Origin: Bacteroidales bacterium
GTDB taxonomy: Bacteria; Bacteroidota; Bacteroidia; Bacteroidales; FEN-979
Assembly (NCBI GenBank): GCA_025355465.1
Contig: JANXZO010000057.1
Span: forward strand, 1-46,227
DNA: 46,227 nt
Direction: 5' to 3'
Shown piece after piece: positions 1 through 46,227 of the stretch. Under the pieces are notes generated by a model. It was given only the letters and a program-made list of their open reading frames with translations. It did not search any database and had not been told where the DNA came from. The position numbers and the translations under genes were made by a program. Within the stretch, counting starts at the first letter, position 1. Each line of letters opens with the position of its first letter.

Positions 1-188
1 TTCTCCACAACCGACGAATGATATGCAAACCCGTCTACCGCCGATTTATTGAACGGCGGCATATCCATGTCCGAAAAAATGTCCTCAGCAAGTACCCTGT
101 TCAAAGCCAGGTGCATGGATACCCGGTCGATTCCCGATGGAACCGAGTTGGAAATTACAATATTATAAGCCTCTTCAAAAGAGATCAT
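1..188 (-). CDS. moeA: Molybdopterin molybdenumtransferase MoeA, N-terminal fragment (cut by window edge)
   Basis: MoeA inserts molybdate (or tungstate) into adenylylated molybdopterin, the last step of Moco synthesis in the cytoplasm. Reading the minus strand from an ATG at 188-186 gives about 62 residues starting MISFEEAYNIV, with the family motif MPPFNKSAVDGFA near residues 43-55 (family consensus MPPFDxSAMDGYA). The rest lies beyond position 1. It starts 19 bases after the stop of the modE-like gene on the same strand, so the two are probably co-transcribed. The motif is distinctive, so the family call is firm; the C-terminal domains cannot be seen here. Confidence 0.9.
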   Translation of the reverse strand, partial: MISFEEAYNIVISNSVPSGIDRVSMHLALNRVLAEDIFSDMDMPPFNKSAVDGFAYHSSVVE

Positions 189-207
189 TTTTTACTCCTG
201 AAAGTGA

Positions 208-585
208 CTATTTCTTAAGTTCCTTAATGAATTCGTCAAATCCTGCATTTATTGTTTCATCCACGGTTTTGTGAAAGGCATCAAATGCCCTGACGAGCTG
301 CCGTCCTTCTTCCGTCAGCACTGTTTTACCTCCATCAGCTCCTCCCCGGTAGGTTTCCAGCAGCGGGAATCCGAAAAATTTTTCGATTTTCCGAAGGTTT
401 CCCCACGTTCGCCGGTAGGTATAGCCCATTTCGTCGCAGGCTGCTTTGAGTGAGCCTTTTTCATCGATTAACTTCAGCATTTGCCATTTTCCATCGCCGA
501 GGATCCCTGCCTCCTTCTCGTCCGACATCCAGATCTTGTAATGAAGCCTGATGTCAGTAAGTTTGTTGGTGAATTTTGTCTCCAT
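208..585 (-). CDS. modE: ModE-family molybdenum-responsive transcriptional regulator (HTH only)
   Basis: ModE-type regulators sense molybdate and control molybdate uptake and molybdoenzyme genes. The protein has the ModE N-terminal winged HTH signature: a KIWM start, ILGDGKWQMLKLIDEKGSLKAA, the recognition helix MGYTYRRTWGNL, and a wing containing RGGADGGKTVLTEEG. At about 125 residues it lacks the C-terminal TOBE/Mop molybdate-binding domains of E. coli ModE, as is common for short ModE homologues. The reading frame is open to an ATG at 654, but the extra 23 residues are encoded by a tandem repeat and overlap a likely -7 box (652-659), so I chose the ATG at 585. It leads into moeA on the same strand. 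Confidence 0.85.
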   Translation of the reverse strand: METKFTNKLTDIRLHYKIWMSDEKEAGILGDGKWQMLKLIDEKGSLKAACDEMGYTYRRTWGNLRKIEKFFGFPLLETYRGGADGGKTVLTEEGRQLVRAFDAFHKTVDETINAGFDEFIKELKK

Positions 586-591
586 AAAAAA

Positions 592-623
592 ATAGCGAAA
601 TGGTGAGATAGCGAAATGGTGAA
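592..623. repeat. Tandem repeat, 2 x 16 bp (four 8-bp units) in the modE leader
   Basis: The 16-mer ATAGCGAAATGGTGAG occurs at 592-607 and again at 608-623 with one change. It reads as alternating octamers ATAGCGAA and ATGGTGAG. It sits directly upstream of the chosen modE start. The ATGGTG core matches the array at 3975-4014. Confidence 0.8.
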
Positions 624-651
624 AATTTTGTGTCTTTGTGCTGTCTTCATG

Positions 652-659
652 CAAAATTA
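652..659 (-). promoter_or_regulatory. Candidate -7 box for modE-moeA
   Basis: CAAAATTA on the plus strand is TAATTTTG on the minus strand and fits the Bacteroidota -7 consensus TAnnTTTG. No good -33 TTG lies 17-23 bases upstream. If real, transcription would start near 645, which rules out the upstream ATG at 654 as the modE start. Confidence 0.45.
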
Positions 660-712
660 GTACTTTTCACGTTATGTCCGGAATAGCATATCCGGGTGTC
701 CATAATTATTTC

Positions 713-720
713 TATTTTTG
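713..720 (+). promoter_or_regulatory. Candidate -7 box for the MFS gene
   Basis: TATTTTTG matches TAnnTTTG, 52 bases before the ATG at 773. No clear -33 element was found. Confidence 0.4.
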
Positions 721-772
721 TCTTTCAATTTAGACAGAATATAAATAACATTAAACAATATGGGGCTCGGTT

Positions 773-2012
773 ATGTCTGACAAAGCAAAAAATACGCAAA
801 TACTTGTCCTGTTATTTTTCGGTGTGCTGATGGGGGCGCTCGACATTTCAATTGTCGGACATTTATGGAAGACGCTGGATATATGTAATTTCCGTTGCTG
901 TGTTCGGACTGGGGTCCGGGGTGGTTTCGCTTTCTCACGATATAACCTTGCTGCTGATTGGTCGTGCCATTCAGGGATTCGGAAGCAGTGGTATTTTCCC
1001 GGTGGCCTCTGCCACCATTGGCGATGTTTTTCCTGTCGAAAAGCGTGGAAGGGCTTTGGGTCTGATCGGGGCTGTTTTTGGCATCGCTTTTATTGTCGGG
1101 CCATTTATTGCCGGATTTGTCCTGTTATATTTTGACTGGAATGCGCTATTCCTTGTCAACCTCCCGATCGCTGCAGCGTTGATTGTTTTTGCCTCCCGGA
1201 TGCTTCCCGGAAAAACGGCTGCAAAAAAGCCACTGATCGACTGGATCGGAATTTTATTGATGGCAGTTGTATTGACGAGCTTTACACTGGCCATAAATAA
1301 TATGGATGTCCGGCACCTGGGGGTAAGTTTGGGTGCCTTGTCGGTATTACCGTTTCTACTGTTGGTCTTGATACTTACCCCCATCCTGGTCATGTTTGAA
1401 AAGTCCCGGCGGGATGCCATAATTAACACAAAGCTCTTCCGCTCAACCCAGGTCAGGCTGGTTGGGTTTATTGCCTTTGGTTTGGGGATTTTTCAATCCA
1501 GTATTGTGTTTCTTCCGAAACTGGCGGTTGATCTCTTCGGTGTACGCCCTTCGAAGGCAAGTTTCATGTTGCTTCCGCTGGTGGCGGCCACTACTGTAGG
1601 TTCTCCGCTGAGCGGGAGGTTACTTGATAAGCTGGGATCGAAAATCGTGGTGGTTTCAGGACTTATTATTGCTTCGGCAGCCCTGTTTCTTTTCAGCCTG
1701 GTTTCGCAGAACCTGATCTTGTTTTATGCAGCCGAGGCTGGTCTGGGATTTGGCCTGGCCATGCGGGCTTCGCTTAATTACATCATGCTCAATGAAGTGG
1801 TATCGCAAGACCGTGCCTCAACCCAGGGGATGCTTATCATATTTATCGCTATCGGACAACTAACCGGTGCCGCGTTGATTGGGTCCATCGCCTCCGGAAC
1901 TCCGGGCAGTACCGCCGGCTTTGGGCATGCATTTCTTTTCATGACAGCCCTTTCTATCCTGCTTGTGGCATTGGCTTTCTTCCTGAAGAGCCGGAAAAAT
2001 GAGCTGAGCTGA
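773..2012 (+). pseudogene. MFS drug exporter (DHA2/EmrB-like), disrupted by an internal out-of-frame deletion
   Basis: The gene starts at ATG 773 with a typical first transmembrane helix ending GALDISIVG (residues 21-29). In an intact MFS exporter about 40 residues (end of loop, TM2) should precede the motif-A sequence MSDIYGRRW. Here that motif follows immediately but in another frame, reached only from a TTG at 852. The frame from 773 then continues as nonsense to 1135, while the second frame runs through 386 good residues with many hydrophobic helices to 2012. The joint carries the shared hexamer GTCGGA, expected at both deletion ends. The gene is very likely non-functional. An assembly error is possible but would have to remove more than 100 bases. 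Confidence 0.8.
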
Positions 2013-2021
2013 TTTGGCAAT

Positions 2022-2053
2022 AAATGCACGAATGCACGAATGCACGAATCCAC
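2022..2053. repeat. Octamer array (R)AATGCAC x4
   Basis: Units AAATGCAC, GAATGCAC, GAATGCAC, GAATCCAC run without gaps from 2022 to 2053, starting 9 bases after the MFS stop codon. The same octamer recurs five times inside the RNA methyltransferase gene at 26063-26102. Confidence 0.9.
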
Positions 2054-2150
2054 GAAATTGTAAAGATTTTAGGTGCCGGATGCCAGAAAACTTCTTTTTA
2101 ATTTAGAATAAAACTAAATAAATATTATCTTTACACCGGTAAAGTACACT

Positions 2151-2171
2151 CCCTCCCCTCTCAGGGGAGGG
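2151..2171. repeat. GC-rich hairpin within a G/C-tract intergenic element
   Basis: CCCTCCCC (2151-2158) and GGGGAGGG (2164-2171) form a perfect 8-bp stem with a 5-base loop. It is followed to about 2240 by G-rich sequence with an imperfect repeat of AAGGCCGGGG (2201 and 2224). The stem is not followed by a T-tract, so I do not call it a terminator. It looks like a dispersed intergenic palindromic element. Confidence 0.55.
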
Positions 2172-2278
2172 CTGGGGAGGGGTAAAAAACCCGGAAGGCC
2201 GGGGTGGGGTAAGACACCACGTAAGGCCGGGGAGAGGATATTAGGAGGGTTTGGGAAGCATCCTTCGATATGTCGTAA

Positions 2279-2309
2279 TTTGCATATCGAAAATTATCAC
2301 CTAATTTTG
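2279..2309 (+). promoter_or_regulatory. Promoter of pruA
   Basis: TTTG (2279-2282), a 19-base spacer and TAATTTTG (2302-2309) fit the Bacteroidota sigma-ABfr promoter. The start codon lies at 2331, giving a short leader. Confidence 0.7.
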
Positions 2310-2330
2310 CAGTGCTAAAAAATACTTATC

Positions 2331-3971
2331 ATGAATAACGCCTTGTTTAACATTGAGCGTCCGCAAAATGAACATACGCTGAGTTATGCGCCCGGATGCA
2401 AGGAGAGAAAATCGTTAAATGCCGAATTGGACCGATTGAGTTCCGAGGTTCAGGATATTCCGCTGATCATTGGCGGAAAGGAGGTTCGCACAGGCAAGAT
2501 GGGAAAGGTGGTAATGCCCCATGATCACCATCATGTGCTGGCGAACTATCATATGGCTGGTGAGGCTGAAGTGAACATGGCTATCGAAGCTGCGCTCAGT
2601 GCGCACAGAGAATGGGAATCCTTTCCCTGGGTCGACAGGGTATCAATAACTTTGAAAGCCGCCGAACTACTTTCAAAAAAGTACCGGTTCCTACTCAACG
2701 CAGCTACGATGCTCGGGCAGGACAAAAGCGCTTTTCAGGCAGAGATTGATGCTGCCTGCGAAACGATCGACTTTCTCAACTTCAACGCCCACTTCATTTC
2801 GGAGATATACAAAGAGCAGCCCCATTCACAGCCGGGTATCATAAACCGAATTGAATACCGGCCGCTGGAGGGTTTTGTTTTCACAGTTTCACCTTTTAAC
2901 TTTACCGCCATTGCTTCCAACCTCAACATGGCCCCTGCCCTTATGGGTAATACCACTGTTTGGAAACCTGCCACTACCTCCTTGCTTTCAAATTACTTTC
3001 TCATGAATGTTTTTAAAGAAGCCGGACTTCCCGACGGGGTTATTAACTTTATTCCAGGTTCTGGCAGCATGATTGGTAAAACCGTGATGGGACATCGTGA
3101 CCTCACCGGAATTCACTTCACCGGCTCCAACAGCACCTTTAACAGTCTGTGGTCGATGGCGGCACAGAACATGGCCTCCTACCGGACCTATCCGCGTATC
3201 GTTGGCGAAACTGGCGGAAAAGATTTCATTTTCGTGCATCCCTCCTCCGACCCCCAGCAGGTGTCGGTGGCCATTGTGCGTGGAGCCTTCGAGTACCAGG
3301 GACAAAAATGTTCCGCTGCCTCCCGTGCCTATGTTCCCGAGTCGATGTGGCCAGAGGTGAAAACACGCATCGGCGATATGATCTCACAGATCACCGTGGG
3401 CGATGTGCGCGAATTCAGTCATTTTATGAATGCGGTCATTGATGAAGCCTCTTTCGACAACATCATGGGTTATATCGAATATGCAAAGAGATCAGCCGAT
3501 GCCGAAGTGATTTATGGAGGTATTGGTGACAAATCTGTCGGATATTTCGTTCAACCTACCGTGATCAAAACCACCAATCCCCATTTTAAAACCATGGAGG
3601 AGGAAATCTTTGGCCCCGTGATGACAATTTATGTTTATAAGGACAAAGAGTTCGAAGAGACGCTGCGCATCTGCGACCAAACTTCTCCCTACGGACTTAC
3701 AGGATCAGTGTTCTCGAAAGACCGCGAGGCGATCAACACCGCCTGCCGCATCCTTCGCTATGCAGCCGGGAACTTCTACTTCAACGACAAGCCCTCCGGA
3801 GCTGTGGTTGGGCAGCAGCCCTTCGGGGGTGCCCGCGGATCGGGAACGAACGACAAATCAGGGAGTCACCTCAACCTCCTCCGCTGGACCAACCCCCGCA
3901 CCATCAAGGAGACCCTGATCCCCCCGACCGAGTTTACCTATCCCTACATGAAAGTGGATAAGTGCCACTAA
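2331..3971 (+). CDS. pruA: L-glutamate gamma-semialdehyde (1-pyrroline-5-carboxylate) dehydrogenase
   Basis: This NAD-dependent cytoplasmic enzyme oxidises glutamate semialdehyde to glutamate, the second step of proline breakdown. At 546 residues it matches the stand-alone P5CDH family. The aldehyde dehydrogenase signatures are present: the cofactor-domain stretch VWKPATTSLLSNY, FTGSNSTFNSLW, general base E293 in GETGGKD, nucleophile C327 in QGQKCSAASR, and EEIFGPV near the C-terminus. The N-terminal segment lacks a proline dehydrogenase domain, so it is not a PutA fusion. It has its own promoter and no co-directional neighbour; the gene beyond is convergent. The family is very well conserved, so the call is firm. 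Confidence 0.95.
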   Translation: MNNALFNIERPQNEHTLSYAPGCKERKSLNAELDRLSSEVQDIPLIIGGKEVRTGKMGKVVMPHDHHHVLANYHMAGEAEVNMAIEAALSAHREWESFPWVDRVSITLKAAELLSKKYRFLLNAATMLGQDKSAFQAEIDAACETIDFLNFNAHFISEIYKEQPHSQPGIINRIEYRPLEGFVFTVSPFNFTAIASNLNMAPALMGNTTVWKPATTSLLSNYFLMNVFKEAGLPDGVINFIPGSGSMIGKTVMGHRDLTGIHFTGSNSTFNSLWSMAAQNMASYRTYPRIVGETGGKDFIFVHPSSDPQQVSVAIVRGAFEYQGQKCSAASRAYVPESMWPEVKTRIGDMISQITVGDVREFSHFMNAVIDEASFDNIMGYIEYAKRSADAEVIYGGIGDKSVGYFVQPTVIKTTNPHFKTMEEEIFGPVMTIYVYKDKEFEETLRICDQTSPYGLTGSVFSKDREAINTACRILRYAAGNFYFNDKPSGAVVGQQPFGGARGSGTNDKSGSHLNLLRWTNPRTIKETLIPPTEFTYPYMKVDKCH

Positions 3972-3974
3972 GAG

Positions 3975-4014
3975 AAATGGTGAAATGGTGAAATGGTGAG
4001 ATGGTGAATCGGTA
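3975..4014. repeat. Octamer array AAATGGTG x5 filling the pruA/Rieske gap
   Basis: Three perfect AAATGGTG units (3975-3998), AGATGGTG (3999-4006) and a decayed AATCGGTA (4007-4014) fill almost the whole 45-base gap between the pruA stop codon and the convergent Rieske gene stop codon. Confidence 0.85.
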
Positions 4015-4016
4015 AA

Positions 4017-5009
4017 TCAGCCTTTTTTCAATTCCTCCCGCATTTTCCGGTATAGCACGATCGGGTAGTCTCCTGAGATCAGGTTTTCATCCATTCTCAA
4101 TGAGGTAGATTGTGGCTGGTGAGTCTCCACCACCCTTCTGTCCTGGTGAAGAACAATGCGGTTATAGCGTTTGGTCAGGAAGAAATAGAGATCTTTCAGC
4201 AGGGGAAGTTTTACCATTTTCTGGTAGGTGCGCAGGTAAAATATCGTATGGTTTTCGTCAACCGGAACGAAGGCCACGATGATCCGCATCGAGTCCATGA
4301 TATGATTCTCCCACAAATTGGGGAAGATAAAAGTCAGGTAGGTTGACTTGTCAGGCTTGGTCATTTTGGCCGGTGGAATAGGCGTCTGTCCCATGTCCTG
4401 TTCATTGAAGGGCCAGAAGGAGAGGCTGTTTCCGTTGATCTCCGTATAGGGACCATTCACCACAGGACCGATTCCCCGGCCGATCGTCGTGCGATGGATA
4501 AAAGGCACATGAACCACGTCGAGTTGGTTTTCGATCGCCCGCGAATAGTGACATTTCCACGTTTCCGTGAAACCCTTCCACACCAGATCCTCCCCCAGGT
4601 CGTTAAACCATGGCACTGCATCTGTTGGCACGCTCGGTCCGGTCATTCCGTCAACTTTGTGGTGTTCCGTCCACCAGAGGTAGATGAACCCGTATTCTTC
4701 CTTTATGGGATAGGCACCTGCATGAATGTGTTCAGGAACCGCCGAAGCCCTGCCATTGGCGGGAATCAGCTTGCAAGCCCCCGAGGGATCGTATTCAAAC
4801 CCATGGAAAGGGCACTGGAGGTGGAGGTTGACCATTTTACCCTTGCTGAGCGCGATTCCGCGATGCGGACATTTATCGAGTGCTGCGCCGATCCGGCCGC
4901 TGCTGTCGCGCCACACCACGAGGTTCACCCCCAAGCGCCGCACTCCGATCACCTTATTTATTCCGACCTCTTTTGAGTCGAGAATAACATACCATTGGTT
5001 AGGGATCAT
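4017..5009 (-). CDS. Rieske [2Fe-2S] non-heme iron oxygenase
   Basis: This is an oxygenase alpha-subunit-like protein of 330 residues with both iron sites. The N-terminal Rieske domain has C47-P-H49 and C66-P-F-H69 (CxH-x16-CxxH). The catalytic domain has the mononuclear iron motif N161-xx-D164-xx-H167-xxxx-H172 inside ENQLDVVHVPFIH. The architecture resembles vanillate demethylase or pheophorbide-a-oxygenase-like monooxygenases, which take electrons from a separate reductase. No reductase lies next to it, so the substrate is unknown. An O2-dependent enzyme is notable beside an AOR, which is normally an anaerobic enzyme. A heptamer repeat array lies directly upstream of its ATG. Confidence 0.85.
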   Translation of the reverse strand: MIPNQWYVILDSKEVGINKVIGVRRLGVNLVVWRDSSGRIGAALDKCPHRGIALSKGKMVNLHLQCPFHGFEYDPSGACKLIPANGRASAVPEHIHAGAYPIKEEYGFIYLWWTEHHKVDGMTGPSVPTDAVPWFNDLGEDLVWKGFTETWKCHYSRAIENQLDVVHVPFIHRTTIGRGIGPVVNGPYTEINGNSLSFWPFNEQDMGQTPIPPAKMTKPDKSTYLTFIFPNLWENHIMDSMRIIVAFVPVDENHTIFYLRTYQKMVKLPLLKDLYFFLTKRYNRIVLHQDRRVVETHQPQSTSLRMDENLISGDYPIVLYRKMREELKKG

Positions 5010-5012
5010 AGG

Positions 5013-5054
5013 CTAAATGATAATTGACAATGGATAATTGAAAATTGAAATTCG
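5013..5054. repeat. Heptamer array (consensus ATAATTG) upstream of the Rieske gene
   Basis: Six 7-base units run CTAAATG, ATAATTG, ACAATGG, ATAATTG, AAAATTG, AAATTCG. The 12-mer AATTGACAATGG (5022-5033) is repeated exactly at 24459-24470 across the end of ispF. Confidence 0.75.
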
Positions 5055-5098
5055 TATTACTTTCACCTTCTCACGCGTCACGTGTCTCGATTTCCACC

Positions 5099-5725
5099 TC
5101 AATTGATCAGTTCGAACGCTACCTTTTCTTTATTGTACCCGAAAATCTCACCGGTCTCGATAATGTAATGCCAGCCAAGGAGGTTCAGTGTACCGGCAAG
5201 ATATCTCTCTTTGATATAGGGATAGGTGAGCAGGTGTTTGAGTTGTTCCACCACATTCATCTGTTCGGTGAGCCACTCACGGGCCTCTCTGTCGCGGTCG
5301 TCGGGAAAGATGTTCTTTACCCGCTCCATCACGGGATGGGAGAGCTCAAGCCATTTTTTAGTATGGGGTATATGCTTCAGCTCCTCATCGGATTTGAAAA
5401 GTGCGGCACATCCCCCGCAGTTGGAGTGGCCGCAAACAACGATGTTGTCGACCTTGAGGGACTGCACAGCATATTCGATGGCAGATGTAATCCCCAGAAA
5501 TCCTCCGGTTTCCTGGTAAACGGGAACGATGTTGGCCACATTCCTGACCACGAAGATCTCGCCGGGCAGCGTTTTCGTAATGAAGTTGGGAACCAGCCTG
5601 GAATCCGAACAACCGATAAAGAGGGTATGGGGATTCTGGCCGTCCTGGATATTCCGGAAAAGCTCCTTGTGCGTTTCAAAATCGTTCTTGCGGAATTCAA
5701 CAATGCCCCTGATCAGGTTTTCCAT
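5099..5725 (-). CDS. can: Beta-class carbonic anhydrase
   Basis: This zinc enzyme interconverts CO2 and bicarbonate in the cytoplasm. The 208 residues carry the full beta-CA active site: zinc ligands C39, H100 and C103, with the C39-S-D41-S-R43 dyad and the GHSNCGGC motif at 99-106. The length is typical for the bacterial family. It starts 23 bases after the AOR stop on the same strand, so the two genes probably form one operon. This suggests the AOR reaction or its pathway releases or uses CO2/bicarbonate, which is an inference from position only. Confidence 0.93.
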   Translation of the reverse strand: MENLIRGIVEFRKNDFETHKELFRNIQDGQNPHTLFIGCSDSRLVPNFITKTLPGEIFVVRNVANIVPVYQETGGFLGITSAIEYAVQSLKVDNIVVCGHSNCGGCAALFKSDEELKHIPHTKKWLELSHPVMERVKNIFPDDRDREAREWLTEQMNVVEQLKHLLTYPYIKERYLAGTLNLLGWHYIIETGEIFGYNKEKVAFELIN

Positions 5726-5748
5726 CTTTGGTGAGATGTTGGTGTCTG

Positions 5749-7908
5749 CTACTGCAATGGTGTCACAACCTCCAGGAGCTCCGGCAGGTCCATACCGATT
5801 TTTTTCAGGTGTTCGATCTTCGGTACCCCGTTTTTGGTCCAGCCGCGGCGCTCGTAAACGGCATCGAGCAGCTGTTCGTAACGGTTTTCGCGGTATGCAC
5901 GCAGGGCTTTCATCTTTTCTTCGGTAGACTTGCCCTCGGGATCGAAGCTCACAAGTTCGAGCAATTGTTTATCGTACCGTTCTGCGCGGGACTCATACTC
6001 CTCTTTGGTCACAGGGCCGCAGGCCCGGTAGGGTTGCGCATCGTGAATCCGGAGTCCCTTGCCACGGCGGATGTTGAAGATACGCTGGAAATTATAGACC
6101 CGTTCCGACATCCGGATGATCTCATGTTTGTCGATACTTGCACCGGTCACAGCATTGAAGATGGTTACATAGTTATCTACGTGCTGTGGAACCTTGGCTG
6201 GCTCAGCAGTTTGGGCATTGTCCTCGGGTTCTACATCGTTCCAGGGTAGTTTGCAGAATCCCGCAAGTCCGAACCAGGTACGGAACATCGGGAAATAGTG
6301 AAGTGCTTCGGCCTTCTTTTCAAATGTGGGGATCTGGTTGTTTACCATGTCCATGAAGATGAGCCAGGCTTCGTCGTGCTGGGGCCCTTTGTTGGTCATG
6401 GCATAACCGCCCTGCTGAGCCAGCGACTCCTTCGAAACATACTGTGAATACTCAAGACCTTTGTTCTCCATGCCGATATCCTGCATGAAGGCTGCATCGC
6501 CCCAGCCGTTGGCTGCAAAGAGCCCTTTCATTTTACGAACTCCAAGGCCTGCAATTACCCCAAATCCCTCGCCGCGTGAAAGCTGGTGCAGCAGTTCCAT
6601 AGCCGCATCTGCATTCCCGAAGTTGAGCCTGAGTCCGCCGGTGCGCTCCTCATTCAGGATACCGTTTTCGTAACACTCCATTACAAAGCCGAGGATGCTG
6701 CCCCAGCTGATGGTGCAGATGCCGTAAGTATCGCAATAAAAGTTGGCCTCGATGGTGAAGTCGGGGTTGAAAATGCCTGCTATTGAGCCCAGGGAAGAGG
6801 TTGTTTCATATTCGGGACCGTCGACAATGACTTTGTCTCCTTTGTAAGGTCCTGAGCGGAGTTCGTAATTGTCGACCCCTTTCGCGCAGGCCATGTTGCA
6901 CCCTACCCAGCAGCCGTCGGGAACACCTTGGGTAAAGTAGGATTTCCAAACGTCGCCACTGATCTTGGTGGCATCAGGATGACTTCCGAATTTGAAATTG
7001 TTGACCGGGAGGAGGTCGTAGTCGTTCATTACAAGGGTAAGATGTGCAGTGCCTTTGGAGCGCATTTCGCACTGCTTGTCATCGAGGTTGCGCATCTCCT
7101 TGTTAAAGGTCCGGCCGCGCTCCTGGATGGCCTCCATATTGGCGACATTGTTACGGTTTCCGCCGATGGTTTTTACATGGGCCACCACAGCCTTGATCTT
7201 TTTGTCGCGGAGCACGGTGCCGATTCCTCCGCGGCCGGCCTGTTTCAGCCTCACCTTCTTGCGTTTGATGTCGTAGAAGCTGAAGTTTAGCATCCCGATG
7301 AGGGAGTGCTCGGCAGCAGTTCCGGCAGAAACCACAGACACATTATATTTGTCCTTTTCATTTCCGGGATCGGCCAGCATGTCGTGCAGCTCCTCCGCCA
7401 GCACATGGCTGTCGGACGGCAGGTCGCCGGCTTCGTAAACCTCGATCACTTCACGTGCTTCGTCGAAAAGTACCATCACTTCCTGGTCAGATTTTCCCTG
7501 GATCTCCAAAGCATCGAATCCGCAAAATTTGAGGAAGGGTCCGAAAAAGCCGCCTACATTCGAGTCTACCACAATGTCGGTTTGCGGGCTGATGGCGCAA
7601 CAGATGGCTTTCCCCGAGCCAGAATACTGCGTAATGCCGCAGCAGGGTCCGCCGGAAATGACAATCTCGTTTTCGGGGTCGTTCCATTGGGTGTCGGGTT
7701 TGGTTGCATTCCAAAGAAGCCGCAGGTCAAACCCTTTCCCACCGATAAATTTATCCTTCATCAGCTGGGTAACCGGTTTTTCGCGGATGGTCAGGTCTCC
7801 AACATTAATATAGATACTGCGGTTATTGTAACCTTTGTCGATCGGGGCCCACGTATATTTGTACCGGGTAAGCAGTTTGTGGCTTTGTTTGAAGTCTTCG
7901 AATGTCAT
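5749..7908 (-). CDS. aor: Aldehyde:ferredoxin oxidoreductase (tungsten/molybdenum pterin enzyme)
   Basis: AOR-family enzymes oxidise aldehydes (or reduce acids) using a bis-pterin W or Mo centre and a [4Fe-4S] cluster, with ferredoxin as partner. The 719-residue protein has the N-terminal pterin-binding domain (FIGGKGFDLRLLW, SGGPCCGITQYSGSGK, GGFFGPFLKFCGFDALEI) and R(A)GRGGIGTVLRDKKIKAV. Cluster ligands are C333, C337, C341 and C552 (DGCWVGCNMAC; GLAGFCKLPW). The first three show CxxxCxxxC spacing rather than the classical CxxCxxxC. It heads a two-gene operon with a beta-carbonic anhydrase and lies divergent from thiF/thiS-like genes. modE and moeA are nearby. The physiological substrate cannot be read from sequence; the length is somewhat above the ~600 residues of archaeal AOR. 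Confidence 0.9.
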   Translation of the reverse strand: MTFEDFKQSHKLLTRYKYTWAPIDKGYNNRSIYINVGDLTIREKPVTQLMKDKFIGGKGFDLRLLWNATKPDTQWNDPENEIVISGGPCCGITQYSGSGKAICCAISPQTDIVVDSNVGGFFGPFLKFCGFDALEIQGKSDQEVMVLFDEAREVIEVYEAGDLPSDSHVLAEELHDMLADPGNEKDKYNVSVVSAGTAAEHSLIGMLNFSFYDIKRKKVRLKQAGRGGIGTVLRDKKIKAVVAHVKTIGGNRNNVANMEAIQERGRTFNKEMRNLDDKQCEMRSKGTAHLTLVMNDYDLLPVNNFKFGSHPDATKISGDVWKSYFTQGVPDGCWVGCNMACAKGVDNYELRSGPYKGDKVIVDGPEYETTSSLGSIAGIFNPDFTIEANFYCDTYGICTISWGSILGFVMECYENGILNEERTGGLRLNFGNADAAMELLHQLSRGEGFGVIAGLGVRKMKGLFAANGWGDAAFMQDIGMENKGLEYSQYVSKESLAQQGGYAMTNKGPQHDEAWLIFMDMVNNQIPTFEKKAEALHYFPMFRTWFGLAGFCKLPWNDVEPEDNAQTAEPAKVPQHVDNYVTIFNAVTGASIDKHEIIRMSERVYNFQRIFNIRRGKGLRIHDAQPYRACGPVTKEEYESRAERYDKQLLELVSFDPEGKSTEEKMKALRAYRENRYEQLLDAVYERRGWTKNGVPKIEHLKKIGMDLPELLEVVTPLQ

Positions 7909-7995
7909 AGGGATAAGATTTAATTCAAATTACGATTGCCATGATTTCAGTTGCAAAACAATATCTTGTTAAATTTTTAACGATACAAAAATAAG

Positions 7996-8028
7996 CAAAA
8001 ATACGGGGATAAATCCGCGTCAATCAAA
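7996..8028 (-). promoter_or_regulatory. Promoter of the AOR-carbonic anhydrase operon
   Basis: On the minus strand TATTTTTG (8003-7996) is preceded by TTTG (8028-8025, 21-base spacer) or TTG (8023-8021, 17-base spacer). A second TATTTTTG lies at 7993-7986 without a matching -33. The 233-base divergent gap (7909-8141) shows no other clear element. Confidence 0.5.
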
Positions 8029-8074
8029 AACTTCGATGTGTTATTTTTAGCATATCGACAGGCCAGACAGGCGG

Positions 8075-8103
8075 CTTGAATTGTCATTTATTTGTTATTT
8101 TTG
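8075..8103 (+). promoter_or_regulatory. Promoter of the thiF/thiS-like pair
   Basis: CTTG (8075-8078), a 17-base spacer and TATTTTTG (8096-8103) fit the Bacteroidota promoter, 38 bases before the ATG at 8142. Confidence 0.55.
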
Positions 8104-8141
8104 CAGGTAAGGTATAGGTAAATTATTACGAATCGAGAACC

Positions 8142-8720
8142 ATGACATCTGAGCAGATCAAAGAGATCCTTAAGACAAAAAAAGTTGGCATTGCCGGCTG
8201 TGGCGGACTAGGATCAAACTGTGCTGCAGCCCTGGTCAGGGCCGGGGTGGTTAACCTTGTTATCGTGGATTTTGATGTGGTAGAGGAGTCGAATCTGAAC
8301 CGTCAGTTTTACTTTTTCGACCAGGTGGGATTGAAAAAATCTCCCACACTGAAGGAAAATCTTTTGCGGATCAATCGCGGCCTGGATATCACAGTCCACG
8401 ACCTCCGGGTAACAACCGGTAACGTTGAGTCGTTGTTCGGTTCGTGCGACGTGCTGGTAGAGGCTTTCGACTTGGCCGACCAGAAGGCCATGCTGATCGA
8501 GACGGTCCTGGACCGTATGCCGGAAATGCCGCTGGTGGTAGGGTTGGGGCTGGCCGGTTGGGGGAGAAATGAGATGATCCATTACCGCAGAATGGGCAAC
8601 ATATATATCTGCGGCGACGAAATATCGGAAGTAACTGAAGAACTACCGCCCTTGGCTCCGCGGGTTGGTATTGTAGCCTGTATGCAGGCAAATACGGTGG
8701 TGGAGATACTTTTGAAATAG
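8142..8720 (+). CDS. thiF: ThiF/MoeB-family adenylyltransferase, short form
   Basis: E1-like enzymes of this family adenylate the C-terminal Gly-Gly of a ubiquitin-like sulfur carrier. The 192 residues hold the Rossmann core: GIAGCGGLGSN nucleotide loop (residues 17-27), VDFDVVEESNLNRQ with the conserved Asp and Arg, and a later D in VEAFDLADQKA. The C-terminal zinc CxxC pairs and rhodanese domain of MoeB/MoeZ are absent, which matches short ThiF homologues sometimes called family 2. The stop lies 6 bases before the thiS-like start, so enzyme and carrier are made together. The pair could act in thiamine synthesis, but divergence from the AOR suggests tungstopterin or molybdopterin synthesis. 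Sequence alone does not decide. Confidence 0.82.
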   Translation: MTSEQIKEILKTKKVGIAGCGGLGSNCAAALVRAGVVNLVIVDFDVVEESNLNRQFYFFDQVGLKKSPTLKENLLRINRGLDITVHDLRVTTGNVESLFGSCDVLVEAFDLADQKAMLIETVLDRMPEMPLVVGLGLAGWGRNEMIHYRRMGNIYICGDEISEVTEELPPLAPRVGIVACMQANTVVEILLK

Positions 8721-8726
8721 CGAAAA

Positions 8727-8930
8727 ATGAAAATAACCCTGAACAACAATTTTGCAAAGTTTACCCAGGAGACGCTTACGGTGAGGGAACTTCTACAGGA
8801 GCGCAATTATACCTTTAAGATGCTCGTCATCAAAATTAACGGAGTTCTGGTGAAAAAAGCCGATTACGATACGGCTTTAGTGAAGGATGGCGACGATGTG
8901 ACCGTGCTGCATCTGATCTCGGGAGGCTAA
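8727..8930 (+). CDS. thiS: ThiS/MoaD-like ubiquitin-fold sulfur carrier
   Basis: The 67-residue protein has the length and pattern of the beta-grasp sulfur carriers and ends in the obligatory Gly-Gly (HLISGG), the site of adenylation and thiocarboxylate formation. The stretch VKDGDDVTVLHLISGG is typical of the ThiS/MoaD C-terminus. It lies 6 bases after the thiF-like gene. No other thi genes (thiG, thiH, thiC) and no moaE are visible near it, so it may be a carrier dedicated to AOR cofactor assembly; this is inference. Confidence 0.82.
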   Translation: MKITLNNNFAKFTQETLTVRELLQERNYTFKMLVIKINGVLVKKADYDTALVKDGDDVTVLHLISGG

Positions 8931-8944
8931 AATGAAATGGCGGT

Positions 8945-10243
8945 TTATACCACCTCGGCGACGATAAACGTACTTCCTCCCACAAACACAAGATCCTCCG
9001 GCGAAGCGGCACTCCGGGCAGCCTCCAGCGCGGTTTTCACCGAATTATAGTGATCTCCTTCCATCCCTTCGGTTCGAGCCAGTGATTGCAATTCCGCGGC
9101 ATCCAATCCGCGGGGAATATCTGCTTTACAGAAGTAGTAAGTGGCATCTTTGGGCAGCAGTTTGAGGATGGCTGTGATCGACTTGTCATTAACCACGCCG
9201 AATACAAAATGGAGCCGTTGATGGGGAGTTTGATCGATCTGCTGCAGAACTTCGCCGATACCTGCCTCATTGTGACCGGTATCGCAGATGGTGAGAGGAT
9301 CTGTTCCAAGGAGTTGCCAACGGCCGGCCAAACCAGTGTTGATTGTCACATCACGTATCCCGGCACGGATTGAAGAGGGCGATATCTGTAAGCCCTCACC
9401 GTTGAGCTGTTCGCAGGCTGCAATGGCGGTAATGATGTTTTTCTGCTGATAGTTGCCGGCGAGCGGAGAGACCAGCCTCTTCAGGAAAGGTACATCCTGG
9501 CGGCAGATATCCATCACCAGTTGTTTCGGATGGTTTGTGGTGTGCTGTATGTTTTTTGCATGAAACAGCTTGTCGGCAAAAGTGATTCTGTTTCCTTTGG
9601 CCATCGCCGTCCGGATAAAGACACTGTCAATCCCGGGCTGAGTTTCGCCAATCAGAACCGGGACGTCGCGCTTGATGATCCCTGCCTTTTCGGCTGCGAT
9701 CTTCTCCAGGGTATCGCCCAGCAGCTGCATATGGTCAAAACTTATGTTGGTAATCACCGAAAGGAGCGGGGTTATGATGTTGGTGGAGTCGAGCCTCCCT
9801 CCGAGTCCGACTTCGATGACGGCAATGTCAACCTTTTGTCTCCTGAAATAGTCAAATGTCAGCCCCACGGTCATTTCGAAAAAGGAGGGGCGGATGACTT
9901 CGAAGTCACTGCGGTATCTGTTCACAAAGCCGGTCACCTCATCTTCGCCGACCATCTGCCCGTTGACCCGGATCCGCTCGCGGAAATCTTTCAAATGCGG
10001 TGAGGTGTAGAGTCCGGTTTTAAGTCCGCACGCCTGCAAAATGGAGGCCAGCATGTGGGAGACGGAACCCTTTCCGTTGGTGCCGGCCACATGAACAGTG
10101 GGGAAAAAGTTTTGTGGATTGCCCAGCAAATTGCACAGTGCTATTGTGTTTTCAAGATCGGCCTTGTAGGCAGCCACTCCGATGCGCTGGTACATCGGCA
10201 GCTGCGCATAAAGATAGTCCAGTGTTTCCTGATAACCAATCAT
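8945..10243 (-). CDS. folC: Bifunctional folylpolyglutamate synthase/dihydrofolate synthase
   Basis: FolC joins glutamate to dihydropteroate and adds polyglutamate tails to folates using ATP, in the cytoplasm. The 432 residues carry the Mur-ligase-like P-loop HVAGTNGKGS (residues 51-60), the TSPHLKDFRERI motif, EVGLGGRLDSTN and DHMQLLGDTLEKIAAEKAGI. The C-terminal domain has GRWQ and DTGHNEAG. It is the last gene of a minus-strand run, 53 bases after anmK, and its stop faces the thiS-like gene with only a 14-base gap and no evident hairpin. Confidence 0.95.
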   Translation of the reverse strand: MIGYQETLDYLYAQLPMYQRIGVAAYKADLENTIALCNLLGNPQNFFPTVHVAGTNGKGSVSHMLASILQACGLKTGLYTSPHLKDFRERIRVNGQMVGEDEVTGFVNRYRSDFEVIRPSFFEMTVGLTFDYFRRQKVDIAVIEVGLGGRLDSTNIITPLLSVITNISFDHMQLLGDTLEKIAAEKAGIIKRDVPVLIGETQPGIDSVFIRTAMAKGNRITFADKLFHAKNIQHTTNHPKQLVMDICRQDVPFLKRLVSPLAGNYQQKNIITAIAACEQLNGEGLQISPSSIRAGIRDVTINTGLAGRWQLLGTDPLTICDTGHNEAGIGEVLQQIDQTPHQRLHFVFGVVNDKSITAILKLLPKDATYYFCKADIPRGLDAAELQSLARTEGMEGDHYNSVKTALEAARSAASPEDLVFVGGSTFIVAEVV

Positions 10244-10296
10244 TTCAAAAAAGGAAAGTCAATAGCGATTGTAGCGCTAATTTACTCAATTTTTAT

Positions 10297-11349
10297 TCAC
10301 GGGCTGAAAATCGACCCGCCGCAGTTGTCGGCGGAGGCTCCGGTTACGGCGCTGAGGCAGTTGTTCTCACCCCGCCAGCGAAGAAGTCCGAGGAAGGCGA
10401 AGATGAGCGCCTCCTTGAAATCGACAGTAGCCGGATCGGGAATGATGATACCGGATTGCGCATGGTTTGCGATCCGTTCAATCAGGAATGCATTGTGCGC
10501 TCCGCCGCCTGTTACGAGAATTTTCTTCTCCGGGTTTGTGCCGGCGTTGGCAGCGACCTGCAGGGCGATGTGTTCACAAAATGTTGCCAGCAGGTCGTTG
10601 ATACCTTCCGGGTATTTTGCAAGCAGGGGATGGATGTTTTCGATGACCCACTCTTTACCGAGCGATTTCGGAGGCCGTTGCGAATAGTATGAAAGGTCAT
10701 TCAGCTCTTTCAGCAGTCCGGGCAGAATCTGACCGCTTCGGGCAAGGTTTCCGTTGTGATCGTAAGGTCTTCCGGATTTTTGAGAAAGCAGGTTGAGAAC
10801 GATATTGGCGGGACAAAGGTCAAATGCGATCCTCTTTCCCTCTTTCTCCATTGAAATGTTGGCAAACCCGCCCAGATTGAGGCAATAGTCGTATTGACCG
10901 AACAGCAGTTTGTCGCCGACCGGCACCAGTGGAGCCCCCTGTCCGCCGAGGGCCACATCCAGCGACCGGAAATCGCAGACGACCGGAAACCCTGTTTCCG
11001 CTGCAATGGCCGAACCCCGGCCGATCTGACAGGTGATCTTTTTAGCCGGCTGGTGAAACACCGTATGGCCGTGTGAGGCAATGAAGTCGGGACGGATTTG
11101 ATGTGTTTCAATAAAACCACGGGTGAGTCTGCCAAGGAGGTGCCCGTATTCGATGTCGGTTTGCACAAACTCCAGCGCCGTGCTGTTCTCCACCTCTGCC
11201 AGCCGGACTCTCCAATCATCAGAATAGACAACGGTTTCGGCATGAAGGATCGTATAATTCCAACATCCTTCGTTCAATTCAAATCTGCACGCTGCGATAT
11301 CGAGTCCATCGAGCGAAGTACCCGACATTAAGCCAATTATGATTCCCAT
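10297..11349 (-). CDS. anmK: Anhydro-N-acetylmuramic acid kinase
   Basis: AnmK hydrolyses and phosphorylates 1,6-anhydro-MurNAc to MurNAc-6-phosphate during peptidoglycan recycling. The 350 residues begin with the family signature GLMSGTSLDGLDIA (residues 6-19) and contain SHGHTVFHQP, GQGAPLVPVGD and the C-terminal nucleotide motif VTGGGAHNAFL. The segment usually written FDTGPGN reads FDLCPAN. I believe this is a Bacteroidota-type variation and not a defect, but I cannot confirm it here. It lies 19 bases after murF, which links cell-wall recycling with cell-wall synthesis in one transcript. Confidence 0.93.
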   Translation of the reverse strand: MGIIIGLMSGTSLDGLDIAACRFELNEGCWNYTILHAETVVYSDDWRVRLAEVENSTALEFVQTDIEYGHLLGRLTRGFIETHQIRPDFIASHGHTVFHQPAKKITCQIGRGSAIAAETGFPVVCDFRSLDVALGGQGAPLVPVGDKLLFGQYDYCLNLGGFANISMEKEGKRIAFDLCPANIVLNLLSQKSGRPYDHNGNLARSGQILPGLLKELNDLSYYSQRPPKSLGKEWVIENIHPLLAKYPEGINDLLATFCEHIALQVAANAGTNPEKKILVTGGGAHNAFLIERIANHAQSGIIIPDPATVDFKEALIFAFLGLLRWRGENNCLSAVTGASADNCGGSIFSP

Positions 11350-11368
11350 GATTTTCGATTTACGATGA

Positions 11369-12664
11369 TCAGAGTTTCTCCATTACCGTCTCCAGCCTGA
11401 TACCTCTCGATCCTTTAATGAGGATGGTACAACCCTCGATGGGGTGGTGTGTGAACCAGATGGCAGCCAGATCGCTGTCGTCAAAACAGTGATTCTCACG
11501 GTGTGTATTGAGGCGTGTGAAAACTGGACCCACAAGGTATACCTCTGAGAATTTCTTTCCGGCAACAAATTCAAGAAGCCGGAGGTGTTCTGAATCGGTC
11601 TCTTCGCCAAGTTCACGCATGTCGCCCAGAATTACCACTTTGTTTTCATAGCTGGTTAATGAAAAGGTGGTGATGGCTGCTTCCATGCTACTGGGGTTGG
11701 CATTGTAAGCATCCATGATCAGCAGGTTTGAAGTGGTTTTTAGGATTTGCGACCGGTTGTTTGACGGTTCAAAGGACTCAATTGCTTCGACGATCTTTTC
11801 GGATTCCACGCCGAAATGTTCCCCAATACAGGCAGCTGCAAGAATATTCTGTGCATTGTACCCTCCGTATAATTTGGATTTAATGAAGTAAGCCGCACAA
11901 GCTTCGGTGCTCAGTTCCATCTCTACAAAAGGGTTGGCACTAACCGAATTCATCGATACCATGGCGGGAGGTTTTCCATAGGTGATGGCCGGGATTCCGG
12001 CCGCATGTTTCATGAGCAGGGGGTTGTCCTTGTTTACCACCAGTGTACCACCATTGTCACGGATATAGCGGTAGAGCTCCGTCTTTGTGCGAATCACCCC
12101 GTCATATCCGCCAAAACCTTCGAGATGCGCTTTGCCGATGTTTGTAATGAGCCCATAGTCTGGCTCGGCCAAACGACACAGGAAATCGATCTCTCCGGGG
12201 TGATTGGCTCCCATTTCAATGATGGCAATCTCTGTTTCGCGGTTAATGGCAAGCAGTGTCAGCGGTACCCCGATATGGTTATTTAGATTACCCTGGGTTG
12301 CCGTGGTCCGGAATTTTTTCGACAGCACCGCATTGATAAGTTCTTTGCTGGTAGTTTTACCGTTCGTTCCGGTGATGGCGATCACAATGACAGCTGATTG
12401 CCGGTGGTGGTGGTGTGCGAGTTTCTGCAGGGTTTCCAGAACATTTTCGACGACCAGGAACCGGGGGTCGGAAGGAATCTGTTCCTCATCAATAACGGCG
12501 AATGCTGCGCCCTGGCTGAGGGCTTGGCGGGCAAAGAGGTTGCCATTAAAATTTTCACCCTTCAGGGCAAAAAAAAGACAACCGGGAGGGATCTTCCGGC
12601 TGTCAGTTGAGATTACAGGATGTTCCTGGAATTTCGAATAAATCGATTCCTGGCTGATGATCAT
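11369..12664 (-). CDS. murF: UDP-N-acetylmuramoyl-tripeptide--D-alanyl-D-alanine ligase
   Basis: MurF adds D-Ala-D-Ala to the UDP-MurNAc tripeptide, the last cytoplasmic step of the peptidoglycan precursor. The 431 residues show the Mur ligase P-loop VIAITGTNGKTTSKEL, the EMGANHPGEIDFL motif, NIGKAHLEGFGG and DAYNANPSSMEAA with the C-terminal domain VILGDMRELGEE. Its ATG overlaps the gldJ stop by four bases (12661-12664), a sign of translational coupling with a gliding/T9SS lipoprotein gene. Confidence 0.95.
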   Translation of the reverse strand: MIISQESIYSKFQEHPVISTDSRKIPPGCLFFALKGENFNGNLFARQALSQGAAFAVIDEEQIPSDPRFLVVENVLETLQKLAHHHHRQSAVIVIAITGTNGKTTSKELINAVLSKKFRTTATQGNLNNHIGVPLTLLAINRETEIAIIEMGANHPGEIDFLCRLAEPDYGLITNIGKAHLEGFGGYDGVIRTKTELYRYIRDNGGTLVVNKDNPLLMKHAAGIPAITYGKPPAMVSMNSVSANPFVEMELSTEACAAYFIKSKLYGGYNAQNILAAACIGEHFGVESEKIVEAIESFEPSNNRSQILKTTSNLLIMDAYNANPSSMEAAITTFSLTSYENKVVILGDMRELGEETDSEHLRLLEFVAGKKFSEVYLVGPVFTRLNTHRENHCFDDSDLAAIWFTHHPIEGCTILIKGSRGIRLETVMEKL

Positions 12665-14139
12665 TTTCCGCGTATTCCGCCACCTACACGAGTCATGGCG
12701 CAGCGGAAGCCGATGGCATCCGAGGCATCACTTTCGTCGAGATAACGGCGCTGGCTCGGGCTGAGGTAGTAAGCGGGATCTTTCCAGCTGCCTCCTTTGT
12801 AAACCCTTGCATGGTCGCTGATCAGTGAACTCATTCCGTACTGATACATCAGGTTTGTGGAGGTTGAATCGCTGGGTGCATCCTTCCACAGGTTGTTGTC
12901 AACACTCGATGCAAAATCGCCGTCGAGGTAGTTGATATTATCAGCTTTACGGTAGTTTTTCCGCGACGCTGCTTCGGCGGTGGTGATGTTGCGGTATTTC
13001 ATATGTCCGAGGCTGTCTTTTTCAGCCAGAAATCCTTCTGCATCGCGCACCGGAGTCTGGAATACGTTACCACGGAAGGGCCTTAGCCCGGATACATCTT
13101 CAAAGGATAACGGACGATACACATCGAGCACCCATTCGCTCACATTTCCTGCCATGTTATAAAGCCCATAATCGTTCGGAAAGTAAGAACCGCAGGGGGC
13201 AGGGATGTCGGCACCGTCATTGAGATTGCCGGCCACACCCATGTAATCGCCTTTTCCACGGCGAAAGTTATCCATCATACTTCCGTAATAGCGGGATTCA
13301 CTGGTACGGGTCTGGCTTCCGTTCCAGGGATAATTCTTTTTCTCAACGACGCGCTCATAAAGGGTATTGCCAATGAGGCCCCAGGCAGCATATTCCCATT
13401 CGGCTTCTGTCGGAAGGCGGTACTTGGGCAACATGATCCCATCTTCCATTCTCACTTTACGGGTGCCGGTTCCGTTGGGATTAAGGTCGGGCAGCGGTTT
13501 GTCCACCAGCCCTTCATACTGACCGGCGAGATAGGCTTCCGTATTGAAATTGTTTTCATTTTTCTGTGCCGGATCCATGGCCAGAATGCCTTTGCGGATG
13601 AGGAGCATCTCATTGACACGGTCGGTACGCCAGGCACAATAATCATTGGCCTGTGTCCAGTTCACACCAACAACCGGATAGCCGCGGTAAGCAGGGTGAC
13701 GGAAGTAGTATTCAACCAGCGGCTCATTGTAGGCCATCTTGTCGCGCCATACAAGTGAGTCGGGCAGTGCTTTACGGTAAACGCCCGGGTAGTCGGTGCC
13801 ATAAACACGGTTTAACCAGTACAGATATTCGATGTAGTCGAGGTTGCGAACCTCGGTTTCATCCATATAGAAGCTGGCAACAGTAACGCGGCGGGGTGCA
13901 TTGTTCCAGTCGAACATCACATCATCCTGCGACTGTCCCATGGTGAATGAACCTCCTTCGATGAACACCAGGCCGGGGCCGGTTTCCTGGTCTGCAAAAT
14001 CCCTGACTTCAAAGCCACCATTTTTAGAATTGTTGTAATCCCATCCGGTGGTGCGTGAATTGCCGCCTTTTTTACAGGCGCCTACCAAGGCAATGGCAGC
14101 AATAAGAACGCTTACTTGTAAAATCCTTTGAATTTTCAT
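12661..14139 (-). CDS. gldJ: Gliding motility/T9SS lipoprotein GldJ
   Basis: GldJ is an outer-membrane-associated lipoprotein needed for gliding and T9SS stability in Flavobacteria, with an enzyme-like FGE-sulfatase (SUMF1) fold. The 492 residues start with a lipoprotein signal and lipobox (ALVGAC, Cys near residue 22). The SUMF1 domain follows: GLVFIEGGSFTMGQSQDDV, SFYMDETEVRN, YPVVGVNWTQANDYCAWR, LPTEAEWEYAAWG, NMAGNVSEWVLDVY and GFRCAM. The phrase QETGPGLVFIEGGSFTMG and the DDVMFDWNN segment match GldJ better than GldK. It follows a PorP/SprF gene by 26 bases and overlaps murF by four, so it lies inside a mixed T9SS/cell-wall operon. Confidence 0.88.
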   Translation of the reverse strand: MKIQRILQVSVLIAAIALVGACKKGGNSRTTGWDYNNSKNGGFEVRDFADQETGPGLVFIEGGSFTMGQSQDDVMFDWNNAPRRVTVASFYMDETEVRNLDYIEYLYWLNRVYGTDYPGVYRKALPDSLVWRDKMAYNEPLVEYYFRHPAYRGYPVVGVNWTQANDYCAWRTDRVNEMLLIRKGILAMDPAQKNENNFNTEAYLAGQYEGLVDKPLPDLNPNGTGTRKVRMEDGIMLPKYRLPTEAEWEYAAWGLIGNTLYERVVEKKNYPWNGSQTRTSESRYYGSMMDNFRRGKGDYMGVAGNLNDGADIPAPCGSYFPNDYGLYNMAGNVSEWVLDVYRPLSFEDVSGLRPFRGNVFQTPVRDAEGFLAEKDSLGHMKYRNITTAEAASRKNYRKADNINYLDGDFASSVDNNLWKDAPSDSTSTNLMYQYGMSSLISDHARVYKGGSWKDPAYYLSPSQRRYLDESDASDAIGFRCAMTRVGGGIRGK

Positions 14140-14165
14140 CCGTTAGAAAATTTTTGCAATAATAA

Positions 14166-15158
14166 CTAAAAACGCGGACATTTTATTGCCCGAATACGTC
14201 TCTTTTTTTCGATGCATGGAAATTGCCAGGAGGCAGATACCTCGTGAGCCCCGCCCGACGCGCCTTTCAGTCGCGATACGGTGAAGTCGTAACTATAGGC
14301 CATTCTTAAATTTTTCCAATGAAAACCAAGCATCGGGATGATGGCATCAGCATTTTCAAAGTTATGGCGGAACCATAATCCCCCGACAAATGGATCGATG
14401 GTAAGGTATAAGCCGACATTGAGCTGATGAAAATTGAACTGTTGCTGATAAAGAATGTTAGGGGAAATTGAGAATTCACGGTCATCGCCCCAGCTACCCC
14501 CTTTTTTAAGGTTGATGACCGAACCTAAATGAACGGTGTACTTCATGTATAATTGCGTACTGTTGTCGGCATAGAAGCCGATTTTTGGCTGCGACAGATG
14601 ATCAACGGCAATACCTCCGTAAAGCAGTTCATCGTAGGCAAGGAAGATTCCGGCAGAAAAGTCGGGAACACCCACACTCGAGTTGTCGGGTTGTTTCTCA
14701 CTGGTGGGTAGGATAAAACCGCCCTGTGGGTCGATCATGTCGGCAAAGGTCAGATTCTCCCAGACGAGCCGCCGTTGATAATAGTTTACCTTAAGCGCAC
14801 CGCTTGCCTGAAGATGGGATGTGATGTTGAATTTATAGGCATACATCAACCCGATCATGGTGGTGTTGAGGTTACCGCCTCCGGCTCGATCGGCGGTGAC
14901 AATGACTCCCACCGCGCCATGCAGAACATCGAAATACTGATCGTAAGAAACGTTATAGGTATTAAAAGCTTTGCCAATCGATGGCCACTGATTGCGATAA
15001 TTGGCGATGGCGCGGGGGCATAGGTTCGCCCCTGCCAGAGCCGGGTTCAGGTAAAGCGGATTGGAATAAAATTGAGAGAACTCCGGATCCTGCGCATGGG
15101 CGGCATTCATCAGAATAAAAACGCTAAACAATGCGATAACCGCGGATCTCTTAATCAT
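14166..15158 (-). CDS. PorP/SprF-family T9SS outer-membrane protein
   Basis: PorP/SprF proteins are outer-membrane beta-barrels tied to T9SS and to surface adhesin export. The 330 residues begin with a signal peptide ending AHAQ and continue with the family hallmark DPEFSQFYSNPLYLNPALAGA (residues 24-44), NYRNQWPSI and later beta-strand patterns, with SPNILYQQQFNFHQLNVG near the end. It is the first gene of the minus-strand operon with gldJ, murF, anmK and folC and is divergent from the PorU gene. In gliding bacteria sprF-type genes usually sit beside the adhesin they export. Here no adhesin is adjacent, so a gldJ-linked role is more likely. Confidence 0.88.
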   Translation of the reverse strand: MIKRSAVIALFSVFILMNAAHAQDPEFSQFYSNPLYLNPALAGANLCPRAIANYRNQWPSIGKAFNTYNVSYDQYFDVLHGAVGVIVTADRAGGGNLNTTMIGLMYAYKFNITSHLQASGALKVNYYQRRLVWENLTFADMIDPQGGFILPTSEKQPDNSSVGVPDFSAGIFLAYDELLYGGIAVDHLSQPKIGFYADNSTQLYMKYTVHLGSVINLKKGGSWGDDREFSISPNILYQQQFNFHQLNVGLYLTIDPFVGGLWFRHNFENADAIIPMLGFHWKNLRMAYSYDFTVSRLKGASGGAHEVSASWQFPCIEKKRRIRAIKCPRF

Positions 15159-15192
15159 TCTCGATGTTGGAGGCCTGACTGTTTCAGTGTTG

Positions 15193-15200
15193 CAAAATTA
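15193..15200 (-). promoter_or_regulatory. Candidate -7 box for the porP-gldJ operon
   Basis: CAAAATTA on the plus strand is TAATTTTG on the minus strand, 35 bases before the porP start. No good -33 element was found at the usual spacing. Confidence 0.4.
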
Positions 15201-15272
15201 TGAAATTAATTTGAATAGAAACAGTCCCGGCCTAACAATATTCCCATTTGCCTAACGTTAAAATAAGGCTAT

Positions 15273-15292
15273 CAGATATATCTGGCCAGATA
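15273..15292. promoter_or_regulatory. Overlapping perfect palindromes between porP and porU
   Basis: CAGATATATCTG (15273-15284) and TATCTGGCCAGATA (15279-15292) are both perfect palindromes and share TATCTG. Together they form three AGATA/TATCT half-sites in alternating orientation. The right end abuts TAAATTTT (15291-15298), a near match to the -7 consensus. This looks like an operator for a dimeric regulator between the divergent T9SS genes; it is a prediction. Confidence 0.45.
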
Positions 15293-15350
15293 AATTTTCA
15301 TGACCGGCAAACCTTTTGCCCGGTTTTGCTGTCTATTTAAAGATCATACC

Positions 15351-18300
15351 ATGCCGATGAATCGCACTCTATTTTCTGCTTTTCTTGTTTTTGTCTTTTT
15401 TGCAGTAGGACCATTCCGGGCTGGCGCCGGTGAGGTCAGGCAGGAACGGAACGTACTCCTTACCTGGAATCCTCCTCAAAACGCCAATCCCGATGGATCA
15501 GAACCCATGAAGGTGATCTCATTTGACGGTTCTTCCACACGTTTTGGGTTTGGATTTTTACCGTTTGTTATGGTATCCTGGCCGGTTGAGAATCCATCCG
15601 ACTCAGTGGTCGTGATGCAAATAGAAAATGCTGTTTATGAAGCTGTTCCCGATGCCGGGTTCGTCAGGGATTCGGAAAAAATAGCAGAACGGCCCCTTGT
15701 TTTCAGCACCATGGTTGTGCGCAGAAAGAACGCATTTGTTGAGATTGCCGTGTTACCTCTCCGCATAGACAGCACAACAGGCCGGCTGGAACGGCTTAAA
15801 TCTTTCCGGCTGGTTGTTGTGACACAAACCAACATGCGACCTGCGACTATAAAATCTTCCCCTTCCTACGCAGAACACTCCGTTCTTGCATCGGGCCGAT
15901 GGTATAAATTTGCCATCAATGCTACCGGAATTTATAAAATCTCATATGAGGACCTGGCTAAGATGGGCATCCCGGCCGCATCGGTGGACCCGCAGAACAT
16001 CCGGCTCTATGGCAACGGCGGAGGAATGCTTCCCGAAGCCAACGCTGCCGTTCGCGCCGATGATCTGACTGAGAACGCTGTTTTCGTTTATCAATCCAGC
16101 GCCGGGAAGCTCAGCCCAGGAGATTACCTGCTGTTTTACGGTCAATCGCCTGATATATGGACCTATTCCACTGCAGATCATGTGTTTCATCATAAAAAAA
16201 ACCTCTACAGTAATCAGACTTTCTATTTTCTAACCTTCGATCTGGGACCGGGCAAACGTATTGTTACCGAGGCGTCAACAGAAAAACCAGCCAATAATTT
16301 TATCCGCAAGTTCGATGACTATGCCTTTTACGAAAGGGATGATATCAACCTCATAAAATCGGGACGCGAATGGTTCGACCATGAAATATTTGATATCACA
16401 ACGACCCGCAACTATTCATTTAATTTCCCCAATATCGACATCGTCAAGCCGGTTCAGGTCACAGCTTGTATTGCCGCAAGGTCGACCAGCGGGAGTAGCT
16501 CATTTACGCTTTTCGCCCAAGGGCAGCAGGTCAGCAACATCTCTGTTCCACCGGTAGGATCCTATTACCTCGATCCATATGCGGCTGAAAAACAGGGTTC
16601 TGCGGGGTTTTCATCCACAAAAGATATAGTCGACCTGAAACTTGTTTACAACAAGTCAAATTCAAGTTGTATTGGCTATCTCAACTGGTTCGAAGTTAAT
16701 GCTACCCGGTTGCTCAAGATGTCAGGAGCCCAGATGGGATTCCGCTCCGTATTGGGAACCGGAAAGAACCTGGTATCGGAATTCATCCTTGGCTCAAACG
16801 GTCAGAATCTGCAGGTTTGGGATGTCTCCTCCATTGGCGACATCCGATTAATACAAACAACTTTGTCGGGATCGGATCTTAAGTTCCGTTTGCCAACTGA
16901 CACATTACGTGAATTTATTGCCTTCGACGGGAGCTCATTCGGTACGCCCGATTTTGTCGGATCCATTGAGCCGCAGGACCTGCATGGCACCGCGGTGGCA
17001 GACTACATCATTGTGGCCCATCCCTCCTTTGTTACAGAAGCCGAGAGACTTGCTGCATTTCATCAACAGCATGCCGGGTTGACGACTCTGGTCACAACAC
17101 CGGAAAAGATCTACAATGAGTTCTCCTCGGGAGCCCAGGATATAACAGCAATCCGGGATTTTGTGCGGATGATGTACAACAAGGCAGAACCCGGCAAAGA
17201 GCCCAGATATCTCCTTTTATTTGGTGATGCCTCCTATGACTACATGAACAGACAGCCAAACAACACCAATTTTGTTCCCTCCTTTCAATCAGTTGAATCG
17301 CTCGACCCGATCGACAGTTATATTACCGATGATTATTTCGTTCTGCTCGATCCCGGTGAAGGGCAGGGGGCATCTGGCGACCTCGACATGGGCGTTGGTC
17401 GTTTTCCGGTCACGACGGTGGACGAAGCCAGGGCTTCCGTTGAAAAGGTGCTTCATTACTGCTCGAACAGTGATTCCGTAAAGAACGACTGGCGCAACGT
17501 CGTCTGTTTTGTGGCGGATGACCAGGACGAAGGCGGTAACATCTTTATCAATGATTCCGAAAACCTCAGTGCCATCATCGAAAATGGTTACAAGGACTAT
17601 AACCTGGATAAAATCTACATGGATGCCTACACGCAGATTTCTACACCCGGAGGCAAGCGTTATCCTGAGGTGAACGACGCCATAACTAAACGTGTTGAAA
17701 AAGGGGCGCTCATTATAAATTACGTGGGTCACGGCGGTGAAGTCGGATGGGCGCATGAACGCGTGCTTGAAGTGCCTGACATCAAAAACTGGCGGAACTT
17801 TGATAACATGCCGGTGTTTATGACAGCAACTTGTGAATTCAGCCGTTTTGATGACCCTGAGCGTGTTTCGGCAGGTGAATGGGTGTTTCTGAACGGACAG
17901 GGAGGAGGCATTGCCCTTTTCACAACCACGCGGGCAACCTTTGCCGGATCTAATTTCGTTCTCTCCAACAATTTTTACCAGAATGCCTTTACCATGCCCG
18001 GAGGTGAATATCACAAGATGGGCGACCTGATCATGTTGTCGAAGGCAGGTGCCGGCTCCAACGCCAATACCCGGAAATTCGTTCTCCTGGGCGACCCTGC
18101 ACTCAAGATGGATTACCCTGACCTCGATGTGGTTACCACCTCCATTAACAGTCAGGAGCCGACTACGGTACCCGATACGCTCAAAGCGCTTGCTGAAATG
18201 ACCATCACGGGTGAGATTCGCCACCATTCCGGCAGTAAGGTGCAGGATTTTTCCGGTACCGTGTTCCCGACCGTCTTCGACAAGGCTGCCGAAATATGGA

Positions 18301-19199
18301 CCAACGGCAATGACGGCAGTCCGCCGGTGAAGTTCTTTCTCCGCAAAAATCCTGTTTACAAGGGCAAAGCCCAGGTAACCAACGGAAGTTTTGAATTCTC
18401 GTTCATCGTTCCCAAGGATATAGCTTATAAATACGGTGTGGGAAAGATCAGCTACTATGCCCGCAGCAACGAAACGGATGCAAGTGGTTACAGCGACGAA
18501 ATTGTGGTAGGTGGATATAACAGTCTGGCCCCGTTCGATGAAAACGGACCCGAAATATCGCTGTTCATCAATACCCGGAATTTTGTGTCGGGCGGAATTA
18601 CCGACCCGAACCCGGTCGTGCTTGCGGATATCCGTGACGAATCGGGGATCAATACTGTTGGGAACGGGATCGGCCATGACATAACCGCGATGCTGGACGA
18701 CCGTACGGCTGAACCACTCGTGCTGAACGACTATTATGTAACTGACCTGAATACCTTCACGAGTGGTACCGTTAGTTATCCGCTCAGCAAACTGGCCGAA
18801 GGACCGCATCACCTGGTTCTCAAAGCATGGGATGTGTACAACAACAGTGCTGAAGCAGGAATCGATTTCATCGTTATCAGCGCGAATGAATTTGCTTACG
18901 AAAGATTGTACAACTACCCCAACCCGATGCGGGACCATACCACATTCAGTTTTGAAACCAACCAGGTCAATCAGAACCTGGATGTGGAAATTCAGATTTA
19001 TACGATCTTTGGCAAGCAGATCAAGACCTTCCGCAGGACGATCTATGCCAATGGTTACAAAATCGAACCCATCGACTGGGACGGCACCACGGATTCCGGC
19101 CGAAAAATAGATTCCGGAACTTACATCTATCGCGTGCTGGTTACAATACCCGACGGAACCACCCATCAGCAGACATCGAAATTGGTGGTGATCCGGTAA
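15351..19199 (+). CDS. porU: T9SS sortase PorU-like C25 peptidase (long form)
   Basis: PorU is the gingipain-like (C25) surface protease that removes the C-terminal signal from T9SS cargo and attaches it to A-LPS. The frame is open from 15300, but ATG 15351 gives a clean signal peptide, so I start there (1282 residues). About 170 residues of N-terminal region precede the PorU core SVLASGRWYKFAIN. The catalytic pair is H794 in YVGHGGEVGW and C828 in TATCEFSRFDDPER. The C-terminus (YNYPNPMRDHTTFSF and SGTYIYRVLV) is a T9SS CTD-like beta-sandwich. A second, shorter PorU homologue follows directly, then porV. The tandem copy means the cellular role may be shared or split. Confidence 0.92.
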   Translation: MPMNRTLFSAFLVFVFFAVGPFRAGAGEVRQERNVLLTWNPPQNANPDGSEPMKVISFDGSSTRFGFGFLPFVMVSWPVENPSDSVVVMQIENAVYEAVPDAGFVRDSEKIAERPLVFSTMVVRRKNAFVEIAVLPLRIDSTTGRLERLKSFRLVVVTQTNMRPATIKSSPSYAEHSVLASGRWYKFAINATGIYKISYEDLAKMGIPAASVDPQNIRLYGNGGGMLPEANAAVRADDLTENAVFVYQSSAGKLSPGDYLLFYGQSPDIWTYSTADHVFHHKKNLYSNQTFYFLTFDLGPGKRIVTEASTEKPANNFIRKFDDYAFYERDDINLIKSGREWFDHEIFDITTTRNYSFNFPNIDIVKPVQVTACIAARSTSGSSSFTLFAQGQQVSNISVPPVGSYYLDPYAAEKQGSAGFSSTKDIVDLKLVYNKSNSSCIGYLNWFEVNATRLLKMSGAQMGFRSVLGTGKNLVSEFILGSNGQNLQVWDVSSIGDIRLIQTTLSGSDLKFRLPTDTLREFIAFDGSSFGTPDFVGSIEPQDLHGTAVADYIIVAHPSFVTEAERLAAFHQQHAGLTTLVTTPEKIYNEFSSGAQDITAIRDFVRMMYNKAEPGKEPRYLLLFGDASYDYMNRQPNNTNFVPSFQSVESLDPIDSYITDDYFVLLDPGEGQGASGDLDMGVGRFPVTTVDEARASVEKVLHYCSNSDSVKNDWRNVVCFVADDQDEGGNIFINDSENLSAIIENGYKDYNLDKIYMDAYTQISTPGGKRYPEVNDAITKRVEKGALIINYVGHGGEVGWAHERVLEVPDIKNWRNFDNMPVFMTATCEFSRFDDPERVSAGEWVFLNGQGGGIALFTTTRATFAGSNFVLSNNFYQNAFTMPGGEYHKMGDLIMLSKAGAGSNANTRKFVLLGDPALKMDYPDLDVVTTSINSQEPTTVPDTLKALAEMTITGEIRHHSGSKVQDFSGTVFPTVFDKAAEIWTNGNDGSPPVKFFLRKNPVYKGKAQVTNGSFEFSFIVPKDIAYKYGVGKISYYARSNETDASGYSDEIVVGGYNSLAPFDENGPEISLFINTRNFVSGGITDPNPVVLADIRDESGINTVGNGIGHDITAMLDDRTAEPLVLNDYYVTDLNTFTSGTVSYPLSKLAEGPHHLVLKAWDVYNNSAEAGIDFIVISANEFAYERLYNYPNPMRDHTTFSFETNQVNQNLDVEIQIYTIFGKQIKTFRRTIYANGYKIEPIDWDGTTDSGRKIDSGTYIYRVLVTIPDGTTHQQTSKLVVIR

Positions 19200-19226
19200 T
19201 TGCGTAATTTTGCTTACTTTTTTACC

Positions 19227-22200
19227 ATGGCCCGAAAATTTTACATCTTACTGCTGGTTATCCTGATCGCGCCATGTTCGATGGCTGTGCTTCCGCATAA
19301 AAACAGCTCTGTGCTTGCAACCGGCCGCTGGTTTAAACTTGCGGTTGCCAACACAGGCATTCACAAGATAACCTATGCCGACCTGGTGGGGATGGGCCTG
19401 GATCCCGCAACGATCCAGCCGGCTAACCTGCGCCTTTACGGAAACGGGGGAGGCATGTTGCCGGAGGTTAACTCCGCACCCCGCGTCGACGACCTCAGGG
19501 AAAATTCCATCCAGGTAGTAGATGGCGGAGACGGAAAATTCGATGACGGCGATTACCTTCTGTTCTTTGGAGAAGAATCCGGTAAATGGACCTTCGATAA
19601 CGTAACCCACCAGTTCTCTCATTCCACAAATGGGTTCTCAGACTCCACCTACTATTATCTTACCGCCGACCTCGGGGCCGGAAAAAGGATCCAGGCGCAA
19701 CCATCGTCCATACTCCCTGCCAACTCTTACTCCTTCAGGTTTGATGACTACACGTTTCATGAACTTGATCAGCGCAACCTGATCAAATCGGGGAGGATCT
19801 GGTACGGTGAGATATTCGATAATGTAAAAAACAGCTGGGATTTTGATTTCCTGATTCCGAACATCGATTCCATGTCCGCCCTGCAAATCAAAACCTATGT
19901 TGCCGCCAGAGCTCCTGTGAACAGCTATTTCTCAATTTACTCAAACGGAGTGAAGAAGGATTCAGTGCAGGTTGATTATACAGAGCAGGACTCCTATAGC
20001 CTGTATGCAAAGTTCAAGGTGAAACGTACCCTCATTCAAAATCCTGCGGCCCAGCAAAATATATCGTTGTCCTACCGTTTACCGGCCGACAATTCACTGG
20101 GATGGCTCAATTATCTTGAGCTGTCTTATGTCAGGAACCTCATCTGGACCGGTCCGCAGATGCCATTCCGGGATGTAAATTCCACTGGCCCGGCAAAAAA
20201 TACAGAATTCAATCTTCGCAAAGCCACCGCTGCGGTAATTATCTGGGATGTTACCAGAAAGGATGACATCCGCAGAATTGGTGTTAAGTTCAACGATACG
20301 ACCAAACTCCTGACCTTCCGCCTGCCCACCGACACGCTGCGCGAATTTATTGCCTTCGACGGATCTGAAACTTATCCGGTAAGATTCTGTGGCTCTGTGG
20401 AGAATCAGAACCTGCATGCCCTGGAACCCACCACCCTTGTCATCTTCACACATCCTTTGTTTCTCGTTCAGGCAGAGCAACTGGCAGAATTGCACCGGAA
20501 AACCAATGGCACCACCACCCAGGTAGTTACGACCACCCAGGTGTACAACGAATTCGGATGCGGACAACCCGACGTCACCGCCATCCGTGACTTTATGAAG
20601 ATGCTTTACGACAGGGGAACACCCACTGGCAACCAACCCAAATACCTGCTACTCTTTGGCGATGGTTCATACGATCCCAAGCACAGGATTCCCGGAAACA
20701 ACAACATGGTGCCAACGTTCCAGTCAACCGAGTCCCTGAAATTCATCGGTACCTATGTAACTGACGACTATTTCGGCATCATGGGCGATAATGAAGGGCA
20801 GGAGTCGAACGGCGATATCGACGTAGGTATCGGACGTTTTCCCGTGTCTACCGTTACCGAAGCCCAGGTGATGGTCGACAAGATCATCCGTTACTCCAAT
20901 GTGTCCGCAGAGGTGATGGCAAGCTGGAGAAATACCGTCACTTTTGTTGCTGACGATGAAAATGACAACCTGCACATGCACCAGGCCGAAGAGCTAGTCG
21001 GAATCGTATCGAAAAAATACCCGATCTACGACGTGAATAAGATCTATTTCGACGCCTATAAAATGATTCAGATCCCTGCCGGGAACCGTTTTCCTGATGT
21101 GAATAAAGCCATAAACCAGGCTGTTGAAAAGGGTTCCCTGATACTCAACTATACCGGTCACGGAGGGGAAGATGGCTGGAGCTTCGAAAAATGTCTGACC
21201 GTTGCCGATATCAACAGCTGGACCAACCGCAACCGTCTGCCGGTATTTGTGACGGCAACCTGCGAATTCAGCCGTTTTGATAATCCCGAACGTTTCACGG
21301 CAGGGGAGATGGTGATCCTTCAGCCCAACGGCGGCGCCATCGCCCTCTATTCGACCACACGTCTGGCACTGGCAACCTCCAATTTCCGCCTCGACACCAG
21401 TTTTTTCAGCCATCTCATGGACAAGGATGCAAATGGTGAGTACCTGAAAATGGGCGACCTGATCCGGCTTTCGAAAAATTACAACGGCAACAATAACAAC
21501 ATCAGGAATTTTGTACTGCTCGGCGATCCGGCACAGAGCATCGCCTTCCCGAAATACAACGTACGTACCCTGTCCATCAATAATGAAGCGGTAAACCAGC
21601 CGGATACCACCCTTGGCCTCTCAACAGTGACCGTGAAAGGTCATATCGAAGATATTTACGGAGCGAAGATCACCTCCTTCAACGGGACCCTAAACGCCAC
21701 GGTTTTCGATAAAGAGGTGACATATACCACGCTGGGTAATACTTCCGACAGCTATCCGGAAAATTTTGAGGCGCAGAACAGTATCTTGTATGCCGGCAAA
21801 ACCGTGGTAAAGGACGGAGGATTTTCCTATTCATTTGTTTTACCCCTGGATATCGCCCTGCAATTCGGCAAAGGAAAATTAAGTCATTATGCGGTTGATT
21901 TAACTGATGGTTTCGATGCCGGAGGTTATTCCGACAGGATCATCATCGGTGGCCGTGACCCCTCTGTGAATCCTGAAAATACAGGTCCTGAAATCGGACT
22001 CTATCTTGATAACCGGAATTTTATCTCGGGTTCACAAACCGGCATATCACCTTTGCTGGTAGCGGATCTGTTCGACACCAACGGCATCAACTATGTGGGG
22101 TTGGGTATCGGTCATGAGATTGTTGCAACACTCGACAACAACATGGCACATTCGCTGGTGCTCAATGACAAATTTGAACCTCTTACCGGGTCATCTTCCC

Positions 22201-22634
22201 GAGGCAGGGTGCTATCCCCGTTTGAAAATCTGGCAAGCGGTCGTCATACGCTTACCCTCAAGGCCTGGGACATGTTCAACAATTCCTCCGAAAAGTCAAT
22301 CACCTTCTTTGTTTCCGCTGTGCCTCAGCTTAATGTTAAAAGCATCATCAACACTCCCAACCCGCTACATACCTGCACCTATTTCAGATTTGAGCAACAG
22401 CAGTTTACCGGAGGGCTGGATGTTACCATCCGGATCTGCGATGTGAGCGGCCATGAGGTGATGACCATCAACCGGAGTTTTGCGAGTCCGGTTGAGTTGC
22501 CTGAAATTTATTGGGACGGAACCGACATGAACGGGCGGAAACTGAGCAGCGGAATCTATCCCTACAAGATCATGTTCAGGGGAAAGAACGGTTCCTACAC
22601 TGAAGCCTCCCAGAAGGTTGTGATCGTCAGGTAA
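19227..22634 (+). CDS. Second PorU-like C25 peptidase (short form)
   Basis: This is a paralogue of the preceding PorU, about 1135 residues from ATG 19227. The frame is open from a TTG at 19200 directly after the upstream stop, but the ATG gives the better signal peptide (KFYILLLVILIAPCSMA). The PorU core begins almost at once (SVLATGRWFKLAV), so it lacks the N-terminal extension of its neighbour. The catalytic pair is kept: H645 in YTGHGGEDGW and C679 in TATCEFSRFDNPER, with the same 34-residue spacing as copy one. The C-terminus has NTPNPLHTCTYFRFE and SSGIYPYKIMF, again CTD-like. It sits 27 bases after copy one and about 110 bases before porV. Either copy could be the main sortase. Confidence 0.88.
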   Translation: MARKFYILLLVILIAPCSMAVLPHKNSSVLATGRWFKLAVANTGIHKITYADLVGMGLDPATIQPANLRLYGNGGGMLPEVNSAPRVDDLRENSIQVVDGGDGKFDDGDYLLFFGEESGKWTFDNVTHQFSHSTNGFSDSTYYYLTADLGAGKRIQAQPSSILPANSYSFRFDDYTFHELDQRNLIKSGRIWYGEIFDNVKNSWDFDFLIPNIDSMSALQIKTYVAARAPVNSYFSIYSNGVKKDSVQVDYTEQDSYSLYAKFKVKRTLIQNPAAQQNISLSYRLPADNSLGWLNYLELSYVRNLIWTGPQMPFRDVNSTGPAKNTEFNLRKATAAVIIWDVTRKDDIRRIGVKFNDTTKLLTFRLPTDTLREFIAFDGSETYPVRFCGSVENQNLHALEPTTLVIFTHPLFLVQAEQLAELHRKTNGTTTQVVTTTQVYNEFGCGQPDVTAIRDFMKMLYDRGTPTGNQPKYLLLFGDGSYDPKHRIPGNNNMVPTFQSTESLKFIGTYVTDDYFGIMGDNEGQESNGDIDVGIGRFPVSTVTEAQVMVDKIIRYSNVSAEVMASWRNTVTFVADDENDNLHMHQAEELVGIVSKKYPIYDVNKIYFDAYKMIQIPAGNRFPDVNKAINQAVEKGSLILNYTGHGGEDGWSFEKCLTVADINSWTNRNRLPVFVTATCEFSRFDNPERFTAGEMVILQPNGGAIALYSTTRLALATSNFRLDTSFFSHLMDKDANGEYLKMGDLIRLSKNYNGNNNNIRNFVLLGDPAQSIAFPKYNVRTLSINNEAVNQPDTTLGLSTVTVKGHIEDIYGAKITSFNGTLNATVFDKEVTYTTLGNTSDSYPENFEAQNSILYAGKTVVKDGGFSYSFVLPLDIALQFGKGKLSHYAVDLTDGFDAGGYSDRIIIGGRDPSVNPENTGPEIGLYLDNRNFISGSQTGISPLLVADLFDTNGINYVGLGIGHEIVATLDNNMAHSLVLNDKFEPLTGSSSRGRVLSPFENLASGRHTLTLKAWDMFNNSSEKSITFFVSAVPQLNVKSIINTPNPLHTCTYFRFEQQQFTGGLDVTIRICDVSGHEVMTINRSFASPVELPEIYWDGTDMNGRKLSSGIYPYKIMFRGKNGSYTEASQKVVIVR

Positions 22635-22694
22635 GTAATGGTTTACGGGAGAGTAATTTAAACCCAACGGGCAATATATACAAACTTAATTCGT

Positions 22695-22702
22695 TATTTT
22701 TG
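22695..22702 (+). promoter_or_regulatory. Candidate -7 box for porV
   Basis: TATTTTTG matches TAnnTTTG, 44 bases before the porV ATG. No -33 TTG lies at the usual distance, so porV may also be read through from porU. Confidence 0.4.
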
Positions 22703-22746
22703 CCGACTCAAGTGAATTATATACATTTAATAAGGGAATTTTACAG

Positions 22747-23952
22747 ATGAAGATCAGATTTTTGTTGCTTTTAGCTTGCTCACTGGTTGTTTCCAGAACT
22801 ATTGCCCAGGATACAGAACCTGCCGACGGAAGCCGGGTAATCACCACCGCAGTTCCATTCCTGATGATATCGCCCGACGCTCGTTCCGGCGGTATGGGAG
22901 ATGCCGGTGTTTCGTCATCACCGGATGCCTACTCAATTTTCTGGAATCCTGCAAAATATGCGTTTGCAGATAAGGCCTTTGGTTTTGGAATCGGCTATGT
23001 ACCCTGGCTCAGGGGACTCGTCAATGATATCGGACTCGCCTCGTTGTCGGGTTTTGGAAAGATCGGCGACAAACAGGCGATCGCCGGTTCACTCCGCTTC
23101 TTCTCCATGGGGGAGGTGATGTTCACCAACGAGATCGGTACGGAGCTGGGTACGGTAAAACCCAACGAATGGACCATCGACCTTACATATGCCCGTAAGT
23201 TCTCCCGTGAATTCGCAGGAGCCATTTCAGCCCGCTATATCTATTCAAACCTGGTGCCGGTAAACTATTCAAATTATGATGTCCGTCCCGGACAGTCGGT
23301 AGCTGCCGATATTGCCATCTATTATCACCATGAGCTTGAGATCAAGGGGATCAATAGTGCATCGATTGATTTCGGTCTTACTATCTCCAACATCGGTGCT
23401 AAAATGTCCTATTCAAGCACTTCTGTTGTTCGTGATTTTATCCCCACCAACCTTCGCCTGGGCCCCTCCTTCACCATGGATCTGGACGATTATAACCGTA
23501 TTTCAGTCGGATTTGACCTGAATAAACTGCTGGTACCTACACCCCCTGTATACGCCAAAGATTCCAATAATAATCCCATCATCGGCCCTGACGGTAAAAA
23601 GGTAATCGCCAAGGGGATGGATCCTGATGTATCTGTTGTACAAGGAATGCTGCAGTCGTTCTATGATGCACCATATGGTTTTAAAGAGGAGATGCAGGAG
23701 ATCAACATTGCTGCCTATGCCGAATACTGGTATAACAAGCTCTTTTCGATCCGCGCAGGGTATTTTTACGAATCGAAATACAAGGGCGACCGCCAGTTTT
23801 TCACCCTTGGTGCAGGTCTTCGATACAATGTCTTTGGTCTCGATTTTTCATATCTGATCCCGGTTAAGAACAACAATCCGCTGCAAAACACACTGCAGTT
23901 CACCCTGCTGTTCAACTTCGACAAGAACAAGCCGGAGTCGAATACGAAGTAG
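22747..23952 (+). CDS. porV: T9SS outer-membrane shuttle/attachment protein PorV
   Basis: PorV (LptO) is a FadL-like outer-membrane barrel that takes CTD cargo from the SprA translocon and delivers it to PorU. The 401 residues begin with a signal peptide ending TIAQ and then show the PorV hallmarks: VITTAVPFLMISPDARSGGM (residues 31-50), GDAGVSSSPDAYSIFWNPAKYAF, GYVPWLRGL and TNEIGTE. The C-terminus RYNVFGLDFSYLIPV fits the last barrel strands. It follows the two PorU copies, as expected for partners in one attachment complex. Confidence 0.94.
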   Translation: MKIRFLLLLACSLVVSRTIAQDTEPADGSRVITTAVPFLMISPDARSGGMGDAGVSSSPDAYSIFWNPAKYAFADKAFGFGIGYVPWLRGLVNDIGLASLSGFGKIGDKQAIAGSLRFFSMGEVMFTNEIGTELGTVKPNEWTIDLTYARKFSREFAGAISARYIYSNLVPVNYSNYDVRPGQSVAADIAIYYHHELEIKGINSASIDFGLTISNIGAKMSYSSTSVVRDFIPTNLRLGPSFTMDLDDYNRISVGFDLNKLLVPTPPVYAKDSNNNPIIGPDGKKVIAKGMDPDVSVVQGMLQSFYDAPYGFKEEMQEINIAAYAEYWYNKLFSIRAGYFYESKYKGDRQFFTLGAGLRYNVFGLDFSYLIPVKNNNPLQNTLQFTLLFNFDKNKPESNTK

Positions 23953-23988
23953 TGAAGGTTTTCAGACCATTTCACGAAACCACAATTT

Positions 23989-24486
23989 ATGATTCGGATT
24001 GGTTTTGGATTTGATACACACCCGCTTGGCCCCGGGAAGGATTTCTGGCTTGGCGGGGTGGTCATTGCACACGACCAGGGAGCCGTAGGGCATTCGGATG
24101 CCGATGTGCTGATCCATGCCATCATTGATGCACTGCTTGGTGCAGCCGGGCTACCGGATATCGGCAGTCAGTTTCCGGATACTTCCGCTGAGTTTAAGGG
24201 GATCAGCAGCCGGATCCTTTTGCAACGCACCATCGAACTCGTCCATCAGCAGGATTACCGGATCGGAAACATTGATTCTACCGTGGTTCTGCAATCTCCC
24301 AGGATAGCGCAATTCATTCCAGAGATGCGAAAAGTGCTTTGCGAAGCAGCAGGTATTGATTCCGGTCAGCTCAACATCAAAGCCAAAACCAGCGAAAAAC
24401 TTGGTTTTATCGGCCGTGAAGAGGGCGTTTCGGCTTATGCGGTAGTGCTCCTTAACTCAATTGACAATGGAAAAATTGATATTTGA
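23989..24486 (+). CDS. ispF: 2-C-methyl-D-erythritol 2,4-cyclodiphosphate synthase
   Basis: IspF forms the cyclodiphosphate in the MEP isoprenoid pathway. The 165 residues have the zinc ligands D9-T-H11 (GFGFDTH) and H43 (GHSDADVLIHAI), the flexible loop GLPDIGSQFPDT and the C-terminal TSEKLGFIGREEGVSAYAVVLL. The final nine residues (SIDNGKIDI) are encoded by a heptamer repeat array that runs across the stop codon, so they are probably an added tail and not part of the trimer core. It stands alone between porV and the ribosomal operon. Confidence 0.95.
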   Translation: MIRIGFGFDTHPLGPGKDFWLGGVVIAHDQGAVGHSDADVLIHAIIDALLGAAGLPDIGSQFPDTSAEFKGISSRILLQRTIELVHQQDYRIGNIDSTVVLQSPRIAQFIPEMRKVLCEAAGIDSGQLNIKAKTSEKLGFIGREEGVSAYAVVLLNSIDNGKIDI

Positions 24487-24492
24487 CAGTTG
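24457..24492. repeat. Heptamer-like array overlapping the ispF 3' end
   Basis: Units TCAATTG, ACAATGG, AAAAATTG (8 bases), ATATTTG, ACAGTTG run across the ispF stop codon (24484-24486). They share the 12-mer AATTGACAATGG with the array at 5013-5054. Confidence 0.6.
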
Positions 24493-24530
24493 TCTCATCG
24501 CTTGCATCCCACAACCGATTTAATCCACCT

Positions 24531-24562
24531 TTTGGAATTCTCAAAGAAACGTTGTACTTTTG
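24531..24562 (+). promoter_or_regulatory. Promoter of the rpsF-rpsR-rplI operon
   Basis: TTTG (24531-24534), a 20-base spacer and TACTTTTG (24555-24562) match the Bacteroidota promoter, 43 bases before the rpsF ATG. Confidence 0.7.
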
Positions 24563-24605
24563 CACTCCTTTTTATTAACCAAGTAATCACTTTAAATTCA
24601 GAGAA

Positions 24606-24965
24606 ATGTTAAAACAGTACGAAACCGTTTTCATTATGACTCCCGTTTTGTCTGATGAACAGATGAAGGAAACGGTAGAAAAGTATCAGAAGTTTCTCGT
24701 CAGCAAAAATGCTGAGATCGTCTACGAGAACAATTGGGGGTTGCGAAAACTCGCCTATCCTATCCAGAAAAAATCAACCGGGTTCTACCACCTGATCGAA
24801 TTCAAGGCAGATGCCACGTTGATAAAGGAATGGGAAGTTACCTTTAAACGCGATGAACGGATCCTCCGTTTTCTGACCGTGGTCCTTGACAAGCACATGC
24901 TCGCCTACAGTGAGAAGAAGCGCAACAAGCTGAAGACCGAAAAGGCAAAGGAAGTTCAAGAATAG
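24606..24965 (+). CDS. rpsF: 30S ribosomal protein S6
   Basis: S6 binds 16S rRNA with S18 in the small-subunit platform. The 119 residues show the S6 pattern QYETVFIMTPVLSDEQ at the start, NWGLRKLAYPIQKKSTGFYHL in the middle and RDERILRFLTV at the RNA-binding strand. A charged C-terminal tail follows. It opens the classic rpsF-rpsR-rplI operon with its own promoter. In many bacteria an S6:S18 leader element regulates this operon; the 44-base leader here is too short to show one clearly. Confidence 0.96.
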   Translation: MLKQYETVFIMTPVLSDEQMKETVEKYQKFLVSKNAEIVYENNWGLRKLAYPIQKKSTGFYHLIEFKADATLIKEWEVTFKRDERILRFLTVVLDKHMLAYSEKKRNKLKTEKAKEVQE

Positions 24966-24989
24966 TAACCATCCAAAAGAATTATTAAA

Positions 24990-25262
24990 ATGGCAACACA
25001 ACAGCAAGGCGAAATAAAGTATCTTACCCCGATTGCGGTGGATACCAAGAAGAAAAAATACTGCCGGTTCAAAAAGAGCGGTATCAAATACATCGATTAC
25101 AAGGACGCTGACTTCCTCCTCAAGTTCGTAAATGAACAGGGCAAGCTTCTTCCCCGCCGTATTACCGGTACTTCAACGAAGTATCAGCGTAAAGTGGCTC
25201 AGGCAGTTAAACGGGCGCGGCACATTGCCCTCATGCCCTATGTTGGTGATTTATTAAAGTAA
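24990..25262 (+). CDS. rpsR: 30S ribosomal protein S18
   Basis: S18 is the S6 partner in the 30S platform. The 90 residues contain [23 protein letters not shown] near the N-terminus and the family signature [28 protein letters not shown] at the C-terminus. It starts 24 bases after rpsF. The Cys in KYCRF is the usual position of the S18 cysteine. The length and gene order are standard for Bacteroidota. Confidence 0.96.
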
Positions 25263-25267
25263 GGAGG
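25261..25267 (+). promoter_or_regulatory. Strong Shine-Dalgarno site before rplI
   Basis: AAGGAGG overlaps the rpsR stop codon and lies 8 bases before the rplI ATG at 25276. Most other genes in the window, including rpsF and rpsR, lack such a site, so it stands out. Confidence 0.7.
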
Positions 25268-25275
25268 AAGAGACC

Positions 25276-25725
25276 ATGGAAGTTATTCTGAAACAAGATG
25301 TCCTGAACCTGGGCTATACAAATGAAAAGGTTAGCGTGAAGCCCGGTTATGCGCGGAATTTCCTGATTCCCCAGGGATTGGCGATTCTGGCTACGGAAGC
25401 AAACAAAAAGATCCTGGCAGAGACCCTGAAACAGAAGGCCCACAAAGAGGCAAAAATCAAAGGCGCCTCCGAAGATGTAGCCAACAGTTTGCAGGGCCTT
25501 ACCGTGAAGATCGGCGCAAAAGCAGCCGAGAGCGGAAAGATCTTCGGATCGGTGAATGCCATCCAGATCTCCCAGGCTTTGAAAGACCAGTTCAACATCG
25601 AGATCGATCGCAAGAAGATTCATGTCGATCACGAACATGTGAAAGAGCTTGGCACCTACAAGGCAAAGATCCACCTCCACAAAGAGGTACAGGTGGAGAT
25701 CACCTTCGAGGTTTTCGCCGAATAG
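25276..25725 (+). CDS. rplI: 50S ribosomal protein L9
   Basis: L9 binds 23S rRNA near the L1 stalk and protrudes from the 50S subunit. The 149 residues have the conserved N-terminal domain MEVILKQDVLNLGYTNEKVSVKPGYARNFLIP with the GYARNFL signature, the connecting helix rich in Lys/Glu/Ala and the C-terminal domain ending HKEVQVEITFEV. It is the last gene of the operon and is followed by an intrinsic terminator. Confidence 0.96.
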   Translation: MEVILKQDVLNLGYTNEKVSVKPGYARNFLIPQGLAILATEANKKILAETLKQKAHKEAKIKGASEDVANSLQGLTVKIGAKAAESGKIFGSVNAIQISQALKDQFNIEIDRKKIHVDHEHVKELGTYKAKIHLHKEVQVEITFEVFAE

Positions 25726-25749
25726 GTCATTGCAAAACTTTGTATCTTT

Positions 25750-25781
25750 ATCCCGGGTTCCGAAAGTTCCCGGGATTTTTT
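25750..25781 (+). terminator. Rho-independent terminator after rplI
   Basis: ATCCCGGG (25750-25757) pairs perfectly with CCCGGGAT (25769-25776) around an 11-base loop, followed by a run of T to 25781. The next start codon (25782) directly follows the T-run, so the RNA methyltransferase is probably made from another transcript or from read-through. Confidence 0.85.
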
Positions 25782-26594
25782 ATGCTATCACAACACCAGA
25801 TAAAACGGATAACTGCCCTCAAGGTGAAGAAGTTTCGCGAGGAGGCTGGATTATTCATTGCCGAGGGGCAAAAACTTGTCCTCGACCTTTCCGGCAGCAA
25901 TTACAGGGTGAAGGAAGTTTACGCCTCAGCCGGTTGGATTGTTGACAACCTATCGATGCTGCAGGAAAAAGAGATATCTGCATTTGAAACACTGCCCCGG
26001 GAGATGGAACGGATCTCCGGCCTCACCACCCCGGGACCGGTGCTGGCGATAGTTGAAATACCGAATGCACGAATGCACGAATGCACAAATGCACAAATGC
26101 ACCCGCTTACCACATTACCACATCATCACATTACCACATTAACCCTGGCCCTTGACGATATCCGCGATCCTGGAAACCTGGGAACCATCCTGCGGATCGC
26201 CGACTGGTTTGGGATAAGTGATGTGATCTGTTCGGAAAGTACCGTCGATTTATACAATCCGAAGGTGGTGCAGGCGACCATGGGTTCCATCACCCGGGTG
26301 AATGTAATTTATGCAAACCTGGCGAAGACTCTGGAACAACTGCAGGGGAGGTGCCCGGTTTACGGAGCCTTTCTCGACGGGGAGGACCTTTACGGGCAAC
26401 CGCTCGAAACCAGCTGCGTCCTGGTTATCGGAAATGAGTCAAGGGGAATATCAAAGGAGTTGGAACAATATATTACACGGAGAATATTTATTCCGTCGTA
26501 CGGCAGTAACCAGGCCGGTAAAGCAGAATCGCTGAATGCATCCGTGGCTACAGCCGTGATCTGTGCAGAGTTCCGCAGACAACAATCCACCTGA
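25782..26594 (+). CDS. SpoU/TrmH-family RNA 2'-O-ribose methyltransferase with repeat-encoded linker
   Basis: SPOUT methyltransferases of this group (RlmB/TrmH-like) methylate ribose 2'-OH in rRNA or tRNA with SAM. I start at ATG 25782, after the rplI terminator, giving 270 residues. The N-terminal substrate-binding domain (KVKKFREEAGLFIAEGQKLV, LTTPGPVLAIVEIP) is followed by a linker encoded by two tandem octamer arrays (26063-26141). The SpoU domain follows with LDDIRDPGNLGTILRIADWFG (motif 1 with N and R), a middle motif CVLVIGNESRGIS and the C-terminal PSYGSNQAGKAESLNASVATAV. The linker residues (about 95-120) are low in conservation and include MHECTNAQMHP. The frame is intact in this copy. 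Confidence 0.88.
   Translation: MLSQHQIKRITALKVKKFREEAGLFIAEGQKLVLDLSGSNYRVKEVYASAGWIVDNLSMLQEKEISAFETLPREMERISGLTTPGPVLAIVEIPNARMHECTNAQMHPLTTLPHHHITTLTLALDDIRDPGNLGTILRIADWFGISDVICSESTVDLYNPKVVQATMGSITRVNVIYANLAKTLEQLQGRCPVYGAFLDGEDLYGQPLETSCVLVIGNESRGISKELEQYITRRIFIPSYGSNQAGKAESLNASVATAVICAEFRRQQST
26063..26102. repeat. Octamer array (R)AATGCAC x5 inside the methyltransferase gene
   Basis: Three GAATGCAC units and two AAATGCAC units lie in a perfect 8-base period. Loss or gain of one unit would shift the reading frame, since 8 is not a multiple of 3. It is the same unit as the intergenic array at 2022-2053. Confidence 0.92.
26110..26141. repeat. Second octamer array CCACATTA x4 inside the methyltransferase gene
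   Basis: Units CCACATTA, CCACATCA, TCACATTA, CCACATTA follow the first array after 7 bases. They encode a Thr/Leu/His-rich stretch (TTLPHHHITTLTL). Confidence 0.9.
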
Positions 26595-26621
26595 TCCGCA
26601 GTAAATTTTGAACGAAAGGCC

Positions 26622-27899
26622 ATGGTAACCAGATTATGTTTAATATTTTTAATGCTGTCTGGTTTATCTTCCGGCACCCTGCCGGCAGCAGAACTTCCCA
26701 ACGAGAATGTGGTGTACAGCGCTTCCATTAAAACTGTCCAGCTGTTCAAAGAAGGGGTCGATATGTCGGCACCGCTTATTCAGCTCAATTCAACTGAAAG
26801 ACTCCAACTCTCCTTCGACGACCTCGACGGAGATATCAAACGTTACAAATACACTGTTATTCATTGTGAGGCAGACTGGAGTACGTCAAAAGATCTCACG
26901 CCGATAGAATATATCGATGGATTCCGCGAAGAGAACATAGAACAATCCGATTATTCATACAACACGACGGTTAAATACACCCATTTTACGGCATTTTTCC
27001 CGACAGTGTCTATGCGACCGAAAATTTCGGGCAATTATATGATGATCGTTTATGCGGATGATCCCTCGAATGTTGCTTTTACCTGGAGATTTATGGTGGT
27101 GGAGAACGCATACGTGGCGATTGAAGGCAATGTGGTACAAGGTTCGCGTATTGAGGATAAGCTTACCAAGCAGCAGGTCGATTTTGTGATAAAACTGAAT
27201 GGGTTCCGGGTTACGGACGTTGGTCGTGAAGTGAAGGTCATTGTTCAGCAGAACGGACGGTGGGATAATGCCCTGTACCTTGTTCGGCCGCGCTTCGCCA
27301 GGAACGATGAACTTGACTATAGATTTGATGAAAATATCGTGTTTGGCGGAGGAAATCAGTTCCGCTGGTTTGATACAAAAAGTCTGTTGTATCAGTCGGA
27401 ACGGATTGCCAGAATTGTTTACGATACCGTCAATCAGGTGTACCTGGTTGATGACCTGCCACGAACGTATAAACAGTATGTTTTTGAAAAGGACCTTAAC
27501 GGAAGGTTCTTTATAAAGAATGAGGAACATACACAGAATAGCAGCATCGAAGCTGATTATGCCTGGGTTCACTTCTTTATGCCCTGGCCTGCTCTTCTGT
27601 CCAATGGAAAGTTTTATCTTCTTGGTGAGTTCACCGGATGGAGGCTTGACGAAAACAGCATGATGAACTATAACTTCAGCCGGCGGGGTTATGAGTGTAA
27701 GTTATTCCTGAAGCAGGGATACTACAATTACATGATTGTCTTCCGGGAAAACGGTAAAACAGCCGGGAATGAGGCCCTGGTTGAAGGGGCGCACTGGGAG
27801 ACCGAAAATGAATATAACATCTATTTCTATTTTCACGAAACCGGATCTTCCTACGATCGGCTTATTGCTGCCACAACCATTGGAACCATAACCAGGTAA
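26622..27899 (+). CDS. T9SS plug protein (DUF5103 family)
   Basis: This family includes the Plug protein that closes the periplasmic side of the SprA translocon pore in Flavobacterium. The 425 residues begin with a signal peptide (LCLIFLMLSGLSSGTLPAAE) and the family N-terminal domain: NENVVYSASIKTVQLFKEG, SFDDLDGDIKRYKYTVIHC, DWSTSKDLTPIEYIDGF, YTHFTAFFP and SGNYMMIVY. The C-terminal part (YLLGEFTGWRLDENSMMNY) looks like the second plug domain. It is transcribed after the methyltransferase with a 27-base gap and adds to the T9SS genes of this window. Confidence 0.85.
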   Translation: MVTRLCLIFLMLSGLSSGTLPAAELPNENVVYSASIKTVQLFKEGVDMSAPLIQLNSTERLQLSFDDLDGDIKRYKYTVIHCEADWSTSKDLTPIEYIDGFREENIEQSDYSYNTTVKYTHFTAFFPTVSMRPKISGNYMMIVYADDPSNVAFTWRFMVVENAYVAIEGNVVQGSRIEDKLTKQQVDFVIKLNGFRVTDVGREVKVIVQQNGRWDNALYLVRPRFARNDELDYRFDENIVFGGGNQFRWFDTKSLLYQSERIARIVYDTVNQVYLVDDLPRTYKQYVFEKDLNGRFFIKNEEHTQNSSIEADYAWVHFFMPWPALLSNGKFYLLGEFTGWRLDENSMMNYNFSRRGYECKLFLKQGYYNYMIVFRENGKTAGNEALVEGAHWETENEYNIYFYFHETGSSYDRLIAATTIGTITR

Positions 27900-27945
27900 T
27901 TCTTCCGCAGTTTCCTGCTTTTAAGCGACAATTACTTATTAATGG

Positions 27946-27976
27946 TTGATTTACTGTAAAACAGGGGTTACATTTG
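27946..27976 (+). promoter_or_regulatory. Promoter of the LruC lipoprotein gene
   Basis: TTG (27946-27948), a 20-base spacer and TACATTTG (27969-27976) match the Bacteroidota promoter. The implied transcript start near 27983 excludes the longer frame from TTG 27946 and supports the ATG at 28006. Confidence 0.65.
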
Positions 27977-28005
27977 CAATTCTTATTTTCCTAATATTCC
28001 GTATT

Positions 28006-30063
28006 ATGGCAACATCTTCGAACTTTATCCGGCTCAGTGTAAGGGGACTCATAATTATGCTGGTTCTTCCGGTCTTTGTATTTGTATCTTCCTGTAACAA
28101 AAGTATCGACACCACGACCCTTCCATCTGGCGGGAAATCGATTGACGACCTGGTGATCTCAAAGACCTTCAACTGGTCTACCACCCGGGATGTGACATTC
28201 ACCGTTCAGGCGGAAGACAATATGGGAAATCCGATGACCAACATCAGGTTTAACGTTTATACAGCCAGCCCTGATTCGGGCGGCGTATACATGTTTGGTG
28301 GTTTCACGGATGCTGCAGGCTTGTGGACGATATCCCGCTCCCTGCCAGCGTATTTGGAAAAGATTACGATTGCAAACTCTTATGTAGGACTTGTAAGGGA
28401 ACAAACATTTCAGGTGATAGGCAGCAGCATAACGGCCATGTTCGGCGGTACTTCTCCGGCGCCTGTTGTTCAGAAGTCGTCGAATGAAATTTTGCAGAGC
28501 AGCCTGAGCGGGGTTTATTATATGGGAACTTTCAACTCCTCCGGGGTGCCGAATTATCTCGAACCTGTTAATGACCCGGTTGACCAATCGCTGTTGAACG
28601 ACCTTAATGCGTCGTTGCCGGAATACCAGTCGGTACCGGTTTACCACCCGCAATATCTTGCGAACACCGCTCCTGACAATCTTGGGCTGACCGAATTGTG
28701 TGATGTATGGGTGACCTATATTACAGAAGGTGCAGGCTGGCGTAATTCAGTGGGCTTTTTTACCTTTCCGACCAACCAGCCGCCAGCCTCGGCAAACGCC
28801 ATCGACTCCATCAAAATTGTGTTCCCGAATTTGTCGAATTCAGGTTCGGGGGGAGGAATGAATCCCGGAAATAAAGTCTATATCGGCCGTTACCCCGCCG
28901 GCAGGTCGATTGGCTGGGTTGTCTTTGCAAATGGCTGGACAGGCTCACAGGTTGGTGAAGGAAATTACCGAATTTACTCCATTCCTGCGCTTAATCCGGA
29001 GACAAATCCGACCCTTAAAAAGCATACTGTTTTGCTAAATGATGCCGGTCGTCGCTCGATTTTGTTCAGTTTTGAAGATTGGCGTCGTGATCAGGGTTCG
29101 GATCAGGATTTCAACGATGGGATACTCTATGTGAAAGCGAATCCTGTAACCGCCATCAATACGGATAACATGCCACCAACTTCGACCACCCAGCCCGATG
29201 GCGATGGCGATGGGGTGCCAGATATTTTTGATGATTATCCCACCGATCCCTCCAAGGCATTCGATAATTATTATCCGGGTAAAACCAGTTATGGTACGCT
29301 CGCCTTCGAAGATCTGTGGCCAGGAAAAGGAGATTATGATTTCAATGATCTGGTAGTCAGCTATCGTTTTAACCAGATCACCAACAGTCAGAATAAAGTT
29401 GTTCAGGTTAAGGCCACCCTGATAACGGAAGCCATGGGGGCAAGTCTGCACAATGCTCTGGCCTTCCAGCTGCCGATCCTGCCTTCGCAAATATCAGGTA
29501 TTACCGGTATTGATCTGCGACACGGATTGCTAACCCTGGCTGCCAACAATACCGAAACAGGACAGTCAAAAGCGGTTTTTGCAGCCTATGATGATGCCTA
29601 CGACAGGCTTCCTGCTCCGGGTTCCGGTACGGGCACAAACACCACGCCGGGGGCCCCTTATGTTACTCCCGACACCATGCACATAACCATCAGTCTAACG
29701 GCACCGGTTTCGCTTACCGCCATGGGTTCGCCCCCTTACAATCCGTTTATCATTGTAAATGGTAACAGAAACCGTGAGGTCCATCTGGCGGATATGCCAC
29801 CAACCGACAAAGTGGATGGCAGTGATTTCGGAACTGCTGATGATGATACGCAGGTTGGAATAGGGAGGTATTACAAGTCGGCTGCAAATCTGCCCTGGGC
29901 AATCAATATCGCGGAGAAGTACAGTTATTGTATAGAGAAGGCGGCCATTAATACGGGCTACCTGAAATTTAACAACTGGGCAGAAAGTTCAGGCGCCACC
30001 TATATGGATTGGTATAAGAATATTTCGGGGTACCGGGATAATACAAAAATCTATACCCATTAG
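28006..30063 (+). CDS. LruC-domain surface lipoprotein
   Basis: The protein is about 685 residues from ATG 28006. It has a lipoprotein signal peptide with lipobox FVSSC followed by NKSID. A carboxypeptidase-regulatory-like region (NIRFNVYTASPDSGGVYMFGGFTDAAGLW) comes first. The middle and C-terminus carry the LruC pattern: DGDGDGVPDIFDDYPTDP (calcium-binding-type repeat), AFEDLWPGKGDYDFNDLVVSY, and a DUF4842-like end. LruC proteins are Bacteroidota surface lipoproteins of unknown function. The gene has its own promoter. Its stop overlaps the stop of the convergent tamL gene by four bases, leaving no intergenic space for separate terminators. Confidence 0.85.
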   Translation: MATSSNFIRLSVRGLIIMLVLPVFVFVSSCNKSIDTTTLPSGGKSIDDLVISKTFNWSTTRDVTFTVQAEDNMGNPMTNIRFNVYTASPDSGGVYMFGGFTDAAGLWTISRSLPAYLEKITIANSYVGLVREQTFQVIGSSITAMFGGTSPAPVVQKSSNEILQSSLSGVYYMGTFNSSGVPNYLEPVNDPVDQSLLNDLNASLPEYQSVPVYHPQYLANTAPDNLGLTELCDVWVTYITEGAGWRNSVGFFTFPTNQPPASANAIDSIKIVFPNLSNSGSGGGMNPGNKVYIGRYPAGRSIGWVVFANGWTGSQVGEGNYRIYSIPALNPETNPTLKKHTVLLNDAGRRSILFSFEDWRRDQGSDQDFNDGILYVKANPVTAINTDNMPPTSTTQPDGDGDGVPDIFDDYPTDPSKAFDNYYPGKTSYGTLAFEDLWPGKGDYDFNDLVVSYRFNQITNSQNKVVQVKATLITEAMGASLHNALAFQLPILPSQISGITGIDLRHGLLTLAANNTETGQSKAVFAAYDDAYDRLPAPGSGTGTNTTPGAPYVTPDTMHITISLTAPVSLTAMGSPPYNPFIIVNGNRNREVHLADMPPTDKVDGSDFGTADDDTQVGIGRYYKSAANLPWAINIAEKYSYCIEKAAINTGYLKFNNWAESSGATYMDWYKNISGYRDNTKIYTH

Positions 30064-32447
30064 AACGGGTAACCGATCCCGAAATTCCAGACGATATCTT
30101 TCAGCTGCATTTTTCCGAAATACCATCGGTCATTCGACGGATACCATGGCACGCGTAAGGGAATGGCCGGGTCGAGACGAAAGATGAAGAAATCAAAATC
30201 AAGTCGCAGTCCGATGCCGGCATTGATCGCAACCTGCGAGATAAACTGATCGAATTTGAACTGCCCTCCGGGGAGGTCGGGAGAATTGCGCAAGAGCCAG
30301 ATGTTGCCTGCGTCCACAAAAAGTGCACCCCTGAACATTTTATAAATGGGGAAACGATATTCGAAGTTTACCGTAAGTTTGATATCGCCAACCTGACCAT
30401 ACGTACCTGATGCAGAATCATTGTGATAGGTTCCCGGGCCAAGGTAGTACATCTTCCAGCCCCGAAGATCGTTGGCCCCGCCTGCGAAAAAGGCTTTTTC
30501 AAAGGGTAGTACAGTCGCATTGCCATAAGGCACCCCGATACCGCCGTAAAACCTGTAAACCATAGAGTGGTTCTTTCTCCACTTGTTGTAAAAACGGAAG
30601 TCGAGGTCGGGTCGAACATACTGTGAAAAGGGCAAGCCGAATAAAGTATAATAACCCGAACTGTTTTTGGGAACCTTAAAAACTTCATCGATGGCATAGA
30701 TCAGGTTGCCCCCGGTCTCGAAATTCGCACGTATATACAAGAAGTTTTTCAGGGTGCCGATCTTCTGGTTGTTGTAAGTGAAGCTGTAACGAAGTCCGGC
30801 CACAAGATGGTCGGTGTACTGGTTCTTCAGTCGCTTGTCCTGCAGGGTATCAAGCCACATGGTGAAGGATTCGGAAGGAAATACTTTGACCAGCGTCACT
30901 TCAGCCGGATTCAGTTCATGCCTGATTGTTTCACTCTGCGCCCAGGAGTAACCAAAGGTAATGTTCGACACATGCCGGTCGTAATCGCTCCTGTGCTGAT
31001 AGTTGTACCCAACGTTGATGATGGTCCGGGGTTTGAATGATTTCGACAACCTTTCCGGTTTCAGCGGGATGAGAAACTGCGGGAAGGTAAGGGTTACACT
31101 GGTACCCAGTTCAATGGTGTTGAACAGTACGTTTGACTCGTTGTCGGGAGCGCCGCCTGCCTGCATCTGCAGCGACCCGTTCAGGTTCAGTCGCAAAAGC
31201 TGAGCGCCCCTGAAAATATTCCTGTTCTGGTAGGCAAGGTTCCCCTGAACCCCGAATGCTCCCCCCGAATTGGTTCCGTCGGTGGTTACCGAGAAGGAAT
31301 GAGCAGGCGACCGTGCCAGCTCAATCCGGCAGTCAATGATACCTTTGTTCTTATCGGACAAGGCAGATTGATCAAGTGATTCGATGAATTTCAGGTTGAT
31401 GTAATTGAATACGCCAAGCCCTGCAAGCTGCGAATAGGTGAGGTTTACATCCTTCAGGTTGTAATTTGTATGCGGTGTGATAAAAGTTGCCTGGGCAATG
31501 GTTCTCGGTTTGACACGCAGGATATCCTTGTGAAGAAAATAATAGACGTTTTCCGGTTTTCCTTTTACCGGGTTGCCATAGCTCTTTACAAGCGTGTCAT
31601 AAGTATTTGTATCGTACTTCAGGTGATCGAATTCGGGGTAGATATAGATGTTGTTTATGAAATATTGCTTGTGCCGTGCTTCTACCATCACCCCGAAGTT
31701 GTCAAGGGAAGGCACCAACGGGTTGGTGATCTCCAGCGTGATGTCGAGTTTTCTCTGATTCTGGCTGCTGTCTATGCGAAAAACGATGTAGGTGTTTGAA
31801 AATCGGAAAAATCCGTGGTTCAGCAGGTTGGTTGTGATGCGCGTCCGCTCGTCATCTATTTTGTAAGAATCATAATGCCGGCCGGGCCGGATAAGGCAAC
31901 GGGCAGAATCCTTGTAAACATACGCGGCAAGAAAAGTGTCGGGAATCGAATAGGCGACCCGCCTGATGATATACGGAGAAGATGTCCTGACCGTATAATG
32001 GACGCTTGCTTTTTGTTTTTTGAAGATAATGGTATCTGTGATTCTGGAGTTAAAGTATCCTTTGTTGTTAAGATACAGAAGCATCTGCTTTATTGCGGAG
32101 GAACACATCGCAGTATCGAGGACCACCGGCGCCGAACCAACTTTGGTGCGTAGCCATTTCTTGAATTTGCTGTCTTTGCCACTGCTGCCCCAGTTGTAAA
32201 ACGCAATGTTCGCATGAAACAGGCCGAAGAGTTTTGTATTCGGCAACTGCTGCAGGTAAGGCGTGAGGTCGTCGGGTGTGATCCCCTTGGCACTTACCTT
32301 AATCCTGTTCTCCACCAGCAGGTACTCTTTCGGTGTAAGGGTTTTGGTACTGTTGCAACCCGCAAGTCCCAGGAAGATTAACAAGATCAAGACAATGCCG
32401 GCAACAGAATTTAACTTCAAGGAGAGGAGACTTTTTATCAACCGCAA
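30060..32447 (-). CDS. tamL: TamL-type Omp85 outer-membrane lipoprotein
   Basis: TamL is the Bacteroidota lipoprotein form of TamA and is thought to assemble outer-membrane proteins or move lipids with TamB. The protein is about 795 residues. A hydrophobic signal ends in LAGC (Cys near residue 30), then come POTRA-like repeats (LVENRIKVSAKGI, YLNNKGYFNSRI, YTVRTSSPYIIRRV) and an Omp85 barrel with AFFAGGANDLRGW (the RGW/RGF loop motif) and a C-terminal strand ending GIGYPF. No ATG is in frame; TTG at 32447, 32441 or 32420 are the candidates. A -7 box at 32452-32445 favours 32420, which gives MKLNSVAG and a shorter signal. TamB is not adjacent. Confidence 0.85.
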   Translation of the reverse strand: MRLIKSLLSLKLNSVAGIVLILLIFLGLAGCNSTKTLTPKEYLLVENRIKVSAKGITPDDLTPYLQQLPNTKLFGLFHANIAFYNWGSSGKDSKFKKWLRTKVGSAPVVLDTAMCSSAIKQMLLYLNNKGYFNSRITDTIIFKKQKASVHYTVRTSSPYIIRRVAYSIPDTFLAAYVYKDSARCLIRPGRHYDSYKIDDERTRITTNLLNHGFFRFSNTYIVFRIDSSQNQRKLDITLEITNPLVPSLDNFGVMVEARHKQYFINNIYIYPEFDHLKYDTNTYDTLVKSYGNPVKGKPENVYYFLHKDILRVKPRTIAQATFITPHTNYNLKDVNLTYSQLAGLGVFNYINLKFIESLDQSALSDKNKGIIDCRIELARSPAHSFSVTTDGTNSGGAFGVQGNLAYQNRNIFRGAQLLRLNLNGSLQMQAGGAPDNESNVLFNTIELGTSVTLTFPQFLIPLKPERLSKSFKPRTIINVGYNYQHRSDYDRHVSNITFGYSWAQSETIRHELNPAEVTLVKVFPSESFTMWLDTLQDKRLKNQYTDHLVAGLRYSFTYNNQKIGTLKNFLYIRANFETGGNLIYAIDEVFKVPKNSSGYYTLFGLPFSQYVRPDLDFRFYNKWRKNHSMVYRFYGGIGVPYGNATVLPFEKAFFAGGANDLRGWKMYYLGPGTYHNDSASGTYGQVGDIKLTVNFEYRFPIYKMFRGALFVDAGNIWLLRNSPDLPGGQFKFDQFISQVAINAGIGLRLDFDFFIFRLDPAIPLRVPWYPSNDRWYFGKMQLKDIVWNFGIGYPF

Positions 32448-32452
32448 AAATA
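32445..32452 (-). promoter_or_regulatory. Candidate -7 box for tamL
   Basis: CAAAAATA on the plus strand is TATTTTTG on the minus strand. It overlaps the first possible TTG start, which implies that translation starts further downstream, for example at 32420. Confidence 0.4.
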
Positions 32453-32473
32453 AGGAAATAAGTTTGAGTTATT

Positions 32474-32481
32474 TATCTTTG
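32474..32481 (+). promoter_or_regulatory. Candidate -7 box for the barrel-only Omp85 gene
   Basis: TATCTTTG matches TAnnTTTG and lies 31 bases before the GTG start at 32512. No clear -33 box was found. Confidence 0.4.
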
Positions 32482-32511
32482 CAATACTTCCTCCATTCAA
32501 TCATTCCGCTT

Positions 32512-33660
32512 GTGAAACCGATCGGGTTGCTTTTTGCGCTCCTTTTACTCAGTCAGACTGCATTGTCACAACATAAGGTCATTTCCGGCGACAGCCTTGT
32601 GCTGATCGAAAAAACGATTCGGAAAATTGATAAGAAGCTGAACTTCACCATCATTCCCGGCCCTGTTTATAATTCCTCCACGCGACTCGGATTTGCGGTG
32701 ATCCCAATGCTTATTTACAACCTGAACAAGGCCGATACACTCTCTCCGCCATCCTCCACCGCCGTTCTTACCTATTTTGATTTTTACGGAAGCTGGATGG
32801 CTGCAGCAAAACAACTGCTTTTCTGGAACGACAACAAATGGAGGGCGATCATAACCCTGGGATACGGTGATGTGAGGTCGAAATATTTCGGTGTCGCAAA
32901 AGACTCGATGGTCATCAGTAATGATGAAAATAACTACGTATGGATGTCGGATCAGATCTTGTTCGTCACGGCAACCTGCTACCGGAAGTTCTTCCGTGCC
33001 TTTTATGGCGGGTTGGAATGTTCTTTTGCCAGCATCACGCAGTATGGTGAGGATTCAGCGGCCTCAGCCCGGATCAGAAAGGACAGTATTCTTATTGGCA
33101 ATGACATTCAGACGCAGCTTTCGCCCACCTTCGTATGGGATAACCGGAACGACCTGTTCTGGACAACAAAAGGGTATTATGCTTCGGTTAATTTCAAAAA
33201 TGGGAACAACCTCTTTTTCAGTTCGCATACCTACCTCGTGGTTGAAGGATTTGTGAACGGCTACCACCGCCTTTTGAAAAACAGCTCCCGCCTGATCCTC
33301 GCCTGGAGGTTCTATGGCCAGGGTGGCTGGGGAACAGTTCCCTACAACGAACTGGCCAATTATGGAGAAGGGGATAGTTTCCGGGGTTATACGGGTGGGA
33401 AATATGTGAACAAGTCGAAGATCAGCCTTCAGGCCGAACTGCGTTTTGACCTCTGGAAATTCATTGCTGTTTCAGGTTTCGTGGGAACCGGTAAGGTTTT
33501 TGGGAATCTTTCGGATTTCGGAAAATCGGTGTGGCTTCCCTCGGGCGGCGTGGGGCTCTACCTTAACCTCATTCCCTCCAGGAATTTAAGGGCTTACATC
33601 GACTTTGCCATCGCACGCGAGGACTACAGTGTTACCGTGGGTCTTGGTCAGTCATTCTGA
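32512..33660 (+). CDS. BamA/TamA-family outer-membrane barrel protein (barrel only)
   Basis: The frame is open from 32263, but that part overlaps tamL on the other strand. A GTG at 32512 starts a clean signal peptide (KPIGLLFALLLLSQTALSQ), giving 382 residues. There are no POTRA domains. The barrel shows SPTFVWDNRNDLFWTTKGYYASV, the Omp85 loop motif SFRGYTGGKYVNKSKISLQAELRF and a last strand YSVTVGLGQSF ending in Phe. Such short Omp85 proteins (patatin-type barrel, PF01103-like) may form pores or anchor partner domains; the function is unknown. The gene is divergent from tamL and precedes a decayed relative. Confidence 0.8.
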   Translation: MKPIGLLFALLLLSQTALSQHKVISGDSLVLIEKTIRKIDKKLNFTIIPGPVYNSSTRLGFAVIPMLIYNLNKADTLSPPSSTAVLTYFDFYGSWMAAAKQLLFWNDNKWRAIITLGYGDVRSKYFGVAKDSMVISNDENNYVWMSDQILFVTATCYRKFFRAFYGGLECSFASITQYGEDSAASARIRKDSILIGNDIQTQLSPTFVWDNRNDLFWTTKGYYASVNFKNGNNLFFSSHTYLVVEGFVNGYHRLLKNSSRLILAWRFYGQGGWGTVPYNELANYGEGDSFRGYTGGKYVNKSKISLQAELRFDLWKFIAVSGFVGTGKVFGNLSDFGKSVWLPSGGVGLYLNLIPSRNLRAYIDFAIAREDYSVTVGLGQSF

Positions 33661-33713
33661 TTCCGTTTGCGAATGAATCAAAAATGTAACATATTTGACT
33701 TGTAATTTACTAA

Positions 33714-34352
33714 CCCAAACTGAGCCCGCGCTACCTCTACTCGATAGAGAATGGATTCAATCCCGAAAAATATACCACTTCCGGCCTTGTTCTCAGTATG
33801 TTGTATGATAGCCGGGATAATTCAATCAGGCCAACAACAGGATTTTACGTTAACCTCGTTCCGAGGATAAACCTCACCTTGCTCGGCAGCGATAAAAATT
33901 CCGTCACGCTCTTTTCCGAATTTCGAACCTATATCAGTTTATAAAAAAGAAACCCCGCACACCTCATCGCTTTCTGGTACCAGGGTAATTTTATCCTTGG
34001 CGGAAAGGTCCCGTACCTCGACCTGCCGGCCATTGGATGGGATACCTACAACAGAACAGGACGGGGTTATGTGCAGGGGCGGGTCCGGGGCGTAAACATG
34101 ATCTACGGCGAAGCGGAGTACCGGTTTCCCATCAGCCCTTATACCCGGATCCTCAGTGGAGTATTGTTTTTGAACACCACCACCGATGATCCGCAAAACG
34201 CCATTCACCTGTTTGAGTACCTGGCTCCCGGATTTGGGGCCGGACTCCGTGTGATGTTCAACAAAAAAATCAAAGTAAATCTCACCATTGATATGGGGTT
34301 CGGACTAACCGGGTCGCGCGGATTGTTTCTGAACCTCACCGAGACTTTCTGA
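33714..34352 (+). pseudogene. Decayed Omp85 barrel gene with in-frame stop and missing 5' end
   Basis: One frame encodes an Omp85-like barrel end: YDSRDNSIRPTTGFYVNLVPRINL, FWYQGNFILGG, GWDTYNRTGRGYVQGRVRG, YGEAEYRFPIS and a C-terminal LFLNLTETF. It is interrupted by TAA at 33942-33944 (after FRTYISL) without any frame change, so a single base change may have caused it. No start codon with a signal peptide precedes it, and a stop lies at 33711. The pattern matches the intact neighbour, so it is a truncated paralogue. The 53 bases between the two genes hold nothing recognisable. Confidence 0.82.
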
Positions 34353-34420
34353 TGGTTCTTTTCGCCTTCGGGAATAAATTTCAACCCATTTTTATACTGT
34401 CTGTGTGATCAATGTAACTT

Positions 34421-34480
34421 CGGCAGGGCAATTGAAATAGCGCACAGGTGTGCGGTTTTTATTTGATTTTTTGCCTGCCG
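34421..34480 (+). other. Nested inverted repeat, possible structured RNA or terminator
   Basis: CGGCAGGGCAA (34421-34431) pairs with TTGCCTGCCG (34471-34480) with one bulged base. Inside it CGCAC/GTGCG (34441-34454) forms a hairpin followed by GTTTTTATTTG. A T-run (34491-34497) follows the outer stem. The inner hairpin could end transcription from the left. The rest of the 289-base gap (34353-34641) holds two copies of GCTCCCGGAA (34498 and 34569) and no gene. Confidence 0.5.
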
Positions 34481-34641
34481 GAGTAAATCATTTTTTTGCT
34501 CCCGGAAGATCGGCATCATTTTTAACATGTAACTTTCTGAATAGTATTTCCGTAACACATCAGTAGCAGCTCCCGGAAAAAACGGTACACGGTTTGCCTT
34601 AATGCCGCGTGATTGTTTTACCGATCGGTTAATTTGTAACG

Positions 34642-37600
34642 TTGAAGAGGGTTTTGACAAAATCTTTCGCTGATTTTTTATTGTTCCTGACAGGCACGAT
34701 GTTGCTTTTCAGCCAGGTGCTGGGCTTTGCTGCCGGACTGAACAGCACTTCCGGGATTAATCAACCCCCTGTCATTGCTTGTCCGGCAGGAACCCCATTT
34801 TTTCGCAACACCGATCCGGGTAACTGCTACTACACTGTTCAGGGGGGAGAATTCGATGCTATTTTTACTGACGACTCCACAGGCGCTGTGCTGGTGAATA
34901 GTTTCAGCAATACTGTAACCCTGTCAAACAGTCAGCTGCCACCAGGAGCCACCACCATCGTATGGACCGTGACGGATGTGCTGGGACTGACCGCCTCATG
35001 CTCCATCACGGTTGTTGTAATCGACAACCAGATTCCATCCCTTGCCTGTCCTGCAAACGTTTCTGCGGCGACCACAACCGGAAACTGCTTCGCCCCGATC
35101 GCGGTTCAGAACCCGGTTTTCGGCGACAACTGTGGTGTAACAAAACTCTCCTGGATCATGACCGGGGCCACCATCGCCGGTTCACCTTCCACCGGCATCA
35201 ATTATATCGGAACCCACAACTTCAATACCGGCATTACAACGGTCACCTATCAGGCATCCGACCAAGCAAATAACAGCCGGACTTGTTCGTTTACCGTTAC
35301 TGTCGCGGATAACCAACCTCCCGACCTGTTTGGAATCCCGGGAAACACCACGGTTGTATGCGCTGTTGTTCCGCCTCCGCCGGCCATCGGTACAACAATT
35401 TATGCCACCGATAACTGCGATCAGAATGTTGCAATCACCTTCACCGAGACCAGTACCCAGGAGTTCAACAATACCTGTAAAGCGGTTATTTACGAGATAA
35501 CCCGGAAATGGGTGGCTGTCGACGATTACGGAAACAAAGACTCCGCCATACAGATGATCAATGTTGTTTGCGAGTGCTGCACCAACGGCATCGACGATGA
35601 CGGGAACGGACTTATCGACGAAGAGGATCCGAATTGTCCATGCAGCGCCCCTGAGTACCGACTCGATTGCAACAGCAACCTTTTCTATCTGGTGCCGCCC
35701 ATCTGGCAGATGAACCCGAATTACAACAACGATCCGAACCTTTATACCAACCCTTCAAGCCTCGTCATCACCTCTCCCTTTGGTACGGCGCATATCAACG
35801 TGCGGACCGGCAACGGAACCACTTTTAACCAGAATTATACGGTGGTGAACGGGATCCCGCTTACGATCAATCTTAATTACAATCTTGTGCAGACACCTAA
35901 CAACAATGTGGCGGAACTGAACCGGGGCCTGGTTATCGAAACGGATCAGCTCCTTCAGGTGTTGTACCGGTTAACTGCCAACAACAATCAGATACTCATC
36001 ACCATCCAGGGAGAACAGGCGTATGGTATGCGGTTCAGGGCGGGAAGCCAGACCAATGTGTGTGGACTGCCGAACACCCAGAAGAGAGAAAACCATTTCA
36101 TCTCGGTGATGGCACTTTCCAATTCAACCCATGTACATTTCGATTTTACAACCGGGATGAAAGGGTTGCCGCAACACCATGATGTTACCCTGAATGCGTA
36201 TCAAAGCTATGTTGTAATAGATAACGACAGCAACAAAACCATTACTGGCTCCCTGGTCACGGCCGACAAGGATATTGCCGTCATCAGCGGATCACAGCAT
36301 TCGCAGCAGTGTACCGGCGGAGCCGGAAGAGACGGCGCCGCCGATGAGCTTGTGCCATCGTGTGTTGCAGGTACCGATTACATTGTGTTCAGAGGCATGG
36401 ACGATAACAATCCAAGTCCGGCGAATTATGCGGTTATTACGGCGATTGCAGCCAATACAAAAGTGTATGTGAACGGCTCCAACACACCCGTTGCCACCTT
36501 GCTCCCCGGACAGTATTACACCTATAACATGCCAGGACCAGACTATTCAAATCATTACCTGCATACCAGTCAACCCGCCTACTGTTATCAGTTCGGGAGT
36601 GTTCAGGCCAATGGGGAGATCGGAATGGCTTCGGTGCCGCCAATTCACGGTTGCAATGGTGACAAATACATCGAATTTTTGAAGTTCCCCAATTCAACCA
36701 TCAACAATGTCACGATCGTAATTCCCGTTGCCGGGTTAGCCACCCTCACCCTGAACGGGAACCCTTACACCAACTATGCAACAGCGCAAACAGTGCCGGG
36801 GTTTGCCGGCTGGCGCACGGTTACCTTCAACAATGGCAATCTTAACAACTTCAACACCGTGCAATCCGCACAATCCTTTCATGCGGCGCAATTCATTGGA
36901 AAAGCCGACGCCGGAGCCTTCGGATACCTGACCAGTTTTAAGGACAAGATCACGATAACCCACCCGGTAACGGGTCAGCCTACGGTGGAGTATTTTGCAG
37001 ATACTGCTTGTGCCGGCCAGTATGTTACCCATTGCATCAACTCTTCAAGTTGTTCCGGAGGGCATTACATCAGCAACGTGATACAAAGTCAAAACACAGG
37101 AGGCATCGCGCTTATTCCGGGTACCACCTGCTTTAAGTACTTCGGCAAAAGTGGTTTTGTGGGAATGGACAGTATCACCGTGATGATCTCCGATCAGCTT
37201 GGATTCACGCAACCCGTTTGCCTTACCTTTTATGTTTGCGGCTCAAAGCCGGGATTTACCAGTACTCCGGATTCGGTGCAACGTTGCGTTCAGGACATCG
37301 TTGAAGCACACTGGAATTTCATGGGCGATTTCACACCCATCCGGCCCGACTGGTTTACCTTTCTTGCGGGAAACACCATGTTCGATCTGAATCCTGCGAC
37401 ATTCAAAGATAGTTGCACCAACTCCTCGGCGCTGATACTCCATTGGAAGATCACTCTCGCAGGAGGCGCCGTCATTACAGGTTCCGGCCAGATATCCACC
37501 TATCCAAACAATATTTTATTTCCCGTTGGACGGAATACCATCATGTACTGGCTCGAAAACAGCTGCGGAATTCTCACCGCCCTGTCGGCCCGCCCCATTG

Positions 37601-37647
37601 TGAATGTCATTGTACATCCACGGCCGAATATTTTCCGGGATTTCTGA
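34642..37647 (+). CDS. HYR/IgGFc-binding-domain surface protein, C-terminus truncated
   Basis: The protein is about 1001 residues from a TTG start (the start is uncertain). A signal peptide (LLFLTGTMLLFSQVLGFAAG) is followed by two HYR-type beta domains (PPVIACPAG, WTVTDVLGLTASCSITVVV; TYQASDQANNSRTCSFTVTV). A third domain ends in CTNGIDDDGNGLIDEEDPNCPC. A large region like the IgGFc-binding N-terminal domain follows (QLLQVLYRLTANN, GSLVTADKDIAVISGS, VPSCVAGTDYIVF). The protein stops at VHPRPNIFRDF just after an Ig-like segment. T9SS-exported proteins of this kind usually end in a CTD, which is absent, so secretion to the surface may be lost. A fragment of another gene follows in a different frame. 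Confidence 0.75.
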   Translation: MKRVLTKSFADFLLFLTGTMLLFSQVLGFAAGLNSTSGINQPPVIACPAGTPFFRNTDPGNCYYTVQGGEFDAIFTDDSTGAVLVNSFSNTVTLSNSQLPPGATTIVWTVTDVLGLTASCSITVVVIDNQIPSLACPANVSAATTTGNCFAPIAVQNPVFGDNCGVTKLSWIMTGATIAGSPSTGINYIGTHNFNTGITTVTYQASDQANNSRTCSFTVTVADNQPPDLFGIPGNTTVVCAVVPPPPAIGTTIYATDNCDQNVAITFTETSTQEFNNTCKAVIYEITRKWVAVDDYGNKDSAIQMINVVCECCTNGIDDDGNGLIDEEDPNCPCSAPEYRLDCNSNLFYLVPPIWQMNPNYNNDPNLYTNPSSLVITSPFGTAHINVRTGNGTTFNQNYTVVNGIPLTINLNYNLVQTPNNNVAELNRGLVIETDQLLQVLYRLTANNNQILITIQGEQAYGMRFRAGSQTNVCGLPNTQKRENHFISVMALSNSTHVHFDFTTGMKGLPQHHDVTLNAYQSYVVIDNDSNKTITGSLVTADKDIAVISGSQHSQQCTGGAGRDGAADELVPSCVAGTDYIVFRGMDDNNPSPANYAVITAIAANTKVYVNGSNTPVATLLPGQYYTYNMPGPDYSNHYLHTSQPAYCYQFGSVQANGEIGMASVPPIHGCNGDKYIEFLKFPNSTINNVTIVIPVAGLATLTLNGNPYTNYATAQTVPGFAGWRTVTFNNGNLNNFNTVQSAQSFHAAQFIGKADAGAFGYLTSFKDKITITHPVTGQPTVEYFADTACAGQYVTHCINSSSCSGGHYISNVIQSQNTGGIALIPGTTCFKYFGKSGFVGMDSITVMISDQLGFTQPVCLTFYVCGSKPGFTSTPDSVQRCVQDIVEAHWNFMGDFTPIRPDWFTFLAGNTMFDLNPATFKDSCTNSSALILHWKITLAGGAVITGSGQISTYPNNILFPVGRNTIMYWLENSCGILTALSARPIVNVIVHPRPNIFRDF

Positions 37648-37784
37648 TCTATAATACCACCTCAAACCTGTTCAATTATTACAACGGAACCTTTTGGTTT
37701 CAGACAGACGCAAGCCTGGTCTCCTCTACAACCGGATCAACGGCGGCCGGTGGCGGGGTTTCAGTCCGTTGCCTCCGGGATTAG
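37635..37784 (+). pseudogene. Fragment of a surface/tail-fibre-like protein fused after the IgGFc-like gene
   Basis: In the -1 frame relative to the gene before it, 50 codons read PGFLIYNTTSNLFNYYNGTFWFQ and onward to a stop at 37782. The pattern LIYNTT...YYNGTxW is common in repeat-rich Bacteroidota surface proteins, not in HYR/IgGFc proteins. It is therefore probably the remainder of a second gene joined by deletion. The following bases to 37860 show no gene; the stretch 37785-37949 otherwise holds only the tetR promoter and a palindrome. Confidence 0.55.
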
Positions 37785-37859
37785 GAGCACCATGAGAGCG
37801 AAACAGTGAAGGCGCAGGACCATTTTTCAAAATTTTTTCTAAAAAGTCAGACCAACGTG

Positions 37860-37888
37860 TTGCAGGTCAAAAATATTTATTAAATTTG
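37860..37888 (+). promoter_or_regulatory. Promoter of the export operon
   Basis: TTG (37860-37862), an 18-base spacer and TAAATTTG (37881-37888) match the Bacteroidota promoter. Confidence 0.65.
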
Positions 37889-37895
37889 GCCATCT

Positions 37896-37929
37896 GTTTA
37901 AACCATATATTTAATCCTTATGGTTAAAC
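37896..37929. promoter_or_regulatory. Inverted repeat, candidate TetR operator
   Basis: GTTTAAACCATA (37896-37907) is the near-complement of TATGGTTAAAC (37919-37929), with one extra base. It lies 8 bases after the -7 box and before the tetR start. This position suits autorepression by the encoded regulator. Confidence 0.5.
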
Positions 37930-37949
37930 TGTTTGATTAATCCAAATGA

Positions 37950-38633
37950 ATGCAATTTATGACTGACCACGACAAACAAACCGAAGAGCGGATATTTGAG
38001 GCGGCAACCGAAGTGTTTATCGAAAAAGGTCTCGACGGTTCCCGGATACAGGATATCGCGGATCGCGCCGGGATGAATAAATCGCTGCTTCACTACTATT
38101 ACCGGTCGAAGGACCGGCTTTTTGATGCGGTGTTCGAGATGATCGCGATGAAGATGCTGAAAAAATTTGCTCCTGTTTTCGAGGGAGACCTGACGCTGGA
38201 AGAAAAGATCAGGTTCTTTTTCAGAGAGCATCTCTCCTTTCTGCAAAAGAACCCGAGGCTTCCCGCTTTCCTGCTGAACGAAGTGAACCGGCACCCGGAA
38301 AGGATCCGTAAATTTCTGGCCAACATCAATATTGAAAACCTTTGGAAGATGCTTTATGACCAGCACAAGGATGAACTGGATCAATACAACATCACCCGGG
38401 AGAAGATGCCCCAGATCATAACCACGATGGCTTCGCTCACCGTCTTCCCGTTTGCTGCAAAGATGCTCCTTGTGGAGCTGTTCGGTAAGGCCGGAATTAA
38501 GTTTGACGACTACATCGAAGAGCGAAAGACCTTTGCCGCCGATTTTATGATCAGCGCCCTGAAAAACATGAACAGGTCAAATCCTGAAGATGAATCCAAA
38601 ATCAAGAAAAATGATAACAAAAAGAAAAAGTGA
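37950..38633 (+). CDS. TetR/AcrR-family transcriptional repressor
   Basis: The 227 residues (ATG at 37950; a second ATG at 37959 is equally likely) show the TetR N-terminal HTH: TEERIFEAATEVFIEKGLDGSRIQDIADRAGMNKSLLHYYYRSKDRLF. The ligand domain has FFFREHLSFLQKNPRLPAFLLNE. It heads an export operon of TolC, HlyD, ABC ATPases and permeases, as CecR (YbiH) heads ybhGFSR in E. coli. It probably represses the operon and is released by the exported compound. The C-terminal tail (NPEDESKIKKNDNKKKK) is highly charged and overlaps the tolC start. Confidence 0.9.
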   Translation: MQFMTDHDKQTEERIFEAATEVFIEKGLDGSRIQDIADRAGMNKSLLHYYYRSKDRLFDAVFEMIAMKMLKKFAPVFEGDLTLEEKIRFFFREHLSFLQKNPRLPAFLLNEVNRHPERIRKFLANINIENLWKMLYDQHKDELDQYNITREKMPQIITTMASLTVFPFAAKMLLVELFGKAGIKFDDYIEERKTFAADFMISALKNMNRSNPEDESKIKKNDNKKKK

Positions 38634-39918
38634 CACGAAAAGGTTTAATGCCTGGCTAAATCTGATCCTGCTCAGCGGTTTACTGATCCCGTTTACAGGA
38701 GTTCTCGCCCAACAGGCGTCCGTGCTCACCATCGACAGCAGCTATGCCCGGGCTGAACGGAATTATCCGATGATCAGGCAGTACGACCTCATTGAAAAGT
38801 CGAAGGAATACACGATTTCCAACGCCAACAAAGGCTGGTATCCGCAGGTCAGCATCACCGGCATCGGAGCATACATCATCAGCGGCTTACCCACCATCAG
38901 CCTGCCCAATAGTCCGCCGGCAGAAAAGAAAGACCTTCAGTTCATCGGAATCGGTCAGCTCAACCAGACCATATGGGACGGGGGGGCAACCCATGTGCAG
39001 AAGGAGGTCGCCAAGGCCAGCGCCGCGGCCGACAAAGCATCGGTGGATGTGGCCATGTACGAAATCCGTGAGCGGATCAACCAGCTGTTCTTCGGAGTCC
39101 TGGTGATCGACGCTCAGATGGAACAACTCGACATCCTGGTCGCCAATCTGACCCGTAGCCTCAACAGCGCCAAACTGACATCGGAAAACGGGCTGGCCTA
39201 CCAGTCGGATGTGGATGAAGTGAAAGCCGAACTGTTGAACGTGAAGCAGCGGAAAATAGAATTTCTTTACACTCGCAAAGGTTTTATCGATATGCTCTCC
39301 TTTATGACCGGAACCGCGCTAAACGAAACCAGCAAACTGGAAAAACCGGTGGTGACCGAAAATTATCTTTCACTGACCAACCGCAGACCGGAACTCAACA
39401 TTTATGCTAGTCAGCTGAAGGCAGCCGAAGTCTCCTCCGCATTCGACAAAGTGGCGGTGATGCCCAAATTCGGTGTAATGGCAGCCGGCGTATTGATCGA
39501 ACCCGGGATCACCTTCGGCACCGCCACCATGAACTCGCTGGCCATCGCCGGACTCAGCTTTACCTGGAATACCTCCGGGCTCTACAAACTTTCGGCAAAC
39601 AACAAGCTCAATAAGATCAAACAGGAGCGGATCAGCAACCAACAGGAGACTTTTTTATTCAACAACGCTTTGCAGCTGAAACAGGGATCCAACGAGATTG
39701 AAAAACAACAGGAGATAATCCATGCCGATGATGAGATCGTGATGCTGAAAAGCAGGATCAAAACCGCGTACCAGTTGAAATACGACAACGGGATATGTTC
39801 GATGAACGACCTGATAAATTCCATTAACAGGGAGAGCGAAGCAAAGCGGAACCAGGCACTGCACCAGGTACAGCTGCTTTCGAACATTTACAGTTACAAG
39901 GCAAAAACAGGAAATTAA
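38611..39918 (+). CDS. TolC-family outer-membrane efflux protein
   Basis: TolC proteins form the trimeric outer-membrane duct of tripartite exporters. I use ATG 38611 (an earlier in-frame ATG is at 38590), so the gene overlaps tetR by 23 bases. A signal peptide (LNLILLSGLLIPFTGVLAQQ) precedes the coiled-coil and strand repeats: NANKGWYPQVSITGIGAYI, LNQTIWDGGATHVQKEVAKA, SENGLAYQSDVDEVKAELL. The second half repeats the pattern (TWNTSGLYKL; YDNGICSMNDLINSINRESEAKRNQALHQV). The length of about 435 residues is normal. It works with the HlyD protein encoded next. Confidence 0.9.
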   Translation: MITKRKSDTKRFNAWLNLILLSGLLIPFTGVLAQQASVLTIDSSYARAERNYPMIRQYDLIEKSKEYTISNANKGWYPQVSITGIGAYIISGLPTISLPNSPPAEKKDLQFIGIGQLNQTIWDGGATHVQKEVAKASAAADKASVDVAMYEIRERINQLFFGVLVIDAQMEQLDILVANLTRSLNSAKLTSENGLAYQSDVDEVKAELLNVKQRKIEFLYTRKGFIDMLSFMTGTALNETSKLEKPVVTENYLSLTNRRPELNIYASQLKAAEVSSAFDKVAVMPKFGVMAAGVLIEPGITFGTATMNSLAIAGLSFTWNTSGLYKLSANNKLNKIKQERISNQQETFLFNNALQLKQGSNEIEKQQEIIHADDEIVMLKSRIKTAYQLKYDNGICSMNDLINSINRESEAKRNQALHQVQLLSNIYSYKAKTGN

Positions 39919-39942
39919 TTCAAACCATTAAATATTCGACTT

Positions 39943-40842
39943 ATGAAATTCAGGTTCATATTACTATCAGCCATCAGCCTCCTGTTGTTCTCCTGCGATG
40001 ACGGGAAACTGAAGTCGGATGCTGCGGGAAACTTTGAAGCCGTGGAGACCATGATTTCGGCTGAGGCAAACGGAAAAATCCTGGCATTTTCCGTTACAGA
40101 AGGAGAACTACTCAACCCCGGCCAGGTGGTGGGAACCATCGACAGTACACAACTTTACCTGACACGACTGCAACTTCTGCAAAGCCGCAAGGCGATCCTC
40201 AGTGGCCGGCCCGACATCGGCACCCAGCTGGAATCGTTGCAAAAAGAGCTGGCCAATGCGGTCAGCGACCGTAACCGCATCCGGAACCTGGTGCAAGGGG
40301 AGGTAGCTTCACAGAAACAGCTCGATGATGCCAACACACGGGTAGAGGTGCTGAAAGCCCGGATTGATGCGCAGAAGAGCGTTCTGAGCACTAGTTCCAA
40401 CGCACTGACGGAACAGGGAGGAACTGTTGAAGTCCAGCTGGCTCAGGTCGAGGACCAGTTGCGAAAGTGCAGGATCGTGAACCCGGTTGCAGGCACCGTA
40501 CTGGTAAAGTATGCGGAACCCTTCGAAATGACCGCCCAGGGCAGGCCACTGTACAAGATTGCCGATCTTGACAATCTGTACATCAGGGTCTATGTAAGCG
40601 AAACCCAGTTGTCACAGATCCGCCTGGGGCAGAAAGTGGAGGTGCTGACCGACAGCAGCCGTAAGGATTTTAAAAAGTACGAAGGGATCATCTCCTGGAT
40701 ATCAGCTAAGGCTGAATTCACCCCGAAGATCATCCAGACCAAAGAGGAACGGGTAACCCTGATCTATGCCGTGAAGGTATTGGTAAAGAATGATGGCTAT
40801 CTGAAGATCGGGATGCCGGGCGAAATCAACTTCGTAAAGTAA
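39943..40842 (+). CDS. HlyD/YbhG-family membrane fusion lipoprotein
   Basis: This adaptor links the inner-membrane ABC transporter to TolC. The 299 residues begin with a lipoprotein signal and lipobox (LLLFSC), followed by the first half of the lipoyl domain (SAEANGKILAFSVTEGELLNPGQVVGTID), a coiled-coil hairpin (QLLQSRKAIL to EVQLAQVEDQL) and the second lipoyl half (RKCRIVNPVAGTVLVKYAEPFEM). The beta-barrel part has IADLDNLYIRVYVSETQL and GMPGEINFV at the end. Its size matches E. coli YbhG. It starts 24 bases after tolC and stops 3 bases before the first ATPase. Confidence 0.9.
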   Translation: MKFRFILLSAISLLLFSCDDGKLKSDAAGNFEAVETMISAEANGKILAFSVTEGELLNPGQVVGTIDSTQLYLTRLQLLQSRKAILSGRPDIGTQLESLQKELANAVSDRNRIRNLVQGEVASQKQLDDANTRVEVLKARIDAQKSVLSTSSNALTEQGGTVEVQLAQVEDQLRKCRIVNPVAGTVLVKYAEPFEMTAQGRPLYKIADLDNLYIRVYVSETQLSQIRLGQKVEVLTDSSRKDFKKYEGIISWISAKAEFTPKIIQTKEERVTLIYAVKVLVKNDGYLKIGMPGEINFVK

Positions 40843-40845
40843 GTC

Positions 40846-41763
40846 ATGACAGCGAAAAATATCATATCCGTCAGGGATCTGAACAAATCTTACGGCCCGG
40901 TAAAGGCCCTTGAGGCGATATCGTTCGATGTAAGGGAAGGGGAGATCTTCGGTTTTATCGGTCCCGACGGAGCCGGGAAGACCACCCTGTTCAGGATTAT
41001 AACTACCTTGTTGCTTCCTGACCACGGAACGGTGACCGCACTGGGACTCGACTGCGTAAAAGACTTCCGGGAGTTGCGGAACAACATCGGCTACATGCCG
41101 GGGCGTTTCAGCCTATACATGGACCTGACTGTTGAGGAAAACCTGAATTTTTATGCCACGGTCTTCGGAACCACTGTCAAAGAAAATTACGACCTCATCG
41201 CCGACATCTATTCCCACATCGAGCCCTTCAAAAACAGGCCTGCCGGGAAGCTCTCCGGAGGGATGAAACAAAAGCTGGCCCTCTCCTGTGCACTGATCCA
41301 TAAACCGGCACTCCTGGTTCTCGATGAACCGACCACCGGCGTGGATGCCGTTTCGCGGGCTGAATTCTGGGAAATGCTGAAAAAACTGAAGAAATACAAC
41401 ATCACCATCCTGGTGTCCACACCATACATGGATGAGGCGATGCAATGCGACCGGGTAGCGCTCATCCAGGGCGGGAGGATCATGTCCGTGGATCAGCCGG
41501 AGCGGCTGAGCGAAGGATTTACCCGGAAACTGTTCAGTGTTGTGGCGTCTGAAAAGTACAAGCTCATCACGGCATTGCGGGAATATCCGTTGACGCATTC
41601 AGCTTATCCTTTTGGCGAATCGTTACATGTGACTTTCCGTGATGACAGGTACGATGATTCCTTATTGGATTTTCTTGAATCAAAGGGGGTTTCCGGTGTG
41701 ACCATTGAAGAGACTCTGCCTGGGATCGAAGACAGATTTCTTGAATTAATGCAGAAATCATGA
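40846..41763 (+). CDS. ABC transporter ATPase 1 (intact signature motif, no switch histidine)
   Basis: The 305-residue NBD energises drug or solute export by the two permeases. Walker A is GPDGAGKTT (residues 39-47) and Walker B is LLVLDEP (D160, E161). The signature LSGGMKQ (136-142) is intact. The H-loop histidine is replaced by Pro (P193 in VSTPYMDEA). About 85 residues after the core (GFTRKLFSV to LPGIEDRFLELMQ) form a C-terminal extension. The gene overlaps the second ATPase by four bases. E. coli YbhF holds both NBDs in one chain; here they are separate. The pair is probably a heterodimer with one weak and one strong ATP site. Confidence 0.92.
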   Translation: MTAKNIISVRDLNKSYGPVKALEAISFDVREGEIFGFIGPDGAGKTTLFRIITTLLLPDHGTVTALGLDCVKDFRELRNNIGYMPGRFSLYMDLTVEENLNFYATVFGTTVKENYDLIADIYSHIEPFKNRPAGKLSGGMKQKLALSCALIHKPALLVLDEPTTGVDAVSRAEFWEMLKKLKKYNITILVSTPYMDEAMQCDRVALIQGGRIMSVDQPERLSEGFTRKLFSVVASEKYKLITALREYPLTHSAYPFGESLHVTFRDDRYDDSLLDFLESKGVSGVTIEETLPGIEDRFLELMQKS

Positions 41764-42494
41764 GCGACAAAGTAATATCTGTACATAATCTGGTGAAGAA
41801 GTTCGGAAGCTTCGTTGCCAACGATCATCTCAGTTTCGAAGTTTACCGGGGCGAGATCTTCGGCTTCCTGGGGGCCAACGGGGCAGGCAAGACCACCACG
41901 ATCAGGATTCTCTCGGGTTTGTCCAAACCCACTTCGGGCGAGGTGATGGTAGCCGGTTACGATGCCCATAAAGAACCTGAGATGATCAAAAAGAACATCG
42001 GCTACATGTGCCAGAAATTTTCGCTTTATGAAGATCTCACCGTGAAAGAGAACATCATGCTTTATGGCGGCATCTATGGCATGAAGAAGCAACTGATCCG
42101 CGACAGAACCCATAGTCTCCTTGAACGGCTGCAGTTTGAGGAGTACGGCGACCGGCTGATCGCGGCACTCCCGCTGGGGCTGAAACAGAAACTGGCCTTC
42201 TCCGTTGCCGTCCTGCACGAACCAAAGATCGTTTTCCTGGATGAGCCCACCGGCGGGGTGGATCCGGTTACCCGGCGTCAGTTCTGGGAGATGATCTACG
42301 AAACTGCAGCCCGGGGCATCACGGTCTTTGTAACTACCCATTACATGGATGAAGCCGAATACTGCGACCGGGTCTCCATCATGAACGAAGGAAAAATTCA
42401 GGCGCTCGATACCCCTGCCGCACTGAAGCAGCAATATAACGCCCGGTCCATTGAAGAGGTATTCATCCGCATTGCACGCCCTGCAAAACAGTAA
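41760..42494 (+). CDS. ABC transporter ATPase 2 (degenerate signature, intact switch histidine)
   Basis: The 244-residue NBD has Walker A GANGAGKTT and Walker B IVFLDEP with the catalytic Glu. The switch histidine H194 is present in VTTHYMDEAE. The signature motif is degenerate: LPLGLKQ (from L137) in place of LSGGxxQ. The C-terminus is short (EEVFIRIARPAKQ). Its start overlaps the ATPase 1 stop by four bases, so the two subunits are likely translationally coupled and made in equal amounts. The first permease follows after 3 bases. Confidence 0.92.
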   Translation: MSDKVISVHNLVKKFGSFVANDHLSFEVYRGEIFGFLGANGAGKTTTIRILSGLSKPTSGEVMVAGYDAHKEPEMIKKNIGYMCQKFSLYEDLTVKENIMLYGGIYGMKKQLIRDRTHSLLERLQFEEYGDRLIAALPLGLKQKLAFSVAVLHEPKIVFLDEPTGGVDPVTRRQFWEMIYETAARGITVFVTTHYMDEAEYCDRVSIMNEGKIQALDTPAALKQQYNARSIEEVFIRIARPAKQ

Positions 42495-42497
42495 AAT

Positions 42498-43607
42498 ATG
42501 AAACGATTCCTGGTTTTTGTAAAAAAAGAGTTCCTCCACATCTTCAGGGATGTCCGAACGATGATCATCCTCTTCCTGATCCCCGGGGCGCTGATCCTGC
42601 TGTTCGGCTTTGTGGTGAGTAACGACCTGAAAAATGCGACGGTCTCCTTTCTGGATCTTTCAAATGACGAGATGACGCAGAAGTTGTCGGATAAGATATG
42701 TTCTTCGGGCTTTTTCCAACGAGGCGAAAACCTCAGCAGTTATCAGGAGATTGACCCGGCGCTCAGGGGAAACAAGATCAAGGCCGTGATCATCTTCGAG
42801 AAGGATTTCAGCCGGAAGCTCATCGGAGAGGGAAAAGCTACGGTTAACATCATCACCGACGGCTCAGAACCCAACATGGCGACCATGGCCACCAACTACA
42901 TCTCGGCGATCATTGCCGATTTCAACAGCGACCTGGCGGGAAAGGGTGCGACAGCAACACTTTTGGTTCAACCTGAAGTGCGGATGTTCTATAACCCGTC
43001 GCTGAAGGGTCAGCACATGTTTGTGCCGGGCGTCATCACCCTGATCATGATCCTGATCTGCGCCCTCATGACCTCCATCACCATCACCCGTGAAAAAGAG
43101 TTCGGCACCATGGAGGCGCTGCTCGTATCACCGCTGAAGCCGGTGCAGATCATCCTGGGGAAGATTGTCCCCTATTTCATCCTCTCGTTTGTGGATGTGA
43201 TCATCATACTGCTTCTTTCACGGTATGTCTTCGATTTGCCCGTAAAAGGAAGCATCATCCTGCTGCTGGCTGAATCCATGTTATACATTCTGATGAGCCT
43301 GTCGCTGGGAATATTGGTCTCTACCGTATCCAAAACCATGCAACAGGCAATCTTTATCTCCCTCGTGGGGATGATGCTTCCGACCATCCTGTTATCAGGT
43401 TTCATTTACCCGATCGAAAATATGCCCAAAATTTATGGCTGGATCAGCGCTATCCTGCCACCGCGCTATTTCATCATCATCATCAAAAATGTGATGATCA
43501 AAGGAACCGGTTTTCTCTATGTTTGGAAAGAGACCCTGATCCTCCTGATCTTTACCATTGCCGCCATCGGAATTAGCATGCGGAAATTCAACATCAGACT
43601 TCAGTAA
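42498..43607 (+). CDS. ABC-2 type permease 1 (YbhS/YbhR-like)
   Basis: This inner-membrane permease has 369 residues. It opens with the cytoplasmic amphipathic segment FVKKEFLHIFRDVRTM and the first helix IILFLIPGALILLFGFVV, followed by a large periplasmic region (about residues 40-170) and a cluster of five helices in the C-terminal half. The EKEFGTMEALLVSPLKP coupling segment near residue 200 is typical of ABC2_membrane_3. It pairs with the next gene as YbhS and YbhR do. The substrate cannot be deduced. Confidence 0.9.
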   Translation: MKRFLVFVKKEFLHIFRDVRTMIILFLIPGALILLFGFVVSNDLKNATVSFLDLSNDEMTQKLSDKICSSGFFQRGENLSSYQEIDPALRGNKIKAVIIFEKDFSRKLIGEGKATVNIITDGSEPNMATMATNYISAIIADFNSDLAGKGATATLLVQPEVRMFYNPSLKGQHMFVPGVITLIMILICALMTSITITREKEFGTMEALLVSPLKPVQIILGKIVPYFILSFVDVIIILLLSRYVFDLPVKGSIILLLAESMLYILMSLSLGILVSTVSKTMQQAIFISLVGMMLPTILLSGFIYPIENMPKIYGWISAILPPRYFIIIIKNVMIKGTGFLYVWKETLILLIFTIAAIGISMRKFNIRLQ

Positions 43608-43625
43608 AGCACGGGGGACCAAGGA

Positions 43626-44744
43626 ATGCGGACGATATTCTATCTCATACGAAAAGAATTTTTGCAAATATTCAGGGATAAGTTTCTGGGCAAAGCCATT
43701 TTTGCAATTCCAATCATCCAGATGCTGATACTGGTGCCAGCCGTGACCTTTGAGATCAAGGACGTCAGGCTTTGCATCGTGGATAAGGATATGAGCACTG
43801 AATCGAGGGAACTTGTCGGAAAACTGGTCGGTTCCAGCTTTTTCAAAGTACGGAATGCGACCTTCACGGAGAATGAAGCCAACGACCTGCTGCACCTGGA
43901 TAAATGCGATCTGATCCTCCAGATACCCGCTGGGTTCGGAAGGGATATCGGCAAAGGAACCCCCACCAAACTGATGGCCTCAGCCAACGCGATCAATGCC
44001 ATGAATGCCCAGCTTTCTTGGGCCTATCTCAATGGAGTGATCATGGACTACAACATGAACATCCTGGCAAACGGGATCGGCAACCGTTCGTTTACCGCCA
44101 TCCCGCAGATCGAAGTGACGAACCGCTACTGGTACAATGAGATGCTCAACTATAACTTTTACATGCAACCGGGGATCCTCGGGATCCTCGTGCTGGCTAT
44201 CGGCTTTATACTGGCAGGACTGAACCTGGTGAAAGAAAAGGAGATCGGTACGATCGAACAGATGAATGTGACCCCCGTGAAGAAATACCAGTTCATCCTA
44301 TCCAAGATCATTCCGTTCCTGATCATCGGCCTGATCGACCTGGCGTTGGGAATAACCATCGGGAAGCTGGTGTTCCACGTTCCGTTTGCCGGCAGCATGT
44401 GGCTGGTTTTCATGTGCTCCTCCATCTTCCTGATCGCCGTGCTTAGCCTGGCCCTGCTGATCTCGACCTTCTCCGGTACCCAGCAGCAGTTCATGTTCAC
44501 CGCCTTCTTTTTCATGATCATCTTCATCCTGATGAGCGGCATCTTCACCCCGCTGGAAAGTATGCCGGGTTGGGCTCAGAAGATCGACCTCCTGAACCCG
44601 GTGGTTTACATCATGCGGATCAACCGGATGGTCATGCTGAAAGGATCGACCCTGTACGACATACGATCCGAATTTATGGCCCTGGTCATCTTTGCCATAG
44701 CCTCCACCACCCTGGCTGTGAACCGTTACCGGAAGACGGCGTAG
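43626..44744 (+). CDS. ABC-2 type permease 2 (YbhR/YbhS-like)
   Basis: The 372 residues follow the same plan as the previous permease: LIRKEFLQIFRDKFLGKA, a first helix with IPIIQMLILVPAV, a periplasmic region, the coupling segment KEKEIGTIEQMNVTPVKKYQF and five further helices (including AVLSLALLISTFSG and FMIIFILMSGIFTPLESMPGW). It is the last gene of the export operon; no terminator hairpin is obvious after its stop before the mobile-element remnant. The two permeases are probably the two halves of one membrane domain. Confidence 0.9.
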   Translation: MRTIFYLIRKEFLQIFRDKFLGKAIFAIPIIQMLILVPAVTFEIKDVRLCIVDKDMSTESRELVGKLVGSSFFKVRNATFTENEANDLLHLDKCDLILQIPAGFGRDIGKGTPTKLMASANAINAMNAQLSWAYLNGVIMDYNMNILANGIGNRSFTAIPQIEVTNRYWYNEMLNYNFYMQPGILGILVLAIGFILAGLNLVKEKEIGTIEQMNVTPVKKYQFILSKIIPFLIIGLIDLALGITIGKLVFHVPFAGSMWLVFMCSSIFLIAVLSLALLISTFSGTQQQFMFTAFFFMIIFILMSGIFTPLESMPGWAQKIDLLNPVVYIMRINRMVMLKGSTLYDIRSEFMALVIFAIASTTLAVNRYRKTA

Positions 44745-44758
44745 GGAGGGGAGATCAG

Positions 44759-44862
44759 CCGTTAATAAATATCCAAAACGGGTCACTGAAGCCTTGGAAT
44801 GGAAATTTGTGGTGACTACCTATTGTGCCAGGCACTCATTTGCAACCCACCTGATGAGAGCT
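44759..44862 (+). pseudogene. Tyrosine recombinase (integrase) remnant, split by the insertion sequence
   Basis: One frame reads VNKYPKRVTEALEWKFVVTTYCARHSFATHLMRA up to the TA target of the insertion sequence; I list only key parts. The TxYxARHSFATHLMRA part is the conserved HxxR-region of XerC-like tyrosine recombinases. The upstream domains are absent, as the preceding gene ends only 14 bases earlier. The sequence after the element (from 46043) does not show the expected LGH...Y motif, so the remnant was already damaged. Confidence 0.7.
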
Positions 44863-44863
44863 A

Positions 44864-44883
44864 GTGTCATGTCAAATTAATAT
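44864..44883. repeat. IS630 left inverted repeat
   Basis: The left terminus starts GTGTCATGTCAAATTAAT and matches the inward-read right terminus with a few differences. The preceding TA is the target duplication. Confidence 0.85.
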
Positions 44884-44920
44884 ATTAACATTATCTTTGT
44901 GGGATAAAAACCACAGAGCT

Positions 44921-45358
44921 ATGACAAAGGTAGTATTAAAATTAAAATCAAAAGAACGAGATTTTCTCAATAACTTGACAAAGACGGGCAACCGTAATTC
45001 CCGGGAATTTGAACGAGCTTATATTCTGCTGGCACTGGATAAAGGCAAGAAACACGAGGAGATATCAGAGTTCTACAACGTGAGCAGAATTACGATATGG
45101 CGAGTAAAAAACAAGTATTTTGAGTCTGGGGTTGAAGAAGCCATTAAAGATGAACCACGACCAGGACAACCAATTAAGTACACGGAAACTGACAACGCCG
45201 AAATCATTGCAATGGCTTGTTCAAAAGCACCAGATGGACGAGCCCGATGGACGATACGCCTACTTGAAAAGACTTTGAAAGAACAGAAGGGGATGGAGTC
45301 AATCAATCGTGAAACAATCCGGTTGTTGCTAAAAAAAACGAATGTAAGCCTTGGTTGA
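44921..45358 (+). CDS. IS630 transposase, first frame (DNA-binding part)
   Basis: From ATG 44921 the 145 residues form the N-terminal HTH region: HEEISEFYNVSRITIWRVKNKYFESGVEEAI, DEPRPGQPIKY, SKAPDGRARWTIRLLEKTL and INRETIRLLLKK. It binds the IS ends. At 45331-45338 a run of eight A follows CT. Slipping back one base here joins the frame to the second part, so LLLKK continues as NECKPWLKKMWCITE. Without the slip the frame ends at 45358. Confidence 0.88.
   Translation: MTKVVLKLKSKERDFLNNLTKTGNRNSREFERAYILLALDKGKKHEEISEFYNVSRITIWRVKNKYFESGVEEAIKDEPRPGQPIKYTETDNAEIIAMACSKAPDGRARWTIRLLEKTLKEQKGMESINRETIRLLLKKTNVSLG
45331..45338 (+). other. A8 slippery site for -1 frameshifting in the IS630 transposase
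   Basis: Eight consecutive A bases lie in the overlap of the two transposase frames. Frame one reads CTA AAA AAA ACG; a -1 slip gives CTA AAA AAA AAC GAA TGT and the conserved continuation KPW..WCI. Confidence 0.75.
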
Positions 45359-46023
45359 AAAAAATGTGGTGCATAACGGAAATCACACAGGAATACAGAA
45401 AGCGCATGTACCGATTGCTTAACTTGTATCATAAACCATATAATCCTGCAATACCTGTGGTGTGTTTTGACGAAAAGAGTAAGCAACTATTGGAAGACTC
45501 CCGAACCCCTATTCCTATGAAACCTGGCCAGGCTAAAAAATACGATTATGAATACCGGCGAAAGGGAACATGCAACATATTTGTCGCAGTTGAACCAAAG
45601 GCAGGAAAGCATTTTATCAAAGTCACCGACCAGCGCACCCGAAAAGACTTTGCCGTATTCATGAAATGGTTGATCGACAAGAAATACAAGCAGGCAAAGA
45701 AAGTCATGATAGTCTTGGACAATTTAAACACCCACTTTCAAAAATCCTTTTATGAAACCTTTTCACTTCAGGAATGTGATCGGTTATTGAAAAAAATCAA
45801 ATTTGTTTACACACCCAAACACGCGAGTTGGCTAAACATGGCTGAGATCGAAATAAATTTACTGGACCATGAATGTCTTGATAGAAATATCGGAAATCGA
45901 AATGAACTTGAAAGACAGACCCTTGTTTGGTGTAATGCGAACAATGCAGATAAAAGAAAAATCAATTGGAGTTTTACACGATATAAAGCAGATAAAAAAC
46001 TATCCAATTATTACGTTTCATAA
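45355..46023 (+). CDS. IS630 transposase, second frame (DDE catalytic part)
   Basis: The 222 residues hold the DDE triad: D in VVCFDEKS, D in VMIVLDNLNTHF and E in WLNMAEIEINLL. The surrounding patterns PGQAKKYDYEYRRKGT, KHASWLNMAE and RNIGNRNEL are typical of IS630 transposases. Its own ATG (45355-45357 region) is probably not the true start; the part is made as a fusion after the -1 frameshift. No internal stop or deletion is seen, so the element may be active. Confidence 0.88.
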   Translation: MKKMWCITEITQEYRKRMYRLLNLYHKPYNPAIPVVCFDEKSKQLLEDSRTPIPMKPGQAKKYDYEYRRKGTCNIFVAVEPKAGKHFIKVTDQRTRKDFAVFMKWLIDKKYKQAKKVMIVLDNLNTHFQKSFYETFSLQECDRLLKKIKFVYTPKHASWLNMAEIEINLLDHECLDRNIGNRNELERQTLVWCNANNADKRKINWSFTRYKADKKLSNYYVS

Positions 46024-46040
46024 TTAACTTGTCTTGACAC
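46021..46040. repeat. IS630 right inverted repeat
   Basis: The right terminus ends CTTGACAC and is followed by TA. The stop codon of the transposase lies at its inner edge. The last 185 bases of the window (46043-46227) hold no gene I can recognise; a 40-codon frame beginning MAKIKTSNNNY at about 46053 has no recognisable family. Confidence 0.8.
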
Positions 46041-46227
46041 TAGTGGAATATACATGGCCAAAATAAAGACAAGCAATAATAACTATCCTGCATTATTCAC
46101 AAACCCAAAATTCGACAAAAAATTGATGCCTTTGGCCTCGGGGTGGAGAAAATTGTTTTTGGTGAGGGGGATTTGACAGTGGGCTATCGGGTATGATCTT
46201 GAGAAAGCATATATTTTTGGCCGTGTT

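Follow-up and report, generated by a model that had tools for sequence, protein, structure and literature searches.

To what does a ThiF/ThiS pair that is divergent from an aldehyde oxidoreductase (AOR) gene deliver its sulfur, thiazole or the tungsten/molybdenum cofactor, and, if the latter, which enzyme makes use of it? The question is raised by contig JANXZO010000057.1 of the Bacteroidales bacterium assembly GCA_025355465.1 (GTDB FEN-979), a draft of 75 contigs that is 98.77% complete. Positions 1–46,227 of the contig are the whole stretch of DNA analysed, and are called the window here.

Gene order around the AOR

The initial annotation had an AOR and a beta-carbonic anhydrase (CA) on one strand, a ThiF/ThiS pair divergent from them and modE and moeA nearby. 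Open reading frames, Pfam and NCBIfam confirm the arrangement of the first four genes, and a ModE-type gene and the start of moeA are present at the left end of the contig (Table 1). The AOR and CA frames are separated by 23 bases and those of ThiF and ThiS by 6. A Rieske oxygenase gene, absent from the initial annotation, is 89 bases after the CA gene on the same strand, so that the operon is likely AOR-CA-Rieske. Rfam gave no match at the gathering threshold in positions 1–12,000 of the window.

Table 1. Features at and near the AOR locus (window coordinates)
Feature	Position	Strand	Evidence or remark
MoeA, N-terminal part only (~62 residues)	1..188	-	Cut by contig end; resembles the MoeA N-terminus of related locus L035
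ModE-type one-domain regulator	208..654	-	NCBIfam ModE_repress 73.3 bits, under cut-off 98.5; Pfam HTH_1
Rieske oxygenase (Rieske + VanA_C)	4017..5009	-	Pfam; last gene of likely AOR-CA-Rieske operon
Beta-carbonic anhydrase (CA)	5099..5725	-	Pfam Pro_CA 165 bits
AOR/WOR large subunit, Class I-like	5749..7908	-	Pfam AFOR_N 146 bits (PF02730), AFOR_C 322 bits (PF01314)
Divergent intergenic region, 233 bases, AOR vs ThiF	7909..8141	.	Coordinates
Short ThiF/E1-like adenylyltransferase	8142..8720	+	NCBIfam PRK08644 and thiF_fam2 above cut-offs
ThiS-like (WorX-like) sulfur carrier, C-terminal Gly-Gly	8727..8930	+	Pfam ThiS; NCBIfam thiS above cut-off

The rest of MoeA, with Pfam MoeA_N, MoCF_biosynth and MoeA_C, is a frame (L131:3-1028) at the start of another contig of this assembly, C10, the first 13 bases of which are identical to the window's end and are the last 13 bases of the MoeA frame. 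At a related locus, L035, ThiS, ThiF, AOR, Rieske, ModE, MoeA, MoaA, MoaC and a MOSC-MogA fusion are all within 14 kb. The best explanation, somewhat favoured when taken whole, is a supercluster for the tungsten cofactor, ThiS-ThiF / AOR-CA-Rieske ... ModE-MoeA / MoaA-MoaC-MOSC/MogA, of which the window's locus is the AOR end and C10 carries the final block. Since MoaA, MoaC and MOSC-MogA are past the contig end, and MoaE was found nowhere in the assembly, the earlier description of the locus as a ‘self-contained’ unit was too strong.

The oxidoreductase

The AOR has both AFOR domains, the cluster cysteines and the active-site Glu, Tyr and His of the AOR/WOR family, and matches the PfAOR structure 1aor at E 7e-47. 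C333, C337, C341 and C552, identical in all 80 related AORs, align with the cluster region of PfAOR and presumably have the same cluster role, though the spacing is CX3CX3C as against CX2CX3C in PfAOR. Also identical in 80 of 80 are E368, Y490 and H511, the counterparts of PfAOR Glu313, Tyr427 and His448, whose roles are described in PMC13328260. As in Class I WORs no small subunit is encoded beside the AOR, its neighbours being CA, Rieske, ThiF and ThiS, and the function predicted from its family is tungstopyranopterin-dependent aldehyde oxidation.

Cofactor or thiamine

Both ThiF and ThiS pass the cut-offs of NCBIfam thiamine families, and the two families are shared with thiazole synthesis (ThiF/ThiS/ThiG). 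They could be an ordinary thiazole-synthesis pair that is beside the AOR by chance, and strong ThiG is indeed present in 8 of the 84 genomes of the order that have AOR and MoaC without MoaE. However, the genome has a single ThiS match (PF02597) and a single ThiF match (PF00899), both of them the AOR-linked pair, and no ThiG partner over the cut-off of 23 (the best match has 21.3 bits over 54 positions), which makes the usual thiazole role unlikely. Strong ThiG is missing from the remaining 76 of the 84 genomes, 74 of which have kept ThiS. The Gly-Gly end is present in 41 of 41 ThiS relatives scoring over 50 bits.

A divergent ThiF frame is at most 3.5 kb from the AOR in 43 of the 72 AOR loci that have at least 1.3 kb of upstream sequence, accompanied by ThiS in 38, and the linkage is therefore not confined to this genome. 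No divergent ThiF is within 3.5 kb in the other 29, which include near relatives of the window (some with barely more than 1.3 kb upstream). A thiazole pair placed here by chance is thus very improbable, and the pair very probably serves the tungsten/molybdenum cofactor and not thiamine. The initial annotation had proposed a dedicated pair, to be given up if the linkage were unique to this genome or the pair served thiamine only; the loci contradict the first and the gene content the second, and the proposal comes out strengthened.

Carbonic anhydrase and Rieske neighbours

The CA translation contains CSDSR and HSNC, instances of the CxDxR and HxxC that we take to be the zinc-site motifs of beta-carbonic anhydrases. 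A joint function of CA and AOR in CO2/bicarbonate balance, as initially suggested, would fit the gap of 23 bases between their genes. It would also fit the fact that 4 of 80 related loci have a beta-CA near AOR, of what appear to be three different types (the window type in L039 and L044, two others in L067 and L070), a number above expectation if genomes have one or two CAs, though this is a guess and not a computed value. However, no CA was found in the other 76 loci (some shortened by contig ends), and in both L039 and L044 the CA gene directly precedes the Rieske gene, with a further frame between CA and AOR in L039. Rieske is near AOR in 6 of the 80 loci, four of them without the window-type CA, and CO2 is not used in aldehyde oxidation. 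Joint work of CA and AOR is accordingly very unlikely. While the neighbourhood survey finds the ThiF/ThiS linkage to recur, window-type CA is beside AOR in just 2 of 80 related loci, and a conserved role for it with AOR is not supported. CA and Rieske are best explained as lineage-specific passengers of the AOR operon, as part of the overall explanation favoured above.

Absence of MoaE

MoaE is the catalytic half of molybdopterin (MPT) synthase. The genome has MoaA and MoaC and shares with the canonical synthase (MoaD/MoaE with MoeB) an E1-like enzyme and a Gly-Gly carrier, the latter scoring as ThiS and not MoaD, but no MoaE match was found in the assembly at E ≤ 0.001 (a 12-bit scrap with a stop appears at E 0.5). 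Among 295 genomes sampled from Bacteroidales, MoaC is in 127 and MoaE in 19; 110 have MoaC without MoaE, 17 have both and 168 have no MoaC. Window-type AOR is kept in 11 of the 17. MoaE could be present in the organism and missing from its assembly, which is a draft, and such a gap is plausible for G251 (91% complete; MogA without MOSC, no MoaE). However, 84 of 95 genomes with AOR1 and MoaC have no MoaE, and 30 of these, each at least 92% complete, yielded none over cut-off when searched at E ≤ 10 (8 gave scraps of 11–16 bits), making an assembly gap extremely improbable here.

A MOSC-MogA fusion probably in place of MoaE

The C10 protein has a MOSC domain (PF03473, 43.6 bits, cut-off 22.7) fused to MogA. 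At E ≤ 1e-16 MOSC is in 105 of the 110 genomes with MoaC and no MoaE, in none of the 17 with both and in 3 of the 168 without MoaC; at this threshold MOSC and MoaE are mutually exclusive in the 295 genomes sampled. Weak MOSC hits at E ≤ 0.001 occur in 2 of the 17 (G085 and G279), and the five without MOSC among the 110 are G026, G051 (which has a hit at 1.3e-14), G058, G192 and G251. The fusion frame itself is in the stretches around MoaC in 74 of the 110 and none of the 17, where MogA is without MOSC in 11 (in one fused to MoaC) and missing in 6. G022, G136, G233 and G294, all with MoaE and AOR, have a MoeA-MoaA-MoaC-MogA row without MOSC; in G294, whose MogA is the MogA domain alone in Pfam, WtpABC, AOR, ThiF and ThiS adjoin the row.

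Families f90, f112 and f43 each contain both states. The exclusion is not phylogenetically independent, and two (at best four) independent swaps are supported. A tree of MoeA, MoaA and MoaC (96 rows, 8 with MoaE) needs 4 changes, of which supported branches force only 2, and a sign test would require more; the poorly resolved MoaC tree (126 rows) needs 9, with 2 pairs on supported branches.

In the 79 MOSC sequences that exceed both 100 bits and 125 residues, K19, R43, K103 and H106 are invariant, and C105, C110 and C119 are each present in 75. A model of the MOSC protein of L035, a relative, can be aligned with YuaD 1oru (Z 16.0, 2.3 Å, 136 residues). The model confidence of the MOSC loop 104–120 is low.

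The pair may instead make cofactor sulfur for an unrecognised protein that replaces MoaE, in which case MOSC-MogA would either carry the cofactor or be a MOSC oxidoreductase that only tungsten-only cells use. Molybdoenzymes such as mARC belong to the MOSC superfamily (PMC10637980), and as MOSC is elsewhere in molybdenum enzymes, it could be carrier or enzyme here. Because MoaE in the stretches fetched around it sits alongside MoaD, and often MobA, the exclusion could mark molybdenum use, MOSC tracking metal choice and not MoaE. Among solved chains YiiM is nearest to MOSC by sequence, with an E of 0.097 that is not significant, and an HD-domain gene directly follows MOSC-MogA in 7 of 20 MoaE-lacking regions (in 0 of 20 stretches from genomes with MoaE). 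Against this, MoeA, MoaA, MoaC and MOSC-MogA are the sole near-constant genes around MoaC in the 20 regions, and the four genomes with MoaE and AOR named above show the row without MOSC. An unrecognised replacement is thus rather unlikely, and that MOSC takes MoaE's place is the probable reading. Mutual exclusion with MoaE suggests that MOSC-MogA may be an MPT synthase by function, converting cPMP to molybdopterin with carrier sulfur.

Proposed mechanism

ThiF would adenylate the ThiS C-terminus and load sulfur there, and the resulting thiocarboxylate would supply dithiolene formation on the cPMP from MoaA/MoaC, and not thiazole. The MOSC domain, not MoaE, would catalyse the sulfur transfer, the fused MogA would then adenylate molybdopterin, and MoeA would insert tungsten for AOR. 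We infer all the steps from ThiF loading to MoeA insertion, and hold the scheme as a whole to be reasonably probable. In some genomes ThiS may be dispensable for the MOSC route, because 13 of the 26 with MoaC but neither MoaE nor window-type AOR have no ThiS or strong ThiG, and yet MOSC hits occur in all 13 (in 12 of them at E ≤ 1e-16). The broadest form of the proposal, to which we give an even chance, is that MOSC fused to MogA is a second, unrelated molybdopterin synthase. It would build the dithiolene on cPMP, taking sulfur from the ThiF/ThiS pair linked to AOR or, in some genomes, from another source via its three cysteines, and hand its product on to MogA in the same polypeptide; this would be the prevailing route in the order and MoaE the exception.

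Relation to known systems

AOR-linked ThiF and ThiS-like proteins are already described, as WorX/ThiF and as AOR-linked MoaD/MoeB. Some Class I WORs, a class in which WorX is optional, have WorX and thiF beside them, e.g. CsWOR87, and these are predicted for pterin synthesis, though the exact function of WorX (ThiS-like) proteins is called unknown (PMC13328260). The present locus resembles these in its large AOR subunit without a small one and its adjacent ThiS-like protein and ThiF. Unlike the CsWOR87 type, it has a divergent ThiF/ThiS pair, in a genome with neither a further carrier match nor a MoaE. The main text of that paper nowhere uses the terms MoaE, MoaD, Bacteroid- or carbonic anhydrase. 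The AOR-linked MoaD/MoeB of PMC1779556, predicted for the tungsten cofactor and with the carrier strictly adjacent to AOR, is similar in having a carrier next to AOR, often with an E1 enzyme, read as tungsten-cofactor sulfur supply; however, its carrier is MoaD with MoaE an occasional neighbour, while the present carrier scores as ThiS and no MoaE was found alongside it in the genome.

PMC6147048 lists MoaA, MoaC, MoeA, MoeB, MogA, one MOSC protein and one AOR for Dielma fastidiosa, and not MoaD or MoaE. The idea of MOSC for MoaE was found in print once, for Dehalobacter, in which MoaD and MoaE were not found and the MOSC proteins of the cofactor cluster were suggested as substitutes that may fulfil the function of MPT synthase (PMC4751268). 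The two cases have in common MOSC proteins in a cofactor cluster and an MPT synthase that is not found. Dehalobacter is of another phylum and MoaD was also not found there, whereas the present genome has ThiF/ThiS and a MOSC that is joined to MogA. The passage on Dehalobacter in that paper holds no exclusion survey, while exclusion is counted here over 295 genomes. No biochemistry of MOSC substituting for MoaE was found in the literature.

Significance

Schemes of how the molybdenum and tungsten cofactors are made commonly show the MoaD/MoaE molybdopterin synthase as an invariable step. In the survey of PMC6147048 the pathway was scored as present if one step-2 gene was found, and such scoring would not reveal that MoaE is lacking. 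If MoaE is absent from most Bacteroidales with this AOR, and they have a MOSC that excludes it, replacement of an essential enzyme may have occurred, and this can be put to a direct test. If true, it would give a defined job to one group of MOSC proteins and to the ThiS-like WorX proteins.

The AOR locus

The source assembly is a draft (3.54 Mb, 75 contigs, 98.77% complete), and the window spans one entire contig of it (C28, 46,227 bases). The tungsten/molybdenum aldehyde oxidoreductase (AOR) of the window is remotely alike to AORs of solved structure (1aor, E 7e-47) and, where it matches NCBIfam AOR models, scores far under their cut-offs, and for these two reasons it looks, from its sequence, like an uncharacterised branch of the family. 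Its four cysteines and active-site residues are identical in all 80 relatives whose loci were compared (the best 80 of at least 557 AOR relatives). Among the matches listed, the closest relatives are 85–93% identical, nearly all record titles are Bacteroidales, Bacteroidetes or Bacteroidota, and several of the close relatives originate from Lac Pavin. One related locus titled Alphaproteobacteria (L047, SACF01000023.1) is of Bacteroidales type, its AOR being 89% identical and its neighbours unchanged; the record is probably mistitled or misbinned. A further locus has two AOR ORFs (Table).

The MoeA gene is divided between two contigs. Its remainder starts another contig of the same genome (C10), which overlaps the window end by 13 bases, and is followed by MoaA, MoaC and a MOSC-MogA fusion. 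In a related locus, L035, the order ThiS-ThiF, AOR-Rieske ... ModE-MoeA-MoaA-MoaC-MOSC/MogA is found inside 14 kb, and in some other relatives transport genes named WtpABC-like from sequence likeness come after ModE. Rfam at gathering thresholds gave no riboswitch match in the leftmost 12 kb of the window.

A PruA-like ORF is at most about 6 kb from AOR in 23 of the 80 related loci (best 80 of at least 557), and a substrate link between the two enzymes is possible. The gene for an MFS transporter appears to be disrupted or truncated, with a main ORF of 386 aa compared with frames of 484–490 codons in L036, L041 and L074. The transposase at the right contig end is presumably IS630-like.

Table. 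Features of the window and of related loci (L-numbers)
Feature	Location	Strand	Remark
MFS transporter	window 773-2012	+	N-terminus in other frame than rest
PruA-type L-glutamate gamma-semialdehyde dehydrogenase	window 2331-3971	+	between AOR and ModE
AOR, beta-carbonic anhydrase (CA), Rieske oxygenase	within window 4017-8930	minus	gaps 23 bases, then 89; ORFs, Pfam/NCBIfam
ThiF, ThiS	within window 4017-8930	divergent from AOR-CA-Rieske	ORFs, Pfam/NCBIfam
ModE, then first part of MoeA	left end of window
Transposase HTH + DDE_3 ORFs	window 44864-46023	+	right contig end
Other beta-CA type	L067:9176-9871		Pro_CA 184 bits
Other beta-CA type	L070:8138-8872		Pro_CA 146 bits
Tandem pair of AOR ORFs	L071:1045-5872		ThiS in between
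MoaC fused to MogA	L160 (genome G279) 9397-10329		beside MoaE and MoaD
HD-domain gene	L136:11278-11859; also L138, L139, L140, L142, L143, L150

Neighbours of AOR: carbonic anhydrase and the ThiF/ThiS pair

The initial annotation had suggested that AOR, CA and the ThiF/ThiS pair may form one unit. CA did not hold up as a conserved partner: among the best 80 of at least 557 loci, the window type is near AOR in just 2, directly before Rieske in both, and Rieske is near AOR in 6. CA-Rieske is taken here to have been added locally; the three CA types that turned up leave a slight doubt. The CAs of the two other types, in L067 and L070, reflect either a recurrent neighbourhood or chance.

The occurrence of a ThiF/ThiS-type pair beside AOR is already known, and the neighbourhood survey extends the linkage beyond this genome. 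Of the best 80 of at least 557 loci, 72 reach 1.3 kb or more upstream; in these a divergent ThiF is beside AOR in 43, with ThiS too in 38, and it was not seen there in 29, several of which are very close relatives of the window.

The genome has one ThiS-family match and one ThiF-family match, both inside the window, and no ThiG over the cut-off. In 295 genomes sampled from the order, ThiG matches over the Pfam cut-off occur in 205, many of those listed being partial (30–48 bits); a genome was therefore taken as having ThiG at E<=1e-29, a mark that 80 reach. By that measure 76 of the 84 genomes with this AOR and MoaC and without MoaE (the catalytic half of molybdopterin synthase) have no strong ThiG, and ThiS is kept in 74 of these 76. 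A thiamine role for the pair was rejected on these data; its most likely function in such genomes is in the supply of the pterin cofactor, in line with the earlier proposal of a dedicated pair. In two earlier papers, a pterin-cofactor role is predicted for AOR-linked MoaD/MoeB (PMC1779556) and for WorX/ThiF (PMC13328260).

Absence of MoaE

The genome gave no match to MoaE; at E<=10 there is just a 12-bit scrap containing a stop. Across the 295 genomes MoaC is present in 127 and MoaE in 19. This AOR was counted in 104, fragments included, by a best stretch at least about 58% identical to that of the window (another 9 genomes have a distant AOR only), and of the 104, 95 have MoaC and 11 MoaE, with 84 of the 95 having MoaC without MoaE. 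Zhang and co-workers scored the pathway as present when any one or more of moaD, moaE and moeB turned up (PMC6147048), a rule by which a missing MoaE would stay hidden. The short MoaA (about 266 residues) was considered as a sign of MoaE loss and dismissed, being of the same length in genomes with MoaE.

MOSC-MogA as candidate replacement

In 20 regions around MoaC from genomes without MoaE, only MoeA, MoaA, MoaC and MOSC-MogA are near-constant, and genes for transport, ModE and PruA are less frequent. No conserved unknown gene that could substitute for MoaE is near-constant there (clustering at 1e-8, which fast-evolving genes could escape). An HD-domain gene is directly after or beside MOSC-MogA in 7 of the 20 (Table), against 0 of 20 stretches from genomes with MoaE.

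The MOSC domain of the fusion is N-terminal and the MogA domain C-terminal. At E<=1e-16 the MOSC half is found in 105 of 110 genomes with MoaC and without MoaE, in 0 of 17 with both and in 3 of 168 without MoaC (first two classes compared: Fisher p 5e-17, kinship ignored). At E<=0.001 weak matches (34% and 30% identity) appear in two of the 17, G085 and G279. In the stretches fetched around MoaC, the fusion is seen in 74 of the 110; in the 17, MogA is without MOSC in 11 and unseen in 6. In five loci without MoaE, MogA near MoaC seemed to be alone; two of these proved to be fused to MOSC (G283, G240), one is split over two ORFs (G097) and one is cut at the contig start (G163), leaving G251 as the sole such locus with MogA and without MOSC. 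Consecutive MoeA-MoaA-MoaC-MogA without MOSC occurs in G022, G136, G233 and G294; in the last, transport genes, AOR, ThiF and ThiS adjoin the row and MoaD and MoaE are on a separate contig. G283 (L138), G067, G099, G145, G204, G240, G265, G284 and G288 have two MOSC copies, of which one is in a short frame and the other, divergent, in a frame of MogA-fusion length (Dehalobacter strains are also reported to have two MOSC proteins; PMC4751268).

Both states, MOSC without MoaE and MoaE without MOSC, occur within each of three families (f43, f90, f112). Supported branches require at least 2 swaps, and the best concatenated tree (MoeA+MoaA+MoaC) has 4, too few for a kinship-aware test; the poorly resolved MoaC tree has 9. 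In paired comparisons on the trees, with G051 scored as MOSC-bearing, MOSC and MoaE changed oppositely or did not differ, never in the same direction. The concatenated tree kept 96 of 127 rows: those with fewer than two of the three proteins were left out, as was L160, whose fused MoaC sits in a different cluster.

MoaE in the fetched stretches is accompanied by MoaD and often by MobA, and for this reason the mutual exclusion of MoaE and MOSC might follow metal use.

Exceptions

Five genomes with MoaC and without MoaE fall below the mark for MOSC at E<=1e-16. Loss of MoaE from the assembly, beside a second carrier, was considered for the MOSC-less exceptions and fails for G026, because a strong ThiG is present and, among the matches listed, a second ThiS is about 4 kb from it; G192 also has a strong ThiG.

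Among the 26 genomes with MoaC and without MoaE or this AOR, 13 have neither a ThiS-family match nor a strong ThiG (G002, G051, G076, G125, G163, G169, G174, G197, G223, G238, G247, G252, G276), and MOSC is present in all 13, in one weakly. Either a divergent carrier was overlooked in these or their MOSC receives sulfur from elsewhere. G197 (L192) has a longer ThiF-family ORF and a distant AOR near MoaC.

Structure and proposed sulfur route

All of 79 MOSC sequences share K19, R43, K103 and H106, while each of the cysteines C105, C110 and C119 occurs in 75. The model of the L035 fusion has a mean pLDDT of 79, with residues 104–120 poorly ordered. Its MOSC half matches YuaD (1oru; Z 16.0, rmsd 2.3, 136 residues) and its MogA half Cnx1G (1o8o; Z 22.6, rmsd 2.2, 160 residues); MoaE is absent among its fold matches, a list filled by MogA.

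In ThiF-family chemistry the carrier is adenylated and sulfur is placed on its C-terminal glycine. We infer a route in which ThiF would adenylate ThiS and load sulfur on its C-terminal glycine, the resulting ThiS-COSH would pass sulfur to cPMP (the product of MoaA and MoaC) bound by the MOSC domain, and the MogA part would hand molybdopterin on for adenylation. Earlier work places molybdenum enzymes in the MOSC superfamily (PMC10637980) and credits the prediction that MOSC carries sulfur to Anantharaman and Aravind 2002 (via PMC4751268).

The latter source suggests MOSC in place of molybdopterin synthase in Dehalobacter, the one proposal of MOSC in MoaE's stead found in a literature search short on subscription journals. 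As far as that search reaches, what is new is that MoaE is so widely absent from the order, that MoaE and a MOSC domain, in many genomes part of a MogA fusion, exclude each other, and that this pattern is tied to the ThiF/ThiS pair at the side of AOR.
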